From Mesorhizobium terrae (GTDB lineage: Bacteria; Pseudomonadota; Alphaproteobacteria; Rhizobiales; Rhizobiaceae), in assembly GCF_008727715.1 (NCBI RefSeq), contig NZ_CP044218.1, positions 744,001 through 808,000 of the forward strand: a stretch of 64,000 nt of DNA, written 5' to 3'. Positions within the stretch are counted from its first letter, which is position 1, and each line of letters begins with the position of its first letter. Positions 1-64,000 of this stretch are shown here, piece after piece. The position numbers were made by a program, and so were the translations under genes. Below the pieces are notes generated by a model that made no database searches, had not been told where the DNA came from, and was given only the letters and a program-made list of their open reading frames with translations.

Positions 1-363
1 TTCGACAGCCTCCGGTGCGCGGAAAGCGCTGGCGTGCGCCTTGACCAGCAATGTTTCGCCTTCGATTGGTGCCACTTCGGCGCAGATCGCCGTCAGCGGA
101 TCGTCCTTGCTGGAAAATGCCGATTTGCCGTTGCCATCGAGCGGATGGAATGGGCGCTCCTGCGTATCGAGATCAACGACATAGGCCCAATGAAAGAGCG
201 GCACGCCGTTCGCCCGTGCCGCCGCCTGCAGCCGCTGCACATTGGCGAGCAAGTCGGAAAACCCCTCGACCAGATAGCGGCTGTCCTTGCGGTGTTCTTC
301 CTGCAGGTCGATGAAAATGGCGGCCGCCGCACCACGGGGGATAGAAACAGGCGCCTTCATCAT
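1..363 (-). CDS. Isochorismatase-family cysteine hydrolase, partial (C-terminus outside window)
   Basis: The visible 121 residues begin with MMKAPVSIPRG and run off the left edge. They fit the N-terminal half of the isochorismatase / nicotinamidase-like hydrolase fold: a beta strand ending in FIDLQ (Asp19, the position of the family catalytic Asp) and a later VKAHASAF segment whose Lys108 matches the family catalytic Lys. The nucleophilic Cys would lie beyond the window, so activity cannot be judged. The start ATG overlaps the stop of the upstream M24 gene as ATGA, so the two are translationally coupled and probably act in one pathway. These enzymes cleave amide or enol-ether bonds in small metabolites; the substrate is unknown. 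A second in-frame ATG follows immediately. Confidence 0.75.
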   Translation of the reverse strand, partial: MMKAPVSIPRGAAAAIFIDLQEEHRKDSRYLVEGFSDLLANVQRLQAAARANGVPLFHWAYVVDLDTQERPFHPLDGNGKSAFSSKDDPLTAICAEVAPIEGETLLVKAHASAFRAPEAVE

Positions 364-1664
364 GCATGCCCTTCTAGGAATTCATCCTCATAGGGAAAGC
401 GCGAAAGCAATTCCGTCCCCGTTTCGGTGATCAAAACCTCGTCCTCCAGCTTAACGCCCTCGCGCCCGCCCTTCTCGCCGATATAGCTTTCCACGGAAAC
501 CACCATGCCAGGCTGCATGATGCCGTCGCGACCATAGGTTTCGTAGTCCATGGAATGGGCAATGAAAGGCGTTTCGCCGTGCATGCCCACCCCGTGCATG
601 ACGGAAGTGTAGCGTTGGTCGACAAAACGGTCGGGAATTTTCCATGCCTTTTCCGCGATCTCACGGAACGCCATGCCTGGCTTCACAATCGAAATGTTGT
701 GCTGCACCTGGTCGTAGGCCATGCCGTAAAGCATCTTCTGATAGTCGCTCGGCTTGCCTGGACCGCAGCGGAAGGTGCGGGAGAAATCCGAATAATAGCC
801 ATAACAGCCGATCGTATCGGTATCGAGCGCCACCAGTTCGCCAGGCCGCACCTTGCGACCGCTCGCTTCGTTGAACCATGGATTGGTGCGCTGGCCAGAA
901 GTCAAAAGCCGCGTCTCGATGAACTCGCCGCCTTGCCGGATCACCTCGTGATACATGATGGCGAAGAGTTCGTTCTCGGCGACGCCTGGCTTGATTGCTT
1001 CTCGCACCGCCGCCACCGCGGACTCTGCGCCAGCCATCGAAGCGACGAGACATTTCACTTCCTGCGGCGTCTTTATCGCGCGCACGGCCAGTATCTCGCC
1101 CTGGCAATCCTTCACGTCGCAGCCGCGTTTTTGCAGCGCCAGCGCTTGCAGGTGGCTGCAGCGGTCCAGCCCAAGCTTCATCGAGCCGCCGCCATGGGTC
1201 TTCAAGAGATCAGCGATTTCGTCGGCGAAAGGCCCGGCCGTCTCGTCGTCTCGGCCGGAGACCGAAGACCACACCAGTTTCGAAGGCCTGGCCTCGTCGA
1301 CTGTGTCGAGCACCATGGAGACATGGTAGCTCTGTGGATACTCGAACAGCACGATCGGCCCTTCGGTGGGGATGAAGAAGTAGCGTGTCGAATTGCGCAG
1401 GAAATAGCCGAACATGTTGCGTGAGCCGGTGGCGTAGCGCTGGTTGTAGGGATCGAACAAAACTACGGCGCCATAGCCTGTCTCGCGCATCCAACTGCGC
1501 AGCCGCTCAAGCCGTTCTTTTCTCAGCGCAACTGCGTCAATGAAGGAAGGCTCAGTGTCGGAAAGCCACATGCCGCCGGCAGGATCTGCTGTCGCCGGGT
1601 GGCGCATACGATCCCTGAAATCGACGTCTTCGGTGCTGTCGGGGTTAAAAACCACAATGCTCAT
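360..1664 (-). CDS. M24-family metalloenzyme, DddP-like (pita-bread fold)
   Basis: A 434-aa protein with a creatinase-like N-terminal domain and a C-terminal M24 catalytic domain. Metal ligands are visible: Asp281, Asp283, Asp293, His357, Glu392 and Glu407. The stretches GGEFIETR, TNPWF and FSRTF resemble, from memory, the DMSP lyase DddP more than ordinary Xaa-Pro peptidases. DddP has an Asp six residues after the metal-binding His (its catalytic base), whereas here that position is Gly363, so DMSP lyase activity is doubtful. The start was set at ATG 1664 because AGGAGG lies a few bases upstream; an ATG 11 codons earlier has no such site. It lies between a GlxA-type regulator and an isochorismatase-like gene, suggesting an inducible catabolic operon for a small methylated or amide compound. 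The exact reaction is unknown. Confidence 0.8.
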   Translation of the reverse strand: MSIVVFNPDSTEDVDFRDRMRHPATADPAGGMWLSDTEPSFIDAVALRKERLERLRSWMRETGYGAVVLFDPYNQRYATGSRNMFGYFLRNSTRYFFIPTEGPIVLFEYPQSYHVSMVLDTVDEARPSKLVWSSVSGRDDETAGPFADEIADLLKTHGGGSMKLGLDRCSHLQALALQKRGCDVKDCQGEILAVRAIKTPQEVKCLVASMAGAESAVAAVREAIKPGVAENELFAIMYHEVIRQGGEFIETRLLTSGQRTNPWFNEASGRKVRPGELVALDTDTIGCYGYYSDFSRTFRCGPGKPSDYQKMLYGMAYDQVQHNISIVKPGMAFREIAEKAWKIPDRFVDQRYTSVMHGVGMHGETPFIAHSMDYETYGRDGIMQPGMVVSVESYIGEKGGREGVKLEDEVLITETGTELLSRFPYEDEFLEGHA

Positions 1665-1752
1665 GTCCGCCTCCTGAGGCTTTGGACAATGGGGCAAACC
1701 GTCCGTTTCAATTGTGCAGAATACCGCAGGGATCGCTCAACAATCCGCCACA

Positions 1753-2847
1753 CTAACTTCGTCGTGCCGCCTTCGGCGTACGGCCATATTGTTCACGAAA
1801 TGCCCGCGCGAAGCTCGACATGGAAGCGAAGCCGCAAGCCAACGAAACGTCGCGCACGGCAAGTGTCGAATGCGCCAGCAGATCGGCGGCACGCTTCAGG
1901 CGCAGCCGGCGATAGTAGCTGTTGGGTGGAATGGAAAGTTCAGCACGAAAGCTGCGCTCCAGTCGATCCGGTGAGACGCCGAGGCGCGCCGCCAGATCGG
2001 ACATGGCGAGCCGTTCCTCCACTGCATCCTCCATGATGGCGATGGCCGACAGCACCAGCTCGTTCTGCACGCCTGTGCGTAGCCGGAGCGGCATCAGCTT
2101 GCGGTCGACGCTGGAGCGCAGTGGGCTGTGCACGAACCATTCCGCCACGCCGGCCGCCAGTTCCGAACCGTAGTCCTCCGTGATGATCTCCAGCATCATG
2201 TCGAGCCCGCCGACGCCGCCGGCGGAGGTGAAGCGTCGCCGGTCGATAACATAGAGGTCGCGCCGCAGCTCAATCTCCGGAAACGCTTCGGTGAAGGCGG
2301 CCTGGCTGGTCCAGTGCAGGGTGCAGGCGTACCCGTCGAGCAGGCCTGCGCGGGCCAGGAAGAAAGCAGCGTCAGCCACCGCGCCGAGATGCGTGCCACC
2401 GCGCAAGCTCTTGCGGATCCAGGCGACGGCATCGTCGGCGACCAGGTGGTCGGCATTACCGCCAGAACACACGACGATGCGGTCGGCGTTCGGATTGGCG
2501 GCGGCGGCGAAGCCCGGCTGGATGACGACGCCGTTGGAGGCTGCGACCGGGCCGCCATCCGGCCCGACGATGAGCCAGCGGTAACACTCTTTCTTCGCCA
2601 ATGCGTTGGCGGCGCGCAGCGGCTCGATGATCGAGGAAAACGCCATCATTGGAAACTGCGGAAAAATCAGGACGGCGAAAGTGATGGGCGCGTTTCTTGG
2701 CGCGCCAAGGCGGCTTTCGGGTTTCGATGCCACGGCGCGCCCGCTCCCGGAGCCTATGGTGAATCTATGGTCGCTCACGATATCCCAGCCATTCATTCCC
2801 AGAAGCCGGCTTTGCGCTGTGCGGCACCAGGAATGCGACGTCTCCAT
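1753..2847 (-). CDS. GlxA-family AraC-type transcriptional regulator (DJ-1/PfpI domain + HTH)
   Basis: The 364-aa ORF has an N-terminal DJ-1/PfpI (class I glutamine amidotransferase-like) sensor domain at about residues 55-220 (begins ITFAVLIFPQF) and two AraC helix-turn-helix motifs at about 265-360 (DLAARLGVS; VSLACGFASMSSFARAF). The nucleophile elbow normally holding Cys reads AVADAAFFLA, so the sensor domain is not an enzyme. Relatives such as GbdR and CdhR sense glycine betaine or carnitine; that is family knowledge, not proof here. The M24 and isochorismatase genes follow in the same direction, with 88 bp to the M24 start, so it probably controls them. The N-terminal ~50 residues look non-conserved; an internal Met may be the true start. 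Confidence 0.85.
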   Translation of the reverse strand: METSHSWCRTAQSRLLGMNGWDIVSDHRFTIGSGSGRAVASKPESRLGAPRNAPITFAVLIFPQFPMMAFSSIIEPLRAANALAKKECYRWLIVGPDGGPVAASNGVVIQPGFAAAANPNADRIVVCSGGNADHLVADDAVAWIRKSLRGGTHLGAVADAAFFLARAGLLDGYACTLHWTSQAAFTEAFPEIELRRDLYVIDRRRFTSAGGVGGLDMMLEIITEDYGSELAAGVAEWFVHSPLRSSVDRKLMPLRLRTGVQNELVLSAIAIMEDAVEERLAMSDLAARLGVSPDRLERSFRAELSIPPNSYYRRLRLKRAADLLAHSTLAVRDVSLACGFASMSSFARAFREQYGRTPKAARRS

Positions 2848-2949
2848 TCACTCCAAACCCATCCCCTCGGTCACCGCCCGAACATTTTCGAATGTCGGTT
2901 AAGGCGATCTCGAGCAAGAATAGTCCAACGCCTTCGTTGCTAGCCATTG

Positions 2950-3130
2950 AGGCCAGAACACGCGCGCAGGCGATCCCCCCGCCTTGTGTTGTGCGGATTG
3001 TCCTAGTCTTCCGGCGCGAAATAGAAGCGAAGAGGCTTTTTTGTCATTTCTCCTCTTTTCCGAGGAGAGACAATTCGACCTCAAGACCGCATGTTTTTCC
3101 ACAATTCTTGGGAGAGTCGGTCGGGGGCGA
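2950..3130 (+). repeat. Duplicated leader, copy 1, with relic of a luxR 3' end
   Basis: This segment is nearly identical to 6294-6456. Its first ~55 bp match the last codons and stop of the luxR gene ending at 6347, but out of frame and without the rest of that gene. The remainder is the 5' leader of the autotransporter starting at 3131. Hairpin arms TTTCTCCTC (3047-3055) and GAGGAGAGA (3062-3070) and ATTCT (3104-3108) with AGAGT (3113-3117) are kept, each with one G-U pair where copy 2 has a Watson-Crick pair. Confidence 0.85.
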
Positions 3131-5188
3131 ATGGCGATCTGTTATTTTTGCAACGGCTCTGGACGGTGCGCCGGTTGCGGCGGGACCGGAGTGCAGGCCG
3201 ATGGTCGCACCTGTGCGCTCTGCGGCGGCGACGGACGCTGCCAGCACTGCACCGGCGGCGTGATGCGTGCTGGGGTGGGCGACCAATTGCATTGGGGGTA
3301 TCAGCGGACTTCGGAGCAGCACCGGAGATCAGCGCGTAGAGCGGGGCGGAGCGAACGGAAGCGGTCGGCTTCCGTCGCCCGCGTGCTTGCGGCAACGCTG
3401 GGCACTGCCCTGCCGGGATTGGTCGCGGGTGGCGCGGCCCATGCGCAGAGTTTGCCAACTTACACGCCGATTAACCAACGAGTTTGCTCCGTCTTCGATC
3501 CTCAGTGTCCAGGTGGTGCCGGTGGCAATAGTGCCCAGAGCACCTCGAGCGAGGAAAAGGTCGTGTTCAACACGCCCACCACGCGGACGACCAACACGAC
3601 AATTTACGCGACCGAGATCATTGGCAGGCTCAATGGCGGTACGCCGCTCTACGATCACACCTTCTCGGTGCCGTACAGCGATGCTGCCGCACAGGGCGGG
3701 GTGGTGGCTGCGCGCGCGGCGATCACCACGGCGGGCGGGCCGGGAGTCATCATCGGTGCGCCAGTTCTCACTGCATCGAGCACGACCACCGCAACCAGTT
3801 CGACAACGCTCTACAGTCTTGCCGGTACGTCGACATCGACTGCAGCCGTGGTCACCGTCGGTCCCAGCCAGTCGCCCATCCAGATCGGTACGCGCAGCAC
3901 CTGCACGGGCATTTCGGGTCTGCCGGGCACGACGGCCCCGAGCTGCACCGCCGTCGCGCCAGTTGCACAATACACGGCGTCCCTGCCGGGTTTTAACATC
4001 AACTTTCGCCAATCGGGCAACCTGGCACCAAATGGGGCGCTGATCCTAAACGGCAACAACCAGATCGTCTTTCAGGATCCGACTGCGGTAAAGCTGACTG
4101 TCTCGGGCGGTGTAATTCTGACCAACTTCGACATTGTGACCACCTACACGATCGACCAAGCCACGACGACGACCAGCACCACGACGCAGTTCGAGCAATA
4201 CACATTGTTTGGCGTCGTGCGCGCGATCGGCACGGCGCATCCGGCGATGCAGGTGGTGGCGCTCGACGCCAGCGACATCTTCCTGTCGCGGCTGCTCGGA
4301 CCGGGCAAGGCCGCCATCGGCGCGCCGGTGATGGTGGACGGCAAGCCTTCGCGGTGGTCCGTCTTTCTGGAAGGGACAGGCTATTGGGGCCGGATCGGCG
4401 CGACGGCCTCGCTGCCCGGATCGACCTACAGCTTCGGCGGCGTGCGCGGCGGCTTGGGCTATACCGTCACACCGGACCTCTCAGTCGGCTTCGCCGCTGA
4501 AGGCGGCCGCACGACCTGGTCGATGAGTGACGCCACTTCGCGCGACAGCGCCTCTGGCGATGGATTCCGCGCCGGCGCGTTCGCGCTTTACTCACCCGGC
4601 GCCTGGCGCTTCTCGGCCGCCGCCTTCGCCGGCCGCCAGCATTTCGATACGAACAGCTCATGGGTTGGCATTTCCGACGCGACGACCGCGAGCTTCGATG
4701 CCACGACCTATGGCGCCGGCGTCACCGCCGGCTATGCCTTCAACCTCGGCGGGGTGACGCTCACGCCGCGCGCCGGTCTGTCCTGGCTTGGCTGGAATTC
4801 GCCATCTTACGCCGAGAGCGGCGGCTTGCTGCCGCTGTCGGTGGAATCGGCGACGCGCAATCAGGTCCGGCCAAGTCTCGGCCTCACGGCCGAGCACAGC
4901 TTCGCCATCGACAACGGCCAGGCGCTGAGCCTCGGCGCGAGCGTCAAGGGGTTCGCCGTGCTGGGCGACCACGACGGATCGGTCCGGGCGACGGCCGCCG
5001 GCTTCTCCTCGCCGGGCTCCTTCGGGATCGAGGCGCCAGGCCTTGGCCGCTATGGCGTCGAGCTGGGCGGCTACGGCGCGCTGGCGCTCAGCGCCACGAC
5101 CGCGCTCACCGCGTCCTATAGCGGCCGCATCATGGGGCACGGCGGCATTACCCACGGCGGACAGATCGGCCTCAAGGTCGCCTTCTGA
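3131..5188 (+). CDS. Autotransporter with DnaJ-like cysteine-rich N-terminus (AT1)
   Basis: A 685-aa protein. ATG 3131 was chosen because it closes the duplicated leader. Residues 1-43 hold eight cysteines in four CxxC pairs with interposed GxG (Cys4/7, 13/16, 28/31, 37/40), as in the zinc-binding region of DnaJ. Residues ~76-105 form a basic then hydrophobic Sec-type signal with likely cleavage after AHA105. A Ser/Thr-rich passenger of roughly 300 residues follows, then a beta-barrel from about residue 430 that ends in VAF, the terminal-Phe signature of outer-membrane barrels. The signal peptide would be unusually deep, giving an extended N-region longer than the usual autotransporter extended signal. 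It stands alone behind its leader; the luxR that once preceded it is reduced to a relic. Passenger function is not recognised. Confidence 0.75.
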   Translation: MAICYFCNGSGRCAGCGGTGVQADGRTCALCGGDGRCQHCTGGVMRAGVGDQLHWGYQRTSEQHRRSARRAGRSERKRSASVARVLAATLGTALPGLVAGGAAHAQSLPTYTPINQRVCSVFDPQCPGGAGGNSAQSTSSEEKVVFNTPTTRTTNTTIYATEIIGRLNGGTPLYDHTFSVPYSDAAAQGGVVAARAAITTAGGPGVIIGAPVLTASSTTTATSSTTLYSLAGTSTSTAAVVTVGPSQSPIQIGTRSTCTGISGLPGTTAPSCTAVAPVAQYTASLPGFNINFRQSGNLAPNGALILNGNNQIVFQDPTAVKLTVSGGVILTNFDIVTTYTIDQATTTTSTTTQFEQYTLFGVVRAIGTAHPAMQVVALDASDIFLSRLLGPGKAAIGAPVMVDGKPSRWSVFLEGTGYWGRIGATASLPGSTYSFGGVRGGLGYTVTPDLSVGFAAEGGRTTWSMSDATSRDSASGDGFRAGAFALYSPGAWRFSAAAFAGRQHFDTNSSWVGISDATTASFDATTYGAGVTAGYAFNLGGVTLTPRAGLSWLGWNSPSYAESGGLLPLSVESATRNQVRPSLGLTAEHSFAIDNGQALSLGASVKGFAVLGDHDGSVRATAAGFSSPGSFGIEAPGLGRYGVELGGYGALALSATTALTASYSGRIMGHGGITHGGQIGLKVAF

Positions 5189-5642
5189 CATGCGCGGACC
5201 GGTGCGCCAGTCGGCCTGCAACTCGATGTTGAGCGTGTTGGCGATCTGGCGCGGATGCGGCAAAGGTCATCGACGACGGCAAAACCAGGCAATTCGTTTA
5301 CGTCATACCACTCCCTTAAGCATCGGTCGCGGGCGGCTGCGGATTGGCGCTTTCGGATTTGACGCCCAGTCGCCGCGTCATGCCTTCACGGCATCGCGCC
5401 TGAAGCTGCAAGAGCCGAGTTCAGGATGGCATGACCAATGAAGTCGTTGAGCGTTTCTTGCATCATCTTCCCCTGCCGCCGAAGTGTGGCGACCCGCGAT
5501 TGGCGACGAACCGAGCTGGTTTGCCCCTTCCGGTTGAACTGCCGGTCCGGCATGATGCGGTAGGATGAGAGAACGGTATGCCCGCCAGCACATCTTCGAA
5601 TTCTGACTAATTGCGCAATTCATATGAACGTACGGGGGGGTG
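5189..5642. promoter_or_regulatory. Intergenic region upstream of luxR with a 12-bp palindrome
   Basis: No convincing gene. A 45-codon reading frame at 5430-5567 behind an AGGA-like site is possible but unsupported. The notable element is the perfect palindrome AATTGCGCAATT at 5609-5620, ending 22 bp before the luxR start codon, where an autoregulatory operator or lux-type box could sit. A palindrome of this length is expected by chance several times in 64 kb, so only its position makes it interesting. Confidence 0.35.
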
Positions 5643-6347
5643 ATGATTGGAGAATTCTCTGCCGTGCTTGAGGAGTGCACGACGATCGAGGCTGTCAGGA
5701 CCCTGTTCAAGGAGCGTATTGCATCCTTCGGCTACACGGCCAGCGCCTGCGGCGCGTTTCTGCCGACCGACAAGGGACCGGAAACGCATTTCTTCTTTCA
5801 GGACTGGCCGCCGGATTGGATAGAACTCTATGCTCGGCGCAATTTCGTCGCCGCCGACTATGTCGTCGCCGAGGCCAGACGGCGCATCGCGCCCTTCACC
5901 TGGCTTGAAGCGAAGGCCGAGCGCATCTTGTCGCGCGCCGAACAGGACATTTGGGATACCGCCGCCGAATGGGGTTGGACGGATGGGTTCTCGGTGCCGA
6001 TCCATGGGCCCGGCGGCTACTTCGGACTTGTCGCAATGGCGGGCAAGGAACGGCCGGTGCCATCCGCGCTGCGCCGCGAATTGCACCAGCTTTCATTTCT
6101 GACACATGAACGCTGCCGCACTTTGACCGGCGTTGCGCCGGTTGCCGACCCGCAGGCGACCCTCACACATCGCGAGCTTGAATGCGCGCGCTGGGTGGCG
6201 GCCGGCAAGACCGATGCGGCCATCGCCACGTTGCTCGGCGTATCGCAAACCACGGTACGAAGTCACATCGATCAGGCTCGCCGCAAGCTCGGGGCCAGAA
6301 CACGCGCGCAGGCGATCGCCCGCCTTGTGTTTAGCGGGTTGTCCTAG
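5643..6347 (+). CDS. LuxR-family regulator with AHL-binding domain (LuxR solo)
   Basis: A 234-aa protein with an N-terminal autoinducer-binding domain (about 15-160) and a C-terminal LuxR helix-turn-helix (about 170-230; LTHRELECARWVAAGKT ... VRSHIDQARRKLG). The AHL pocket residues of TraR (Trp57, Tyr61, Asp70, Trp85) are all present with a constant offset of two: Trp59, Tyr63, Asp72, Trp87. This supports true acyl-homoserine-lactone binding. No luxI-type synthase lies in the window, so it is a solo or serves a distant synthase. ATG 5643 was preferred over GTG 5640; a G-rich stretch precedes both. It lies directly upstream of two autotransporter genes and its last codons are also found, as a relic, before AT1, so control of surface-protein expression by quorum sensing is a reasonable inference. 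Confidence 0.88.
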   Translation: MIGEFSAVLEECTTIEAVRTLFKERIASFGYTASACGAFLPTDKGPETHFFFQDWPPDWIELYARRNFVAADYVVAEARRRIAPFTWLEAKAERILSRAEQDIWDTAAEWGWTDGFSVPIHGPGGYFGLVAMAGKERPVPSALRRELHQLSFLTHERCRTLTGVAPVADPQATLTHRELECARWVAAGKTDAAIATLLGVSQTTVRSHIDQARRKLGARTRAQAIARLVFSGLS

Positions 6348-6456
6348 TCTTTTAGAGACTTTTTTGTCATCTCTCCTCTTTTCCGAGGAGAGACAATTCG
6401 ACCTCAAGACCGCATGTTTTTCCCCAATTCTTGGGAGAATCGGTCGGGGGCGAATA
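6294..6456 (+). repeat. Duplicated leader, copy 2 (luxR 3' end plus autotransporter 5' UTR)
   Basis: Nearly identical to 2950-3130. It spans the end of luxR and the 113-bp gap to the second autotransporter. It holds a 9-bp perfect hairpin, TCTCTCCTC (6370-6378) with GAGGAGAGA (6385-6393), and a second small hairpin, ATTCT (6427-6431) with AGAAT (6436-6440). Neither is followed by a T-run, so they are not typical terminators. The ATG that opens AT1 is ATA here, and translation begins a few bases later at 6461. Confidence 0.85.
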
Positions 6457-6460
6457 GCGC

Positions 6461-8596
6461 ATGGAGAAGAACAAGTTTGTTTTCAGATGCCGAGCAATGG
6501 CGGGCATCTCAACCTTGGCATTGGTGGCATCGGGTGTGCTGGTGCCAGCACAGGCGCAAACAGCGACGACGCCCCTCAATTTGGGCACGCTCGGCGGCAG
6601 TTTTTCCGGCGCATTTGCGCTCAGTTCCGATGGCTCGGTGGTTGTCGGCGACTCCTCTCCATCGTCGTCTCCATCATCGACCCACGCCTTTCGCTGGACA
6701 CAGGCCGGCGGCATGATCGACCTTGGCACATTCGGAGGCGTGGAATCATACGCGCGCGGGGTGAGCGCCGACGGATCAGTCGTCGTCGGGGACTCAAGCA
6801 ACAGCGCGGGCGTTTTCCATGCATTCCGCTGGACACAGGCAGCGGGACTGGTGGACATCGGATCGTTGGGCGGCAATCAGCTCTACACCTATGGCACGAG
6901 TTCCGATGGTTCGGTCATTGTCGGTCGCGCCAACCCCACCGGCAGCAGTTTCTATCGCGCATTTCGATGGACTCAGGTCGATGGCATGACCAATCTTGGT
7001 ACGCTTGGGGGAAATTCTTCTGTCGCATACGCCGTCAGTTCGAACGGCCTCGTCATCGTCGGAAACTCGGCCACGACTGGAAATACTGCCCAGCACGCAT
7101 TCCGCTGGACCCAAGGCAGCGGAATGACAGACATAGGCACGCTCGGCGGCACAATTGCCACAGCATACGGAACGAATGCCGACGGCTTGGTGGCGGTAGG
7201 CAATTCAACGACGACCGGAGACGCGACCTTCCATGCCTTCCGCTGGGCGCAGGGCAGTGGCATGGCCGATCTTGGCACGCTTGGAGGAAATACTTCTGTC
7301 GCCTATGGCGTGAGCGCCAACGGTTCCATCGTCGTTGGCTATTCCGCTCTAGCTGGCAGTGGCGTGCATGCCTTTCGCTGGACGCAAGCGACCGGCATGG
7401 CCGACCTCAATACGCTCCTTGCAAATGCGGGGGTCAACATGACCGGTATCACGCTGGCGAATGCGCAAGCGATATCCGGCGACGGACAATTCATTGTCGG
7501 CAACGGGACGTTCAGCCCCTCGTTAAATTCGCACGCCTATGTAGTGCGTTATGTCGAGCAGACGACCCCGCCGGTGACGCCGCCTGTAACCCCACCGGTC
7601 AATCCACCTGTAACTCCGCCAGTCAATCCGCCTGTCACGCCTCCAGTCAGTCCGCCCGTCACGCCGCCTGTGGTGATCTCGCCGATCGCGGGCATAACCA
7701 CCCGCGCCGCCGTGCAGGGCTCGATCGACGATCTCGCCCTCTCCCGCGCCCGTCTCGCCATCCACCAGCATGGCCTGGTTGCGCCTCTGCTCGGTGCCAA
7801 CCTGCCGATCGGCGCGCCCTCGGAGATCGGCCTCTATGCCGCCGCCGGTTCGGCCGCTGGCGGCGCCTTCAGCCGCATCGCCTTCGGCAACGGCCTGACC
7901 CTGCTCGGTGGCATCGCCTATCAGAAAGAGAACTATCGCAACGCCAGCCTAAAGAGCGCTGTCACTGTGGCCGCTGCGGTGCGCTACGTCGCCCCGCCGA
8001 TTTCCGGTTGGGTCAGCCCCTATGTCGAGGCCGGCGGCTGGATCGCTCCCGACGCCAGTCTGCGCTTTAGCCGCAGCTACGCTAACGGCGCGGGGATCGC
8101 CACCGGCGAAGGCGGCGGCAGTGGCGCGCTCGGCTATGTCTATGGCCGGCTCGGCGCCGTGGTTTTCGCCACGCCGGCCGATGAGGTCGCGATCTCCGGC
8201 GAACTCGGCCGGCAATGGCTGAAGGTGAACGCGTACGGGGAACCGCTCTCCAGCGGCAATCCGTTCGAAGCGACAGTGTTCAAGGGCACTGACAGCGCCG
8301 ATGTCGTCAAGCTACGCGGTCAGGTGACGCATGCCTTCACCGCCGACGTCGACGCCACCTTATGGCTGGCCGGCGCCCATGGTTTCGGCGCCAAGTCCAG
8401 CTTGAAGGCTGGGGTGCCCGGTATCGGTGTGCTCGCCGGCGGGGCTGTCAACGCCAATTGGCTCGAATATGGCGCACGGCTTGGCTACCGCTTCACCAAG
8501 CAGGCCTCCGTCGACGTGTTCGCCAACGGCATCTCAGGCGACAAGGCCATCGGCAACAGCGTGCATGTCGGCCTCGACCTGCGCTACCGCTTCTGA
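6461..8596 (+). CDS. HAF-repeat autotransporter (AT2)
   Basis: A 711-aa protein. Residues 1-33 are a Sec signal peptide (cleavage near AQAQ). About residues 35-330 are tandem ~40-residue units carrying LGTLGG, SxDGSVVVG and HAFRWTQ, the marks of the HAF family of extracellular repeats that form beta-propeller-like folds. A proline-rich linker of repeated PPVTPP/PPVNPP (about 365-405) leads into a C-terminal autotransporter barrel of ~280 residues ending in RYRF. The passenger is probably displayed on the cell surface; no enzymatic motif is seen. It follows luxR by 113 bp through the duplicated leader, and AT3 starts 17 bp after it, so luxR, AT2 and AT3 may be one transcription unit. Confidence 0.85.
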   Translation: MEKNKFVFRCRAMAGISTLALVASGVLVPAQAQTATTPLNLGTLGGSFSGAFALSSDGSVVVGDSSPSSSPSSTHAFRWTQAGGMIDLGTFGGVESYARGVSADGSVVVGDSSNSAGVFHAFRWTQAAGLVDIGSLGGNQLYTYGTSSDGSVIVGRANPTGSSFYRAFRWTQVDGMTNLGTLGGNSSVAYAVSSNGLVIVGNSATTGNTAQHAFRWTQGSGMTDIGTLGGTIATAYGTNADGLVAVGNSTTTGDATFHAFRWAQGSGMADLGTLGGNTSVAYGVSANGSIVVGYSALAGSGVHAFRWTQATGMADLNTLLANAGVNMTGITLANAQAISGDGQFIVGNGTFSPSLNSHAYVVRYVEQTTPPVTPPVTPPVNPPVTPPVNPPVTPPVSPPVTPPVVISPIAGITTRAAVQGSIDDLALSRARLAIHQHGLVAPLLGANLPIGAPSEIGLYAAAGSAAGGAFSRIAFGNGLTLLGGIAYQKENYRNASLKSAVTVAAAVRYVAPPISGWVSPYVEAGGWIAPDASLRFSRSYANGAGIATGEGGGSGALGYVYGRLGAVVFATPADEVAISGELGRQWLKVNAYGEPLSSGNPFEATVFKGTDSADVVKLRGQVTHAFTADVDATLWLAGAHGFGAKSSLKAGVPGIGVLAGGAVNANWLEYGARLGYRFTKQASVDVFANGISGDKAIGNSVHVGLDLRYRF

Positions 8597-8613
8597 AGCG
8601 AGAGGACCGCCTC

Positions 8614-11600
8614 ATGGATCTCTCGTTTCTGCACGACAATGCAGCACGAACCAGAACCAGTCTCTCTTGTAATCTATCGGTAGTGTCGACCGTCAAGAGC
8701 GATATCAAAACTGGTTCGATCACTCGCGGGAGTACGCTGTCTGACTGGAATGAGACGTGCGCGCCTATTTTATCGCATGGTCGGTCACAGGCCCTCAAAA
8801 CGGAGGCGCGACCTCAGACTACCGCACTGACAGCTTTTGGGACTGCTGTTGCGATCATCTCATTGATAGCATTCCCGAGCGCCAGCCACGCCGACGATGT
8901 CAACATAACGACAAACACCAACAACGGTATCAATCTCGATGGATACGTTGGTACGACGGTTGGAGTTTCGCCGGGCGTTGCCGTCACCAACACCACGGCC
9001 ACCTTAACCTGCAGTTCATTTGCTTCGCTTTGCGCCACCACTCACGCCTGGACCTTGACCAATCAAGGCACGATCGGACCCGGCAATTCCGGAGATGGAG
9101 TCAAATTCAAGGCTGGTGGTAGCGTCATCAACATGGGCGCCATCGACGGCGGCAACCTCGGCAATGGCATCTGGGTCGAGGGAGCGCCGGGCACCGTGGA
9201 CAACCGGGCTGGCGCGACGATCCACGGTACAAACGGCGGTGTCGTGTTCAAGATCGGCGGCCCTGCCGGCACGGTAACCAATGCTGGGACGATCACGGCC
9301 GAGAGCCTTGGCGCGGCCGTGAGCTTGGGCGGCGGTGGTATCTTCACCAATCTTGCCGGAGGTGTTGTCCAAAGCCACGGCGGTTCCAACGCCGTCTCGA
9401 TCATCCTCGGGACCAGCCGTACGGTGATCAACAGCGGCCTGATCAAAAGCAACGACAGCGGCTTTGCCACCGGCGTCGCGATTCAGAACGGCGTGCTCAC
9501 CAACAATGCCGGCGGACAGATCCTCGGTGCCTATAATGGCGTCTGGGCCAACGGCTCGAGCGCCACCTCGATCACCAATGCCGGCCTGATTGAAGCTTCG
9601 AAAGCTCAGGGCGGCGGTTCGGCGATCGAGGTCGATGGCGGCGGAACCGTCGTCAACTCAGGCACCATCAGGTCCCTGACGAGCAATGGCGCCACGACGG
9701 ATGCTGGCATAAGCTTCACCGGCGCGGGAACGATCACCAACAGCGGCACGATCGCGAGTGCCACCGGCGGCCTCGCGATCCGGTTCAAGGGCAGCGCCAC
9801 GCACAACTTGACCTTGGACACGGGCTCGATCCTCGGGGGCAATGTCCAGGGCGGCACCGGTACGGACAGTCTCACCTTGCAAGGCACCAGCACTGAATCG
9901 GTCGCCAAGTTCCTCAGCTTCGAGAACCTGTCCATGCAAGGCTCCGACTGGACATTGACAGGAAACGGTACCTTCGCGACTGCGACGACCGTGCAAGCCG
10001 GCATCTTGCGCGTCAACGGCCAGCTGACCAGTCCGTCGGTTGCGGTCGCCTCGGGCGGGACGCTTACGGGCGCGGGTACCATCGTCGGTGCGGTGACGGT
10101 CGCTGACGGTGGAACGCTGTCGGGGCGCAATGGGCAGACGCTGACCATGAGTTCGCTTGCGCTGGACCGTGGCTCAATCGTGGCTGCGGCGCTGGGCGCG
10201 CCGGGGACGACAGGGTTGTTTAACATCACCGGCAACTTGACGCTCGCCGGCACACTCAACGTTACCAATGCGGGCGGCTATAGCTCCGGCGTCTATCGCC
10301 TGTTCGACTATGGCGGCACGCTGACCGACTACGGCCTTGCGGTCGGCTTCATTCCTGGCGGTACGAGGGGCATGGTGCAGACGGCCGTCGCCAACCAGGT
10401 CAATCTGGTGGTCAACCCAGGTGCGGTTCAGTTTTGGAACGGTACAACCACCGCGCCGACCGGCGCGATCGTCGGTGGCCCAGGCACATGGACGGCAGGG
10501 CCCCTGACTAACTGGACCGACGCCAACGGCTCTTACTCGGATCGCTGGGGCGGGCAGTTCGCTGTGTTTCAGGGAGCGCGTGGGGGCACGAACGGCCCGG
10601 TGCAAGTCGATGCCGGCGCTGGTGCTGTATCCGCGACGGGCATGCAGTTCATCGGTACGGGCTGGAGCGTGAGGGGCGACCCGATCACGTTGGCGGGCAC
10701 GGGTGGTGCGACCGTGATCCGGGTGGGCGACGGATCGCCAGCGAGCGCAAGCGACGTGGCCAATATCGGCTCCGTGCTTACGGGCAGCAGCCGTTTGGTC
10801 AAGGACGATCTCGGCACGCTGATCCTGCAGGGCGCCAACGCCTATACCGGCGGCACCGTCATCAACGCCGGCACGCTGCAACTCGGCAGTGGCACCAGCG
10901 GCTCGATCGCTGGCAATGTCGCGAACAACGGCACGCTGGCATTCAACCGCTCGGATGCCGTCACCTTTGGTGGCGCCATCTCCGGAAACGGCTCCGTGCA
11001 GCAGAATGGTTCCGGCACCACCACGCTGACCGCCACCAACACCTATGCCGGCGGCACCGCCATCAACGCCGGCACGCTGCAACTCGGCAGTGGTGGCACC
11101 AGCGGCTCGATCGCTGGCAATGTCGCGAACAACGGCACGCTGGCATTCAACCGCTCGGATGCCGTCACCTTTGGTGGCGCCATCTCCGGAAGCGGCTCCG
11201 TGCAGGAGAATGGTTCCGGCACCACCACGCTGACTGCCACCAACACCTATGCCGGCGGCACCGTCATCAACGCCGGCACGCTGCAACTCGGCAGTGGTGG
11301 CACCAGCGGCTCGATCGCTGGCAATGTCGCGAACAACGGCACGCTGGCATTTAACCGCTCGGATGCCGTCACCTTTGGTGGCACCATCTCCGGAAACGGC
11401 TCCGTGCAGCAGAATGGTTCCGGCACCGCCATACTGACGGCCACCAACACCTATATCGGCGACACCGTCATCAACGCCGGCAGTTTGATCGTGAACGGCT
11501 CGATCGCGAATTCGAGCATGACGATCGTAAACGCTGGAGCGACGCTTGGCGGCGCCGGTACGGTCGGCGAAACAATGGTGAACGGCGGCGGCACGATCGC

Positions 11601-13050
11601 GCCAGGAAATTCGATCGGTACGCTCAACATCAGCGGCAACATCGCGTTCGCGAGGGGCTCGATCTATCAGGTCGAAGCCAACGCAGCGAGCCAGGCCGAC
11701 AAGGTGGTCGCCACGGGAACGGCGACGATCAATGGCGGCACCGTCCAGGTGCTCGCGGGAGCCGGCAACTATGCGCCGGCTACGACATATACCATCCTGA
11801 CCGCCAATGGCGGCCGGTCCGGTTCGTTCAGCAGCGTGACCTCGAACTTCGCCTTCCTCAATCCGTCGCTCACCTATGATCCTAACAACGTCTATCTGAC
11901 GCTGACGCGCAACAGCATTGACTTCGCTGCAATCGGAGGCACGCGCAACCAGCGCGCGGCAGGCGGCGGGGTCGAGACGCTCGGCTGGGGCCATCCAATC
12001 TATAACGCGGTGCTGCAGCTTGACGCGTCGCCCGCGCGCGCTGCCTTCGATGCGGTGTCGGGTGAGATCCATGCTTCGGCCAAGACGGCGCTGATCGAGG
12101 ATAGCCGCTTCGTGCGCAATGCCGCTATCGACCGGATACGCACCGCCTTCGACGCAGTAGGCGCAGTATCGACGCCGGTGATGGCCTATGCCGACGACAA
12201 ATCCGTCCCGGCGCTCGCAACCGCTGATCGCCTTGCGGTCTGGGGCCAAGGCTTCGGCTCCTGGGGGCAGACTGACAGCGACGGCAACGCCGCCCGGGTA
12301 TCACGCTCCACCGGGGGCTTCCTGATCGGTGGTGATGCTCTCGTCTTTGACAACTGGCGGCTCGGTCTTCTCGGCGGCTACAGCCGCACCGATTTCGACG
12401 TCAACGATCGCCGCTCGTCTGGCGTCAGCGACGATTATCATCTCGGCCTCTATGGCGGCACGCAGTGGGGGGCTCTCGCCTTCCGGACCGGTCTGGCCCA
12501 TACGTGGCACGACATCTCGATCAATCGTAATGTCGCTTTCCCTGGTTTTGCAGACAGCGTGAGGAGCGACTACAAAGCCGGAACAACGCAGGTCTTCGGT
12601 GAACTCGGCTACGGGATCAAGGCCGGCCGGTTTGGCTTCGAGCCCTTCGCCAACCTTGCCTATGTCAACCTCCATACCGATGGCTTCCGGGAGAAGGGCG
12701 GCGCAGCGACGCTGTCGAGCGCTGGCACGACGACCGACACCACCTTCTCGACACTGGGTCTGCGGGCCTCGACCGATTTTGAGCTTGGCGGCATGATCGC
12801 AACGGCGAAAGGCACGCTCGGCTGGCGTCACGCCTTTGGCGACACCACGCCACTTGCGGCATTCGAATTCGCCGGTGGCAATGCCTTCACCATCGCCGGC
12901 GCGCCAATCGCCAGGGATGCAGCCGTGGTTGAGGCCGGGCTCGATCTTGCCATCGGCCCGGCCGCGGCTCTTGGCGTCTTCTACAGTGGTCAGTTCGCTT
13001 CTCGCGCCTCCGACCAGAGCATTCACGCTAACTTCAGTGTCAAGTTTTGA
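8614..13050 (+). CDS. Large beta-helix autotransporter with tandem passenger repeats (AT3)
   Basis: A 1478-aa protein. ATG 8614 has a GAGAGG site about 10 bp upstream. Residues ~1-70 are an extended N-region, followed by a hydrophobic signal (AIISLIAFPSASHA). The passenger is Gly/Ala/Asn/Thr-rich with repeating VTNAGTI, NNGTLAF and NTYAGGT units typical of right-handed beta-helix (PATR) repeats. Near residues 745-950 the unit occurs in almost identical tandem copies at the DNA level. The last ~280 residues form an autotransporter barrel (starting near RLAVWGQGFGSWG) ending NFSVKF. Overall it resembles AIDA/pertactin-type adhesins. It lies 17 bp after AT2. An adhesion or biofilm role is inferred from the family. 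A similar C-terminus survives as a remnant at 13683-13847. Confidence 0.88.
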   Translation: MDLSFLHDNAARTRTSLSCNLSVVSTVKSDIKTGSITRGSTLSDWNETCAPILSHGRSQALKTEARPQTTALTAFGTAVAIISLIAFPSASHADDVNITTNTNNGINLDGYVGTTVGVSPGVAVTNTTATLTCSSFASLCATTHAWTLTNQGTIGPGNSGDGVKFKAGGSVINMGAIDGGNLGNGIWVEGAPGTVDNRAGATIHGTNGGVVFKIGGPAGTVTNAGTITAESLGAAVSLGGGGIFTNLAGGVVQSHGGSNAVSIILGTSRTVINSGLIKSNDSGFATGVAIQNGVLTNNAGGQILGAYNGVWANGSSATSITNAGLIEASKAQGGGSAIEVDGGGTVVNSGTIRSLTSNGATTDAGISFTGAGTITNSGTIASATGGLAIRFKGSATHNLTLDTGSILGGNVQGGTGTDSLTLQGTSTESVAKFLSFENLSMQGSDWTLTGNGTFATATTVQAGILRVNGQLTSPSVAVASGGTLTGAGTIVGAVTVADGGTLSGRNGQTLTMSSLALDRGSIVAAALGAPGTTGLFNITGNLTLAGTLNVTNAGGYSSGVYRLFDYGGTLTDYGLAVGFIPGGTRGMVQTAVANQVNLVVNPGAVQFWNGTTTAPTGAIVGGPGTWTAGPLTNWTDANGSYSDRWGGQFAVFQGARGGTNGPVQVDAGAGAVSATGMQFIGTGWSVRGDPITLAGTGGATVIRVGDGSPASASDVANIGSVLTGSSRLVKDDLGTLILQGANAYTGGTVINAGTLQLGSGTSGSIAGNVANNGTLAFNRSDAVTFGGAISGNGSVQQNGSGTTTLTATNTYAGGTAINAGTLQLGSGGTSGSIAGNVANNGTLAFNRSDAVTFGGAISGSGSVQENGSGTTTLTATNTYAGGTVINAGTLQLGSGGTSGSIAGNVANNGTLAFNRSDAVTFGGTISGNGSVQQNGSGTAILTATNTYIGDTVINAGSLIVNGSIANSSMTIVNAGATLGGAGTVGETMVNGGGTIAPGNSIGTLNISGNIAFARGSIYQVEANAASQADKVVATGTATINGGTVQVLAGAGNYAPATTYTILTANGGRSGSFSSVTSNFAFLNPSLTYDPNNVYLTLTRNSIDFAAIGGTRNQRAAGGGVETLGWGHPIYNAVLQLDASPARAAFDAVSGEIHASAKTALIEDSRFVRNAAIDRIRTAFDAVGAVSTPVMAYADDKSVPALATADRLAVWGQGFGSWGQTDSDGNAARVSRSTGGFLIGGDALVFDNWRLGLLGGYSRTDFDVNDRRSSGVSDDYHLGLYGGTQWGALAFRTGLAHTWHDISINRNVAFPGFADSVRSDYKAGTTQVFGELGYGIKAGRFGFEPFANLAYVNLHTDGFREKGGAATLSSAGTTTDTTFSTLGLRASTDFELGGMIATAKGTLGWRHAFGDTTPLAAFEFAGGNAFTIAGAPIARDAAVVEAGLDLAIGPAAALGVFYSGQFASRASDQSIHANFSVKF
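10843..11475 (+). repeat. Tandem ~201-204 bp coding repeat in AT3
   Basis: The unit beginning near ATCAACGCCGGCACGCTGCA recurs at about 10861, 11062, 11266 and (diverging) 11470, giving periods of 201, 204 and 204 bp. Copies differ at only a few bases. Each encodes about 67-68 residues of beta-helix passenger. The 3-bp difference is one extra Gly codon (GSGTSG versus GSGGTSG). All changes keep the frame, as expected for a surface protein that varies in length by recombination. Confidence 0.9.
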
Positions 13051-13079
13051 TGGGGTTTTGAGCAGCACTAGATGGTGGG

Positions 13080-13515
13080 TGGATGCGCTCGACGAGCTAC
13101 GCTCCGACCAACTGGCCAGCACATCGTGTTGGTGCAGGACGCGTCCGAAGGCCGGAAGCCCGCAGAAACGCACGCCTGAGGCACCGAGGAAGCCGAGTGC
13201 GGACCAGAGACGCAGGCTGTTGTCGTAGCTTGAGGAAAACACCCCGACGAGCAGCATGATCTTGATATAGACCAGTGGGTTCAGCCGGGTTGCGACCAGC
13301 ATCGATACGACGGCCTGTCCGCGGGTTTCGCCACCATTTCGTGCTCATTTCGGCCGGCTCGCACTACCGGCGGACCTCAGTGCCTTGACCGCGCACCATA
13401 GGACGAAGGCGATACCTGCCGCCTGCATGACAGTCCGGATCGAAGGCATTATCTGCAAGAAAGCACCGACACCGGAGACACCGGCGATCACGATGAGGAT
13501 CTCGGAAAGGTATCC
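13080..13515 (-). pseudogene. LysE/ArgO-type amino-acid exporter remnant
   Basis: Two minus-strand frames carry adjacent parts of a LysE-family exporter. One (about 13515-13345) reads LIVIAGVSGVGAFL then GIAFVLWCAVKALRSA and stops. The other (13302 to about 13085) reads LNPLVYIKIMLLVGVFSS then LWSALGFLGASGVRF. In intact members these pieces form one protein: the segment after the first helices, the short linker, then the conserved LNP helix. The N-terminal third is missing and the frame is broken between the parts, so this is a decayed gene. Confidence 0.7.
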
Positions 13516-13682
13516 GTCGCCGCCACCACGGCAGGATTCTTGTCCAATGCCGAGAGCGGCAATCGAGGAGGTGCAAAGAGAAGCTTTCTGGGTCGCCATA
13601 GGGGAACCTCGCCGCGTCGAGCTTCAATCCGTCGCGGGTCCGCGACGGATCTGCTTTCGGAAATCGCGCGGCAGCCTCCCTC

Positions 13683-13847
13683 AGACTTGACGTTGAAGTT
13701 TGCCTTGACGGAACGGTCGGAGACACCGGATTCGAACCGACCACCATAGGTGACGCCGAGCGTGGCGGCGGACGTCAGCGCGAAGTCGAGGCCAGCCTCG
13801 ATCACGGCTGCATCCCTGGCGATTGGCGCGCCGCCGACGGTGAAGGC
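13683..13847 (-). pseudogene. Autotransporter C-terminal remnant
   Basis: About 55 residues on the minus strand (AFTVGGAPIARDAAVIEAGL ... VKANFNVK) align closely with the last strands of the AT3 barrel (AFTIAGAPIARDAAVVEAGL ... IHANFSVKF). The terminal Phe is lost and the frame continues into unrelated sequence. Upstream, the frame breaks just before this segment. It is the tail of a fourth autotransporter, oriented opposite to the three intact ones. Confidence 0.8.
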
Positions 13848-13907
13848 ACGCTGCCGGTGGAGCCAGCAGAATAGCCGACCCATGTCGACGACCTGGTCTC
13901 GATCGAA

Positions 13908-14102
13908 CCGCCAGGAGACTGACTGCGCTTTTTTGGCGGGACACGGCGGTAAGCGCCATCGGCCTACGCGATGGTAACATAGCCAGAAAGGGAAAGCTCA
14001 TTCCTTCCTAATTGTCGCGCGTTACCGCTTGCTTGATCCGTTCGACCGCCAGCGCAAGCACTCCGGTGCGGAGAATACCGGAGCCGACACCAGAGGAAAG
14101 AC
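13908..14102 (+). promoter_or_regulatory. Structured leader of the DUF347 gene, copy A
   Basis: Sequence homologous to 36031-36228, the leader of a DUF347 remnant. Two hairpins are kept in both copies: GCTTGC (14027-14032) with GCAAGC (14054-14059), and CTCCGGT (14061-14067) with ACCGGAG (14077-14083). In the other copy the second stem has a different sequence (CGGTAC/GTACCG) but is still paired, which points to RNA structure. The upstream end includes a decayed version of the terminator that is intact at 36035-36064. No known riboswitch class was recognised. Confidence 0.6.
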
Positions 14103-14891
14103 ATGCCCAACAACCACGACACTAAGGAAGCGACACTCCTCAATAAGGTCCCCGAGGTCACGATCTATTTCTGGATCATCAAGATCCTTGCAACGACCGT
14201 CGGCGAAACAGCGGCCGACCTTCTGGCTGTTCGACTTGACTGGGGTCTCACGATGACGTCCTGGATCATGAGCGGGGCATTCATCATCGCGCTGATCGCC
14301 CAGTTGCGAGCGAAGCGTTATATTCCAGTACCGTATTGGCTCACCGTTGTGCTCATCAGCGTTGTTGGCACTTTGATTTCGGACAACCTCGTCGATGGCA
14401 TGGGGGTCAGTCTGGTGACGACCACGGTTGCATTTGCTGCTGCTCTCATTGCAGCATTCGCGCTTTGGTATCGCAGCGAGCGAACGCTTTCCATTCACAC
14501 GATCATCACCCGCCGGCGGGAACTTTATTACTGGGCTGCGATCCTCTTCACCTTCGCGCTCGGCACCTCCGCAGGGGATCTCATGGCCGAGAAGTTCGAC
14601 CTTGGCTATGGCCTGTCGGCGATCGTGTTCGCTGCGATGATCGCGGTCACTTACGCCACCTATCTGTTTGCCAACATCAGCCCGATTCTGGCGTTCTGGA
14701 TCGCCTATATCCTGACCCGCCCGGTTGGCGCTTCGATCGGCGATTTCCTTGCCAAACCGGTCATCGCGGGTGGCTTGGGCTGGGGAACGATCAACACGAG
14801 TCTTCTCTTTCTCGGCGGCATCTTCGCGCTCGTTGCCTTCCTGACGGTTAGCAAAGTTGACCGCATCGAGAGCGCCCCGAGCGAGGCCTGA
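14103..14891 (+). CDS. DUF347/COG4705 multi-pass membrane protein
   Basis: A 262-aa integral membrane protein built of repeated units, each with a conserved G-(D/E) signature: TTVGETAADLL (about residue 33), TSAGDLMAE (about 155) and PVGASIGDFLAKP (about 207). The pattern, with about eight hydrophobic helices, matches the DUF347 repeat family of unknown function. The repeated acidic residues inside helices suggest ion or metal transport, but this is inference. It starts just after its structured leader, with AGAGGAAAG as ribosome site. Its leader and C-terminal coding part recur as fragments at 36031-36402, and its 3' end recurs in the neighbouring phosphatase gene, showing past duplication and recombination. 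Confidence 0.8.
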   Translation: MPNNHDTKEATLLNKVPEVTIYFWIIKILATTVGETAADLLAVRLDWGLTMTSWIMSGAFIIALIAQLRAKRYIPVPYWLTVVLISVVGTLISDNLVDGMGVSLVTTTVAFAAALIAAFALWYRSERTLSIHTIITRRRELYYWAAILFTFALGTSAGDLMAEKFDLGYGLSAIVFAAMIAVTYATYLFANISPILAFWIAYILTRPVGASIGDFLAKPVIAGGLGWGTINTSLLFLGGIFALVAFLTVSKVDRIESAPSEA

Positions 14892-15019
14892 CCCCTTAAT
14901 CAGGGCCTGGAGACCGGAGCCGCTCCGATCCTATCTCTCGTCCGAGATGGCATTCGTTGGATCGACAAAGAGGAGAAGTCCATGGCGAGTGGCTGCGGCA
15001 CCATGGGAGCGGCGAGAGC

Positions 15020-15799
15020 ATGAGGCCGCTCCTTACATGGCCTCTTTGGCGGAAAATGCTCACGGTCTTTCTTGCCACTATCGGGATGATCGCTGCAGGA
15101 GCGGGCAGTTGGGCCGGCTATCTCCGCGTCACTGGTAACATTCACGAGGTCGAAGCCGGCAAGGTTTACAGATCCGGCCAATTATCGCCGTCGCAACTTG
15201 CTTCCCTTCTAAGGGAAAAGCGTATCCGGACCGTCCTCAATCTTCGCGGCGAGAAGCCAGGCCACTCCTGGTACGACGAAGAAATCCAAGTGACGCGGAA
15301 GGCGGGCGCTCGACACATCAGTCTGCCAATGTCTGCCAACGTCGAACCGAACGAGGCTCTACTGACCTCGCTCATCGAAGCGCTCGCCTCGTCCGAACAA
15401 CCGATACTGATCCACTGCGAGGGGGGAGCTGATCGATCGGGCCTTGCATCCGCGCTCTATGCGTTTCTAAAGGGCGGAAAATCCGCCGACGAGGCCAACG
15501 GGCACCTTTCGTTCCGCTATGGGCATTTTCCGTGGCTGACCAGTCGAACCGAAGCAATGGATCGGACATTCTGGCGTGTTGTGAGTGACTGGGGCCGTAG
15601 ACCAGCCGCGGCTCTGAAAACGCCGTTGAGTTCAGGGCCAAAAAGCAACAACGAGGGCGACGCCCTCTCGTCGTTCGGCGGCATCATCGCGCTCGTTCTC
15701 TTCCCGCCAGCCAACAAAGTCAACCGGATCGAGAACGCCTCGCCCCCGGGTCTAATCACGCCAATCGGGGCTGGGAGACCGGCGCCACTCCAGCCCTGA
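15020..15799 (+). CDS. Membrane-anchored tyrosine/dual-specificity phosphatase
   Basis: A 259-aa protein with one N-terminal membrane segment (about 13-33) and a phosphatase domain (about 40-200). The catalytic P-loop is HCEGGADRSG with nucleophile Cys133, fitting HCx5R; the general acid is probably an Asp upstream. Start ATG 15020 follows GGGAGCGG. The domain faces the periplasm if the N-terminus is cytosolic. The last ~45 residues (SSFGGIIALVLF ... NKVNRIENA) do not belong to the phosphatase family and match the C-terminus of the preceding DUF347 protein (LGGIFALVAF ... SKVDRIESA), so the 3' end was acquired by recombination with a DUF347 copy. Substrate unknown; phosphoinositide, phosphoprotein and lipid phosphate are all possible. 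Confidence 0.82.
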   Translation: MRPLLTWPLWRKMLTVFLATIGMIAAGAGSWAGYLRVTGNIHEVEAGKVYRSGQLSPSQLASLLREKRIRTVLNLRGEKPGHSWYDEEIQVTRKAGARHISLPMSANVEPNEALLTSLIEALASSEQPILIHCEGGADRSGLASALYAFLKGGKSADEANGHLSFRYGHFPWLTSRTEAMDRTFWRVVSDWGRRPAAALKTPLSSGPKSNNEGDALSSFGGIIALVLFPPANKVNRIENASPPGLITPIGAGRPAPLQP

Positions 15800-15848
15800 A
15801 GCTCATACGAGCATCACACTCCATTGGCCCAGAAACAGGAGAAACTCC

Positions 15849-16109
15849 ATGACTTATCCGATGTTCAAGGCTTTGCTGCTGACCGCCGCGATCGGAATTG
15901 CCGCTACCACTGCGGCGCGGGCTGACTGCGAAGCCGACCTCATTCAACTCGAAAAGGCGTTTGCGACGCCGAACCTGACAGCGCCCGCCAAGACCGCTCT
16001 GGAAGAAGCGAAGGTCAAAGCCCTGGCCGCACTCAAGAAGGACGACGATAAAACCTGCAACACCGCAATCACCGATGGTCTGAGCAAGGCAGGCATCAAG
16101 ACGAAATAA
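15849..16109 (+). CDS. Small secreted protein, two cysteines
   Basis: An 86-aa protein with a clear Sec signal peptide (FKALLLTAAIGIAATTAARA, cleavage near residue 25) and an acidic-to-basic helical mature part of about 60 residues containing two Cys (in DCEADL and KTCNTA) that could form a disulfide. AGGAG sits 6 bp before the ATG. It follows the phosphatase at 50 bp in the same direction. No known family was recognised; the mature helical hairpin with one disulfide suggests a periplasmic binding or stress protein. The 291 bp after it hold no gene that can be supported. Confidence 0.65.
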   Translation: MTYPMFKALLLTAAIGIAATTAARADCEADLIQLEKAFATPNLTAPAKTALEEAKVKALAALKKDDDKTCNTAITDGLSKAGIKTK

Positions 16110-16400
16110 ACCTGAACGCCTCGAAGGCAGTTCGTGGACCGAGATCGCGCGGCGCAGGACTTTTCCATCCTTAGCGCAAGCGGTCTCGGTTTGGCTAGCG
16201 ATGGCCTACGCAGTCAAGCAACCGATCCCCAATCCGTCTGCGCGACCTTGCTACGGACCTGACCGAAAGGGTCTACAGCTTTCCTTTTTGACGTCCTCAG
16301 GCAAACGCAAGAGCCGAGAGGCGACCTCATTCCGTACTCATTTTCGCGGGTTAGCGCTTCTGCATCGCACAAATCGTTCCGCGACGAACGGGAGATAACC

Positions 16401-16988
16401 ATGACATCTCTACCACTGACCAGGCGGAGCCTGCACGCGATTGGGTTGGCGCTGATCATCGCACCGGTTCTGGGAATGGCCCTTCCGGCCGCGGCGCAGG
16501 AAAAAGCTGTGGCGCCGGAAATCAATCCACCTGGCGACATCCCGGACAATCAACAATTCATTACTTTCGAGGCAGCGCAGGGCGTCGCCATGAAGGTGCC
16601 GGAGGGCTGGGCCCGCACCGACACGAAAGACGGTGCGACCTTCGCGGACAAATACGGCCGCATCGAACTCAGCATCCAACAATCGGCCTCGGCGATCACG
16701 GTTGACACTCTACGTGCGCAGCAGGTTGCCGATCTGGAAAGAAACGGCCGGGCGGTCAAGGTTCTCAAGATCGAGCAGGTGAAGCTGCCTGCGGGCCCAG
16801 CGGTCAAAGTGGTCTTCACATCGAATTCGAACCCGAACCCGGTGACGAACAAGCAGATTCGCCTTGAGAGCGAGCGCTTCTACATGCAGCGCAACGGCAA
16901 GCTCGCCGAACTTACCTTTTCGGCGCCGGCGGGCGCCGACAATGTCGATCAGTGGGTTTTGATGAGCAAATCGTTCCGGTGGAAGTGA
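16401..16988 (+). CDS. Periplasmic protein of unknown function, first gene of ABC-exporter operon
   Basis: A 195-aa protein with an N-terminal signal (basic RRSL, then GLALIIAPVLGMALPAAAQ, cleavage near residue 33). The mature part has a domain like those of PsbP/DUF1795-type periplasmic proteins: a beta-rich core beginning with VAMKVPEGWAR and ending YMQRNGKLAELTFSAPAGA. The resemblance is structural in flavour and weak. It ends 1 bp before the ABC ATPase gene, so the three genes 16401-21038 form an operon. It may act as periplasmic partner of the exporter. Confidence 0.7.
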   Translation: MTSLPLTRRSLHAIGLALIIAPVLGMALPAAAQEKAVAPEINPPGDIPDNQQFITFEAAQGVAMKVPEGWARTDTKDGATFADKYGRIELSIQQSASAITVDTLRAQQVADLERNGRAVKVLKIEQVKLPAGPAVKVVFTSNSNPNPVTNKQIRLESERFYMQRNGKLAELTFSAPAGADNVDQWVLMSKSFRWK

Positions 16989-16989
16989 C

Positions 16990-18393
16990 ATGACGCTGCT
17001 CGTAGCGGATGATCTCTACCGCTTCTTTCATGTGGATGGAGCTGAAGTTCGGGCTCTGCGCGGCGCTAGCCTTCTCGTCGGCCGCGGCGAGACAGTTGCT
17101 CTGGTTGGCGCATCCGGAAGCGGTAAGTCGACTCTGATGGCCTGCATCGCCGGTCTCGACGATCCCGACGGCGGTCTGGTCACGATCGACGGCGTGCGGA
17201 TGACGCGCCGCCCCGAAGACGAACGGGCCGCGCTGCGGGCGCACTCAATCGGCTATCTGGCTCAGTCGCGCAACCTGTTCAGTCATCTGAGCGTCTCCGA
17301 GAATATCCGCCTGCAACTGAAACTCGGAGGCGCCAGTCATGTTGAAGAGCGGATCGACGAACTTCTGGCTCTTGTAGGTTTGTCAAATCACCGCGATGCG
17401 CCGCCACAAACGCTGTCGGGCGGCGAGGCCGCGCGCGCCGGGCTTGCCGTCGCTCTCGCCAACGATCCGATTCTGTTGCTGGCGGACGAGCCGACGGCGG
17501 AAGTCGATGAGGAAACGGAACGCATGATTCTCGATGCGCTCGAACAGCGCCGTCGCGATGGCGCCGCCGCCTTGATCGCCACACACAGCCGAACGATCGC
17601 AGCCCGCGCGAGCCGGATCGTCGGAATTGTGGATGGGCGAATTGTCGCGAAGGAGCCATCCGTGAGTACGAAGGGGTCTCGTCAGACCGAGCCGACGAGC
17701 GAGAAACAACGCGACGGCCGGATCATACTTTCAGCGCACGACCTCTCGCGCAAGTTCACGTCGGGGAGACGAAGCGTTGCGGCGGTCACCTCCATCGATT
17801 TCAACATTCGAGGGGGGCAACGCATAGCGCTGGTGGGGCGATCTGGCAGCGGCAAGTCAACATTGCTGAGCCTCATGGCAGGTCTAATCGACCCGGACCG
17901 TTCCGGATCGATCGAATGGTCCGGATTCGACGAAACGCGCCCTTTGCAGCCACATCAGATCGGCATGGTCTTTCAATCTCCGTCGCTCCTGCCGACGTTG
18001 AACGTAATCGAGAATGTTCGCCTCCCGATCGAGTTGATCGGTGGCGATGCGTCTGATTGTTTCGATCCGATGCAGGCCTTGCGGTGTCTGTCGATCGCCG
18101 AACTCGCCGAAAAGCTGCCAGACCAGCTTTCGGGCGGGCAGATGCAACGAGTCGCCATCGCCCGTGCGCTTGTCACACGCCCCAAATTGCTGTTGGCCGA
18201 CGAACCGACCGGCCAGCTTGATCAGGCGACCGCGCATGACGTGGTTGTCGCTTTGCTGACTGCGGTCGCCTCAACCGGAGCGGCACTCGTTGTAGCGACG
18301 CATGATTGGATCGTCGCCGAGAAGATGGACGAACAGTGGGCGATTGATCGCGGCCGCCTCGTGGCGCGCGCCAACGACCGAGGTGCGATATGA
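16990..18393 (+). CDS. ABC exporter ATPase with two fused nucleotide-binding domains (MacB/LolD type)
   Basis: A 467-aa protein with two complete ABC domains. Domain 1 (about 1-220) has Walker [10 protein letters not shown], Walker B ILLLADEP and a degenerate signature LSGGEAARA. Domain 2 (about 245-467) has GRSGSGKST, signature LSGGQMQRV and LLLADEPT. Both resemble LolD/MacB ATPases, which are normally single-domain and dimerise; here one polypeptide would supply both sites, one of them with a non-standard signature. The stop overlaps the start of the permease gene (ATGA). The system probably moves a lipid, peptide or lipoprotein across or out of the inner membrane; the substrate cannot be told. 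Confidence 0.85.
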
Positions 18394-21038
18394 TGGCGCT
18401 TTGGCTGAAGGGCATTGTCGCCACGCGCTGGCGCCATTTGATGGCTGTCGGGGCTGGAATCATGTGCGCCACCGCGCTCATTGGCCTGATCGGCGTGTTT
18501 GGCCTGTCCAGTGCAGGGACGATGACCCGGCGCGCAATCTCCGCCGTTCCCGTCGACTGGCAGGTCGCCCTCGCGCCGGGAGCCACCCCTATGGAATTGA
18601 CGAAGAAGCTACGCGATAGCGCGCCAGTCCGCGCGGTGGCCACGGTTGGCTATGCCGACGCCACGGCGTTGAGCCTCAACACCGGCGACACGACACAAAC
18701 CACGGGATCAGGCCAGATTGTCGGTTTGTCGCCAGACTATCAGTCGCTGTTCCCCGGGCAGATTCGCCTCTTGCTGGGCGGGACCAGCGGCGCGCTACTC
18801 GCTCAGCAGACAGCGGCCAATTTGCATGCGACTGTGGGTAGTGTCGTCACTGTCACGCCGGTCGGTGCCGCTCCGTTCGACGTTACCGTAGCCGGCATCG
18901 TCGATCTTCCGAACGCCGATGCGTTGTTTCAGATCATCGGCCCGCAGCGGGGAGCGTCTCCGGTCGCTCCTCCAGACAATGTCCTCATCCTCTCCGAAGC
19001 CGACTGGCGGACGCATTTCGGCGAGGCAACCCATCGGCCGGCCGGCGGCGCCCGGTTTCAGCTTCACGTCGGCCTTGACCACAACCCGCTGCCCTCCGCG
19101 CCCGAAGTCGCGTTTTCGACGACGACCGGCATGGCGAAGAATTTTGAAGTGCGCGCGGCCGGCGAAGCCATTGTCGGCGACAACATTTCCGCGCGTTTGG
19201 ATGCCGTGCGGCAGGATGCGTTGTTCGCGCGCATTCTGCTCCTGTTCCTTGGGTTGCCGGGAGCGATATTGGGGATCCTTCTGGCGATCTCGGTGGTGCG
19301 CTCCGACGCAGCCCGTCGCCGTCAGGAATTTGCACTGTTGTCATTGCGGGGCGCGAGCGCAACGCAGATCATGTCGCTGGTGATGGCAGAGGCACTGACC
19401 TTGTCGCTGTTGGCGGTGTCCTTCGGCGTCGCAGCATCCACCGTGCTGGCGCGATCCGCATTGCATGCCGATGTCACGTCATATGATGCGATGGTTTGGC
19501 TCGCCGCGACTGCACTTGGGGGCGTCATCGTATCCTGTCTTGCCGTCATCGTTCCTGTGAGGGCTGATTTTCGACAGTCGACCGTTTCGGCGCGACGGAT
19601 GTGGCTCTCTCGTGAAAGAGTGGCCGGGTGGGAGCGTGGCAAAGTCGACATTGTCTTCCTGGTGCTAGCGGCGCTGACCCATTGGCGCTCGGCCTCCACG
19701 GGGTATCAGCTCGTCTTGGCGCCGGAAGGCGTCGCCTCTACGGCCGTTGACTATACCGCCTTTCTTGCGCCGCTTCTTTTCTGGCTCGGCGCGGGCCTTC
19801 TGACGATACGGCTCGGTCGCCTACTGTTGCGATCTTCAGGCTCTTTGCTGCCGCCAATGCTGTCTCCGCTGTCCGGTCGCCTGGCGACGTTGGTTGGTTC
19901 AGCCCTCATCAGGCAGCGGAGCCGGCTTGCCTCCGGTATGGCGCTGGTTGCGGTAGCCGCTTCATTTGCCGTGGCGACGACGGTCTTCAATTCGACCTAT
20001 CATATGCAGCAACTTGTAGACGCGAGGTTGACGACGGGCGCCGATGTGGCTGTGACCGGATCGGCAACGATGCCCGCGGGGACGGCGTTGAACCGCATAG
20101 CGGTCGTTGAGGGCGTCCTTGCGGCGGAGCCGATGCAGCATCGTTTTGCCTACGTTGGAAAGGATCTCCAGGATCTGTTCGGCATCGATCCCGTCAGAAT
20201 CACAAACGCGACCGATATCGTCGACGGATACTTCACCAATATCGGCGCGCGCGAGGCGCTGGCGCGGCTAGCGCGCCAGCCCGACGGCATCCTCGTGTCA
20301 CAGGAGACGGTCAACGATTTTCAACTCGCTATCGGGGATTTGCTCAATCTGCGTATGCGTGCGGCGGACGGCTCGGAAAAAACGGTCGCGTTTCATCTCG
20401 TGGGCGTCGTCAAGGAATTTCCGACTGCGCCGCGTGACAGCTTTCTGGTCGCCAACGCCAGCTACGTCGCAGCACAAACGGGTGCAGGCCAAGCGGAAAC
20501 CGTCTTGATCAGAGCCGGCGGCTCCATGGCCGCCCTGGCTCAGCGCGTTCGGGACGCGCTGGGGCCGTCCTCGCAGCTCAAGGTCACGGACGTCTCTCAG
20601 GCTGCTCATCTCATTGGGTCGAGTCTGACTGCTGTGGATTTGGCTGCTATCGGATCGGTGGAGCGTGGCTTCGCTGTGCTGTTCGTGGCGATGGCGACCG
20701 GGCTCATTCTCTGGCTCGGACAGTCCGAACGGGCGAGGTCGAACGCGATCTTGCTTTCCCTCGGCGCGTCCCGCCGAGAGGTTCGCTCCTTTATCTGGAG
20801 CGAAGCGCTGATCGTCGCCGGTATCGGCCTTCTGGCGGGCACGCTCATCGGCCTCATCGATGCCTGGATGCTCGTGAGACTGCTGAGCGGGGTCTTCGAT
20901 CCACCGCCCGATTATCTGAACCTCCCGTGGATGTCCCTGAGTTTCATACTCATAGGCGCGATCGCCGCGATCATACTTTCTGTCTTGGCTCAAAGCGCCT
21001 GGACAAGAGACGAGACAGCCCAGGAATTACGAGGGTAA
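18390..21038 (+). CDS. ABC exporter permease, FtsX/MacB type
   Basis: An 882-aa membrane protein. It has an N-terminal helix (about 20-42), a periplasmic domain, three helices around 285-405, further helices near 450-480, then a second periplasmic domain (about 540-750) and three C-terminal helices ending near residue 870. This duplicated FtsX layout is typical of permeases in the LolCDE/MacB superfamily that pair with LolD-like ATPases. It overlaps the ATPase stop by 4 bp. A single permease with two FtsX halves agrees with the partner ATPase having two fused ATP-binding domains, so the exporter may be a one-plus-one assembly. Confidence 0.82.
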   Translation: MMALWLKGIVATRWRHLMAVGAGIMCATALIGLIGVFGLSSAGTMTRRAISAVPVDWQVALAPGATPMELTKKLRDSAPVRAVATVGYADATALSLNTGDTTQTTGSGQIVGLSPDYQSLFPGQIRLLLGGTSGALLAQQTAANLHATVGSVVTVTPVGAAPFDVTVAGIVDLPNADALFQIIGPQRGASPVAPPDNVLILSEADWRTHFGEATHRPAGGARFQLHVGLDHNPLPSAPEVAFSTTTGMAKNFEVRAAGEAIVGDNISARLDAVRQDALFARILLLFLGLPGAILGILLAISVVRSDAARRRQEFALLSLRGASATQIMSLVMAEALTLSLLAVSFGVAASTVLARSALHADVTSYDAMVWLAATALGGVIVSCLAVIVPVRADFRQSTVSARRMWLSRERVAGWERGKVDIVFLVLAALTHWRSASTGYQLVLAPEGVASTAVDYTAFLAPLLFWLGAGLLTIRLGRLLLRSSGSLLPPMLSPLSGRLATLVGSALIRQRSRLASGMALVAVAASFAVATTVFNSTYHMQQLVDARLTTGADVAVTGSATMPAGTALNRIAVVEGVLAAEPMQHRFAYVGKDLQDLFGIDPVRITNATDIVDGYFTNIGAREALARLARQPDGILVSQETVNDFQLAIGDLLNLRMRAADGSEKTVAFHLVGVVKEFPTAPRDSFLVANASYVAAQTGAGQAETVLIRAGGSMAALAQRVRDALGPSSQLKVTDVSQAAHLIGSSLTAVDLAAIGSVERGFAVLFVAMATGLILWLGQSERARSNAILLSLGASRREVRSFIWSEALIVAGIGLLAGTLIGLIDAWMLVRLLSGVFDPPPDYLNLPWMSLSFILIGAIAAIILSVLAQSAWTRDETAQELRG

Positions 21039-21074
21039 GCGAACATCGCTGGGAAAACCGCGCATAAAACAGAA

Positions 21075-21436
21075 ATGCGACATTTGCGCTATTTCGGGCA
21101 CTATGGAGGCGCTTTCCTTACCCAAGCTGGGAAGGAGTTCATGCGGCATGTGCGGGAGGTGTTTCGGCAAATCGGCCATCGTGCGAAGGATGTGGCCGCG
21201 ATCCGTCGCTCTGAAGACGGTCCGTCCAGATCGGAATCTTCTCTTCGCTCACCTCGGGTTTCCTCGCGAACTTGCTGCGCGCTTACGACAAACATCGCGC
21301 GCAGATTCGCATCGGGCTTTTCGATGGCGACCCTACGCATCATGTCTCTGCAATTCGGCAGTCTCGCCTAGACCTCGTTATCCGGTACTTGTCCATCGAG
21401 TTTGGTGACAAGCACCACCATCTCGATCCTGTTTAG
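21075..21436 (+). pseudogene. LysR-family regulator remnant
   Basis: Pieces of a LysR regulator can be read across frames. They are MRHLRYF, then FMRHVREVFRQI, then (other frame) SGFLANLLRAYDKHRAQIR, IGLFDGDPTHHVSAIRQSRL and DLVIRYLSIEFGDKHHHLDP. The recognition-helix part of the HTH is deleted, there are at least two frameshifts, and the C-terminal half is absent. It is not a working gene. Confidence 0.75.
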
Positions 21437-21544
21437 GCGACTTTAGGCGAACAAACAGCAAATATCCGCAGTCCGAAAATTCTTGCATATTTCTGACGTG
21501 GCCACGGTCGAATCCGATACCGATATTCACTCACGCGTACTCGC

Positions 21545-21662
21545 ACGGATCAATTGCAAACCCGACGCCCGGATGCACCACATGTCCTTGCGCCACAGCT
21601 TGAGATCGTTCTCGGCCAGGCGCCGTCGCACGGTCTCGCCCGACAGTTGCTCAACCTCCGCT
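21545..21662 (-). mobile_element. IS630-type transposase fragment
   Basis: The reverse strand reads LSGETVRRRLAENDLK then LWRKDMWCI, which matches a conserved block of IS630-family transposases (ETVRRRL, WRKDMWCIP). The catalytic DDE region is absent and no terminal repeats were found. It is a short fossil. Together with the LysR remnant just upstream it marks 21039-21944 as a decayed, gene-free stretch; the rest of that stretch (to 21944) shows nothing recognisable. Confidence 0.7.
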
Positions 21663-21944
21663 TTATGTTGCCGAGCTGAATGAATGTGGAAACAGCAGCT
21701 ATTTCAGTTGCCACGGTTACCCGCCGTCGAACAGGTCGAGCCGGCGATGCCGGCAGTACAGGAGCGATCCACAGCCATGAATCCGGCCTAGAACTGCCCG
21801 TGGCCGGAAACGACCTACCCCGTCATTCCATCCGGCCTTGTTCGAAGCACGAGCCATCGTGAAGTGCTGGCGGCGGACCGCTCATCAGGCACGCTTCGAA
21901 GCAAGGTCCGCGGCGCCGAGAAAGAAGGCCTGCTCCGGTCCTGT

Positions 21945-22814
21945 TCAGGAACTGGCCGGTTCCTTACCCCGCTGGGCGACAACACTGAGCAAAGCCAGCA
22001 GGCCCGAGACAATCATCAGGAAAAGCGACACGGCATTCAGCACCGGCGTCGAACCGGCCTTCACCATGCGATCATACATGGTGATCGTCAGTGGCGAGTC
22101 GGATCCCACAAGCATGAGTGTCGTGTTGAAGTTCTCGAACGACACCAGGAACGCCACCACGAAGGCGGAGAATAGTGCCGGCAGCAGATAGGGCAGCGTC
22201 ACCGTCGCCAGCACGCGCACACGCGACGCGCCAAGATTCAAGGCGGCTTCCTCCAGCGCCACGTCGAACTTGCGCAAGCGCGCCGCGATCACCAACGAGG
22301 TAATGGTCACCAGGAAGGAGAACTGCCCAAGCACGACAAGGAGAGTGCCGGGCCGCAGGAAATCCATGTCCCAGCCTGTCGAGTCTTCCACGCCGTTCGC
22401 GATCGCGCTGGCAAAGACCAGGATCGAAATGCCAAGGATGACGCCGGGAATGACCAGCGGCACGATCATCAGCACGTAGAGCAGGCTCTTACCGGGGAAA
22501 TGCTTGCGCTCGAACAGGAACGCATTGCAGGTGCCGGCCGCCACGGAAAGTATCGAGACGATGATGCCGATATAGAGGGAGTTCCACAGGCCCTCCATCA
22601 AGCGCCGATCGTTGAACATGCCAAGCTTGGGTTCGGTGGTGCCGAAAAACCAATCGAGCGTGAAGCCCTTCCAGGGCAGCGCCGGAAACAGCGAATCGTT
22701 GAAGGCGAATACCCCCGCTGCCACGAGCGGTGCGGCAAGGTAGAGGAAGAAGGCAAGCATATAGCAGCCGTAAACCATGCGAAGGAAGGTCGACTGCGGA
22801 GCGGCGACGTTCAT
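21945..22814 (-). CDS. potC: ABC transporter permease, PotC type
   Basis: A 289-aa inner-membrane permease with about six helices and the EAA cytoplasmic loop (EEAALNLGASRVRVLATVTL). It belongs to the polyamine/Fe3+/thiosulfate-type permease family and pairs with the PotB-type gene whose stop lies 2 bp upstream. The ATG at 22814 was chosen because it follows the potB stop directly; the longer frame overlaps potB. The transporter imports a substrate delivered by the PotD-like protein encoded at the other end of the operon. Given the neighbouring aldehyde dehydrogenase and sugar-acid dehydratase, the cargo may not be a classical polyamine; the symbol denotes family only. Confidence 0.85.
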   Translation of the reverse strand: MNVAAPQSTFLRMVYGCYMLAFFLYLAAPLVAAGVFAFNDSLFPALPWKGFTLDWFFGTTEPKLGMFNDRRLMEGLWNSLYIGIIVSILSVAAGTCNAFLFERKHFPGKSLLYVLMIVPLVIPGVILGISILVFASAIANGVEDSTGWDMDFLRPGTLLVVLGQFSFLVTITSLVIAARLRKFDVALEEAALNLGASRVRVLATVTLPYLLPALFSAFVVAFLVSFENFNTTLMLVGSDSPLTITMYDRMVKAGSTPVLNAVSLFLMIVSGLLALLSVVAQRGKEPASS

Positions 22815-22816
22815 GG

Positions 22817-23686
22817 CTAGTCCTTCGCCACGGTGGAGGCCAGACTCTGGCCGGTGAGACGCAGACCGAGCCAAACCACGAGCGAGGTGAAGGCCAGCAG
22901 CAGCACGCCGAAGGTGGCGCCCGACTCCCAATTGTAGCGGGTGACGAACTGTTCATAGATCTGCTCGGTGAACCACATGCTGTTCTTGCCGCCGAGCAGG
23001 ATCGGCGTCAGGTAGCTGCCAGCGGTGAGCATGAAGACGATGATGCAGCCGGCAACGATGCCGGGCATTGCATAGGGAACGACGATGCGCCGGAACACCG
23101 TGAAACGACTGCCACCCAGATTGTAGCCCGCCTCGATCATCGCATCGTCCATGCCGTCGAGCGTCGAGACAAGCGGCACGATCATGAACAGCACGACGGT
23201 GTAGACGAGGCCGATCACCACTGTCAGGTCACTGTACAAGAGTTCGACAGGGCCATTGATCAGCCCGATCCACTGCAGAAAACCCGAGATCAAGCCGGTT
23301 TCGCGCAGCAGCACGATCCAGCCGAAGGCGCGGACGAGATCGCTGACCCAGAGCGGGATGAGACACATCAGGAACAGCGCGGCGCGCGAACGCTGGCGGG
23401 CGATCTTGGCGATGTAGTAGGCGACCGGAAAGCCAACGAAGAGCGCAAGGATCGTCACCAGGATCGACATCCACGCCGTGCGCAGCAGCGTGTTCCAGTA
23501 GATGGGTTCGCGGATGAAATCGACGTAGTTGGCAAAACCGAACGTGTACTCGCCAGGCCCCAGTTTCTCGCGCAGCGACAGATAGCCGATGCCGATCTGC
23601 GGCAGCAGGATCAGCAAGACCAGCCATAAGGCAAAGGGCGTGAACAGCAGGATCAGCGACAGTTTGCCGGCGTCGGAGCGGGCCAT
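22817..23686 (-). CDS. potB: ABC transporter permease, PotB type
   Basis: A 289-aa permease with six predicted membrane helices (first at about 10-30) and the EAA loop (EAGYNLGGSRFTVFRRIVVP). It heterodimerises with the PotC-type subunit in this family. It starts 3 bp after the potA-type stop and ends 2 bp before potC, within a tight operon. PotB-type subunits bind the ATPase through the EAA loop. The symbol reflects family similarity and not a shown substrate. Confidence 0.85.
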   Translation of the reverse strand: MARSDAGKLSLILLFTPFALWLVLLILLPQIGIGYLSLREKLGPGEYTFGFANYVDFIREPIYWNTLLRTAWMSILVTILALFVGFPVAYYIAKIARQRSRAALFLMCLIPLWVSDLVRAFGWIVLLRETGLISGFLQWIGLINGPVELLYSDLTVVIGLVYTVVLFMIVPLVSTLDGMDDAMIEAGYNLGGSRFTVFRRIVVPYAMPGIVAGCIIVFMLTAGSYLTPILLGGKNSMWFTEQIYEQFVTRYNWESGATFGVLLLAFTSLVVWLGLRLTGQSLASTVAKD

Positions 23687-23689
23687 GAT

Positions 23690-24766
23690 CTATCCCGCCA
23701 CGACAAAGCACAGGGCATGCTTGCGCGCCCAGGAGATCTCGGTGCTGTCGCCGGGCTTGATGGCGGATGCCCCCTCCGTCGCGACGTGGCCGACCTCTAC
23801 CAGATTGCCGCCGCCGATCCGCACCAGGACGCGGCTGCTGGCGCCGTTGAACAGCAAGCTGTCGACCGTACCGGTCATGACGTTGGCGTCCTTGGTCGCG
23901 CCGAGCGAAATCACTTCTGGCCGCACGAAGACCTCGACATTGGCCCCCGCCCTCACATTGCCATCCCCGACCGCGGCGATGACTACCCCGCCACTTTGGA
24001 GTTCCACGCGCGCCTCGCCCCTCTCGACGGCGGTCACACGACCCTGCCATCGGTTGCTGTCGCCGACGAAGCCGGCAACGAAACCGGTCCTGGGATTGTT
24101 GTAGAGCTCCTGCGGTGAACCGATCTGCTCGAAACGGCCGGCATTCATGACGGCGACGTTGTCGGACATGACCAGCGCTTCGGACTGGTCGTGCGTGATG
24201 TAGAGGAAAGTGGTGCCGAACTGATGCTGCAGGAGCTTCAGCTCGATCTTCATGCGTTCGCGCAACTTCAGATCAAGAGCGCCGAGGGGTTCGTCGAGCA
24301 GCAGGACGTCCGGCTCGAGCACCATGCAGCGCGCGATGGCGATGCGTTGCTTCTGGCCCCCGGACAATTGCGACACCTGTTTTCCGGCGACACCTGGCAG
24401 GCCGACGCGATCAAGAACGGCGGCCACCTTGCGGCCGATATCGGCCTTGCTTTCACCCCGGCAGCGCAGGCCATAGGCGATGTTCTCGCCGACATTCATC
24501 ATCGGGAACAGGGCCAGGTGCTGGAACACCATCTTGACGCTGCGCTTGTTGGGCGGTGTCGAGACGACCGAGGCGCCCTTGATGCGGATGTCGCCGCTGG
24601 AAGGCGACTCGAAGCCGGCTATCATGCGCATCAAGGTCGTCTTGCCGCAGCCCGACGGGCCGAGGATCGAGAAGAATGAACCGCGCGGCACGTCGAAGGA
24701 AACGCCGTTGACCGCAACAAAGGGACCAAACCGCTTGATAAGGTCCTGGCACTGAAGATCATGCAT
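23690..24766 (-). CDS. potA: ABC transporter ATP-binding protein, PotA type
   Basis: A 358-aa ATPase: Walker A GPSGCGKTT (about 37-45), signature LSGGQKQRIAIAR, Walker B VLLLDEPLGALD, then a C-terminal TOBE regulatory domain (about 280-350). It energises import by the PotB/PotC pair. Start ATG 24766 (MHDLQCQDLIKRFG) fits the family N-terminus; an ATG 16 codons upstream is possible and neither has a strong ribosome site. It lies 70 bp after the binding-protein gene, usual for transporters in which the binding protein is made in excess. Confidence 0.87.
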   Translation of the reverse strand: MHDLQCQDLIKRFGPFVAVNGVSFDVPRGSFFSILGPSGCGKTTLMRMIAGFESPSSGDIRIKGASVVSTPPNKRSVKMVFQHLALFPMMNVGENIAYGLRCRGESKADIGRKVAAVLDRVGLPGVAGKQVSQLSGGQKQRIAIARCMVLEPDVLLLDEPLGALDLKLRERMKIELKLLQHQFGTTFLYITHDQSEALVMSDNVAVMNAGRFEQIGSPQELYNNPRTGFVAGFVGDSNRWQGRVTAVERGEARVELQSGGVVIAAVGDGNVRAGANVEVFVRPEVISLGATKDANVMTGTVDSLLFNGASSRVLVRIGGGNLVEVGHVATEGASAIKPGDSTEISWARKHALCFVVAG

Positions 24767-24836
24767 AAGGGGTTCGCCAAGAAAGCCGATGCTGCCGGTC
24801 CGCAGGGATAACATCGCGGACCGGCAGTTGATTGGA

Positions 24837-25916
24837 TCAGTTCGAAGTCGCGGCCTTGATACGCTCCAGCGCCTTGCCTTCCATATCTTCCAGGCCCGGC
24901 GGGATATTGGCGAAGAATTTCAGATTGGCCATGGCCTTGTCGTCGAACGCGACTTTGACCGCCGCCTTCTTGTCGTCCGGCAGCAGATCGACGCCGCCCT
25001 TGACCGCCGAGATGGCGCCGGTGGAGTCCGACATCAGCTTGACGATGTCGGGACGCAGCACAAAGTTGATCCATTTATAGGCGGCATCGTCAGCCTTACC
25101 CTTGCGCGGAATGGCAAACGTGTCGATCCAGGCCAATGCGCCGGTAGCCGGCGGGACGTAGACCAAGTTCTTGTTCTGCCCGTACAGCTTGAAGGCCGTC
25201 GAATCCCAGGTTTCGGACGCGATCACCTCGCCCGAGAGCAACAGAGTGGAGAGATCATCGCCGCCGTTCCAGTAGGTCTTCACATTGCTCTTGCAGGCGA
25301 TCAGCTTGTCGGTCACCTCATCGAGCATCTTCTGGTAGCCTGCCTTGTCGGCATAGAGCGCGAACGGGTCCTTGCCCAGGGAGAAGGCGGTGCCGAGCAG
25401 GATGGTGCGCTTCAGGCGCATCGAGGTGCGGCCCTTGTATTGCGGATCGCACAGATCGCCCCAGCCCTTGACGTTCGGCGCCTTGCTGATGTCGGCAATC
25501 AGGCCGGACGTGCCCCACTGATGCGGCACGGCGTAGACCTTGCCGTCGATGGTGGTATTGGCCTTGACCGCTTCGAGAAGGTTGTCCTGCATCGTCGCCG
25601 TATTGATCTTCGTCAGATCCATCGGCTTGTAGATGTCGTATTCCTTCTGCGCGGCGAGGATGCGGTCGTGGCTCGGCTGCGCGAGGTCGAAACCAGCACC
25701 GCCGGTGGCGCGCAGCTTGGCGATGATTTCTTCATTGTTGGAGAGTGTCACCTCGACGTTGATATCGGGGTTTTCCTTCTCGAAAAGCTGCACGACATTG
25801 TCAGGTGCATAGCCACCCCAGGTCAAAAGCCGCAGCTTCTCGGCATGGGCCGCGCCCGAGATCGTCATCAGCGCCGCGGCGCCGATCAACCCTGCCGCCA
25901 GTTTCCTCAAAATCAT
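24837..25916 (-). CDS. potD: Periplasmic spermidine/putrescine-type substrate-binding protein
   Basis: A 359-aa protein with a 25-residue signal peptide (AGLIGAAALMTISGAAHA) and the PotD-like fold: LRLLTWGGYAPDNVV near the mature N-terminus, FDLAQPSHDRI, YAVPHQWGTSGL and the late WINFVLRP. It captures the substrate in the periplasm for the PotABC-type complex downstream. It is the first gene of the transporter operon; 133 bp separate it from the aldehyde dehydrogenase gene, and a candidate MocR operator lies in that gap at 26002-26016. The ligand is uncertain, since PotD-like proteins also bind other cationic or opine-like compounds. Confidence 0.87.
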   Translation of the reverse strand: MILRKLAAGLIGAAALMTISGAAHAEKLRLLTWGGYAPDNVVQLFEKENPDINVEVTLSNNEEIIAKLRATGGAGFDLAQPSHDRILAAQKEYDIYKPMDLTKINTATMQDNLLEAVKANTTIDGKVYAVPHQWGTSGLIADISKAPNVKGWGDLCDPQYKGRTSMRLKRTILLGTAFSLGKDPFALYADKAGYQKMLDEVTDKLIACKSNVKTYWNGGDDLSTLLLSGEVIASETWDSTAFKLYGQNKNLVYVPPATGALAWIDTFAIPRKGKADDAAYKWINFVLRPDIVKLMSDSTGAISAVKGGVDLLPDDKKAAVKVAFDDKAMANLKFFANIPPGLEDMEGKALERIKAATSN

Positions 25917-26001
25917 TGATTTCTCCCATTGTTGGCCCGCTTCTGATTTCGATCAGGCTCATTATTTCCAGACAACCATGCGAGGGGCGGTCCTGGTGAA
26001 A

Positions 26002-26016
26002 AAGGTCCACTTTCGA
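26002..26016. promoter_or_regulatory. Candidate MocR operator, site 1
   Basis: AAGGTCCACTTTCGA occurs here, about 86 bp before the potD start, and again at 28695-28709 between the dehydratase gene and mocR. Both are followed by an inverted half (CTTTC-gat-GAAAG here). Two exact 15-mers at the two promoters of one cluster are very unlikely by chance, so this is probably the binding site of the MocR-type regulator. Confidence 0.65.
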
Positions 26017-26049
26017 TGAAAGATCATACCGCTTGGGCAAGAGCTTTCA

Positions 26050-27528
26050 TCAGAGGCGGATCGTCACTGCCTTGGTCTTGCAATAGCTGGCAACGGCGAT
26101 AAGCCCCTTTTCCCGGCCGATGCCGGAACGGCGGTTGCCGCCGAAGGGTGTCTCGATGCCGCCGGCAAAATATTCGTTCACATAGACCTGGCCGGCATCG
26201 ACATCCCTGGCGATACGATGCGCCTTCGAAAGATCGCGGGTGAAAAGACCAGCGACCAGGGCGAAGTCGGTGCAGTTTGCCGCGGCGATCGCCTCCTCCG
26301 CGCTGTCGACGACCTGGACGGCAAGCACCGGTCCGAAAATCTCTTCCTGCACGACCGGATCGTCCCACCTGACGCGATCGAGGACGGTCGGTTCGAAGAA
26401 CCAACCTTTACCGGTAGCGGGATCGGTTGTGACGTTGCCGCCAACGGTGACTTCGACGCCGCGCGCCTTGGCGTCCACCACATAAGAGGACACCTTGCGC
26501 AGATGCTCGGCCGAATTGATCGCGCCGAAATTGACGCCTTCCGACAGACCATGGCCGATGCGCAGGGCGCGGGCACGGGCGACGAGTTTCTCGATGAACT
26601 CGGCGTGGATGGAGCGTTCGATCACCAGACGCGAACCGGCGGAGCAGATCTGGCCGGCATTCTCGAAAATCGCGCCGACGACATTGTCGAGCGCCACACC
26701 GAGATCGGCGTCGGCCAACACGATGTTGGGTGATTTGCCGCCCAGTTCGAGCGTCACGGAGGCGACGTTCTGGGCTGCCATCTTCATCACATGGATGCCC
26801 GTCGCCGTGGACCCCGTGAAAGTCACATGCCGGACATCGGGGTGGGACACCAGCGGCGCGCCCGCAGCGGCGCCGGTTCCGGTCACGACATTGCAGACGC
26901 CAGGCGGCAGGCCGGCCTGAACCAGGATCTCCGCCAGAAGCAGCGCCGTCATCGGCGTCTGTTCGGCCGGCTTGACGACAGCCGTACAACCAGCGGCGAG
27001 CGCCGGCGCGACCGAGCGGCAGGCGGTCGATAGCGGATAGTTCCACGGCACGATATGCGCGGTGACGCCAACCGGCTCCTCGATCGAATAGGACGTGTAG
27101 TCCGGGCCAAGCGGGTAGGCCTTGCCCTCATGCTTGTCGGCGGCCCCGGCATAATAGTCGAAGGCTCGGGCGGAGCCCCGGACGTCGCCACGCGCCTCGG
27201 CAAGCGTCTTGCCACTGTCGAGGACCTCCGCCACGGCCAGACGTTCGGCATTCTCGCGGATCAGGGCGGCGGCTTTCGCCAGGATACGCCCCCGCCCAGT
27301 GGGTGACAGCTTGCGCCATTCGCCCTGCCCCGCCTGCTTGGCGCTGGCGACGGCATCAATCACATCGTCGGCGCCGCCGGCGGCGAATTCCGCATGGATC
27401 TCGGCGCGGCCGGGATCGAATGTCGGCATCGTCGCCCTCGAATGCGACGCCCGCCATTCGCCATCGATGAAATGGCGCGATGGCAGGAGACCCGAAGCTG
27501 GGCTGTTCGTCGCGGGCAAGGTGGCCAT
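26050..27528 (-). CDS. NAD(P)-dependent aldehyde dehydrogenase
   Basis: A 492-aa member of the aldehyde dehydrogenase superfamily. Key residues are visible: Asn163 in PWNYP, NAD-binding FTGSTATG (about 237-244), Glu261 in LELGGKSP and nucleophile Cys295 in GQICSAG. It oxidises an aldehyde to the acid. The start ATG overlaps the stop of the dehydratase gene (TGATG), so the two are co-translated. The neighbouring dehydratase gives a keto-deoxy acid or aldehyde in many sugar-acid pathways, and an ALDH would complete it to a central intermediate. Betaine-aldehyde or gamma-aminobutyraldehyde substrates are the alternative given the polyamine-like transporter. Confidence 0.88.
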   Translation of the reverse strand: MATLPATNSPASGLLPSRHFIDGEWRASHSRATMPTFDPGRAEIHAEFAAGGADDVIDAVASAKQAGQGEWRKLSPTGRGRILAKAAALIRENAERLAVAEVLDSGKTLAEARGDVRGSARAFDYYAGAADKHEGKAYPLGPDYTSYSIEEPVGVTAHIVPWNYPLSTACRSVAPALAAGCTAVVKPAEQTPMTALLLAEILVQAGLPPGVCNVVTGTGAAAGAPLVSHPDVRHVTFTGSTATGIHVMKMAAQNVASVTLELGGKSPNIVLADADLGVALDNVVGAIFENAGQICSAGSRLVIERSIHAEFIEKLVARARALRIGHGLSEGVNFGAINSAEHLRKVSSYVVDAKARGVEVTVGGNVTTDPATGKGWFFEPTVLDRVRWDDPVVQEEIFGPVLAVQVVDSAEEAIAAANCTDFALVAGLFTRDLSKAHRIARDVDAGQVYVNEYFAGGIETPFGGNRRSGIGREKGLIAVASYCKTKAVTIRL

Positions 27529-28631
27529 CACGCGGCCTCGCTCATCTGATAGCTCGATTTGGCAAGCCATTCGGGATCGACCTCGATGCCCCATCCCGGT
27601 TCGTCCGAAACGGCGACCATGCCGTTTTCCACCGTATAGGGCGATTTGACGAACAGCCCTTCCTGCCAGGGATAGTAATCGGGCCCCTCGATCGAGAACT
27701 CAAGATATTTGCCGGCGCCCTCGATAGCGCGCAGGAGATGCATGGTGAACAGCGTCACCAGCCCCAGATTTGCACTATGCGGTGTCACTGGTAGGCCTGC
27801 GGCCCTCGCCATGGCGCATACACGTAGGGTGCGGCTGATGCCGCCGAGATAGAGTATGTCCGGCTGCACGATGTCGACGGCGCGCATCTCGATCATGCGG
27901 CGCCAGGTCTGGATCTCGCAGTCCTGTTCGCCGCCGGTCACGGCAATGTCGAGCGCATCCGTGACCTCTTTGGTCTGCTCGAGTTCCCAGTAGAGGCACG
28001 GCTCCTCGAAATGCTCGATGCCATTGTCCTTCAACAGGGCGCCGACTTCGATCGCGCGCCGGGGCGAAAAGCCGCTATTGGCGTCGACGAGAAGTGCCGC
28101 CTTGTCGCCCAGCGCCTTGCGGATGGTTGGAATAATGTCCTCGGTCCGTCCCGGCCATTCGTCGACGTCATGACCGTATTCGGCAGCGACGCGGAATTTG
28201 AAGGCGTCGAAGCCGAACTGGCCTTGCAGCCGCCTGAAACGCTCAGCCTCGGCGGCCGGCGTGATATCGCGCTTCATGGACGAGGCGTAGGCCCGCAATT
28301 TGCCGGGCGTGCCGCCAAGCAGGGAGACGACCGGCTGGCCTGCCAGCTTGCCGCGCAAATCCCAGATGGCGGTGTCCAGGCCGCCCAGCGCCCGCTTCAT
28401 GTAGGAGCCGGGGAATTTGTGCTCGCGCTCGATGACCCGATCGGTCAGCACATCGATATCGTCGAACGGCACGCCAAGCACATAGGGCGCGACCTGCCTG
28501 TGCAACACGCTCGACGTGATGTCGGAATTGTAGGTCGACACCTGGCCGGTGCCCTGCCTGCCTTCTTCATCCGTTATGCGAACGAAGCCGACATATTGCG
28601 TGGTGAACGTCTCGATGCGTTTGATCTTCAA
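27528..28631 (-). CDS. Enolase-superfamily (mandelate racemase/muconate lactonising type) sugar-acid dehydratase
   Basis: A 367-aa protein with the MR/MLE N-terminal cap (1-125) and a TIM-barrel domain. Visible residues: the KxR pair Lys145/Arg147 (KFR), metal ligands Asp183 (LVDANSG), Glu209 (HFEEP) and Glu235 (GGEQD), and the Asp258-His285 dyad (QPDILY; TPHSANLG). This fits acid-sugar dehydratases of the mandelate-racemase subgroup, which remove a proton alpha to a carboxylate and eliminate water. The start is TTG at 28631 with GAGG a few bases upstream. It heads the operon with the aldehyde dehydrogenase. Which acid it uses cannot be deduced. Confidence 0.85.
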   Translation of the reverse strand: MKIKRIETFTTQYVGFVRITDEEGRQGTGQVSTYNSDITSSVLHRQVAPYVLGVPFDDIDVLTDRVIEREHKFPGSYMKRALGGLDTAIWDLRGKLAGQPVVSLLGGTPGKLRAYASSMKRDITPAAEAERFRRLQGQFGFDAFKFRVAAEYGHDVDEWPGRTEDIIPTIRKALGDKAALLVDANSGFSPRRAIEVGALLKDNGIEHFEEPCLYWELEQTKEVTDALDIAVTGGEQDCEIQTWRRMIEMRAVDIVQPDILYLGGISRTLRVCAMARAAGLPVTPHSANLGLVTLFTMHLLRAIEGAGKYLEFSIEGPDYYPWQEGLFVKSPYTVENGMVAVSDEPGWGIEVDPEWLAKSSYQMSEAA

Positions 28632-28694
28632 GTCGGACCTCGGAAAACGTGCTGGTATCGTCTGGAACTATGAAATCGCAATGACATCCCCGGT

Positions 28695-28721
28695 AAGGTC
28701 CACTTTCGAAAAATCCGAAAG
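28695..28721. promoter_or_regulatory. Candidate MocR operator, site 2 (divergent promoter)
   Basis: The second copy of AAGGTCCACTTTCGA (28695-28709) lies in the 144-bp gap between the dehydratase gene (minus) and the mocR gene (plus). It overlaps an inverted repeat, CTTTCG (28703-28708) and CGAAAG (28716-28721). The position suits control of both the catabolic operon and the regulator itself. Confidence 0.65.
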
Positions 28722-28775
28722 CCGGTTATCCCCGACGGATGTAAATGGCGGCTCTCAAACCGAGGCGATGGTCAG

Positions 28776-30272
28776 ATGGTGAAACGGTCCGCCGGTGAGT
28801 TGCTATTCGCGATCGCCGTCGACCGTTCGCTCGACAAGTCGATCACCACGCAGGTCTACGCCGCCGTGCGGCAGTTGATCACCTCGGGCGCCTTGCCGAG
28901 CGGCAAGCGGCTGCCTTCGAGCCGCACACTCGCCAAGGAACTTGATATTTCGCGCACCACGGCATTGTCCGTGTTCGAGCGCCTGACGGCCGAAGGCCTC
29001 ATCGTCTCGCGAACCGGCTCGGGTTCCTATGTCTCGAACCTCGCTGAAACCAGCAAACCCGAGCGGTCGCTGACGGTACCGCCGCCGTCAGCACCCCCAT
29101 CGACAAGGCTTGCCGATATCATCGCCGACGCCTCACCGCGCTTTTTCCAGCGGTTGTCCCATCCGCACAAGCCGCGCGCCTTCATCACCGGCCTGCCTGA
29201 CTACGACGCCTTTCCGCTGGCGATCTGGGCGCGGCTAACCGCCAAGCACTGGCGTGAGCCACGCGATCAGGTCATGGGTTATTCCGACGCCCACGGTCAT
29301 CCCCGGCTCCGCGCGGCGATTGCCGAGCACCTTCGCGCAAATCGCGGCGTGTCCTGCGACACTGAGCAGATCTTCATCGTGAATGGCGCCCAGCAAGCGT
29401 TTGACCTCATCGGCCGCGTGCTCCTCAATCCCGGCGATCCGGTATGGTTCGAGAATCCAGGCGCCATCGGCGCGCGCAACAGCCTGATTGCCTGCGGAGC
29501 CCGTATGGTGCCGGTACCGGTCGACCGGGAAGGCATATCAGTCGAGGCCGGGCTTCGCCTGGCGCCGGATTTTCGCCTCGCCTTCGTGACGCCGTCGCAC
29601 CAGCATCCGATGGGCGTCGAGATGAGCCTTCGACGGCGCGGTGAATTGCTGACCGCCGCCAACGAGGGGGGCGCCTGGATCATCGAGGATGACTACGATG
29701 GTGAGTTCCGCTACGACGGACGACCATTGCCGACCCTGAAGAGCGCAGATACAGCCGAACGCGTCATCTATGTCGGTACATTCGCGAAGACCATGTTCCC
29801 AGCGCTGCGGCTGGGATTCTACATCGCACCGAAGCCACTCGTCTCGACCTTCCAGCGCATTTCCGGCGCCTTCCTGCAGGGCGTTCCTTCGAGCATCCAG
29901 GCCGTTCTCGCCGCCTTCATCGAGGACGGCCATTTCGCCACGCATCTGCGCCGCATGCGCGACATCTATGCCGGACGGCACGCCGCCTTCCACGAAGCGG
30001 CGGGCAAGCATCTGTCGGGCCTGCTCGACGTGCGCAACTCGGTCGCCGGTTTTCATCTCGTCGGCACTTTTGGTTCGCCCACGATGAACGAAGACAAGGT
30101 CTGCGCCGACGCTGACGCCGCCGGGCTGGCCGTTTCGCCAATCGGGCGGTTCTGCATCGAAAGATCAAACGTCGACAAAGGGCTTGTGCTGGGTGTCGCC
30201 GCGATCGATCAGCGCACCATTCGCAAGGGCGTGGAGACGCTCGCTTCCGTTCTGGAGAAAAACTGGGGCTAG
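28776..30272 (+). CDS. MocR-family (GntR-HTH/aminotransferase) transcriptional regulator
   Basis: A 498-aa protein with a GntR winged helix (about 20-90; [17 protein letters not shown]) joined to a fold-type I aminotransferase domain (about 120-490). The PLP lysine is in GTFAKTMFP (about residue 338), and [14 protein letters not shown] carries the conserved cofactor Asp. MocR proteins sense amino compounds through PLP and bind paired sites. It is divergent from the dehydratase-ALDH operon and two copies of a 15-bp motif flank the regulated promoters. It most likely activates the whole cluster 21945-31896 in response to an amine or amino acid, which supports an amine-derived substrate. Confidence 0.9.
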
Positions 30273-30279
30273 CCAGCGA

Positions 30280-31896
30280 TCAGCGAGCGTCCTCGAGGAT
30301 CATCGCTGCGCCTTTTTCCGCCACCATGATGGTCGGCGCGTTGATATTGCCGGATGTCACGTTCGGGAAAACCGAGGCGTCGACGACGCGCAGCCCTTGC
30401 AGGCCATGCACGCGCAGCCGCGCGTCGACCACATTGCGCCCGTCATCAGGGCCCATGCGGCAGGTGCACGAAGCATGAAACACACTGCCGGACCGGGCGC
30501 GGATATCCGCGATCAACGCGTCCTCGTCTTGCGTCGCCATGCCGGGCTTCATCTCCTCGACGATGACAGCACGCATGGCGGGCGCCTCGGCGATCCGGCG
30601 TATCAGCCGGACGCCGGCAAGCATCTGCTCCATATCCCCCGGCGCCGAAAGGTAATTCGGCTCGATGACCGGGCCGGCCTTGACATCGGGCGATTCAATC
30701 TCGATCGAGCCGCGGCTCGCCGGCCGGCAGGGCTGAATGCCGATGAAGAAACCGGGAAACGGATCAGGCAATGTGAGCCGCCGCACACCGGGCGTCGGCT
30801 TGCTGTAGCTGACCGGCGAGAAATAGAGCTGGGTATCGACCCGATCGAGCCCGGTGCTGGATTTGACGAAGCCGCCGGCCTGGTTGACGCTCAGCGACAG
30901 CGGCCCATTGCGAAACAAGACGTAGCGGGCGCCGAGCAGGAGCCGTCCCCACCAGGGACGCAGTTGCGAATTGAGCGTGCCCACGCGCGAGTGGTAAAGA
31001 TAGTCGATACCCAGATGGTCCTGCAGGTTCCGACCTACCCCCGGCATGTCCTTCACCAAGAGCTTGCCGAACCTCTGCAGCAGAGCGCCGGGACCAACAC
31101 CCGAATGCTGCAGCAGAACCGGTGAATGCACCGCTCCGGCGGACAGGATGATTTCCCGCCTGGCGTTCGCGATCTGGCGCACCCCATTGATTTCATACTC
31201 GACGCCGACCGCACGGGAGCCGTCGAAAAGGATCCGGGTCGCGAATGCACCAGTGACGACCTTCAGGTTCGGACGGCCCGTGACAGGGTGCAGAAAGGCT
31301 GTTGAGGAAGAAGCGCGAAATCCCTTTTTCGTACTGATCTGATAGACTGAAACTCCTTCCTGCTGCTCGCTATTATAGTCAGGCGTTTTGCGAAAACCGG
31401 CCTGCTCGGCAGCCAGCAGCCAGTCCCGGCACAGGGGGTGCACCGAAGGAGCCATGTCGGTGACATGCAACTCGCCATTGCCGCCCCGCATGATGTCGCC
31501 ACCCCGCTCGAAGGTCTCTATCGACCTGAAGAAGGGCAGGACATCATCCCAGCCCCAACCGGGATTGCCGGCTTGTTTCCAATCGTCAAAGTCGTGCCGC
31601 TGGCCGCGCACAAAGACCATGGCGTTGATGGAGGACGACCCGCCGAGCACCTTGCCGCGTGGCCAATAGCTGCGGCGCCCGGCAAGCGCTTCCTGCGGCC
31701 CGGTCTCGAATTTCCAGTTCACCTTGGGATTATAGAAACTGTGGCCATAGCCGATGGGCATGCGGATCATGAAGCGGCGATCGCTACCGCCGGCCTCAAG
31801 CAACAGGACTCGATATTTACCCGACCGGGTCAAACGATTGGCAAGCACACAGCCCGCCGAGCCAGCGCCAACGACAATGAAATCAAACTCGGCCAA
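30280..31896 (-). CDS. GMC-family FAD oxidoreductase (choline dehydrogenase-like)
   Basis: A 538-aa flavoprotein: FAD-binding VVGAGSAG near the N-terminus, GMC signature 1 around [15 protein letters not shown], and signature 2 around [19 protein letters not shown]. Near the C-terminus, [11 protein letters not shown] carries the His, and [18 protein letters not shown] the Asn, of the usual His-Asn catalytic pair. The start is TTG at 31896 behind GAGGGCGG; the longer frame has no family-like N-terminus. It converges with mocR, 7 bp apart, and could oxidise an alcohol to the aldehyde used by the ALDH. It is transcribed separately from that operon. Family members act on choline, short alcohols and polyethylene glycol; the substrate here is unknown. 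Confidence 0.87.
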
Positions 31897-31964
31897 TGTC
31901 CGCCCTCTGCAACCAGATCCGTTTCTACAGGAGCGAAACGCGCGACAAAGGAGCCATTTCAAGA

Positions 31965-32328
31965 AGAGTTCACAGCCAATTCGGCGATCGGCAAAGGCAA
32001 CCGGGCGGTGATACTGGCGCTCGAACTGTCGCCCAAGCAACAAGGGTTCGTCGCCTCCAATACCGGGTCTTTGGCCGAGGTATGGCAGGATTACGAGGCG
32101 ATCATCTATCGTTTCATGATCGATCGCCGCTAACAAGGCAAAGACCTTGGCCGCGCCGCGGTCGCCTAGGCGCTGCAGGAGATGGCGCGCCTTAGCCACA
32201 TCCGCTGCGTTTCGATCTGCTACAACCGGAGAACGAGGCGGCATGTCCCTTTATGCCAGTTTCGATTTCGTCGAGCAGGGATTGGACGAGGACGACGAGC
32301 TGATGCCGTGCTCGAGTTGAGCCGGTAA
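31965..32328 (+). pseudogene. GNAT acetyltransferase remnant
   Basis: Across three frames one can read ELSPKQQGFVASNTGSLAEV, FMIDRR, then after a stop QGKDLGRAAVAxALQEMAR and, in another frame, SLYASFDFVEQGLDEDDELM. In order these are the N-terminal strand, the pre-acetyl-CoA segment, the QGxGxGRA acetyl-CoA loop (here QGKDLGRA) and the C-terminal YxxxGF element of a GNAT acetyltransferase of the PaiA/spermidine type. Two stops and at least one frameshift interrupt it. It lies beside the polyamine-like cluster. Confidence 0.7.
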
Positions 32329-33356
32329 CGCCTTGCGCGGCCGGCCGGAAAGCACCCGCCTGCGATCGAGGCTGCCGTGGATCGGGCACTGCCGCCCTCG
32401 CGCCGCCCGGCTGCCGTCGCATTCAAGCGGGGACGAACAGGATCTTCTGCCGTCGGACAGCGCCTCCATCGCCACGCGCGAAAAGGGGGCGCGCCGCCAG
32501 CGGAGCGGGGCGCCACATCGTGCATGAATTGCCGCGATGTATAGGGCTCGCGGACCTCGCCGTATTGCGGGGTCACCCAGGAGACCCTATCTAGCCGGCG
32601 GCTATCGTCGGTTCAATTGCACATGACGACGAGATGGCCGTAGCGGTCGCCGCGCGGTCCGGCCTGTCCTACATGGCTTTGAATGGCTGAGAGCATCATC
32701 TGATCTGTTCCAACTCGCCGTTGTCATCAGGGCCGAGTTCTTCTTCTGCCGCGGATGCGTCTATGAATCCGCACATAGGCCGGGTAGAACGGACAAGAGG
32801 TCGGGGTGCAGGCTGATCTCGAATCGTCTTCCAGTGGCGTGAGCGCCTTGGAAACCGGCAGATTCGCCGATCACTGGCCTATTCACCGGTACCCCGTTCA
32901 AGCCACTGATCCTGTGTTTCGTGGACTGGGACTAACCCGTATCAATCGACCACAAGGCCCCGCCAGCAAAATCCTTGAGGAGACGTAGGTTGGAGTGCTC
33001 GGGGCCTAATTTGCGGCTAATTCGGGTGATCCAGAGCTGCGTCGATGACTTAACAGTTGAAGGAATCGACATGATTGCCGCCATCAAGATGCAGGGCACC
33101 TCAGGCGGCATCACGCTCCTCGCTCGCAATCCGGTTCCCAATGCGGCGGTCCGCAGCAGTTCGGCCACCATCGCGCAATGGCTGTTGGAACGTGGGAACT
33201 GACAGCTTTGGCGACATGCGACGAGCGGGTGTCGGCCCTGCCTGTCCGGCTCTACGAGGGCGGCGTCCAACTTCTCAGGCCGAGATGCTGGCACCTCACC
33301 CCGCGCAACAATGCCCGAATTGGGAATAGGACGCCATATTCAAATGGGGAAATTGG
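32329..33356. other. Gene-poor stretch
   Basis: About 1 kb without a supported gene. Frames here are short and lack family signatures or good ribosome sites. A 43-codon frame at 33071-33202 has AAGGA upstream but nothing else in its favour. The promoter of the two-component system should lie in the last 100-150 bp. Confidence 0.5.
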
Positions 33357-34022
33357 ATGCGCGTCCTATTGATCGAAGATGACAGGATGATCGGGGCCGG
33401 CCTGTCGACGGCTCTGGCCCGTCAAGGCATGAGTGTCGACTGGGTGCGCACCGGTCCAGACGGTTCCGAAGCACTGGCCTGCGGCGGTTACACGCTTGTG
33501 CTTCTCGATCTTAGTCTCCCTGGTCATTCTGGCATCGACGTTCTGAAATCAGCCCGACGTGCCGGAATCCATACGCCTGTTCTGATCATTACGGCGCGAG
33601 ACGGGTTGGATGATCGTGTCGCCGGTCTTGATGTAGGTGCCGACGACTACATCGTAAAACCATTTGAGACACGCGAGTTGCTAGCGCGAATGCGGGCGGT
33701 CCTGCGACGTCACAACGGCGCGGCGCAGTCGTTGCTGGTCGCCGGCGAAACGACGCTCGATATTGCCAGCCATGAAGTGAGCTATCTCGGAGCAACCATC
33801 ATGTTGCCGGCGCGGGAGTTCGCGCTAATGAACGCTCTTGTGGAGCGGCCTGGCGCGATCTTGTCGCGTTCACAAATCGAGGAACGGATTTACGGCTGGG
33901 GCGAAGAGGTCGAGAGCAACGCAGTCGACGTTCTCATTCATTCCATTCGCAAGAAATTCGATAGGAACATTATCCGCAATGTGCGCGGCGCCGGCTGGAT
34001 GGTGCCAAAGAGCCGATCATGA
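33357..34022 (+). CDS. OmpR-family response regulator (QseB/TctD-like)
   Basis: A 221-aa protein with a receiver domain (1-118) and winged-helix DNA-binding domain (125-220). Phospho-acceptor Asp51 (VLLDLSLPG), acidic pair Glu7-Asp8 and Lys101 (IVKPFE) are all present. The output domain ends RNVRGAGWMVP, the usual wing segment. The sensor kinase gene overlaps its stop by 4 bp. It should bind the promoters of this region; the PepSY, PAP2 and DUF347-leader genes immediately downstream are natural targets, by analogy with PhoPQ/QseBC/PmrAB systems that control envelope modification. Confidence 0.9.
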   Translation: MRVLLIEDDRMIGAGLSTALARQGMSVDWVRTGPDGSEALACGGYTLVLLDLSLPGHSGIDVLKSARRAGIHTPVLIITARDGLDDRVAGLDVGADDYIVKPFETRELLARMRAVLRRHNGAAQSLLVAGETTLDIASHEVSYLGATIMLPAREFALMNALVERPGAILSRSQIEERIYGWGEEVESNAVDVLIHSIRKKFDRNIIRNVRGAGWMVPKSRS

Positions 34023-35332
34023 CATCGCTGCGACGCTCGGCGCTCATTTGGATTTCCATCCTGCTGACTGGGGTCGGCCTGATCGCATTCGCCGTGTCTT
34101 ACGAAATGGCCCGCCGTGAGGCCGACGATTTTCTCGACGGCCAGTTGCGTCAGATCGCGCTGAATGCTGGCGAAGGCATTTCGGACACGACGGCCTCACC
34201 TGGCTCTCATGATCGAGAAGACGAATTCGTCATCGAGATTTGGTCGCTCGCGGGGGAATTGGTCCGTAAAACCCCGTTCGTTCCGGAGATCCCGCGTATC
34301 GACCGTCCTGGATATGCCACCATCGAGGCCCGGGGGGAAGCCTGGCGCGTCTATCTCGCGCGCGATGCCCAGCGGTCGGTGCAAGTCGCTCAACGCGTCA
34401 GGGTGCGGCAGGAAATGGCGGAACTTGCCGGGCTCCAGGCCGGCGTGCCGATCCTCATTCTCATGCCGTTGACGTGGCTGTTGTTCAGTTGGTTGCTCGG
34501 GCGGTTGACGGGACGTCTGCAACAACTCGCAGAAGCCATTGCCAAACGTAGCCTCGACAGTCGTGATCCCGTGCCGGCCGCCGAGGTGCCGGCTGAGGTT
34601 CTGCCGCTTGTCCAAGGAATGAATGTGCTGACCGGGCGCCTGCAGGATGCGCTCGACAAACAGAAGCGCTTCGTCGCGGATGCCGCGCACGAACTGCGCA
34701 CGCCACTGGCGGCCTTGCAGATTCAGCTCGACAATTTGAGCACGACGACACACCAAATGGCAGCGATCGGCGAACTTCATTCCGGGCTGGACCGCGCCCG
34801 GAAACTGGTTGAGCAGTTGCTGCGCCTTGCCCGCACCGAAGACGCGTCCGGCGCCCAGACTTGGGAAATGATCGACCTTTCCGCGTTCATCACGCAATGT
34901 GTCGCGGACTTCATCCCCTTCGCCGAGGAAAAGGTGATCGATCTCGGTATGGTCAAAGCCGACCCAACGACAATATCGGGCTCACGCGCCGAACTTGCAT
35001 TGCTGTTCGGCAATTTGATCGACAATGCGATCCGCTACACATCTCCTGGTGGTTCGGTCGATGTGTCCGTGATCCGCACGGCTTCTGGTTTTTCGGTAGA
35101 AGTGGCCGATACAGGCTGCGGTGTGGCCGAAGCCGACATCCCCCGGCTGTTCGACCGCTTTTTTCGCGCCGCCCCGCCCGATGTCGATGGCAGCGGGCTT
35201 GGTCTTTCGATCGCTGCGGCTGTCGCAAGGCGTCATGCTCTGTCCGTCGACATCGCAAACCGGAAAGATACCAACGGACTGGTTGTGCGTGTCAGCAAAA
35301 AGACGAGCGAAGCGGGTCCCGCTCATTCCTAG
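34019..35332 (+). CDS. Sensor histidine kinase (QseC/PmrB-like)
   Basis: A 437-aa membrane kinase: helix 1 at about 9-28, a periplasmic loop of ~110 residues, helix 2 at about 142-162, HAMP (163-215), dimerisation/phosphoacceptor domain with His224 in DAAHELRTPLA, and a HATPase domain with N box NLIDNAIRY, G1 VADTGCGV and G2 SGLGLSIA. It phosphorylates the regulator encoded upstream (ATGA overlap). The periplasmic loop is short and has several Asp/Glu, as in sensors of cations or cationic peptides, but no ligand can be assigned. Confidence 0.9.
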   Translation: MTSLRRSALIWISILLTGVGLIAFAVSYEMARREADDFLDGQLRQIALNAGEGISDTTASPGSHDREDEFVIEIWSLAGELVRKTPFVPEIPRIDRPGYATIEARGEAWRVYLARDAQRSVQVAQRVRVRQEMAELAGLQAGVPILILMPLTWLLFSWLLGRLTGRLQQLAEAIAKRSLDSRDPVPAAEVPAEVLPLVQGMNVLTGRLQDALDKQKRFVADAAHELRTPLAALQIQLDNLSTTTHQMAAIGELHSGLDRARKLVEQLLRLARTEDASGAQTWEMIDLSAFITQCVADFIPFAEEKVIDLGMVKADPTTISGSRAELALLFGNLIDNAIRYTSPGGSVDVSVIRTASGFSVEVADTGCGVAEADIPRLFDRFFRAAPPDVDGSGLGLSIAAAVARRHALSVDIANRKDTNGLVVRVSKKTSEAGPAHS

Positions 35333-35674
35333 GTCTCTAGCACTATAGCGCTGTTCTTCGCCGCGCGGCGAATAGCTGCCCCGCCGCAGAACGCCAGGGT
35401 GCCGCTGCGAGCGTCACAGTCTCTCGATCGAAATCCCGAACGCGGTGGCGACGGGGGCTGATCGCGCGCGTCGGCCACGAGCTCGGCGAAATCGCGCTCA
35501 CTTACCCCTAAGTCTGAATCAATAGGCCTTCGCTGGTCGATCGCGGGCAGACGGCTTTCCCGCCGCGCAATACTTGGGGGCGGCGGTCTCAAGCCGGAAT
35601 CTGCAGATCGACCGGTCGCGGCATTGTTTGCCGCGACCGTCAGCGACCCCGACTTAGCTTTCGCAAGGAGAATT
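35333..35674. promoter_or_regulatory. Gap between sensor kinase and PepSY gene
   Basis: About 340 bp with no supported gene on either strand. It should contain the promoter of the PepSY gene; no clear -35/-10 pair or palindrome was identified. Confidence 0.4.
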
Positions 35675-35677
35675 ATG

Positions 35678-36007
35678 ATGAACACATGGAATGGATCGAA
35701 ACTTGCTGCTGCGACGGCCATCGCCTTCTCGCTCATCGCAGGTCCCGCTGCCGCCGAAGAGAATGCGTCCGACAAGGCGCAGATCATGTCCTCGGCCAAG
35801 ATTTCGATAGCCGAAGCCATCGCCGCCGCCGAGAAGGAAACCGGCGGGAAAGCTGTCGAAACCGACATAAGGAACAGGGACGGCAACGCGCACTTCGAAA
35901 TCACCATCCAGAAAGGCATGGAACGACAGGAAGTTCTCGTCGACGGTCAGACCGGGCAGGTCGTGAAAACCGTCGCGAACGACGGCGACGAAAACGACGA
36001 AGGCTGA
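35678..36007 (+). CDS. Periplasmic PepSY-domain protein
   Basis: A 109-aa protein with a signal peptide (KLAAATAIAFSLIAGPAAA) and one PepSY domain: KISIAEAIAAAEKETGGKAVETDI then FEITIQKGMERQEVLVDGQTGQVV. The tail is acidic (DGDENDEG). AAGGAG lies 7 bp before ATG 35678; ATG 35675 is an alternative. PepSY proteins of this size are often beside QseBC- or PhoPQ-like systems and are thought to modulate the sensor or periplasmic proteases. Its stop is followed by a strong terminator. Confidence 0.82.
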   Translation: MNTWNGSKLAAATAIAFSLIAGPAAAEENASDKAQIMSSAKISIAEAIAAAEKETGGKAVETDIRNRDGNAHFEITIQKGMERQEVLVDGQTGQVVKTVANDGDENDEG

Positions 36008-36034
36008 TCAAACCAAGGAGAATGACTTGACCCG

Positions 36035-36064
36035 GCGCGGCCAGGAGACTGGTCGCGCTTTTTT
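36035..36064 (+). terminator. Rho-independent terminator after PepSY gene
   Basis: Arms GCGCGGCCAG (36035-36044) and CTGGTCGCGC (36049-36058) form a 10-bp stem with one G-U pair and a GAGA loop, followed by six T (36059-36064). It ends the two-component/PepSY unit. A decayed version lies at the start of the other DUF347 leader near 13910. Confidence 0.85.
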
Positions 36065-36228
36065 GTGGGACACGACAACAAACGCCGTCAATCAGTGCCA
36101 CGGCAACAATCAAGTCGGGCAAGCTCACTCCCTCCTAAGTGTCTCGTGGTACCGCTTGCTTGATCCGCTCGGCCACGGAGCAAGCGCCCCGGTACAGCAG
36201 GTACCGAAGCCGACACCAGAAGAACGAT
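36065..36228 (+). promoter_or_regulatory. Structured DUF347-type leader, copy B
   Basis: Homologous to 13930-14102. It keeps GCTTGC (36154-36159) with GCAAGC (36180-36185) and a second stem CGGTAC (36190-36195) with GTACCG (36201-36206). The second stem differs in sequence from the other copy yet pairs fully. It now precedes a DUF347 remnant and, by translational coupling, the PAP2 gene. Confidence 0.6.
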
Positions 36229-36402
36229 ATGCCCACCATCAGCCTGACCCTGGCGTTCTTGATCGCCTATGTCCTGATCCGTCTGGTTGGAGCCTCGATC
36301 GGCGACTTCCTCGCCAAACCTGTCATCGCGGGCGGACCTGGCCAGGTGATGTCTCCGTCCCTTCCTTCAGCGGTCGCATATGAGCGTAGCGGAGAACAAT
36401 GA
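36229..36402 (+). pseudogene. Internally deleted DUF347 gene (57-codon frame)
   Basis: After the conserved leader the frame starts MPTISLTLAFLIAYVLIRL and continues VGASIGDFLAKPVIAGG, which corresponds to about residues 190-220 of the 262-aa DUF347 protein at 14103-14891 (SPILAFWIAYILTRP, VGASIGDFLAKPVIAGG). The first ~185 residues are missing and the tail is altered. The stop overlaps the PAP2 start (ATGA). It could still be made as a one-helix peptide, serving as a leader that couples translation to PAP2; it cannot do what the full protein does. Confidence 0.75.
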
Positions 36403-37334
36403 CGATGCCTTTGACGGAAGATCTGACCATCATTGTGTCGCTCGTGATGGCGGCCCTCGCAATGGCCTACCTCGTTGCCTTGCGCTCTATCGATGCCCTG
36501 GCGAACGCGGCTGCTCGGATTATTGAAGCCGATCGTTCCACCGTCTCCAGGTTGTCTCGACGCATTAAAGCTTGGCTGCGTGCAAAACGTCCGCGTCTGT
36601 ATGGATATCTCGCCCGCCGGCTCGATCCGCGCGTCTTCTTGGGCTTGCCTTTGACGCTGACTGTACTTGCCGCGCTCTATATCGCGGCTATCTTCGGCGG
36701 ATTGGTCGAAGGCGTGCTTGAAAGCGACGGCGTCGTGCGCTTCGATCAAACGGTCAATACCGCACTTACACCCTGGCGTATCTCGCCACTGATCGATGTG
36801 TTTCGCTGGGTGACCATGCTCGGTGATGGACCAGTCATCATCACCATCGCGATTGTGTTGACAGCAATTCTGTCAATTACGCTGCGTTCCGCCTTCATTG
36901 TCCCTTTGTGGGTAGTGCTGGTCAGTGCGCAGGCGACAACTTGGTTGGGTAAACAGATAGTTGCGCGCCCCAGGCCTGAGTTTATCCAGGGGGTCGTCGA
37001 GACTTCATCGTCCTTTCCAAGCGGTCACGCCACCGCCATTACGGCGCTGTTCGGCTTCCTGGCCTATGCGTTCGCTCGCGATCTGCAGTCTCTCCGCAAA
37101 CGGTTCGAGATCGTCTTCTGGACGGCTGTGCTGATCCTCGCGATCGACGTAAGTCGCGTCTTCTTATCGGTCCACTACCTATCCGACGTTCTCGCCGGCA
37201 ACCTCGTTGGCTGCTTTTGGCTGCTTGTGGGCTTCGCTCTCACCGAGTGGAGGCGAGCTCGCAAGCAAGGTGTGTTTGGACAGCACGCTGCCATCAAGAA
37301 AGTCGCGGCTCAAGACGGTGCCCCCCGATCATGA
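36399..37334 (+). CDS. PAP2-family membrane phosphatase
   Basis: A 311-aa membrane protein with an N-terminal helix, a basic cytosolic stretch (about 45-75) and five further helices. All three phosphatase motifs are present: KQIVARPRP, SSFPSGHA and SRVFLSVHYLSDVLAG, with catalytic His in PSGH and in the last motif. PAP2 proteins dephosphorylate lipid phosphates such as phosphatidate, undecaprenyl diphosphate or lipid A. The extended basic N-terminus is unusual. GGAG lies just before ATG 36399, which also overlaps the remnant upstream. The two-component system and PepSY gene nearby suggest envelope-lipid remodelling as its role. Confidence 0.87.
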   Translation: MTMPLTEDLTIIVSLVMAALAMAYLVALRSIDALANAAARIIEADRSTVSRLSRRIKAWLRAKRPRLYGYLARRLDPRVFLGLPLTLTVLAALYIAAIFGGLVEGVLESDGVVRFDQTVNTALTPWRISPLIDVFRWVTMLGDGPVIITIAIVLTAILSITLRSAFIVPLWVVLVSAQATTWLGKQIVARPRPEFIQGVVETSSSFPSGHATAITALFGFLAYAFARDLQSLRKRFEIVFWTAVLILAIDVSRVFLSVHYLSDVLAGNLVGCFWLLVGFALTEWRRARKQGVFGQHAAIKKVAAQDGAPRS

Positions 37335-37531
37335 CCGAGTGCGATCGAAACGAACGATGGACGCTTGAACGAAAGACGGATTTCGACAATGCGCGCGCCC
37401 GGGCGAACCCATCAAGCGATTGGCAATCCACCGTTGAGGCCCTCGGCAAAATTGAAGCGCGCAGCGTTTGGACAAGTCTCGCGGTGGTGGCCACCCTGCT
37501 TATCGTTGCCCTGGCTATCGCCGCGCTGTAA
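37331..37531 (+). CDS. Small single-pass membrane protein
   Basis: A 66-aa protein starting in an ATGA overlap with PAP2. A charged N-terminal part of ~45 residues (ERWTLERKTDFDNARARANP) is followed by one C-terminal helix (VWTSLAVVATLLIVALAIAAL). There is no separate ribosome site, so it depends on coupling to PAP2. Family unknown; it may be an accessory subunit of the phosphatase. Confidence 0.5.
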   Translation: MTECDRNERWTLERKTDFDNARARANPSSDWQSTVEALGKIEARSVWTSLAVVATLLIVALAIAAL

Positions 37532-38465
37532 CTCCAGCCTCAAAATGATCGCATGGTCGGACGTACAGGCAACGATCTCCGGCGCGGCGCCGGTAAACCT
37601 CGCCAGTGCCGTGCTCCTCAAGCCAGGTCCTACGTTGCCTTCATCGGACATGATCTTTTGGCCTTGCACCATCTCGGTGAGCGGCGCGTGGGACTGACCA
37701 CTGCGGTCGGCCGCCTTTCTTAGCCACACATTCACCTATACGCTTGGGTTCGACTTCCTGGCGAGCGGCGCAATTCGCATACTCGTCTACTCCTCAGTCG
37801 ACATGGAACCGCGGTGGTGATCGCGTCGGCGCAGGCACATTCTGGTTAGGGTTGGAGCAGTGGACAGCGGCATCCGTTTGGTCGAGCTTGGGATGCGTTA
37901 AGGGCCGATGGCGGTGCCATCATGAGCTACGCCGTGGCAATCGCGCTCTCGGATCACGTTCTATCGTCGCCAATGTTAGCTGGCTTACCACGGCCCCACT
38001 TGGCGGCCGGACAACGTCCGGCGCGCCTTCGCGAATCCGCGATCGGTTGCAACGAAGCGCCCCAGCATCGGAACGATGAGTTTCCGCAGGCGCCACAGGC
38101 TCGCCACAAGAGATTCGAACAGCGCGACTATTGACACCGGAGATGTCCGCTTTTGGGAAACAATTTGGACCGTACGAATGACCGACATAAGGGCGAAAGC
38201 AGAGCCGCGGCTACCTCGAGCCCGATGAAACTGGCGCCAAGCACGACCGCGCGGCGCGCAGTGGCAGCGCGGCTCAAGGGCGACGACGGCGTTGAAGGTG
38301 ACGCGGCGCAGGCCGTCGAAGTCGTCGAGGCGAGCTTTCACAAGCGGCTCAGCAGGTAACCGCTGAGCCCGCTCTCCCGAACTACGGTCTGGTCACTCGG
38401 CAAGTGAGGAAATCAACCACTGAAAAGGCTTGAGGGTCGCGCCGGCTCTCGAGATGATTGCTGGT
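37532..38465. other. Decayed stretch of about 930 bp
   Basis: No intact gene on either strand. The only recognisable content is the DUF2274 relic at 38020-38125. The rest shows short frames without family motifs, biased codon use or ribosome sites. It separates the envelope-stress cluster from the protease gene. Confidence 0.5.
38020..38125 (-). pseudogene. DUF2274 relic (trb-cluster terminal gene)
   Basis: The minus strand reads SLVASLWRLRKLIVPML then GRFVATDRGFAKARR, matching the end of the intact DUF2274 protein at 46915-47139 (PARLIAPMLEKFIATDRGF). The N-terminal half is not recognisable. Since DUF2274 genes close trb conjugation clusters, this is probably debris of another conjugative element. 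Confidence 0.6.
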
Positions 38466-41261
38466 TCAAATAGCCCTCGTTGGATTTCGGTGTCGGCCGC
38501 GCACCGCGTGCGCTGTTGGGGCCAAGGGTTTGTTCGACGCCTCGAACAGTCTGGCCAGTTTGTTTGCAATGGGAGTGCCAATGCCGGTGCACGGGTCTGG
38601 GCCGATGCGGGCGCGGTAGTAGCCGTTGTCGCCCTTGGTGATGTCGTTGAAGCAGGTCTGGTTGAGCCAGAGCTTCGGCGTCACCATGCCGAGTTTGCGC
38701 CCGAAGGCCGCGAACAGCCCGGCATAAAGCGGCGCCACGGCGCTGGTGCCGCCAATCACCTCCTGCTGGCCGTGCACGAAGACATTGTAGCCCGTATAGG
38801 GATCGGCATTGGCGGAGACGTCGGGCACCATGCGGCCCGGCCCGTGCGGCGCCCCGGCCTGCCAGGCCGGCATGGGCTGGAACAGTTCCGAGAAGCCACC
38901 ACCGGTGCCGGAACCTCTCGGGTTGCCGGGGTCGTCGTTCCAGACGGTTTCCTCCGCATTGGCGCCGTGCGGCTTCATGGTGCCGCCGCAACCCACGGAG
39001 AATGGGCTCGAAGAAGGCAGATCGACATTGGCCGGGTCCGCGCCGCCGTCTGAGGAATCATTGTCGCCCGATGCGGCGAAGACGATCATGCCCGCCTTGG
39101 CCGCCGCCTCGGCCGCCGCATTCAGCCTGCCCGGGTAGTCGACGCCGGACGCCGTGGCCGCCGCCCTCCAGTTGGCCTCGTCGGAACCCCACGAGATCGA
39201 GCAGACATCGCAGCCGTCGGCCGCGGCGGCAGTGATGGCGGTCGCCATCGCATTCCAGTCGGTGGCATCGGCCCAGTAGACGCGGATGCTCGCAGCTTCG
39301 CCTGTAGCCACGGAATAGGCAGCGGCGGCAACTTGGATGTCGAGCGCGACCTCGCGGTCGGGATCGGAGGCCTGGTTGCCTGAATGTTTGTTCGGGTCGT
39401 TGCGGCCGGGGCCGACCGGTACGTCGATGATGGTCGGCGCGGGCAGGCCGGTCGAGCGGAAATAGGTGTCCATGTCCTTCTGCACCCAGCCGCCGCCGAG
39501 CTCGATGATGGCGATAACACCGCCACCGACGAGCCCTGTCGGCCACGAGTAGGCCTTGCACAGATCAGGCACGCTCCATGGTTCGGCGCCGGCGGCGGCT
39601 GGACGAAAGGCGCCAGCGCCACCGCCCGGCAACTTGAAATAAGGCCGGACGACGTTGGGCACCTCGCGCATCAGAGCCGCCCTCGCAAGAAGGCTTGCAC
39701 GGCGCACGGAGACGGCCTGGTCGTACATGACTGCCAGGTCGGCTTTCATGGCCGTTCGCGAGCCGCCGTCGAGATAGATCATGTGGCCGGAAGGGTAGTT
39801 CCTGATGGTCAGGTTGCCGCGCACCTTGACGTCCGCGAGCGGCATGGCGTCCAGCGTCAGCCGGGTCTGGAAGAAGGGCGTCACCGAATCGTAATAGCCG
39901 TTTGCCGAGAGCACCAGCAGGCTCGGATTGGCGGCCATGGTGGCGGCGAGGTCGCCCGCCGTATAGAGCGTCGGGTTGCCCTGACCGTCAGGCTTCTGCA
40001 CCGCGCCCGTCGGGTCGGTGTGGCTGAAATCCCAGAACTGGAACGCCTGGTCGTTGAGGTCGACGAAGTTCGAGGTGGCGGTAAACTTCAGATCGTTGTT
40101 GAGATAGCTGTTCCACATGGTGGTGTAGACGCCGCTCACCGCCACCATGGTGGGGTCGTTCATGCCGCCGTCCGGCGACACGATGGCCGCGATCCCTGTG
40201 TCTATACCCGTCACCCGCCCGTCATAGGCGCCCAGCGCCACGCCCTGGTCGCGCAGCAGTTCGATCAGGAAAGCGGAATGGCCGAGCCGGTCGGCCGCCT
40301 CGACATTCAGCCTCCAGGCGTCGAGCATGCCGGCGGGAAGGCCTAGATAGCGCCTCAACGTCTCCACAGCCGCAGAGTCCGCCTTGGGAAAAGCCTGCAG
40401 CGCCTGGGTGTAGGGACCCTGCGCGAACTGCGTTACGGTTTCCATGAATGAAGCGAGGTCCGGCGGCTGCGGCTCGATGCCGGTCTTCTTGTGAAACCAC
40501 GCGTCGGCGGCAAACGTAGGCATCAGTCCGGCCGCGTTGGAGAAATTGGCGGGATAGTCGAGCACACTGGACTGCAGCGTGATGCCGTTGAGGTCGATGC
40601 CATCCTCGTGCAGTAGCCAGGCAAGCACGCAACTGCGGGTTGTGCCGTAGGATTCGCCGAACAGAAACCGCGGCGAGTTCCAGCGGTTGAAGGCGCTCAG
40701 ATAACGCTTGATGAACTGCTTGATTGAGACGGCGTCCTGGTCGACGCCCCAGAAGTCGCGGTTCTTGAACGGTGCGATCGCCGCGGAATAGCCGGTGCCC
40801 ACCGGGTTTATGTAGACGAGGTCGCTGCGGTCGATCAGGCTGTCGGGATTGTCCTCCATGGCGTAGGGCGGAGGCGGCGTGAAGCCCGGCATGCTGGTTC
40901 TGATGCGCCTGGGCGCGAAGGAGCCGAGCAGCAGGAACACCGACGACGAGCCAGGCCCGCCATTGTAGAAGAATGTCACCGGACGGGTGGTGGCATTCAT
41001 ACCGTCCGCCGTGAAGGCCACGTAGAAGAACTTTGCGGCGGGCTTCGAGCTCGACGGATCGACGGTGACGAGATGACCGGCAATGGCGGTATAGGGAACG
41101 GCAATCCCGTTCACCATGGCCACGTGGTGGGTGATTGCGGCGTTCTCGGTCGCGTCTGCAAGCGCGTCATCCGGCCCGGCCCCGTAGGCGGTGATGTCGA
41201 GGAACGGCTGATCTGGCTCAGGCTGGCCAATGCCCAAGCCGTTGTTGATCGTCTTCGCCAT
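38466..41261 (-). CDS. Two-domain protease: S10 serine carboxypeptidase fused to S53 sedolisin
   Basis: A 931-aa protein. ATG 41261 has GGAGG 7-8 bp upstream. Residues ~1-525 are an S10 carboxypeptidase: FFYNGGPGSSS (99-107), nucleophile Ser204 in FGESYG, Asp458 in NGYYDSV and His493 in PSGHM. Residues ~545-905 are an S53 sedolisin/kumamolisin catalytic domain: Glu637 and Asp641 (REVALD), oxyanion Asp733 (ASGDND) and Ser840 in GGTSAVAP, plus the C-terminal calcium site (FNDITKGDNG). Both catalytic sets are complete. The usual sedolisin pro-domain is missing; the S10 domain takes its place. No signal peptide is visible, which is odd since both families normally work outside the cytosol at acid pH. 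An endo- plus exo-peptidase in one chain could degrade proteins stepwise. Confidence 0.85.
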   Translation of the reverse strand: MAKTINNGLGIGQPEPDQPFLDITAYGAGPDDALADATENAAITHHVAMVNGIAVPYTAIAGHLVTVDPSSSKPAAKFFYVAFTADGMNATTRPVTFFYNGGPGSSSVFLLLGSFAPRRIRTSMPGFTPPPPYAMEDNPDSLIDRSDLVYINPVGTGYSAAIAPFKNRDFWGVDQDAVSIKQFIKRYLSAFNRWNSPRFLFGESYGTTRSCVLAWLLHEDGIDLNGITLQSSVLDYPANFSNAAGLMPTFAADAWFHKKTGIEPQPPDLASFMETVTQFAQGPYTQALQAFPKADSAAVETLRRYLGLPAGMLDAWRLNVEAADRLGHSAFLIELLRDQGVALGAYDGRVTGIDTGIAAIVSPDGGMNDPTMVAVSGVYTTMWNSYLNNDLKFTATSNFVDLNDQAFQFWDFSHTDPTGAVQKPDGQGNPTLYTAGDLAATMAANPSLLVLSANGYYDSVTPFFQTRLTLDAMPLADVKVRGNLTIRNYPSGHMIYLDGGSRTAMKADLAVMYDQAVSVRRASLLARAALMREVPNVVRPYFKLPGGGAGAFRPAAAGAEPWSVPDLCKAYSWPTGLVGGGVIAIIELGGGWVQKDMDTYFRSTGLPAPTIIDVPVGPGRNDPNKHSGNQASDPDREVALDIQVAAAAYSVATGEAASIRVYWADATDWNAMATAITAAAADGCDVCSISWGSDEANWRAAATASGVDYPGRLNAAAEAAAKAGMIVFAASGDNDSSDGGADPANVDLPSSSPFSVGCGGTMKPHGANAEETVWNDDPGNPRGSGTGGGFSELFQPMPAWQAGAPHGPGRMVPDVSANADPYTGYNVFVHGQQEVIGGTSAVAPLYAGLFAAFGRKLGMVTPKLWLNQTCFNDITKGDNGYYRARIGPDPCTGIGTPIANKLARLFEASNKPLAPTAHAVRGRHRNPTRAI

Positions 41262-41631
41262 CGCCGGCCTCCAGAACCTCGAGTTCACATCCGCCGACAC
41301 CGCTCGGCTGCCCCTCCCCCAGGCCAATGTCCTTCCGGCCAAATTTGTTAAATTCTTTTTCTATACTTCCACAATTTATTGAAACTGACGCAATACTCTA
41401 CGCTTGTTTAGAAAGACCGACAAGTCTTGAACTCGGAAGTGGCCCAGTCAGTTCGACCCCACGTTTGCCAAGGAGCACGGGGCGCCCACCAAGCGAAGCG
41501 TGAATTTGAACACCTACGACGGTTCGGTTCATTCCAGGGCGGCTCATCATAAACGCATTCGCGAATATGAGATTGCCTTGGTTGTCAGCCTTCAACGGCC
41601 CTGTCGATGCATGTTTGGCTAGGAGGCAAAA
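41262..41631. other. Gap upstream of protease gene
   Basis: 370 bp with an AT-rich segment near 41340-41400 (for example TTAAATTCTTTTTCTATA) that is likely to hold the promoter of the minus-strand protease gene. No gene can be supported. Confidence 0.4.
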
Positions 41632-41772
41632 ATGGAACAGCTTCACAAGCTGCGGGGCATTTCCGACGAGGAGTCGCTGAAAACTGTCACCGACAAGCGC
41701 GCCGCCCAGCACCGGAAATCAGTACCGACCATCTTCGCGAGGCGCAGTGGGAAAGGTACGACCAACCTTTGA
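41632..41772 (+). CDS. Small ORF of 46 codons with strong ribosome site
   Basis: ATG 41632 is preceded at ideal spacing by AGGAGG. The peptide starts MEQLHKLRGISDEESLKTV and ends RRSGKGTTNL; it is hydrophilic and basic, without signal or membrane helix. Third codon positions are mostly G or C, as in real genes here. No family recognised. The ~340 bp after it (to 42112) hold nothing supported. Confidence 0.4.
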   Translation: MEQLHKLRGISDEESLKTVTDKRAAQHRKSVPTIFARRSGKGTTNL

Positions 41773-42112
41773 TCCCCGGCTCGCCATGGCTGAAGTCTGC
41801 TTATGAGGAGTGCCAAAGGCACCTCGAATGTTGAAATGAAGGCGCAAAGCCGGCATGTGCAACTCAACGCTCCAGTTGGGGCTTGAATTCACCCTCTAAC
41901 TAAACCTGCAAAAAATCGTATGGTGCGCGGGTTGCGATAGCCTGGAGGATAGCAGGCAAAATGGAGAGCCAATCCACGGACGGCAACTGGTGAGCTCGCC
42001 GAGGCCGAGGATTTCTTTGTTCACCTGAGCCTGGAGGCTGGTCATCCAGGACAGCTCAAGAAATTGGGGCAATTCCCAGGGCCTGGCGCGGCGTTTCCGA
42101 TCCGCCGCACCG

Positions 42113-43513
42113 TCAGGCGAGAGCCCACTGCGGGTCTGCGGCGGCAAGTTTCTCAGCTTCCAACCGCCTCCAAAGGTCTCGCCACGATAGGTCCCGGACG
42201 AAACCGCTCATGCCTCCGCACGCTTCGGTCAGGGCAATGTTCCCCAGACGCTCGAGTATAGCTCCAATGCTTGTGGTACCAGCAGCCTTGAATAGATCGA
42301 ACAGTTCCTCATTTCGTTCGATGACGCGATGTCCCCAGGCACCCGGCACATCATCCGTGGCAAGCGAATGCTGGAGGTCGGCGTCAATACCCGCCGCCTC
42401 GCTCGCGCGGGAGACAACATACCGTATCAGCGGGTAGTAGATTGGCTGGCGGCTGCCTCCGAGCACGCGCACACCGGGAAGGATGGCCAACACCAGAAAC
42501 GCAAGAACCATGTTGGGGATGAGGCTGCGGTTCAACAACCCTCCGATGATTTCCGAAGCCGTGAAACGAACCACGGCTGCGCCACCGGCATGATGGACCA
42601 AATCCTCTCCCGACAGCCGAAGCGGCATCCGCTTTCCGTTTTCATAGAACCAGAAGAAGTCTGTCCCGCGCGCGAGCCAACCAGCCCAGGGCCCGGCAGC
42701 CAAATGATCGATTCCCTCCAGAATTCCCGATGCGACCTTTGGATTTCCCAGCAGACGCCTATGCAGCCAGGAAGTTTCGTCGGACAGGTGGTCGACGACC
42801 AGATCGGCGACATCCTCGTCATCGATCTGGAGAAAAGCACAATTGTTGCCGAACATTTTCGGCCAAAGAGCAATGTTTGCGGCCTTGATCGCACGTGCCG
42901 GTTTTTCGAACTGCGTCGGTGGAAGAAGATCACGGAGTTGTGCAAGCGCCTCGCTGGATGCCTCCGGCTCTACCGGTACAAGCTCGAACCGATAGGGCCC
43001 GAGTGCCGTGAGCAGGCCATAGCCGATCATCCGGCTTCGGCTGAGGCCAAAGATGTTGACCGCCTTTCCATCGACCGTTAGCCACCCCGGTCCCTTACGA
43101 GAACTTTCGACAAGGCTCACCGTCGAAACCGCATAGGAAACATAGGTCGAGCACCCATGCGCAGCGAGCCCAAGCAGACTGAAGGCATGTGTGTAACAGG
43201 CTTCCGGCTCAAGTATGAGGAGCAAGTGCGGGCCGGTCTGCAAGACGCGGCGATTTTCAAAATCCCGACAGATTTGAGCTACCGTTTCATCTGGCAGTCG
43301 ATTGCGAATTGCCGCCTTGCGGATGACGTGGAGGAGCTTGTTGAAAGCGACAACCCGGCAGTCCGGCAGCGCTTTCGAAACAGGCGGGTCGAAAAGACGA
43401 CAGGCATAATCGCGAACCGGCCGGGAGAAAAAAGGTTGCATCCACGGATATAGCACGGCCAGCGCCCGAAGGACCGCCTGTTTCCCCTCAGCGTTGTTTG
43501 CCAGACGGTCCAC
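42113..43513 (-). CDS. Hypothetical protein of 466 aa, no family recognised
   Basis: A long intact frame with normal codon use. The protein is mainly alpha-helical and soluble-looking. A conserved-looking block is VLQTGPHLLLILEPEACY followed by SLLGLAAHG (about residues 90-120), and there is a possible hydrophobic segment NMVLAFLVLAILPGVRVLGG (about 335-355). No Walker, Rossmann, zinc or protease motif was found. It is downstream of the AraC regulator at 43637-44524 in the same direction (123 bp apart), which suggests regulated expression, and it shares the island with a divergent SAM methyltransferase. Possible roles include a step in small-molecule synthesis; this is a guess from context only. 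Confidence 0.7.
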   Translation of the reverse strand: MDRLANNAEGKQAVLRALAVLYPWMQPFFSRPVRDYACRLFDPPVSKALPDCRVVAFNKLLHVIRKAAIRNRLPDETVAQICRDFENRRVLQTGPHLLLILEPEACYTHAFSLLGLAAHGCSTYVSYAVSTVSLVESSRKGPGWLTVDGKAVNIFGLSRSRMIGYGLLTALGPYRFELVPVEPEASSEALAQLRDLLPPTQFEKPARAIKAANIALWPKMFGNNCAFLQIDDEDVADLVVDHLSDETSWLHRRLLGNPKVASGILEGIDHLAAGPWAGWLARGTDFFWFYENGKRMPLRLSGEDLVHHAGGAAVVRFTASEIIGGLLNRSLIPNMVLAFLVLAILPGVRVLGGSRQPIYYPLIRYVVSRASEAAGIDADLQHSLATDDVPGAWGHRVIERNEELFDLFKAAGTTSIGAILERLGNIALTEACGGMSGFVRDLSWRDLWRRLEAEKLAAADPQWALA

Positions 43514-43636
43514 CTCTCAACTTGTCCCTCATCGATGTTCCGCACTCACCAATGGATATGCCGTGCCCCGTCGTTTTCTGCGTTCAATATCGTAACGGGA
43601 TTTGCAATTCCTTGCGCCAAACCGCTTCGCCAGAAG

Positions 43637-44524
43637 CTAGAGCCGGCATTGGCGGCGGAAATCGGTTGGCGTGGTTCCGAACGCCCGCTTGAAAGCTGTC
43701 GTAAAGTGGCTGGAACTGCCGAAGCCGCACTCCATCGCGATTTCGGTCAATGACCGTCCGCTGCTGCGAAGCAGATCGCAAGATTTCTCCAGCCGGCGTT
43801 TCGCCCTGAATGCGTACGGCGTTATGCCGGTCGACTGCTTGAATGCCCGCCAGAGGTGGAAACGGCTAAGCCCTATCTCTCTTGCAAGATCGGGCAACGC
43901 CCACGCTTTGTCCAAGGTTTCCAGAACCTCCAGCACCTGCTTCAGGTCGAATGGCGACAAACCGCCCTTTGCCAGTTCGTGGGGCGCGCCATTCGCCCTG
44001 ACCATCCGCCCGAGCAGTTGTATAGCCTGGGACTCCACCATGGCCAGGCCGAGAGGATCGGGCTGCCTGAGCTCGATGGCGATCCGCTGCAGCGCCAGCT
44101 CCACGATGCTGTCTCGAAACCCTATCGCGGGCGGCAGGTCTGCCAGACAATGGCGCACCGTTTCGCCAAACGTCTCCTCGGCGAACTGTCGTTCGACCGA
44201 TACGAGAAGGTAGGACGCGGTCGCGTCGCCCTCGTCCCACCCGCTCCATCTCGTGCCGGCAGGAAGGCAGATCAACGAGCCGGCGCGCCGCGGCGAGAAG
44301 GAAATGCGGCGCCCGTCGATGAAATCCTCACCACGGAACGCTGCCCCCCTGAGGTTCAGGATGAATACATGGGCGGAGCAGGCGAGGTCTGTTTCCTGCC
44401 TCTCCAGGCCGGTTCGTTTGATCAAGTCCGCGCGCACGCGTCCCCAGCTCTGATACTGATGGACCAGGGTCTGGCACCGACACCGCCGGATGGTGCACGG
44501 ATCACCGCAAAACACTTCTCCCAC
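43637..44524 (-). CDS. AraC-family transcriptional regulator
   Basis: A 295-aa protein with an N-terminal cupin-like effector domain (about 40-170; contains SLICLPAGTRWSGW) and a C-terminal pair of HTH motifs (about 195-293; LPDLAREIGLSRFHLWRAFK and EIAMECGFGSSSHFTTAFKRAFG). The fold is complete and ends in the usual PTDFRRQ. It lies upstream of the orphan 466-aa gene and divergent from the methyltransferase across a 269-bp intergenic region (44525-44793) that probably holds both promoters. The N-terminal Met is followed by a Cys-rich stretch that may not be translated; a later start is possible. Confidence 0.87.
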   Translation of the reverse strand: MGEVFCGDPCTIRRCRCQTLVHQYQSWGRVRADLIKRTGLERQETDLACSAHVFILNLRGAAFRGEDFIDGRRISFSPRRAGSLICLPAGTRWSGWDEGDATASYLLVSVERQFAEETFGETVRHCLADLPPAIGFRDSIVELALQRIAIELRQPDPLGLAMVESQAIQLLGRMVRANGAPHELAKGGLSPFDLKQVLEVLETLDKAWALPDLAREIGLSRFHLWRAFKQSTGITPYAFRAKRRLEKSCDLLRSSGRSLTEIAMECGFGSSSHFTTAFKRAFGTTPTDFRRQCRL

Positions 44525-44793
44525 AGGAAAATACTCCCGCTTAAGTGGCAGCGTATTCCTGCGTCTCTACGAACCCTGAGTTATGACTTCATCCAGAAAT
44601 AATTCATGGTTGGTGAAAGATGTGACTTTTATGAAAAAAAATCATTCCACTGAAAGCGATCAATCCCGCGCCAGCCTATTGGCGACTTCGACCTATACTC
44701 GACCCAGGTGAAACACTGCTTCGTTGATCATGAAGTTTCCCTCCGTCCTGTTGCGGCATCTCACCGAACGAGCGACTGTGGGAGGCATCTTGC

Positions 44794-45786
44794 ATGCGAG
44801 GCCTCAAGGACTTCCTGGCCGAGTGCGATCTTGGGCCAAGAATCAACGAACTCAGCGGCTTCTTTGCAGCAACCGCCGCTGGCACGAGCGGCATGCCGGT
44901 GCGCAGGCCAATCGCTGATACACGCCTTCTCCCAAGCGAGGATCTCCTGCTCGCCATGGTGAAACTGCATGCCGCACGGCAAGGTTTCTTCGACCAGCAC
45001 TATCACGGCAGCATCCCCTACAGGCTGGAGGAGGAGTGCCGTATGGCCTATGCAGTCCTCAATTGCGCGCGGCAGCGGGAGACTCCTTTTTTACTTTACA
45101 GCCTTGGAACGGCGGAAGGGACGATGGCGAGAACGCTGTCGGAGATGGCGAACGGCCAGATCCGGACGCTGTCATGCAGCCCCAACCCGGAAAATTATCG
45201 ATGCTTCCTGGGTTATGGAGAGCCCCCGCACGCGGAGTTCTTCGTTGCACCTTTTCACAAGCTGACCAAGGACGTCATCAGTTCGGATAGCCGACTTGCG
45301 AGGTTCGCCGGCGGCTTCGATCTCATCCTGGAGGACACCACCTTCCAGATGTACTCCCCGAGCCGGGCGAAGCAGATCGAGTATGTCGCCCAGCACCTCA
45401 AGGCGGACGGCATATTCGTCTTTGTCGAGAAGTTCCGGGCGCGTGACGCGCAAGACTACCAACGCCGCGAGGAGCAAAAGGATTTCGGCTTCAAGGCGCG
45501 CTACTTTCCGAGAGACGACATCGAAAAAAAGAAAACTGCCGTCCTCGGCACCATGCACGACAATGAGGTAACGCTGTCGGAGATGTGTGACGCGATACAT
45601 GCGCAATTCAGGCATTGCGTGATGACGTGGAACAGCGGCAACTTCTACAGCCTCGCGGCGAGCAACGCCCGGGAAAACCTGGACCTCTATCTGTCCCGGA
45701 TGGCGCCTGCCGCGATCCCGCACGAATATGTCTACGACACCGGTCTGCCCCGCGAGCTCGATGAATGCCCCACGGAGCAGAACTGA
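44794..45786 (+). CDS. Class I SAM-dependent methyltransferase
   Basis: A 330-aa protein. GGGAGG lies about 8 bp before ATG 44794. Residues 1-100 form a helical N-terminal domain; the Rossmann core follows with motif I LYSLGTAEGTMAR (about 105-117), an acidic turn FDLILEDTTFQMY and post-motif GIFVFVEKF. The C-terminal part (REEQKDFGFKARYF; WNSGNFYSLAASN) resembles methyltransferases found in natural-product and modified-base pathways. The classic GxGxG loop reads GTAEGT. Substrate unknown. It is transcribed away from the AraC/orphan pair and toward the LysR gene, 145 bp before it. Confidence 0.82.
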   Translation: MRGLKDFLAECDLGPRINELSGFFAATAAGTSGMPVRRPIADTRLLPSEDLLLAMVKLHAARQGFFDQHYHGSIPYRLEEECRMAYAVLNCARQRETPFLLYSLGTAEGTMARTLSEMANGQIRTLSCSPNPENYRCFLGYGEPPHAEFFVAPFHKLTKDVISSDSRLARFAGGFDLILEDTTFQMYSPSRAKQIEYVAQHLKADGIFVFVEKFRARDAQDYQRREEQKDFGFKARYFPRDDIEKKKTAVLGTMHDNEVTLSEMCDAIHAQFRHCVMTWNSGNFYSLAASNARENLDLYLSRMAPAAIPHEYVYDTGLPRELDECPTEQN

Positions 45787-45931
45787 TAGGGCAGGCACGT
45801 TCGTGTCGGTGGAACCGGTTGAAGCCCGGCCTACCGAACCATCGCCGTCAGGCACCCTGCCCTTAACCTGGGTTTGAGTGGTGACGGACGCTCAAACATC
45901 AGCCTGCTCAACTTTCGCAAGGGCATGAGCG

Positions 45932-46867
45932 GTGAGAAACACCAAGAACGCGCTCCGCCGGCTGGACTATGTTTTCACGGCCGTTGACCAGGGCAGCTTC
46001 AGACAGGCCGCAAGGGTGCTGCATGTGAGGGAATCCAGCGTGAGCCGCAACGTCGTCGCACTCGAGCAATTTCTCGACATGCAGCTGTTCGAACGGAGCG
46101 CGCATGGCGTCCGTCCCACCGGAGCCGGCCGAGCCTGGATCGACGTCGCCAGAACACATTATGAGGGATTGCATCAAGCCCTGGCCGAAGGTGCGGGTGA
46201 GCCGCGCCGCCGCAACGCGCTCAGCATCGGCATATCCGGGCTGGTCGGACGCGCCTTCCTGACGCGCCTGATCCATCGTTTCCGCGACCTGTATCCGGAG
46301 GTTGGTCTCGTCATCGAGGATATTTCGCATGGACAGTGCCTGGCGGCGATACGGCGACGGCGTCTCGACGTCGTCTTCGTAAGAGGGGCCCAGGCCGACA
46401 CGTCATGCTGCAGCGAAACGTTCGGTCACGAGCGCCTGTTCGTTCTCCTGCCGGTTCACCATCCCCTGGCGAACGAGGCCGCCATTACATGGGCAGATCT
46501 CGCGGACGAACGCTTGTTGATGCCCGCATGTCCGGAAACACCGTCTGCGCGTCCGCGGATGGCCGACCACATTACCGCCGAAGGCGCGGTCGTTCAGACA
46601 TGCGGTAGCGCCAGCGAGATGACGGCGATCCTCAAGGTACAGCTTGGTCAGGGCGTGATCCTGGCGGGCGAATGCTTTGCCCGGTCAGTCGCCATCGATG
46701 CAACGACGTGGCTGCCACTCTGGGGCGAGAACAGTGTCTGTCCGATCAAAGCCCTGTGGCTGGGATCGAACCCGAAGAGGGCGCTGCTGCGACTGCTCGG
46801 GATTGCTAGAAATGTCGCAGGCCCGGTCTCGGACGAGCGTGGTTCCTCGCGGCACCAGAGTGGATAG
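45932..46867 (+). CDS. LysR-family transcriptional regulator
   Basis: A 311-aa regulator starting at GTG 45932. The N-terminal winged helix (about 10-70; GSFRQAARVLHVRESSVSRN, LFERSAHGVRPT) is complete and a periplasmic-binding-like effector domain fills 95-300. It converges on the DUF2274 gene that closes the trb operon, 47 bp apart. LysR genes are common at this end of rhizobial trb clusters, so it may belong to the conjugative module and not to the methyltransferase island. The inducer is unknown. Confidence 0.88.
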   Translation: MRNTKNALRRLDYVFTAVDQGSFRQAARVLHVRESSVSRNVVALEQFLDMQLFERSAHGVRPTGAGRAWIDVARTHYEGLHQALAEGAGEPRRRNALSIGISGLVGRAFLTRLIHRFRDLYPEVGLVIEDISHGQCLAAIRRRRLDVVFVRGAQADTSCCSETFGHERLFVLLPVHHPLANEAAITWADLADERLLMPACPETPSARPRMADHITAEGAVVQTCGSASEMTAILKVQLGQGVILAGECFARSVAIDATTWLPLWGENSVCPIKALWLGSNPKRALLRLLGIARNVAGPVSDERGSSRHQSG

Positions 46868-46914
46868 CCAACCAGCCATCACCTGGTGGCATGAGGGTGT
46901 TCGTCATCCCCGTT

Positions 46915-47139
46915 TCAAGCCACCGATGAACGCTTCGCCTTGGAGAAACCTCGATCTGTCGCAATGAACTTTTCCAACATCGGCGCGATGAGACGGGCCG
47001 GCTCGGCCGGCGGACGGCCAGATTCCTGGCCGAGCAGGCTGGCATAGGCTGCGAGATCCCGGTGCAGTGCCGCCGGCAGCTCGATGGTGACCCTGACGGG
47101 CCTGTCGTCGGCAATCAGTCCAAGTTTCAGCTTTGTCAT
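46915..47139 (-). CDS. DUF2274 protein, end of trb operon
   Basis: A 74-aa protein of the DUF2274 family: MTKLKLGLIADDRPVRVTIE at the start and PARLIAPMLEKFIATDRGF near the end. The start follows the trbI stop by 2 bp with GGAGTGA as ribosome site, which locates it as the last gene of the conjugation operon. The helical RPVRV...LHRDL pattern recalls ribbon-helix-helix or small regulatory proteins. Function unknown. A relic of the same family lies at 38020-38125. Confidence 0.8.
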   Translation of the reverse strand: MTKLKLGLIADDRPVRVTIELPAALHRDLAAYASLLGQESGRPPAEPARLIAPMLEKFIATDRGFSKAKRSSVA

Positions 47140-47141
47140 GG

Positions 47142-48293
47142 TCACTCCGTGTAGGGTTCGAGGACAAGATCGCGGGTCACGACGACGCGAACGGGGAAGC
47201 CAGGGCGAATGGTGAGCGTCGGTGGAACCTGCAATTGGCTGCGCACGATCTGCTGTCCAGCGTCGTTGATGGTCTCTTGCATGCCACGCCGGATGGCCGC
47301 GACCAGACGGCCGTCCTCGCTGACAGCCAGTTCGGTGCCGACCGCGAGCAAGGTTGAGAGCCCGGCGGCCTTGGCAAGGTCCCACCAATGATGGTCAACG
47401 CCATCCTGGAGACCGGCATAGCCCTGTGCGTCGGCGCCAGGCTGACGCTCGAGCACGACCGATCGGCCGTTCGGGAATATCAGGCGATTCCAGACCAAAA
47501 GGATCCTGCGTTGCCCGAACTGTGTGCCGTTGTCGTATTGGCCGACCATGCGTGCGCCCTGCGGAACGAGCAGGGACCGACCCGTCAAGCTGTCGTAGAC
47601 GTTCTCTGTCACCTGCGCCGTGATCTGGCCGGGAAGGTCGGAGCGAATACCGGTTATGAGCGCAGCCGGGATGACCGCGCCTGCCTGAAGCACGAAAGGC
47701 GACGCTGGTTGCGTGACGCGATCCGCCGACGTGGTGCGTCGGTCGACGGGCGCGTCGAGGAAGGCCAGTTGCCTGTCCTGGATTGTCTGTTGACCCCGCA
47801 GACCGGCCGGATCGGGACCGCCGAGGCTCGGTGGAAGCGCGCCCGCCGGCCCCGCAGTCGCAACGCCAGGAGATGCCTGGAAGAAGATGCGGCTGGTGCG
47901 GGCTGCTTCCTCGTCCTGGCGGCGGCGTTGTTCCGCCTCGTCCACCGCCGGCGCCGTGATGACTGGCGGCGTCGCCGGCTGCCCCTTGTTCTGCGCCTCG
48001 AGGATCGGCCGGCCGAGGTCGCCGGGCAGCGGCGGGCCAAGCACCGGACCGGTGTAATCCCGCGGCAGGCCGGCCAGACCATCGGCGGGCTGTCTGTTGG
48101 TGGTCGAATAAAGCTCCTCGCCGGCATCTCCCGACATCGGCGTCCGCAGCGCGTAGATCAATGCACCGCCAAGGCCGAGCGAGGCGACGAGAGCAACGCT
48201 GGCGAGCGCCTTGCGCGACAGGCGGGTGACGCGCGGCGGCTCGGCTCGGAGCCGCATCGCCGAAGCAGCGCCGGCTTCTTTCTTCTCACTCAT
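47142..48293 (-). CDS. trbI: Type IV secretion protein TrbI (VirB10-like)
   Basis: A 383-aa protein: a short cytosolic N-terminus, one membrane helix (about 29-49, ALASVALVASLGLGGALIYAL), a Pro/Gln-rich periplasmic linker (about 90-170) and a VirB10/TrbI C-terminal domain (about 200-380) with LQAGAVIPAALITGI, GARMVGQYD and the final FPVRVVVTRDLVL. It spans the envelope and joins the inner-membrane motor to the outer-membrane pore of the mating channel. ATGA overlap with trbG. Confidence 0.93.
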   Translation of the reverse strand: MSEKKEAGAASAMRLRAEPPRVTRLSRKALASVALVASLGLGGALIYALRTPMSGDAGEELYSTTNRQPADGLAGLPRDYTGPVLGPPLPGDLGRPILEAQNKGQPATPPVITAPAVDEAEQRRRQDEEAARTSRIFFQASPGVATAGPAGALPPSLGGPDPAGLRGQQTIQDRQLAFLDAPVDRRTTSADRVTQPASPFVLQAGAVIPAALITGIRSDLPGQITAQVTENVYDSLTGRSLLVPQGARMVGQYDNGTQFGQRRILLVWNRLIFPNGRSVVLERQPGADAQGYAGLQDGVDHHWWDLAKAAGLSTLLAVGTELAVSEDGRLVAAIRRGMQETINDAGQQIVRSQLQVPPTLTIRPGFPVRVVVTRDLVLEPYTE

Positions 48294-49294
48294 GACGGCC
48301 TCCCATCGGTGCGCCCGATCCTGACGGTCTGCTGTGTCCTGCCGCTGCCAAGGCGCAGTTCGGCAGCGCCGAAGAGCCGGTCGACGATCAGCAGGTTGCG
48401 GTGAATCCGGCAGTTGGCGATCTGCGCTTCCCCCTCGGGGCCGATCACGAAGATCGGCGGCATCTCGCCCTGCACGATGCCACGTGGAAACTCGACATAG
48501 ACGCGCCGGCCATCGTCATAGACCGCTACCGGCTTCCATGGCGGGTTGTCGCCGCTCAGCCCATAGCGATAGTTGCGAGCCGCCATAGCCTGGATGAGGG
48601 GCGTCGCAGCGGTACTGTCCTTGCTCCCCGGAACTCTCGGATAGGCCCAGGACACGGCCGGCATGTAAGATTTCTGGCCCGAGCGCAGTTCAAGCATGTA
48701 GGTCCGCCGATCCGTGGTGATGATCAGGTTGGTCGTGATATCGGGACGCGAGGGCTTCACCAGCACATGGACACGGCGGGTCATTCCGGAACCCGATTCC
48801 GTGTCGCCGATGATCCATCTGGCGGTGTCGCCCGCCGCGATCGGCCCCGCACCGGCCAGGCTTTCGCCCAGCTCGAGGGCGATGTCGGTGATCTGCCCTG
48901 GCGCGGCGTAAACCTGGTAGAGTGCACCTTCCGACCACGGATAGACTTGGATTGCATTGTAATAACCCTGGCGGCGGGGTTCGACGCGGGCTGCCGCATT
49001 GGCGTTTTCGACCCGTGCCGCGGGCGCGCCTGCCGCTGCACCACCCCGGGCGGGAGACCAGGCCGGGGGAACATGCAGGGGCTTCGGTCGATCATCGCTG
49101 ACGGACGTGGCAAGAACCGGCAAGGGCGGAACGTCGCGGTCATACAGGATCTGCGGCGGCTTCTGGGGCGTGGCACAGCCAACAAGCATTGCTGCCGAAA
49201 CCAGCAGGAACAGCAGGGCAGATCTCGAAAGAGCCGAGGCGAGGACGGGATGGCGTTGAGCATTTCGATCCTTGCGGACCAGCAACCGGTTCAT
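48290..49294 (-). CDS. trbG: Type IV secretion protein TrbG (VirB9-like), lipoprotein-type N-terminus
   Basis: A 334-aa protein. Residues 1-45 form a signal ending in LVGC, a lipobox, so it may be acylated at Cys. The VirB9/TrbG domain covers about 110-330, with VYPWSEGALYQVYAAPGQI and DITTNLIITTDRRTYML. It binds the TrbI-type protein in the outer-membrane core of the channel. The start was set at ATG 49294, overlapping the trbF stop (ATGA); a much longer frame upstream is only the shadow of trbF. Confidence 0.92.
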   Translation of the reverse strand: MNRLLVRKDRNAQRHPVLASALSRSALLFLLVSAAMLVGCATPQKPPQILYDRDVPPLPVLATSVSDDRPKPLHVPPAWSPARGGAAAGAPAARVENANAAARVEPRRQGYYNAIQVYPWSEGALYQVYAAPGQITDIALELGESLAGAGPIAAGDTARWIIGDTESGSGMTRRVHVLVKPSRPDITTNLIITTDRRTYMLELRSGQKSYMPAVSWAYPRVPGSKDSTAATPLIQAMAARNYRYGLSGDNPPWKPVAVYDDGRRVYVEFPRGIVQGEMPPIFVIGPEGEAQIANCRIHRNLLIVDRLFGAAELRLGSGRTQQTVRIGRTDGRPS

Positions 49295-49980
49295 TGGCTC
49301 ATCTCCCGCGACCACGAGATTGCGTTGACGTAGATGCCAAGCGGATTGGCCCGAAGCTGGTCTGCGTCGCGCGGCGGCTCGACAACGATGGTCAGGATCG
49401 CCGTCCACCGCTCGGTCGTGGAGAGCTGGCCGTTTTCGTATTGCCTTTCGGTCCAGGCGACGCGGAAGCTGTCCGGCGACGCGCGAATGACCGATGAGAC
49501 TTCGACGGAAATCTGCCGCTTGCCGAGCTTTGCGAACGGATCGTTGGCGCGGGCGTAGTCGTTGAGCGCGGCCGCACCCCGATCGCTCGTCCACTCATAG
49601 GCGCGAAGCCAGTTCTGGCGCACGATGACGGGATCGGCCGGGATCGCGCGAACCTGCTCGACGAAGCGAGCCAGATGCCACGCGACCTGCGGATCGGTTG
49701 GCCGGTAGCTCCCAGTCGCCGGCGCGATCGCCTGAGCCTGGCCGAGGACGTCCACCTGGACCACCCAGGGCACCACGGTTCCGCGCGCCGACTGCCACAC
49801 GAAGGCGGCGGCAAGGCCGGTGGAGAGGATCAGCGACCCGAATGCCATGTAGCGCCAGTTGCTGGCCTGGACGCGGGCCGAGCCGATGCGCTCATCCCAG
49901 ACCTGCGCGGCGCGCTGGTAGGGCGTTTCCGGCTGAGGGGTCTTTCCATAGTGGGTGGCGGGTCGCTTGAACGGGTTCAC
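49291..49980 (-). CDS. trbF: Type IV secretion protein TrbF (VirB8-like)
   Basis: A 229-aa protein with a cytosolic N-terminus (FKRPATHYGKTPQPETPYQR), one helix at about 47-64 and a periplasmic NTF2-like VirB8 domain (YEWTSDRGAAALNDY, SFRVAWTERQYENG). It is a core assembly factor of the conjugation channel. ATGA overlaps join it to trbL upstream and trbG downstream. Confidence 0.93.
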   Translation of the reverse strand: MNPFKRPATHYGKTPQPETPYQRAAQVWDERIGSARVQASNWRYMAFGSLILSTGLAAAFVWQSARGTVVPWVVQVDVLGQAQAIAPATGSYRPTDPQVAWHLARFVEQVRAIPADPVIVRQNWLRAYEWTSDRGAAALNDYARANDPFAKLGKRQISVEVSSVIRASPDSFRVAWTERQYENGQLSTTERWTAILTIVVEPPRDADQLRANPLGIYVNAISWSREMSQ

Positions 49981-51350
49981 GAGTTGTCCCTTTCGGAAAG
50001 GTTGACGGATGTACCGGGGCCGTGGCTGTCGCCGGATCGGACCGCATGCACTGCGGCGTCGACGCCGTGGCCGATGTGTCTGCCGCGTCTCATGCGCTGC
50101 GCCCAGGCCGGCGGCCCTTCGTCGGTTGCAATCGAGGAGGTATGGGATGAAGGCTCCGACGCGCCGCCGGTACCGGTGCCCGCCTTGCTGACGAACGCGC
50201 CGCCAGTGGCACTCACCGCGTTCCGGCTACCTTGTTCGAAACCATCCTTGATGCCGTCAGCGGCGGAAACCAGCGTCCGCCGAAGGGGTGAAAGAGCCGC
50301 GTTCGCCGCCGCGACGGCGACACCGCCAACCCCTCCGGTGACGCTGCTCTTGCCGCTCCCGTCCATCGCGCCCAGTTGGTAGGCCCCCGACATTGCTCCC
50401 GCTGCCGTCGCTCCAGCGCGGACAGCAGCGGCACCACCCGATAGCGCCGCGGTCCCACCCCTGGCGGCGAGGAACGCTCCCCCGCCGGCGCCAAGAACCG
50501 CTCCACCGGCTGCCAGGCCGGTGCCGGCGGCGGCACCCGCGCCGAGTTGCGGGCCACCGCTGACCAGGCCGGATGCGATGCCGGGACCGAAAATGCCCAG
50601 CCCAAGCAGCGACAGCGCGGCCAGCACCACCGCCATGGCGTCGTCGACGGTCGGCGTTCGCCCGCCGAAACCTTGCGTGAACTGGCCAAACAGGGTCGAA
50701 CCGATGCCAATGACGACGGCGAGCACCAGGACCTTGATGCCCGAGGAAATGACGTTGCCGAGGACGCGTTCGGCCATGAACGCGGTCTTGCCGAAAAGGC
50801 CGAAGGGGATCAGGACGAAACCCGCCAGCGTCGTCAGTTTGAATTCAATCAGTGTCACGAACAGTTGAATGCTGAGAATGAAGAAGGCGAGAATGACCAG
50901 CGCCCAGGCGAAGAGCAGGCAGGCGATCTGGATGAAATTCTCGAAGAACGCCACCCAGCCCATCAGGTCGGAGATGGACTCCAGCAACGGCCGCGCGGCG
51001 TCCAGCCCTGTCTGCGCCACCTTTCCCGGACGCATCAGATCCTGCACGGTGAAGCCCGTTCCGCTCGCCTTGAGGCCGAGGCCGGCGAAACTGTTGAAGA
51101 CGATCCTTGCGAGATCGCTCCAGTTGGAGATCAGATAGGCGAAGACGCCGACGAACAGCGTCTTCCTGACCAGTCGCGCGACGATGTCCTCCTCCGCGCC
51201 CCAACTCCAAAACAGCGCGGCCAGGGTCACGTCGATGGCAATCAGCGTCGAGGCGATGAAACTGACCTCGCCACCAAGCAGGCCAAAGCCGGAATCGATG
51301 TAACGGGCGAAGACTGCAAGGAAATTGTCGATGACGCCGGTACCGCCCAT
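49977..51350 (-). CDS. trbL: Type IV secretion protein TrbL (VirB6-like)
   Basis: A 457-aa polytopic membrane protein: about six helices in residues 1-260 and a long soluble, Gly/Ala/Ser-rich cytosolic tail (about 270-457). The segment LTTLAGFVLIPFGLFGKTAF is characteristic of TrbL/VirB6. It forms part of the inner-membrane channel. It overlaps trbF (ATGA) and begins 3 bp after trbK. Confidence 0.92.
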   Translation of the reverse strand: MGGTGVIDNFLAVFARYIDSGFGLLGGEVSFIASTLIAIDVTLAALFWSWGAEEDIVARLVRKTLFVGVFAYLISNWSDLARIVFNSFAGLGLKASGTGFTVQDLMRPGKVAQTGLDAARPLLESISDLMGWVAFFENFIQIACLLFAWALVILAFFILSIQLFVTLIEFKLTTLAGFVLIPFGLFGKTAFMAERVLGNVISSGIKVLVLAVVIGIGSTLFGQFTQGFGGRTPTVDDAMAVVLAALSLLGLGIFGPGIASGLVSGGPQLGAGAAAGTGLAAGGAVLGAGGGAFLAARGGTAALSGGAAAVRAGATAAGAMSGAYQLGAMDGSGKSSVTGGVGGVAVAAANAALSPLRRTLVSAADGIKDGFEQGSRNAVSATGGAFVSKAGTGTGGASEPSSHTSSIATDEGPPAWAQRMRRGRHIGHGVDAAVHAVRSGDSHGPGTSVNLSERDNS

Positions 51351-51353
51351 GGA

Positions 51354-51638
51354 TCAGTGCCCCGTACCTGTGGTCTGCGGCTTTGGGTCTGTCCTGCCGA
51401 GAAAGCGGTCGCGGGTTTCGGCCCAGACGCGCAGGCATCCGGCATCGTCCGACGCTTTCTGTCCAAGGCGCTGGCAGCGGCGCTGGCCTTCACGCAGGGC
51501 GTTGTGATCGGACTGGATGACTGGCCTGGACGCCAGCGGGACTGGCTCCATGTTACCGGCCAGCCCGAGCGCCACCGCCGTGACGACGATGGCGGCCACC
51601 ACAATTGTGGCCGTTCGGGCAAGCATCCTGCGGTTCAT
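51354..51638 (-). CDS. trbK: Putative entry-exclusion protein TrbK (alternative type)
   Basis: A 94-aa protein with an N-terminal helix (ATIVVAAIVVTAVALGL) that is a signal anchor, and a periplasmic part with two Cys (RRCQRLGQ ... DAGCLRVW). The C-terminal CxRxWAETRDRFLG pattern matches the short TrbK-alt family in rhizobial trb operons. By analogy it would block redundant transfer between cells already carrying the element. The start at ATG 51638 was chosen over a frame start 12 codons upstream because it gives the family N-terminus. Confidence 0.8.
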   Translation of the reverse strand: MNRRMLARTATIVVAAIVVTAVALGLAGNMEPVPLASRPVIQSDHNALREGQRRCQRLGQKASDDAGCLRVWAETRDRFLGRTDPKPQTTGTGH

Positions 51639-51648
51639 AGAGCCGTCC

Positions 51649-52407
51649 TCACTTGCGGTTGAACATCTGCGCATTGCCGGGCTGGTAGCCGCTGCCTGGC
51701 GCGAGGAAACGACGGCGTTGCTCGCGTCCCTGCGTCACCGCCGCGGCGCGCTCCGCTTCGGTCAGCGCACCGGCGCGGCCGTTGGCAGCGAGCAGCGCAA
51801 CGAGATCGGAAAGCTGTTGCGACTGAAGGGCGAGGAGCTGGTTACCGGCCTGGGCTGCCTGAAGCGCGCCTGTAGCGCCCTGGCTCTGACCGACGAGCTC
51901 GGACATTTGAGTGCGGTTGGCGTCGATGTTGCCAACGACACTGGCCTGCACGCGCATCGCGTCCTGTAAGCCGCCGACCGTATTGCGCCAGCGCGATCGT
52001 GCATCGGCGACGAGACGCTGGTCCGTCGCCGACATTGATGCTTCGCCATATTGCTGCCGGAAGGCTTGATCGATCTGCTGCACGTCGAAGGCGATGTTGT
52101 GTGCTTGCTGCAGCAGTTGCTGCGTCCGCTGCGTCGCTTTCTGAAGCTGCTGCAGTGCTGAGAAAGGCAGGCTCGCGAGATTGCGCGCCTGGTTCATCAG
52201 CATCTGAGCCTCGTTCTGAAGCGAGGTGATCTGGTGACTGATCTGTTCCAGGGAACGCGCGGCCGTGAGCACGTTCTGGGCGTAGTTGCTGGGATCGAAA
52301 ACAAGCCGCCAAGCATGCGCCTGTGGGGCCAGGACAGGCGAAAGCGCAAGTGGCGCGGTGAGCACCGCCACGGCCAGCAGTTGGGCGCGCGCGTTGAAAC
52401 GGGTCAT
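51649..52407 (-). CDS. trbJ: Type IV secretion protein TrbJ (VirB5-like)
   Basis: A 252-aa secreted protein: signal peptide ending in PQAHA (about residue 32), then a long alpha-helical coil rich in Gln (SHQITSLQNEAQMLMNQ, QLQKATQRTQQLLQQ) typical of TrbJ/VirB5, which sits at the pilus tip. It starts in an ATGA overlap with the trbE stop and lies 10 bp before trbK. Confidence 0.92.
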   Translation of the reverse strand: MTRFNARAQLLAVAVLTAPLALSPVLAPQAHAWRLVFDPSNYAQNVLTAARSLEQISHQITSLQNEAQMLMNQARNLASLPFSALQQLQKATQRTQQLLQQAHNIAFDVQQIDQAFRQQYGEASMSATDQRLVADARSRWRNTVGGLQDAMRVQASVVGNIDANRTQMSELVGQSQGATGALQAAQAGNQLLALQSQQLSDLVALLAANGRAGALTEAERAAAVTQGREQRRRFLAPGSGYQPGNAQMFNRK

Positions 52408-54857
52408 GGGCGGACCTCCTTTTGGTTTTCAGGGATGGGGGCGTGGAATTTGGGAAGAAGATCGGCCGCCCAGTTCACACCGCGGGCCCTGAACCAGGCG
52501 TCGAGGAAGCCTTCGCGGCCGTTCTCTTCGAGAACACGGGCAATGAGCGCCTGATCGGACTTGGCGGATGCGGCGCAAAGCGCGAGACCGACTTCCGACA
52601 GCCCCAGCTCGAACAGACGATTTCCCTGGCGGCTTTGGCAGTAGTAATCCCGTTTCGGTGTCGCCCGGGCGAGGATCTCGATCTGCCGGTCGTTCAGGCC
52701 AAAACGCCTGTAGATTGCCGTGATCTGTGGCTCTATCGCTCGCTCATTCGGCAAGAGGAGCCGCGTAGGACAGCTCTCGATAATGGCCGGCGCAATGACG
52801 GACCTGTCGATGTCGCTGAGAGACTGGGTGGCGAAAACAACCGATGCATTCTTCTTGCGCAGCGTCTTCAGCCAGGCGCGAAGCTGATCGGAGAACCCCT
52901 CGTCATCCAGCGCAAGCCAGCCCTCATCGATGATGAGCAACGTCGGCCGGCCATCGAGCCGGACGCCGATGCGGTGGAAGAGGTAGGCGAGCACCGCCGG
53001 TGCCGCTCCGGTTCCGACCAGACCTTCGATCTCGAATGCCAGGACCTGCGAATTGCCAAGAAGCTCGGCCTCGGCGTCAAGCAAGCGGCCATACGCACCG
53101 CCGACGCAATAGGGGCGCAATGCCTGCTTCAGATCGTTGGACTGCAGCAGCACGCTGAAACCGGTAATGGTCCGCTCTTCGATGGGTGCGGAAGCAAGCG
53201 AGACCAGTGCCGTCCAGATGTGCTCCTTTGCCTGCGGGGTTACGGGGACACCTTCACGCATGAGGATCGCTGCGATCCAGTCGCCGGCCCAGGCGCGCTC
53301 ATGGGGATCATGGACGTGCGCAAGCGGCTGCAGGGAGACCGATGCGTCCGACCCGTCGGTCAGGCCGCCGAGATCATGCCAGTCGCCGCCCATCGCAAGC
53401 ACGGCCGCCCGGATCGAGCCGCCGAAATCGAAGGCGAAGACGCGCCCCTGCTCGTAACGGCGGAACTGAAGTGCCATCAAGGCAAGCAGCACGGACTTGC
53501 CCGCGCCGGTCGGGCCGACCACCAGCGTGTGGCCGACGTCTCCGACATGTAGGGAAAACCGGAACGGGGTCGAGCCTTCGGTCCTGCCGTAAAGCAGCGG
53601 CGGCGCGTCGAAGTGCTCGTCCCGTTCCGGCCCCGCCCACACGGCACTGAGGGGGATCATGTGGGCGAGATTCAAGGTGCTGACCGGAGGCTGACGGACA
53701 TTGGCGTAGGCATGTCCCGGCAGGGAACCAAGCCACGCGTCGACCGCGTTGACGGTTTCGACCATCGCGGTGAAATCGCGCCCCTGGATCACCTTCTCGG
53801 CCAGCCGCAGCTTCTCGTCGGCACGGCGCGGATCGGCGTCCCAGACTGTGATCGTCGCGGTGACATAGGCCATGCCGGTGACGTCGGCGCCGAGTTCCTG
53901 CAGGGCGGTGTCGGCGTCGGCCGCCTTGTTGGCCGCATCGGTGTCCACGAGCACGGATTGCTCGCTGGTCATCACCTCCTTCAGGATCGCGGCGATCGAT
54001 TTGCGCTTGGCGAACCATTGCCGCCTGATCTTGGTCAGCAGCCGGGCCGCGTCGGTCTTGTCGAGCAGGATGGCGCGGGTCGACCAGCGATAGGGAAAGG
54101 CCAGCCGGTTGAGATCGTCGAGCAGGCCGGGCGTCGTCGCTGTCGGGAAACCGACAATGGTCAGGATGCGAAGATGCTGGTCACCCAGGCGCGGCTCCAG
54201 CCCGCCGGTCAGGGGCTGATCGGCCAGCAGCGCGTCGAGATAGACGGGTGTTTCCGGGACCCGGATGCGCTGGCGATGTGTCGAGACGCAGGAATGCAGG
54301 TAGCTCAGCGTTTCGCTGTCGTCCAGCCATGCGCATTCCGGCATCATGCCTTCAAGCAGCGCCAGCACGCGCGCTGTCCGATCGGCGAAGGCACGCACCA
54401 CCTCGCGCGGATCGAGTTGAGACCGTTCGCGCCCCTCATAGAGCCAGATTTCGGCGCGCGCTGCCTCCTCGGCCGGCGGCAGGTAGAGGAAGGTGAGCAG
54501 GTATTGCGATTCAAAATGCGCGCCGGCTTCCTCGAAGCCGGCCTTGCGCTCGGCGTCGAGCATGGCAGATGCCGGATCGGGAAAAATGCTGTCGGGATAG
54601 ATCGAGGCCTCGCGCCGCTGCGCCTCCACGAAGATGCTCCAGCCGGAGCCGAGCCGGCGAAAGGCGTTGTTGATGCGGCTGGCGGCAGCGACCAGTTCTG
54701 CCGCTACGACGGAATCGAGATCCGGGCCGCGAAACCTGGCGCTGCGCTGCAGGCTACCGTCCTTGTTGAGCACGATGCCTTCGCCAACGAGCGCCGCCCA
54801 GGGCAGATAGTCGGCGAGGCGGCTGGCGCTGCGGCGATATTCAGCGAGGTTCATCAT
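52404..54857 (-). CDS. trbE: Type IV secretion ATPase TrbE (VirB4-like)
   Basis: An 817-aa AAA-type ATPase. N-terminal VirB4 domain from MMNLAEYRR; Walker A VVGPTGAGKSV (about residue 450), Walker B TLLIIDEGWLALDDEGF, and the late ERAIEPQITAIYRRFGL. It powers pilus assembly and substrate transfer. ATG 54857 follows GAGGG with good spacing; a GTG five codons upstream (54872) overlaps the trbD stop and is the alternative. It is the largest protein of the operon and intact. Confidence 0.93.
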   Translation of the reverse strand: MMNLAEYRRSASRLADYLPWAALVGEGIVLNKDGSLQRSARFRGPDLDSVVAAELVAAASRINNAFRRLGSGWSIFVEAQRREASIYPDSIFPDPASAMLDAERKAGFEEAGAHFESQYLLTFLYLPPAEEAARAEIWLYEGRERSQLDPREVVRAFADRTARVLALLEGMMPECAWLDDSETLSYLHSCVSTHRQRIRVPETPVYLDALLADQPLTGGLEPRLGDQHLRILTIVGFPTATTPGLLDDLNRLAFPYRWSTRAILLDKTDAARLLTKIRRQWFAKRKSIAAILKEVMTSEQSVLVDTDAANKAADADTALQELGADVTGMAYVTATITVWDADPRRADEKLRLAEKVIQGRDFTAMVETVNAVDAWLGSLPGHAYANVRQPPVSTLNLAHMIPLSAVWAGPERDEHFDAPPLLYGRTEGSTPFRFSLHVGDVGHTLVVGPTGAGKSVLLALMALQFRRYEQGRVFAFDFGGSIRAAVLAMGGDWHDLGGLTDGSDASVSLQPLAHVHDPHERAWAGDWIAAILMREGVPVTPQAKEHIWTALVSLASAPIEERTITGFSVLLQSNDLKQALRPYCVGGAYGRLLDAEAELLGNSQVLAFEIEGLVGTGAAPAVLAYLFHRIGVRLDGRPTLLIIDEGWLALDDEGFSDQLRAWLKTLRKKNASVVFATQSLSDIDRSVIAPAIIESCPTRLLLPNERAIEPQITAIYRRFGLNDRQIEILARATPKRDYYCQSRQGNRLFELGLSEVGLALCAASAKSDQALIARVLEENGREGFLDAWFRARGVNWAADLLPKFHAPIPENQKEVRP

Positions 54858-54868
54858 CGGGACTGCCC

Positions 54869-55150
54869 TCACACCGCAAGGTGAGCGGGCATGCGCAGAT
54901 GCCGGCGGCCCACCTCGACAAACAGCGGATCACGCTTCGCCGCCCAGACCGCCGCGAAATGCCCGATCGCCCCGATGACGAGCCCGAGCAGCCAGAGCCG
55001 GAGGCCAAGGCCGATCGCACCGGCGACGGTGCCGTTCACGATGGCGATGGAGCGCGGTGCGCCGCCGAGCAAGATGCGCTCGGTCAGCGCGCGATGGACC
55101 GGCACCGAAAACCCCGGTACCGCGTCGAGCTGTTCGAAAGCGGCCGCCAT
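54869..55150 (-). CDS. trbD: Type IV secretion protein TrbD (VirB3-like)
   Basis: A 93-aa protein with two closely spaced helices (about 36-70: AIVNGTVAGAIGLGLRLWLL, GLVIGAIGHFAAVWAAK) preceded by VHRALTERILLGGAPR, the classic TrbD/VirB3 motif. It starts in a TGATG overlap with trbC. It partners TrbE at the inner membrane. Confidence 0.92.
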   Translation of the reverse strand: MAAAFEQLDAVPGFSVPVHRALTERILLGGAPRSIAIVNGTVAGAIGLGLRLWLLGLVIGAIGHFAAVWAAKRDPLFVEVGRRHLRMPAHLAV

Positions 55151-55482
55151 CAGATGAGCGCTCCGCCGCCGAAGGAAAAGAAGGACAGGAAGAAGCTCGA
55201 CGCCGCGAAAGCGATGGACAGACCGAACACGATCTGGATGAGACGGCGGAAACCGCCGCTGGAATCGCCGAAGGCCAGGGTAAGACCGGTGACGATGATG
55301 ATGATCACGGCGATGATCTTGGAGACCGGCCCTTCGACCGACTGCAGGATTTTTTGCAACGGCTGCTCCCACGGCATGGAGGAGCCCGCGGCGTGGGCGG
55401 CCGTCGCAAGCATGAGGGTATTGGCGGACATGGCGGCGATGGTCGTCACCGCGCGACTGGCACGCAGGAGTTTTCGAGTCAT
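55150..55482 (-). CDS. trbC: Type IV secretion pilin TrbC (VirB2-like)
   Basis: A 110-aa prepilin: long signal (about 1-32, AATAAHA end) and two hydrophobic helices separated by a short loop (SKIIAVIIIIVTGLTLAFGD; LIQIVFGLSIAFAASSFFLS). In this family the pilin is processed and may be cyclised by the TraF peptidase encoded at 62395-62931. Overlaps trbB by ATGA. Confidence 0.92.
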   Translation of the reverse strand: MTRKLLRASRAVTTIAAMSANTLMLATAAHAAGSSMPWEQPLQKILQSVEGPVSKIIAVIIIIVTGLTLAFGDSSGGFRRLIQIVFGLSIAFAASSFFLSFFSFGGGALI

Positions 55483-56459
55483 GCGGGGTCTCCTGGGTTC
55501 GATGTGAGTTGGACGATGCGGTAGTCGTCGTGCGGGCCGAGGCCATCGACACGTGCGAGTTCGATGAGCCGCCGCTGCGAGCCCCGACCCGACAGCACGG
55601 CAACGACATCGATGGTCTCGGCGATCAAAGCGCGCGGGACGGTGACGACTGCTTCCTGGATGAGTTGCTCGAGACGGCGCAGCGCGCCGATGACACTGCC
55701 GGCATGGATCGTTCCGATCCCGCCCGGATGGCCCGTGCCCCATGCCTTGAGCAGGTCGAGGGCTTCCGCGCCGCGAACCTCGCCGATCGGGATACGGTCG
55801 GGCCGCAGGCGCAGCGAAGAGCGGACCAGATCGGCAAGCGTGGCGACGCCGTCCTTGGTGCGCATGGCGACGAGATTGGCCGCGGCACATTGCAGCTCGC
55901 GTGTGTCCTCGATGAGGACGACGCGATCGGCGCCCGTCGCAACCTCGGCCAAAAGCGCGTTGGTCAAGGTCGTCTTGCCGGTCGAGGTGCCGCCGGCGAC
56001 AAGAATGTTAGCGCGCGTCTGGACGGCCGACCGCAACGCTTCAGCCTGTGGACCGCTCATGATGCCGGCATCGACATAGTCACCAAGACTGAACACCGCG
56101 ACGGCCGGCTTGCGGATCGCGAAGGCCGGAGCGGTGACGACCGGCGGTAACAGGCCTTCGAAGCGCTCGCCGGTTTCAGGCAGCTCCGCGGAGACGCGCG
56201 GGCGGCCGGCATGCACTTCGGCACCGACATGGTGGGCAACCAGGCGGACGATACGCTCGCCATCGGCGACAGACATCATCAGCCCCGTGTCGGCGAGCCC
56301 GGCGGAGAGCCGGTCCACCCAGATACGGCCATCCGGGTTCAGCATCACCTCGACTACGGCGGGCTCTTCCAGCAGGCGGGCAATGGCGGGACCGAGTGCC
56401 GTGCGCATCATGCGTGCGCCCCGCTGGATAGCTTCCTGCCTGTAGTGGATGGACGACAT
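55479..56459 (-). CDS. trbB: Type IV secretion ATPase TrbB (VirB11-like)
   Basis: A 326-aa hexameric-type ATPase: Walker [12 protein letters not shown] (about 160-170), Asp box [11 protein letters not shown], Walker B region [20 protein letters not shown] and His box [13 protein letters not shown]. It is the first gene of the trbBCDEJKLFGI set. A 166-bp gap separates it from the copG-like gene; the gap may hold a promoter. Confidence 0.93.
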
Positions 56460-56625
56460 TGCGGCCTCGTTTTCGACGGGGCCTCAACAGGTCGTTCCCC
56501 GATTGGGGATGACTAAAAGAGCCGCAAGGCGGCCAGGTTCAACAAGTTTCGATTGTCGTAGTGTCGTGGCGTGCAAATACAAAGGAACGGCGCTGTCGCC
56601 TCGGGGACGGGACAAGCGTGGAGGT

Positions 56626-57090
56626 CTAACCTTGCCAGTCCGCCCCAGCCGGATGTTGAGCATCGGTTTCGGAGACAGCCACGTCTTCCGCTATTTCCTG
56701 TCGCAGGTTTGGTCCTTTCGCCAGACGCCTGCCGAGTGCGGTGATGAAGTTCTCGTATCGTTCAGCGGCCTTTGCGCGGGCGGCCTGGGCGGCAGGCTCC
56801 GGCAAGGCGGGCGTCGTGGCGAGCCAGAAACGGATGAACAGCGCCAGTGTCTCGATCGCGATGCCGACGTCGCGCTCAAGCCGCGTCATGCGCCGGTCGA
56901 GCTGATCGAGCCGCTTGCCGATCGCCGCCTCGCGTCGCTCGGCGTCATCCGGGGACAGGAACGAAGCGATGGCGGCTTCCGCCACCATCGACTGGGACAG
57001 GTTCCGGCGCGCGGCATAGTCCGCCAGCATCGTCATGACATCCGGGTCGACATAGACAGAGACCTTGGTCTTCTTGCCTCGGACAGCCAT
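56626..57090 (-). CDS. CopG/ribbon-helix-helix protein of the tra region
   Basis: A 154-aa protein: an N-terminal RHH motif (KKTKVSVYVDPDVMTMLADYA ... SQSMVAEAAIASFL), a coiled segment (about 55-75) and a C-terminal hydrophobic-acidic part. It lies 4 bp after traG in the same direction. RHH proteins between traG and trbB are constant in rhizobial conjugation modules and probably regulate the operon or help the relaxosome. Confidence 0.85.
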   Translation of the reverse strand: MAVRGKKTKVSVYVDPDVMTMLADYAARRNLSQSMVAEAAIASFLSPDDAERREAAIGKRLDQLDRRMTRLERDVGIAIETLALFIRFWLATTPALPEPAAQAARAKAAERYENFITALGRRLAKGPNLRQEIAEDVAVSETDAQHPAGADWQG

Positions 57091-57094
57091 CTGC

Positions 57095-59077
57095 TCAAAG
57101 CTCCATGCCGTCTTCCGGATCGAGCGCCACCTGCCGCGCGACGCCTTGCATGAGCTTCGTCAGCTGACGGTTGGCCACCGCATCGTCGTCTGCGTCGTCG
57201 CCCGGGTCGAGCTCGAATTCGTTCGCGACCGGCTCCTTGTTTGCTACCGGCTTCACGCGATCGAGCTCGGGCTGATGACGGCGTTCCGCCCCGGTCGGAT
57301 CATCGTCATCATGCTGTTGCGCCAGCGAGGCAGTGCCAGCCAACTGCGCGAGTGCCGGCAACCTGCTCCAGTTGTCGTCGAGCAATTCTTCGGTGCCAGG
57401 CAATTCCGGAGGCGGCAGGATACGCTCCGAAAAGCGGTTGTCTTCATAATAGCGCGCCTTCCGCGCCCGGATCGGCGCTGTGCCCGCAAGCATGACGATC
57501 TCGTCCGCAGGCGGAAGCTGCATCACCTCGCCCGGTGTCAGCAGCGCGCGCGCCGTTTCCTGCCGGGATACCATGAGGTGTCCCAGCCACGGTGAAAGGC
57601 GATGTCCCGCATAGTTCTTCATCGCACGCATCTCGGTTGCCGTGCCGAGAGCGTCGCTGACCCTTTTTGCCGTCCGCTCATCGTTTGTGGCGAAGCTGAC
57701 GCGGACATGGCAGTTGTCGAGAATGGAGTTGTTCGGGCCATAAGCCTTCTCGATCTGGTTCAGGCTTTGAGCAATGAGGAAGCTCTTCAGGCCGTAGCCC
57801 GCCATGAAGGCGAGCGCGGTCTCGAAGAAGTCGAGGCGTCCCAGCGCAGGAAACTCATCGAGCATCAGGAGCAGCCGGTGACGGCCGGCGCGCGAATGCA
57901 GGTCCTCGGTCAGGCGGCGGCCGATCTGGTTGAGAAGCAGGCGGATGAGCGGCTTGGTTCGGTTGATGTCGCTCGGCGGCACAACGAGATAGAGCGTCGT
58001 CGGCCTCTCACAGCCCACGATGTCGTCGATGCGCCAGTCGCAGCGCCTTGTCACTTCCGCGACGACGGGATCCCGGTAGAGCCCCAGGAACGACATGGCG
58101 GTCGAAAGCACGCCGGAGCGCTCATTGTCGGACTTGTTGAGCAGTTCGCGCGCCGCACTGGCCACGACAGGATGCGGCCCGGCCTCACCAAGATGGGCGG
58201 TTTTCATCATCGCAAGGAGAGTGGATTCGATCGGCCGCTTCGGATCCGACAGAAAGCTGGCGACGCCGGCGAGCGTCTTGTTGTTTTCCGCATAGAGGAC
58301 ATGCAGGACCGCGCCGACCAGCAGACTGTGGCTGGTCTTCTCCCAATGATTGCGCTTGTCGAGACTGCCTTCGGGATCGACAAGGATGTCAGCGATGTTC
58401 TGGACGTCGCGCACCTCCCGCTCGCCACGGCGAACCTCGAGCAACGGATTGTAGGCGCAGGATTTCGGATTTGTCGGGTCAAACAGCAGCACGCGGCCGT
58501 GCTTCGCGCGAAACCCGGAGGTGAGCTGCCAGTTCTCGCCCTTGATGTCGTGGACGATGGCGGAACCCGACCAGGTCAGCAACGTCGGGATAACCAGGCC
58601 AACGCCCTTGCCGGATCGTGTCGGCGCAAAACACAGCACATGCTCTGGCCCATCGTGGCGGAGATAGTCTCGCTCCAAACAGCCGATTACGACACCGTCG
58701 GGCCCCAGCAGGCCCGCTGCCTTGATCTCGCTCTTGTCGGCCCAGCGCGCCGAACCATAGGTGGCGGCATGTTTTGCTTCCCGGGCCCGCCACACCGACA
58801 TGCCGATCGCCGCGGCGATGGCGACGAACCCCCCTGAGGCGGAGAGCAGCCCGCCCTCGAGGAAGATGTCCGGCGCGTAGGCGTCATAGAAATACCACCA
58901 CCAGAAGATGGACGGGGGATAATAGACCGGCCAGCCGGCGAGATCGAACCAGGCCGGGCCGAGTTGTGGCTGAAAGCCGAGTCGCCACGCCGTCCATTGC
59001 GTCGCGCCCCACGTCGTCACCAGCACGATGGCAAGCACGCACAGGATCTGCCCCCAGAGGATTTTCGTAGCGGACAT
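57095..59077 (-). CDS. traG: Conjugative coupling protein TraG (VirD4-like)
   Basis: A 660-aa ATPase: two N-terminal helices (about 8-28 and 77-97), Walker A APTRSGKGVG (about 150), then Walker B LLLMLDEFPALG (about 400) and the T4CP motif DNCHVRVSFATND. The C-terminus is acidic. It brings the relaxase-DNA complex to the channel. ATG 59077 has AAGGAG 7 bp upstream; GTG 59080 is the alternative. It lies 24 bp after rlxS. Confidence 0.92.
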   Translation of the reverse strand: MSATKILWGQILCVLAIVLVTTWGATQWTAWRLGFQPQLGPAWFDLAGWPVYYPPSIFWWWYFYDAYAPDIFLEGGLLSASGGFVAIAAAIGMSVWRAREAKHAATYGSARWADKSEIKAAGLLGPDGVVIGCLERDYLRHDGPEHVLCFAPTRSGKGVGLVIPTLLTWSGSAIVHDIKGENWQLTSGFRAKHGRVLLFDPTNPKSCAYNPLLEVRRGEREVRDVQNIADILVDPEGSLDKRNHWEKTSHSLLVGAVLHVLYAENNKTLAGVASFLSDPKRPIESTLLAMMKTAHLGEAGPHPVVASAARELLNKSDNERSGVLSTAMSFLGLYRDPVVAEVTRRCDWRIDDIVGCERPTTLYLVVPPSDINRTKPLIRLLLNQIGRRLTEDLHSRAGRHRLLLMLDEFPALGRLDFFETALAFMAGYGLKSFLIAQSLNQIEKAYGPNNSILDNCHVRVSFATNDERTAKRVSDALGTATEMRAMKNYAGHRLSPWLGHLMVSRQETARALLTPGEVMQLPPADEIVMLAGTAPIRARKARYYEDNRFSERILPPPELPGTEELLDDNWSRLPALAQLAGTASLAQQHDDDDPTGAERRHQPELDRVKPVANKEPVANEFELDPGDDADDDAVANRQLTKLMQGVARQVALDPEDGMEL

Positions 59078-59101
59078 CACGGTTCTCCTTGCTGATGAGG
59101 C

Positions 59102-60844
59102 CTAGAGGCCGAGCCCCCGCCTGCGACCAAAGCTCCAGTCGATGCCGCCGTCGATGCGGGCCACGCCGGATACATGGCGGCCGAGCTCTCTCTCAAGCGT
59201 CGGTGACCAGGGCACGAGCTGGAAGCCCAGACCATCGTCGATCATGGCGAAGCGGCCGGTCGCGAGGTCGAACCGCCGACGATAGATGCCGGCGACGAAC
59301 TCACCGCTGCCGCCACGGTGGAAGGGCAACACTGTCTCGGCGGCGAGCTTGTCCCCAAGGGCAGCGAGTTCGCGATCGCGCAAGGTATCGAGCAGCCGGC
59401 GCGCGAACACGACACGCCCACCCTTGTCGCGATTGGCCAGACCTTCGCCGATGAGGTGATCGGCGCGTTGCTCGAGCGCCTTCCTGACGTCGGCACCGAA
59501 GCCACTGTCAGCGAGCGCCACGGGCTCGCGCGCGACAGTATGCCGATCGAGCCAGGTCGCGCCCGAAGCCCTCACCTGTGCCTTGATGTCGAGATCGGAA
59601 CGGACGGCGATCGCCACGCGCCGGTCGCCGCGCGCGTCATCATAAGTGCGGAGTTCGACGATGGAGCCCGGCGCACTGTCTCCCGCAGCCGCCAGGTGGG
59701 ACAGACGGACATGATGGGTGCGACCATCGACGCCGTCGACCACGGCATAGGCGGTGCCGGTCAGCTCATCATCGAGGCCGCGCTCGACCAGCCGCCCGAT
59801 GACCGGGACAGCGAGCTTTTCCGCCGCCAGCACATAACGATCCGCCGCGCGTTCAATGCCGACTTCCGAGAGCGCGCGGTGCATGCGCCTTATGATATCG
59901 CCGCGCTCGCCGAGTTGGCGAAGCACCACCTTGGCTTCGGGCTCGATGCACCATTGCGCTTGACCGACCTGTCTGGCCGCGCCGAGAACTTCGAGAAAGC
60001 GGAGCCGGCCGATCTTCAGTGCGTGAAACTCGTCTGGCTGGCGGCCGGCGCGCGGGGCAAGATCGATGAAGCCTGTCGTGGCAGCCTCGCGCATGAGTTG
60101 CCGGTCGAGTTGCGTCCAGCGTTCCGCCTCGATCTGCCTTTCGAGGTTGCGGCGGATATCGAGGTCGGTCCGTGGCCCCAACTCCTGGGTGATGAGATCG
60201 CGAGCGCGATCCCGCATTCCCTCCTTGATGTAACTGCGCGCGATGACCAGGTCCTCCCCGTCGTCGCGGACGCCGCGCACGATCAGATGGATATGCGGGT
60301 GCCCGGTGTTCCAGTGATCGACGGCAATCCAGTCGAGGCGCGTCCCGAGATCCTTTTGCATGCGACCAACGAGATCGCCGGTGAAGGATCTAAGATCGGC
60401 CATCTCCCGGGCGTCCTCGGGCGAGACGATGAAGCGGAAATGATGACGGTCTTCCGCGCAGCGCCCGGCAAAGACGCGACCGTCCGCGGGCTGCGTTCCC
60501 GGTCCGAACAGCCGTCCCTTTTCACCCTCCCTGGTGACACCGTCGCGGCGCAGATAATCGAGATGTGTTCCGAGCTGTGCGCCGAACGCCGTATGACGAA
60601 CCACACGCGCCTTGACGACGGCGCCGCGGCTGCGCGACGTGATCAGCCTGTTGGCCTGGATGCTTGCGCGCTGGCCAAGACCGAAGCGCGAGCGGGCACC
60701 GCGCACAACGTGACCGGATCGCGGAATGCCACCGCCCGCCTTCCTCGCCGCCACCAACGCCTGGGCGATGAAGGGCCGCCCATGCTGCGCGCGGGTTGAG
60801 CGGATGCGGCCCGGACGGATGCGGAATTCGCGCTCACCGGACAT
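59102..60844 (-). CDS. rlxS: Relaxase/mobilisation nuclease RlxS (DUF3363-containing)
   Basis: A 580-aa protein. The N-terminal relaxase domain has the three-His metal motif in HWNTGHPHIHLIVRG (about 170-185) and HHFRFIVSPED (about 132-142); a Tyr nucleophile candidate is in LDYLRRDG (about 93). The C-terminal half is a DUF3363 domain (AAETVLPFHRGGSGEFVAGI, FQLVPWSP). It nicks oriT and pilots the strand to the recipient. ATG 60844 is preferred; a TTG nine codons upstream is possible and neither has a strong ribosome site. The oriT candidate lies directly upstream. Confidence 0.9.
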   Translation of the reverse strand: MSGEREFRIRPGRIRSTRAQHGRPFIAQALVAARKAGGGIPRSGHVVRGARSRFGLGQRASIQANRLITSRSRGAVVKARVVRHTAFGAQLGTHLDYLRRDGVTREGEKGRLFGPGTQPADGRVFAGRCAEDRHHFRFIVSPEDAREMADLRSFTGDLVGRMQKDLGTRLDWIAVDHWNTGHPHIHLIVRGVRDDGEDLVIARSYIKEGMRDRARDLITQELGPRTDLDIRRNLERQIEAERWTQLDRQLMREAATTGFIDLAPRAGRQPDEFHALKIGRLRFLEVLGAARQVGQAQWCIEPEAKVVLRQLGERGDIIRRMHRALSEVGIERAADRYVLAAEKLAVPVIGRLVERGLDDELTGTAYAVVDGVDGRTHHVRLSHLAAAGDSAPGSIVELRTYDDARGDRRVAIAVRSDLDIKAQVRASGATWLDRHTVAREPVALADSGFGADVRKALEQRADHLIGEGLANRDKGGRVVFARRLLDTLRDRELAALGDKLAAETVLPFHRGGSGEFVAGIYRRRFDLATGRFAMIDDGLGFQLVPWSPTLERELGRHVSGVARIDGGIDWSFGRRRGLGL

Positions 60845-61087
60845 GGCGTGACCACGCAACGTGCAAAACAAGACGCGAAATCAGAGATATAGACCGAAAG
60901 CACACGGTGCACAGATACGCTGCACCGTGCAAAACCCGACAGAAAGCTGAACAAAAACAACCGTCCGACCCAAGCGCACCGTGCGCGCTTTTATCTTGCC
61001 GTCGCTCGGCCGCGGCACCGCGCACCACAGCAATCCTTCGCCATGACACATCAACACGCGCAAGCGCACGCCAAGCCGCAACGCTGG
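60845..61087. other. Candidate oriT region between rlxS and the lytic transglycosylase gene
   Basis: 243 bp without a gene. It contains a perfect inverted repeat CACGGTGCA (60903-60911) and TGCACCGTG (60921-60929) with a 9-bp spacer. A further GCACCGTG lies at 60976-60983, inside a hairpin AAGCGC (60972-60977) / GCGCTT (60985-60990). GTGCAAAAC occurs twice, once beside the inverted repeat. Relaxase origins usually lie next to the relaxase gene and show this kind of repeat structure. The nic site cannot be placed. Confidence 0.55.
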
Positions 61088-62008
61088 TCATGGCCGTCCG
61101 GCATGCCCGTTGCGGATGACGAAAATCTCCTCTCGCCGACCTACCCCTGAACTATCCTGTGTCGCCGTGGAAGCTGATCGCGGAGAGTTCCGGAAGCGAT
61201 CAGGAGACGGCTGATGGGAAACGGAGGCGCTAATAGTCCGCTCGATGAACATCGCCGCTTCGCGCCAATCCGGCGGACGAGGCGCTTCCAGCGCGATCTT
61301 GGAAGGGCGTTCGCCACCCAGCATCGCTGCAAGCGAGGCGACATAGGCACGTGTTTGCGCAGGCAGTGGACGGCCGGACGCCAGGTGCCGATCATAGCGC
61401 GCCGGCCCGGCATTGTAAGCGGCGAGCATGGCGTTAACGTCGCCATACCTGTCCCACATCTCACGCAGATAGGCCGTGCCGGCGAGAATGTTGTCATGCG
61501 GATCGTAGGGGTCGCGGCCGAGCCGGTGGCGGGTACGCAGTTCAGCCCAGGTGTGCGGCATGATCTGCATCAGACCTATCGCGCCCGCCGGTGACAGGGC
61601 TCGTTCCTTTCCGGCGCTTTCGGCGTGGAGCACCGCACGAATCCAGCGCTGCGGAATACCGAACCGCCGCGACGCGTGCGCGATGTGCGCGGCATTACGA
61701 TCGACGGCCGTGGCGCGTGCGACCGGTGCGGAATGCGCGAGCGCCAGGTCCACTGAGCAGCCGGGCGAGAGCAGACCGGCCGCCACGAGAATGGCGTGCC
61801 GTACGTACTTACCTTTCCCGCAGACCCGCAAGCCTGCCAGCGTGCTCGCTGCGGTCAAGGGTGCGCGCAAAGCGCCGGCGGGACGCCGCCCCTGACCTGC
61901 GCTGCGCGCGCTGACCGGATCGTGCTCGAGCGGGACGAGGGGATGAAGCGGCTTTTTCGCGAACAAAGGGATGAGAATCTGGATCGTCAGGACCGCGCGG
62001 GACCGCAT
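61088..62008 (-). CDS. Lytic transglycosylase of the conjugation module
   Basis: A 306-aa protein. The SLT domain (about 125-235) has catalytic Glu in VLHAESAGKERALSPAGAIG, then GLMQIMPHTW, and ILAGTAYLREM and AAYNAGP. A secretion signal with a lipobox-like AAGLLSPGC is near residues 78-90, preceded by an unusually long 75-residue N-region; the start at ATG 62008 (GGAG upstream) is set by the gene overlap context, but a later start cannot be excluded. It opens peptidoglycan for the channel. 4 bp follow the DUF736 stop. Confidence 0.85.
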   Translation of the reverse strand: MRSRAVLTIQILIPLFAKKPLHPLVPLEHDPVSARSAGQGRRPAGALRAPLTAASTLAGLRVCGKGKYVRHAILVAAGLLSPGCSVDLALAHSAPVARATAVDRNAAHIAHASRRFGIPQRWIRAVLHAESAGKERALSPAGAIGLMQIMPHTWAELRTRHRLGRDPYDPHDNILAGTAYLREMWDRYGDVNAMLAAYNAGPARYDRHLASGRPLPAQTRAYVASLAAMLGGERPSKIALEAPRPPDWREAAMFIERTISASVSHQPSPDRFRNSPRSASTATQDSSGVGRREEIFVIRNGHAGRP

Positions 62009-62012
62009 GGCG

Positions 62013-62348
62013 TCAGCTCCGCGCTTTTCGCGGCTTCGGGCGATTCCAGTGGAGAGACCATGCATCATCATTGTCATCGGACCGGAAGAGGTTGGCACGG
62101 ATCGGCTGGGCGAAGGCCGGGTCGTCGATCTGGAACGACAGATAGTCACCGGCCCTGTCGCCGGTCTCCTTCCACGCGGCTCCGATCTCCGGACCTTTTT
62201 CGTCGTCGCGGCGGATGCGGAAGTCCGGCGTGTTGTCGGCGTCAGTCTTGTTCGCGGGGATGAGTACGACGTCAGCATCGAGGACGAGCGTACGGATGCG
62301 GCCGCTATAGCCGGTCCTGGTCTGCTGGAATGCGCCGATATTGGTCAT
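62013..62348 (-). CDS. DUF736 protein
   Basis: A 111-aa protein starting MTNIGAFQQTRTGYSGRIRT, the DUF736 hallmark, and containing FRIRRDDEKGPEIGAAW and LSFQIDDPAFAQPIRA. GGAGG lies 6 bp before the ATG. DUF736 proteins are constant neighbours of the TraF/RlxS genes in alphaproteobacterial elements; the function is unknown, perhaps DNA-associated. Confidence 0.88.
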   Translation of the reverse strand: MTNIGAFQQTRTGYSGRIRTLVLDADVVLIPANKTDADNTPDFRIRRDDEKGPEIGAAWKETGDRAGDYLSFQIDDPAFAQPIRANLFRSDDNDDAWSLHWNRPKPRKARS

Positions 62349-62394
62349 GGCAACCTCCGTTTGTTGCAGGGTGTCGGTAGGAGTGAGCGCGCGT

Positions 62395-62931
62395 TCAAGG
62401 TGTTTGCCGCCACCGGAAACGGCCGCTGCCGTCGTCGGTCCACAACGGCACGGCGGCGCCAAGCAGCAGGTCCGTGGTCGTCGGCCCGAAGTAACGGCCA
62501 TCGAAGCTGTCGCGGACCTGCCGGTTCATCAGGAACACTTCGCCGCTGTGGATGCGGCGGCAACCCTGCCAGGCGGGCAGATCGCGGCCAGCGCGATCGC
62601 GCGCGAGCGCAGAACCGACCTCGGCACCATCCACGGTGATCGCCAGGTTGGTGCGGCAGACGAGTTGTCCGGGCATGGCAAGCACGCGCTTCAGAAGCGA
62701 CAGGCCATCCGGCAGATAACCGCGTTCCGCCAGAAAGCTCGCGAGCGGTTCCGATGGAACGAAAGCGACAACATCCGCTACGTCCAGCGGCGTGTTAGCG
62801 ACGACCGTATAGAGCCCGACCGGCACGCTGGCGGAGGCGTTCCATATGAGCTTGACCGGCATCGGTGCAAGGCACGCAAATCCGACACCAAGCGTGCCGA
62901 AGACGCAGATGAGAAGGCCGCCGGCGCGCAT
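62395..62931 (-). CDS. traF: Conjugative transfer S26-family peptidase TraF
   Basis: A 178-aa membrane peptidase: N-terminal helix (LLICVFGTLGVGFACLAP), catalytic Ser in NASASVPVGLY and catalytic Lys in LLKRVLAMPGQ, as in S26 signal peptidases. In RP4 and Ti systems TraF cyclises the TrbC pilin, so TrbC here is its probable substrate. ATG 62931 overlaps the DUF2840 stop (TGATG); a GTG ten codons upstream is possible. Confidence 0.88.
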   Translation of the reverse strand: MRAGGLLICVFGTLGVGFACLAPMPVKLIWNASASVPVGLYTVVANTPLDVADVVAFVPSEPLASFLAERGYLPDGLSLLKRVLAMPGQLVCRTNLAITVDGAEVGSALARDRAGRDLPAWQGCRRIHSGEVFLMNRQVRDSFDGRYFGPTTTDLLLGAAVPLWTDDGSGRFRWRQTP

Positions 62932-63449
62932 CACTGCTTCGTCCTTCGGCGCATCAGCCACGCCTCATGACGCGAGAGCGTATAGGAGGACGGCGTTTCG
63001 CCGGCGCGCAGGCGGTTGTGGACATGGCGCCAATGAGCCGGATCCACCTCGACGGGATCGATGCCCAATGCTTCGATGGCATCGATGCGCTGAAGCACGC
63101 GCTCGACGCTCGACCAGCTTTCGGCTTTCAGCAGAATGTCGCCTCCAGGCCGGACGAAGGGCAATGTCTGGAAAGGCTCGCCGCGTCCGACGGCGCGCAC
63201 GATGTCGATGCGCGAAACGATGGTGCCATAGTCGTTGGCGGCCCATCGCACGAAGGCGAAGATGCTGTCCGGTGCGAAACCGGCGAGGCTGCGGTGACGG
63301 TCGAGGATCTGCTGGTAGCTTTTGCGGCCGAACCTGATCCAGTGTTCGATCCGCCGTTGGCGCCAGGTCAGGTCGACGAGCGTCGTGAAAGGTTTCGGAC
63401 CGTCCGGCAGCGGACGGGCGCGCATACGGCGATTCGCATCCCCGGTCAT
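62931..63449 (-). CDS. DUF2840 protein
   Basis: A 172-aa protein with TWRQRRIEHWIRFGR, the FAFVRWAANDYGT core and a C-terminal HVHNRLRAGETPSSYTLSRH. This matches the DUF2840 family found only beside traF/repA in rhizobial elements. AAGGAG precedes ATG 63449, which overlaps the repA-type stop (ATGA). Role unknown. Confidence 0.85.
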   Translation of the reverse strand: MTGDANRRMRARPLPDGPKPFTTLVDLTWRQRRIEHWIRFGRKSYQQILDRHRSLAGFAPDSIFAFVRWAANDYGTIVSRIDIVRAVGRGEPFQTLPFVRPGGDILLKAESWSSVERVLQRIDAIEALGIDPVEVDPAHWRHVHNRLRAGETPSSYTLSRHEAWLMRRRTKQ

Positions 63450-64000
63450 GAGGCGTCTCCTTCGGTCGGGAGGTCGAAGGTGGGACATGCGGGCCTGGTG
63501 GCGTTGCCGTGATCGGCTGCCGCTGAAGCCTTGTCCGGACACATGCTTTCTGCGTCGTTCACGCCGCGACGGCGCCGCTTACGGTTAGATTCTGAGTTAG
63601 AGTCTAAGTTAGGGAGACGATTTCCCGTTGTCTTTCCAGCGCTTAAGGCCTTCCCGGGTTCCCGATAGCACGACCCGGCGGTTCCCGATGGCACGATGGT
63701 TCGGGTTCCTGATGGCACGACGCCGTCCCCCTCCCGCGCGGAGGATGGCTCGAAAGCGAGCAGCACGCGCCCGCCAATATCGATCTCGAGAAACAGGCAG
63801 TAGCCGGGAAAAGGCTGGCGACGAACGATATCGCGCATTTCGAAGGCGAAGCGCTTGAACGGCGACAGGCTTCCGGACTTCTGGTGGAGATGGCGGAAGT
63901 CGAAGCGCCAGCCGGCCTGCTGCCGGCCGCCATGTTTACGCACAAGGCGATAGAGCCAGCGGTCAAGCCCGCCCGTCAGATCGAAATATGCCCTGTCGAT
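63446..64000 (-). CDS. repA: Replication initiator protein A-like (RPA family), C-terminal part; starts outside window
   Basis: About 184 residues are visible, beginning outside the window. IDRAYFDLTGGLDRWLYRL and RKHGGRQQAGWRFDFRHL and then GSLSPFKRFAFEMRDIV are typical of the RPA (PF10134) replication initiators in alphaproteobacterial elements. The C-terminal tail (from about GTRTIVPSG) is low in conservation, with internally repetitive codons near 63590-63615 (TTAGATTCTGAGTTAGAGTC region). Presence of a replication initiator means the element may replicate as a circle after excision. Confidence 0.82.
   Translation of the reverse strand: MDRAYFDLTGGLDRWLYRLVRKHGGRQQAGWRFDFRHLHQKSGSLSPFKRFAFEMRDIVRRQPFPGYCLFLEIDIGGRVLLAFEPSSAREGDGVVPSGTRTIVPSGTAGSCYREPGKALSAGKTTGNRLPNLDSNSESNRKRRRRGVNDAESMCPDKASAAADHGNATRPACPTFDLPTEGDAS

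Follow-up and report, generated by a model that had tools for sequence, protein, structure and literature searches.

Why would a single bacterial chain carry both a serine carboxypeptidase and a sedolisin? The question is raised by a gene of Mesorhizobium terrae lying in a stretch of 64,000 nucleotides of contig NZ_CP044218.1 (positions 744,001 to 808,000), which we call the window. The gene occupies 38466..41261 on the minus strand and comprises 931 codons and a stop, with its ATG start at 41261. An S10 serine carboxypeptidase domain (39717..41219, minus strand, residues about 15-515) is followed by a linker (39579..39716, minus, residues about 516-561) and a kumamolisin-type S53 domain (38538..39578, minus, residues about 562-908). 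An earlier note on this DNA had read the open reading frame as an S10 and an S53 enzyme with full catalytic sets, and all seven residues were found at the positions it claimed, with codons on the minus strand, a strand that the note had not named: Ser204 (40650-40652), Asp458 (39888-39890) and His493 (39783-39785) in the S10 half, and Glu637 (39351-39353), Asp641 (39339-39341), Asp733 (39063-39065) and Ser840 (38742-38744) in the S53 half. The GGAGG that it placed ahead of the ATG, a ribosome-binding site read directly from the letters, is present six bases before the start (41268..41272, minus). The genome holds a single copy of the fusion, with no internal stops, and one PF00450 match.

A Pfam search of the fusion returned PF00450 at residues 72-208 (E 6.5e-13, 49.3 bits against a cut-off of 21.9) and PF00082 at residues 660-853 (E 2e-8), and NCBIfam assigned it to no family. 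The N-terminal half matches cathepsin A by sequence (E 2.2e-4) and takes the cathepsin A fold in structural comparison; it has a peptidase unit homologous to that of family S10 and a conserved Ser-Asp-His triad (S204/D458/H493). Residues 525-905 match kumamolisin (1t1e) by phmmer with an E value of 1.5e-63, and this half has the homologous peptidase unit of family S53 (sedolisin), with its Ser-Glu-Asp triad and oxyanion Asp. D873 and D889, at the positions of the kumamolisin calcium-site aspartates near the C-terminus, are kept in 87 and 88, respectively, of 88 full-length fusions. The large N-terminal pro-domain that is usual in S53, although outside the peptidase unit, was not found, as PF09286 had no match in the 931-residue chain. 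Judged by sequence, the fusion is built from two known enzyme families, and its S53 half is best filed under a pro-domain-less S53 branch rather than with the typical kumamolisins.

The layout recurs in other organisms. The 120 best of 2514 related proteins were examined together with the window's own, and these 121 comprised 88 full-length S10-S53 chains (the window's included), 18 partial chains, 9 chains in S53-S10 order and 6 proteins with S10 only; further protein sets took the best 120 of 7288 and the best 120 of 7044. Ser204, His493, Glu637, Asp641, Asp733 and Ser840 are invariant in all 88 full-length fusions, as is Trp691, and Asp458 is kept in 87. Nei-Gojobori comparison with four relatives gave dN/dS values of 0.087-0.135 for the S10 half and 0.072-0.214 for the S53 half, and the linker gave 0.19-0.37 against relatives and the drifting 23-residue tail 0.54-1.14 against four relatives, figures that are rough because dS approaches or exceeds 1 in several cases. 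Both halves are under purifying selection. The earlier note had named an assembly error that removes a stop between the domains as a way in which its reading could fail; this is ruled out by the recurrence of an identical layout in many genomes. One relative, P0119 (1502 aa), has PF00450 and PF01019 in its Pfam list and a middle part resembling an out-of-frame S53; most likely it comes from a fusion gene with a frameshift that reads on into the adjoining gene.

The S10 subtype and S53 form a conserved unit, found as neighbouring genes, as S10-S53 chains and as S53-S10 chains. A scan of named genomes met 592 loci, of which the 80 that best matched the whole chain were kept, a ranking that favours loci with both enzymes. 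L002-L011 encode S10-S53 chains, two of them frameshifted (L005 and L009), and in most of the remaining loci, from Burkholderia, Paraburkholderia, Trinickia and others, the two enzymes are encoded separately, with a pro-domain S53 just upstream of the S10. These neighbours (most of L012-L081) share with the fusion the S10 subtype (66-69% identity) and the adjoining S53, but they are separate genes, mostly in the order S53 then S10, and their S53 has a pro-domain. With five loci from a phylum survey and one plasmid locus added, an S53 was present at 84 of 86 loci. The arrangement was pro-S53 then S10 on one strand at 71 of these, pro-S53 and S10 on opposite strands at 2, and S10 followed by an S53 without a pro-domain at 11, among them L136, where only a remnant of the S10 is left. 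The two loci at which S53 was missing are L053, at a contig edge, and L132, a second copy at 57%. Both enzymes also share one chain in P0109, P0110, P0112 and P0114-P0118 (pro-S53-S10) and in P0094 (S53-S10), as in the fusion but in the opposite order, and all but P0094 keep the pro-domain.

A search free of the ranking bias took the S10 half alone as query in two families, at E 1e-100 or less, and found matches in 61 of 130 genomes of one family and 3 of 70 of the other. We inspected 93 of the 96 matches, leaving out those in G1086 and G1027, already present as L126 and L128, and one 43% match in G1198. The genomes of this search are related to one another and its loci are therefore not independent; with that reading, an S53 lay within 1.5 kb of 58 of the 59 S10s of at least 63% identity, upstream on the same strand in 56 cases and on the opposite strand in 2, and the 59th had one about 1.9 kb away. 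The corresponding counts were 0 of 20 for S10s of 54-62% identity and 8 of 14 for those under 50%. At L216-L235, where the S10 is 54-62% identical to the window's, the 3-kb flanks held no S53 match at any of the 20 loci, so that an S10 closely related to the paired one does without a partner.

Eight loci of Burkholderia relatives (L237, L241, L243, L244, L246-L249) carry a second pair, in which, as in the fusion, the S10 comes first and the S53 second. Its S10 is only 40-43% identical to the window's, and its S53 is a different one, 30-34% identical to that of P0109, with a weak pro-domain match in six of the eight. The two S53s inspected in full have a pro-domain-like region and, unlike the fusion, a signal-like start, and the pair is possibly secreted. 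Its existence indicates that S10 and S53 came to be paired on more than one occasion. At 39 ordinary S10 loci (27-44% identity, mostly alphaproteobacterial, flanks of about 1.5 kb) there was no S53 match, indicating that S10 enzymes often work without one; that ordinary S10 genes never adjoin an S53 is nevertheless not a general rule, given the 8 of 14 above. Repeated pairing, whether in adjoining genes or in chains of either order, argues strongly on genetic grounds for the two enzymes working together, and the pair probably digests proteins jointly. Tandem digestion, which the earlier note had offered as one of two options, accordingly gains in plausibility from pairing of this S10 subtype with S53 at nearly all loci seen and from the second, unlike S10 beside an S53, while staying a prediction.

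We consider it moderately likely that the fusion is an acid-activated twin zymogen that cuts itself at Tyr541-Phe542 (39636..39641, minus strand) and digests proteins both from inside and from the C-terminus, with the S10 half as a partner enzyme. A single chain would carry two serine peptidases of acid-active families, each with its active site kept. At cytoplasmic pH the chain would be inert, its linker lying in the S53 active site; once it met acid, whether outside the cell or when the cell dies, the S53 half would cut the linker at Tyr541-Phe542 and set the two enzymes free in equal amounts. The S53 endopeptidase would then open proteins and the S10 carboxypeptidase would trim the new C-termini, the S10 acting as a partner in fixed ratio rather than as a necessary foldase.

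The putative cleavage site was located through the linker. By phmmer, residues 525-562 fall on the C-terminal end of the pro-domain of kumamolisin and on the linker after it, and Tyr541-Phe542 is aligned with His171-Phe172 of 1t1e, presumably the first self-cleavage site of pro-kumamolisin; the fusion has Tyr-Phe where 1t1e has His-Phe. Tyr is present at position 541 in 82 of 88 full-length fusions. Row set A1 was made up of 86 rows hand-picked from P0001-P0092, with P0009, P0016, P0058, P0059, P0062 and P0067 left out. Neighbour-gene pro-S53s mostly read RPHF where the fusions read RPYF. Stand-alone S53s mostly have PYF at the same linker position, like the fusions, and the Tyr of this motif is found in 99 of 99 rows of set A2, which was hand-picked mostly from the listing of S53 relatives; the rows left out were mainly cut before the motif and others were omitted for no stated reason, so that this count applies to the chosen rows. 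Because stand-alone S53s with little to cleave off keep PYF, the role of the motif may be structural.

A model of the S53 half had a mean pLDDT of 76.3, with middling confidence in the linker (block means of 76 and 58). Against mature kumamolisin (1gt9) it aligns only from model residue 32 onwards (326 residues), against intact pro-kumamolisin (1t1e) from model residue 1 (353 residues), and against pro-Tk-subtilisin (2z2z) and pro-TPP1 (3edy) from model residue 11, which is chain residue 535. These start points suggest that the linker segment follows the path of uncleaved pro-linkers, a modelled path that is drawn from alignment end points and whose exact register is inferred. Tk-subtilisin is cut at 69/70. 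Pro-kumamolisin cleaves its own pro-domain, according to PMC8004986.

The earlier claim that the chain has no signal peptide held up, the highest Kyte-Doolittle mean over any 11 residues within the first 40 being 0.62 against a threshold of 1.9. By this crude hydrophobicity test, in which neighbour-gene pro-S53s were scored anywhere before the pro-domain, none of 93 fusions had a signal-like start, so that the Sec or Tat signal and hydrophobic N-terminus of a secreted enzyme were not found in them. The same held for all 106 S10-only proteins of the window's subtype and all 8 S53-S10 chains; a signal-like N-terminus was seen in 2 of 89 stand-alone S53s, 4 of 68 neighbour-gene pro-S53s and 33 of 40 ordinary S10s. 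The window contains two autotransporter-type open reading frames at 2984-5185 and 8362-13047, the second with passenger-associated repeats. In Mesorhizobium sp. CA14 (L002:1503-6937), the fusion has upstream of it genes for an ABC transporter, an HlyD-type protein and a Sel1-repeat protein; these are matched in Mesorhizobium sp. CA8 (L009) and were not found in that position at the remaining fusion loci of the comparison. These neighbours are a possible export route.

A different explanation is that the S10 half serves as a surrogate pro-domain, folding the S53 half and holding it inactive, and that this rather than joint digestion accounts for the fusion. The earlier note had likewise put S10 in the place of an absent pro-domain, as chaperone or inhibitor. 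Absence is correct for the core of the pro-domain, and in this, as in having S10 N-terminal to the linker, the fusion differs from kumamolisin; it does not extend to residues 525-562, which correspond to the pro-domain end. Supply of a pro-domain in trans is ruled out, since a profile search found no PF09286 match anywhere in the genome. The surrogate explanation draws on the full-length model, whose alignment to intact 1t1e (model 217..907, chain 106..545) reaches into S10; the alignment to intact 1t1e gains 26 residues over that to the mature enzyme, with the shares of S10 and linker not separable in the output. Against it stand natural variants. Besides the fusions, the closest S53 relatives (best 120 of 7044) are predicted proteins of mostly 380-470 residues that extend only some 20-100 residues ahead of the catalytic domain, and neither PF09286 nor PF00450 matched any of the 99 A2 rows, though a few of these carry the last part of S10. 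P0094 has its S10 behind a pro-domain-less S53 in one chain. On a plasmid of Rhizobium sp. AB2/73 (L136:2329-4358), the S10 is down to about its last 38 residues, with two small open reading frames upstream, and a 397-residue S53 open reading frame remains, beginning just before the RPYF motif. The S10 triad, moreover, is kept, which a mere chaperone would not need. Since pro-domain-less S53s exist without S10 and P0094 has S10 behind S53, S10 need not replace the pro-domain, and we regard a surrogate role as unlikely. A class survey with the stand-alone S53 P0255 returned the window's fusion and three S53s of 47-50% identity, all three with a pro-domain match. P0062 (1471 aa) joins three peptidase units in one protein, running from S10 through a pro-domain-less S53 and a pro-domain to a second S53.

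Phylogenies bear on how the joining came about. In an S10 tree the window's subtype (fusion, neighbour-gene, reverse-chain and S10-only rows) formed one clade against ordinary S10s (SH-aLRT 100). The program warned that long branches meet among the outgroup rows of this tree; one row labelled outgroup, L101, is the protein of the window itself, and S10s of 54-62% identity, which have no partner, are absent. One clade of 59 rows (97) contains the S10-S53 fusions together with P0094 and nine S10-only rows, several of the latter being cut or frameshifted. The S53-S10 chains P0109 and P0114 lie inside the neighbour-gene S10 clade and six others lie elsewhere, a scatter indicating that joining happened several times and in both orders. 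A careful S53 tree used 70 of 156 rows; four S53-only rows resembling truncated fusions were left out, as were two outgroup rows that were repeats and the second S53 in P0062, and the rest were thinned. Here the pro-domain-less S53s, fused or not, formed one clade (100/100) on a long stem, and the nearest pro-bearing rows were pro-S53-S10 chains (94/78). A quick tree had placed fusions at the base of the pro-domain-less clade; its fusion-first reading was dropped. The careful tree has stand-alone proteins there. The AU test rejected neither the fusions as one clade (p 0.288) nor the stand-alones plus P0094 as one clade (p 0.259), and the rooting is weak because the stem is long (1.44). A combined history, in which the pro-domain-less lineage co-opted S10 to dock at the pro-domain site, keep the PYF linker lodged in the active site of the S53 half and be released by acid as a second enzyme, the stand-alones later dispensing with both, seems to us quite improbable.

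The chain might also be a specific processing enzyme, making an endo cut and then trimming the C-terminus of one substrate, rather than an agent of general digestion. Kex2 and Kex1 treat pro-hormones in this manner, by endoproteolysis and then C-terminal trimming. A single-copy, patchy gene is what such a role would lead one to expect: the fusion occurs in 3 of 61 genomes of its own genus (its own included, and one copy frameshift-split), 2 of 397 of the order, 1 of 385 of the class and 2 of 398 of the phylum, and its rarity in the last three, which are even draws of genomes, shows that it serves no core function. A common substrate gene, however, was not seen among 12 fusion loci compared (two of them identical at the fusion), where no conserved neighbours naming a pathway recur beyond close relatives, and we find this role decidedly improbable.

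On the minus strand at 47145-60871, about 6 kb from the fusion gene, lies a conjugative type IV secretion cluster (TrbI, CagX/TrbG, TrbL, a TrbE-like protein, a DUF3363 protein and a coupling protein of the TraG type). An integrated conjugative element is the probable explanation. Only short stretches of the left flank (35300-38300) were found in other genomes of the genus, many of which match the right flank (41500-44600) at about 67-72% identity; the other carriers of the fusion in the genus, G012 and G058, match neither flank. The nearby conjugation cluster and the fragmentary left flank fit transfer with accessory DNA. A phage origin was dropped, as the fusion had no match among phage records.

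That the S10 half is an acyltransferase or esterase and not a peptidase, as some plant S10 proteins are, is very improbable. Its identity to cathepsin A and other solved S10 carboxypeptidases (6wia, 4mws, 1ysc) is only 13-18% in structural alignments, and it differs from these enzymes in being joined to an S53 and in having no signal-like N-terminus, but repeated pairing with an endopeptidase fits a peptidase best. Two separate proteins, the other outcome by which the earlier note allowed its reading to fail, are extremely unlikely, since the possible internal start for the S53 half at window codon 531, an ATG with GAGG upstream, is unique to the window among ten fusion genes (two of the nine others are identical to each other, L003 has a start elsewhere and eight have none) and, of the 88 fusions, 3 show Met at column 531 and 30 are gapped there.

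For the twin zymogen that we favour, the nearest known parallel is fungal. Aspergillus has a set of S53 plus S10 enzymes. According to PMC4282482, fungi digest protein in acid with endo- and exopeptidases, S53 included; the division of labour is that proposed for the fusion, but the fungal enzymes are separate, secreted and eukaryotic. Among the listings and abstract openings of the open-licence literature, no description of an S10-S53 chain or gene pair was recognised.

Taken together, the interest of these proteins lies mainly in the pro-domain-less sedolisin clade and in the repeated pairing of an endopeptidase with an exopeptidase. Because a clade without a pro-domain retains the linker motif whether or not S10 is attached, natural variants offer a way to test how far a pro-domain is needed. 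Chains of this kind could also be put to use as compact enzymes that degrade proteins in acid.
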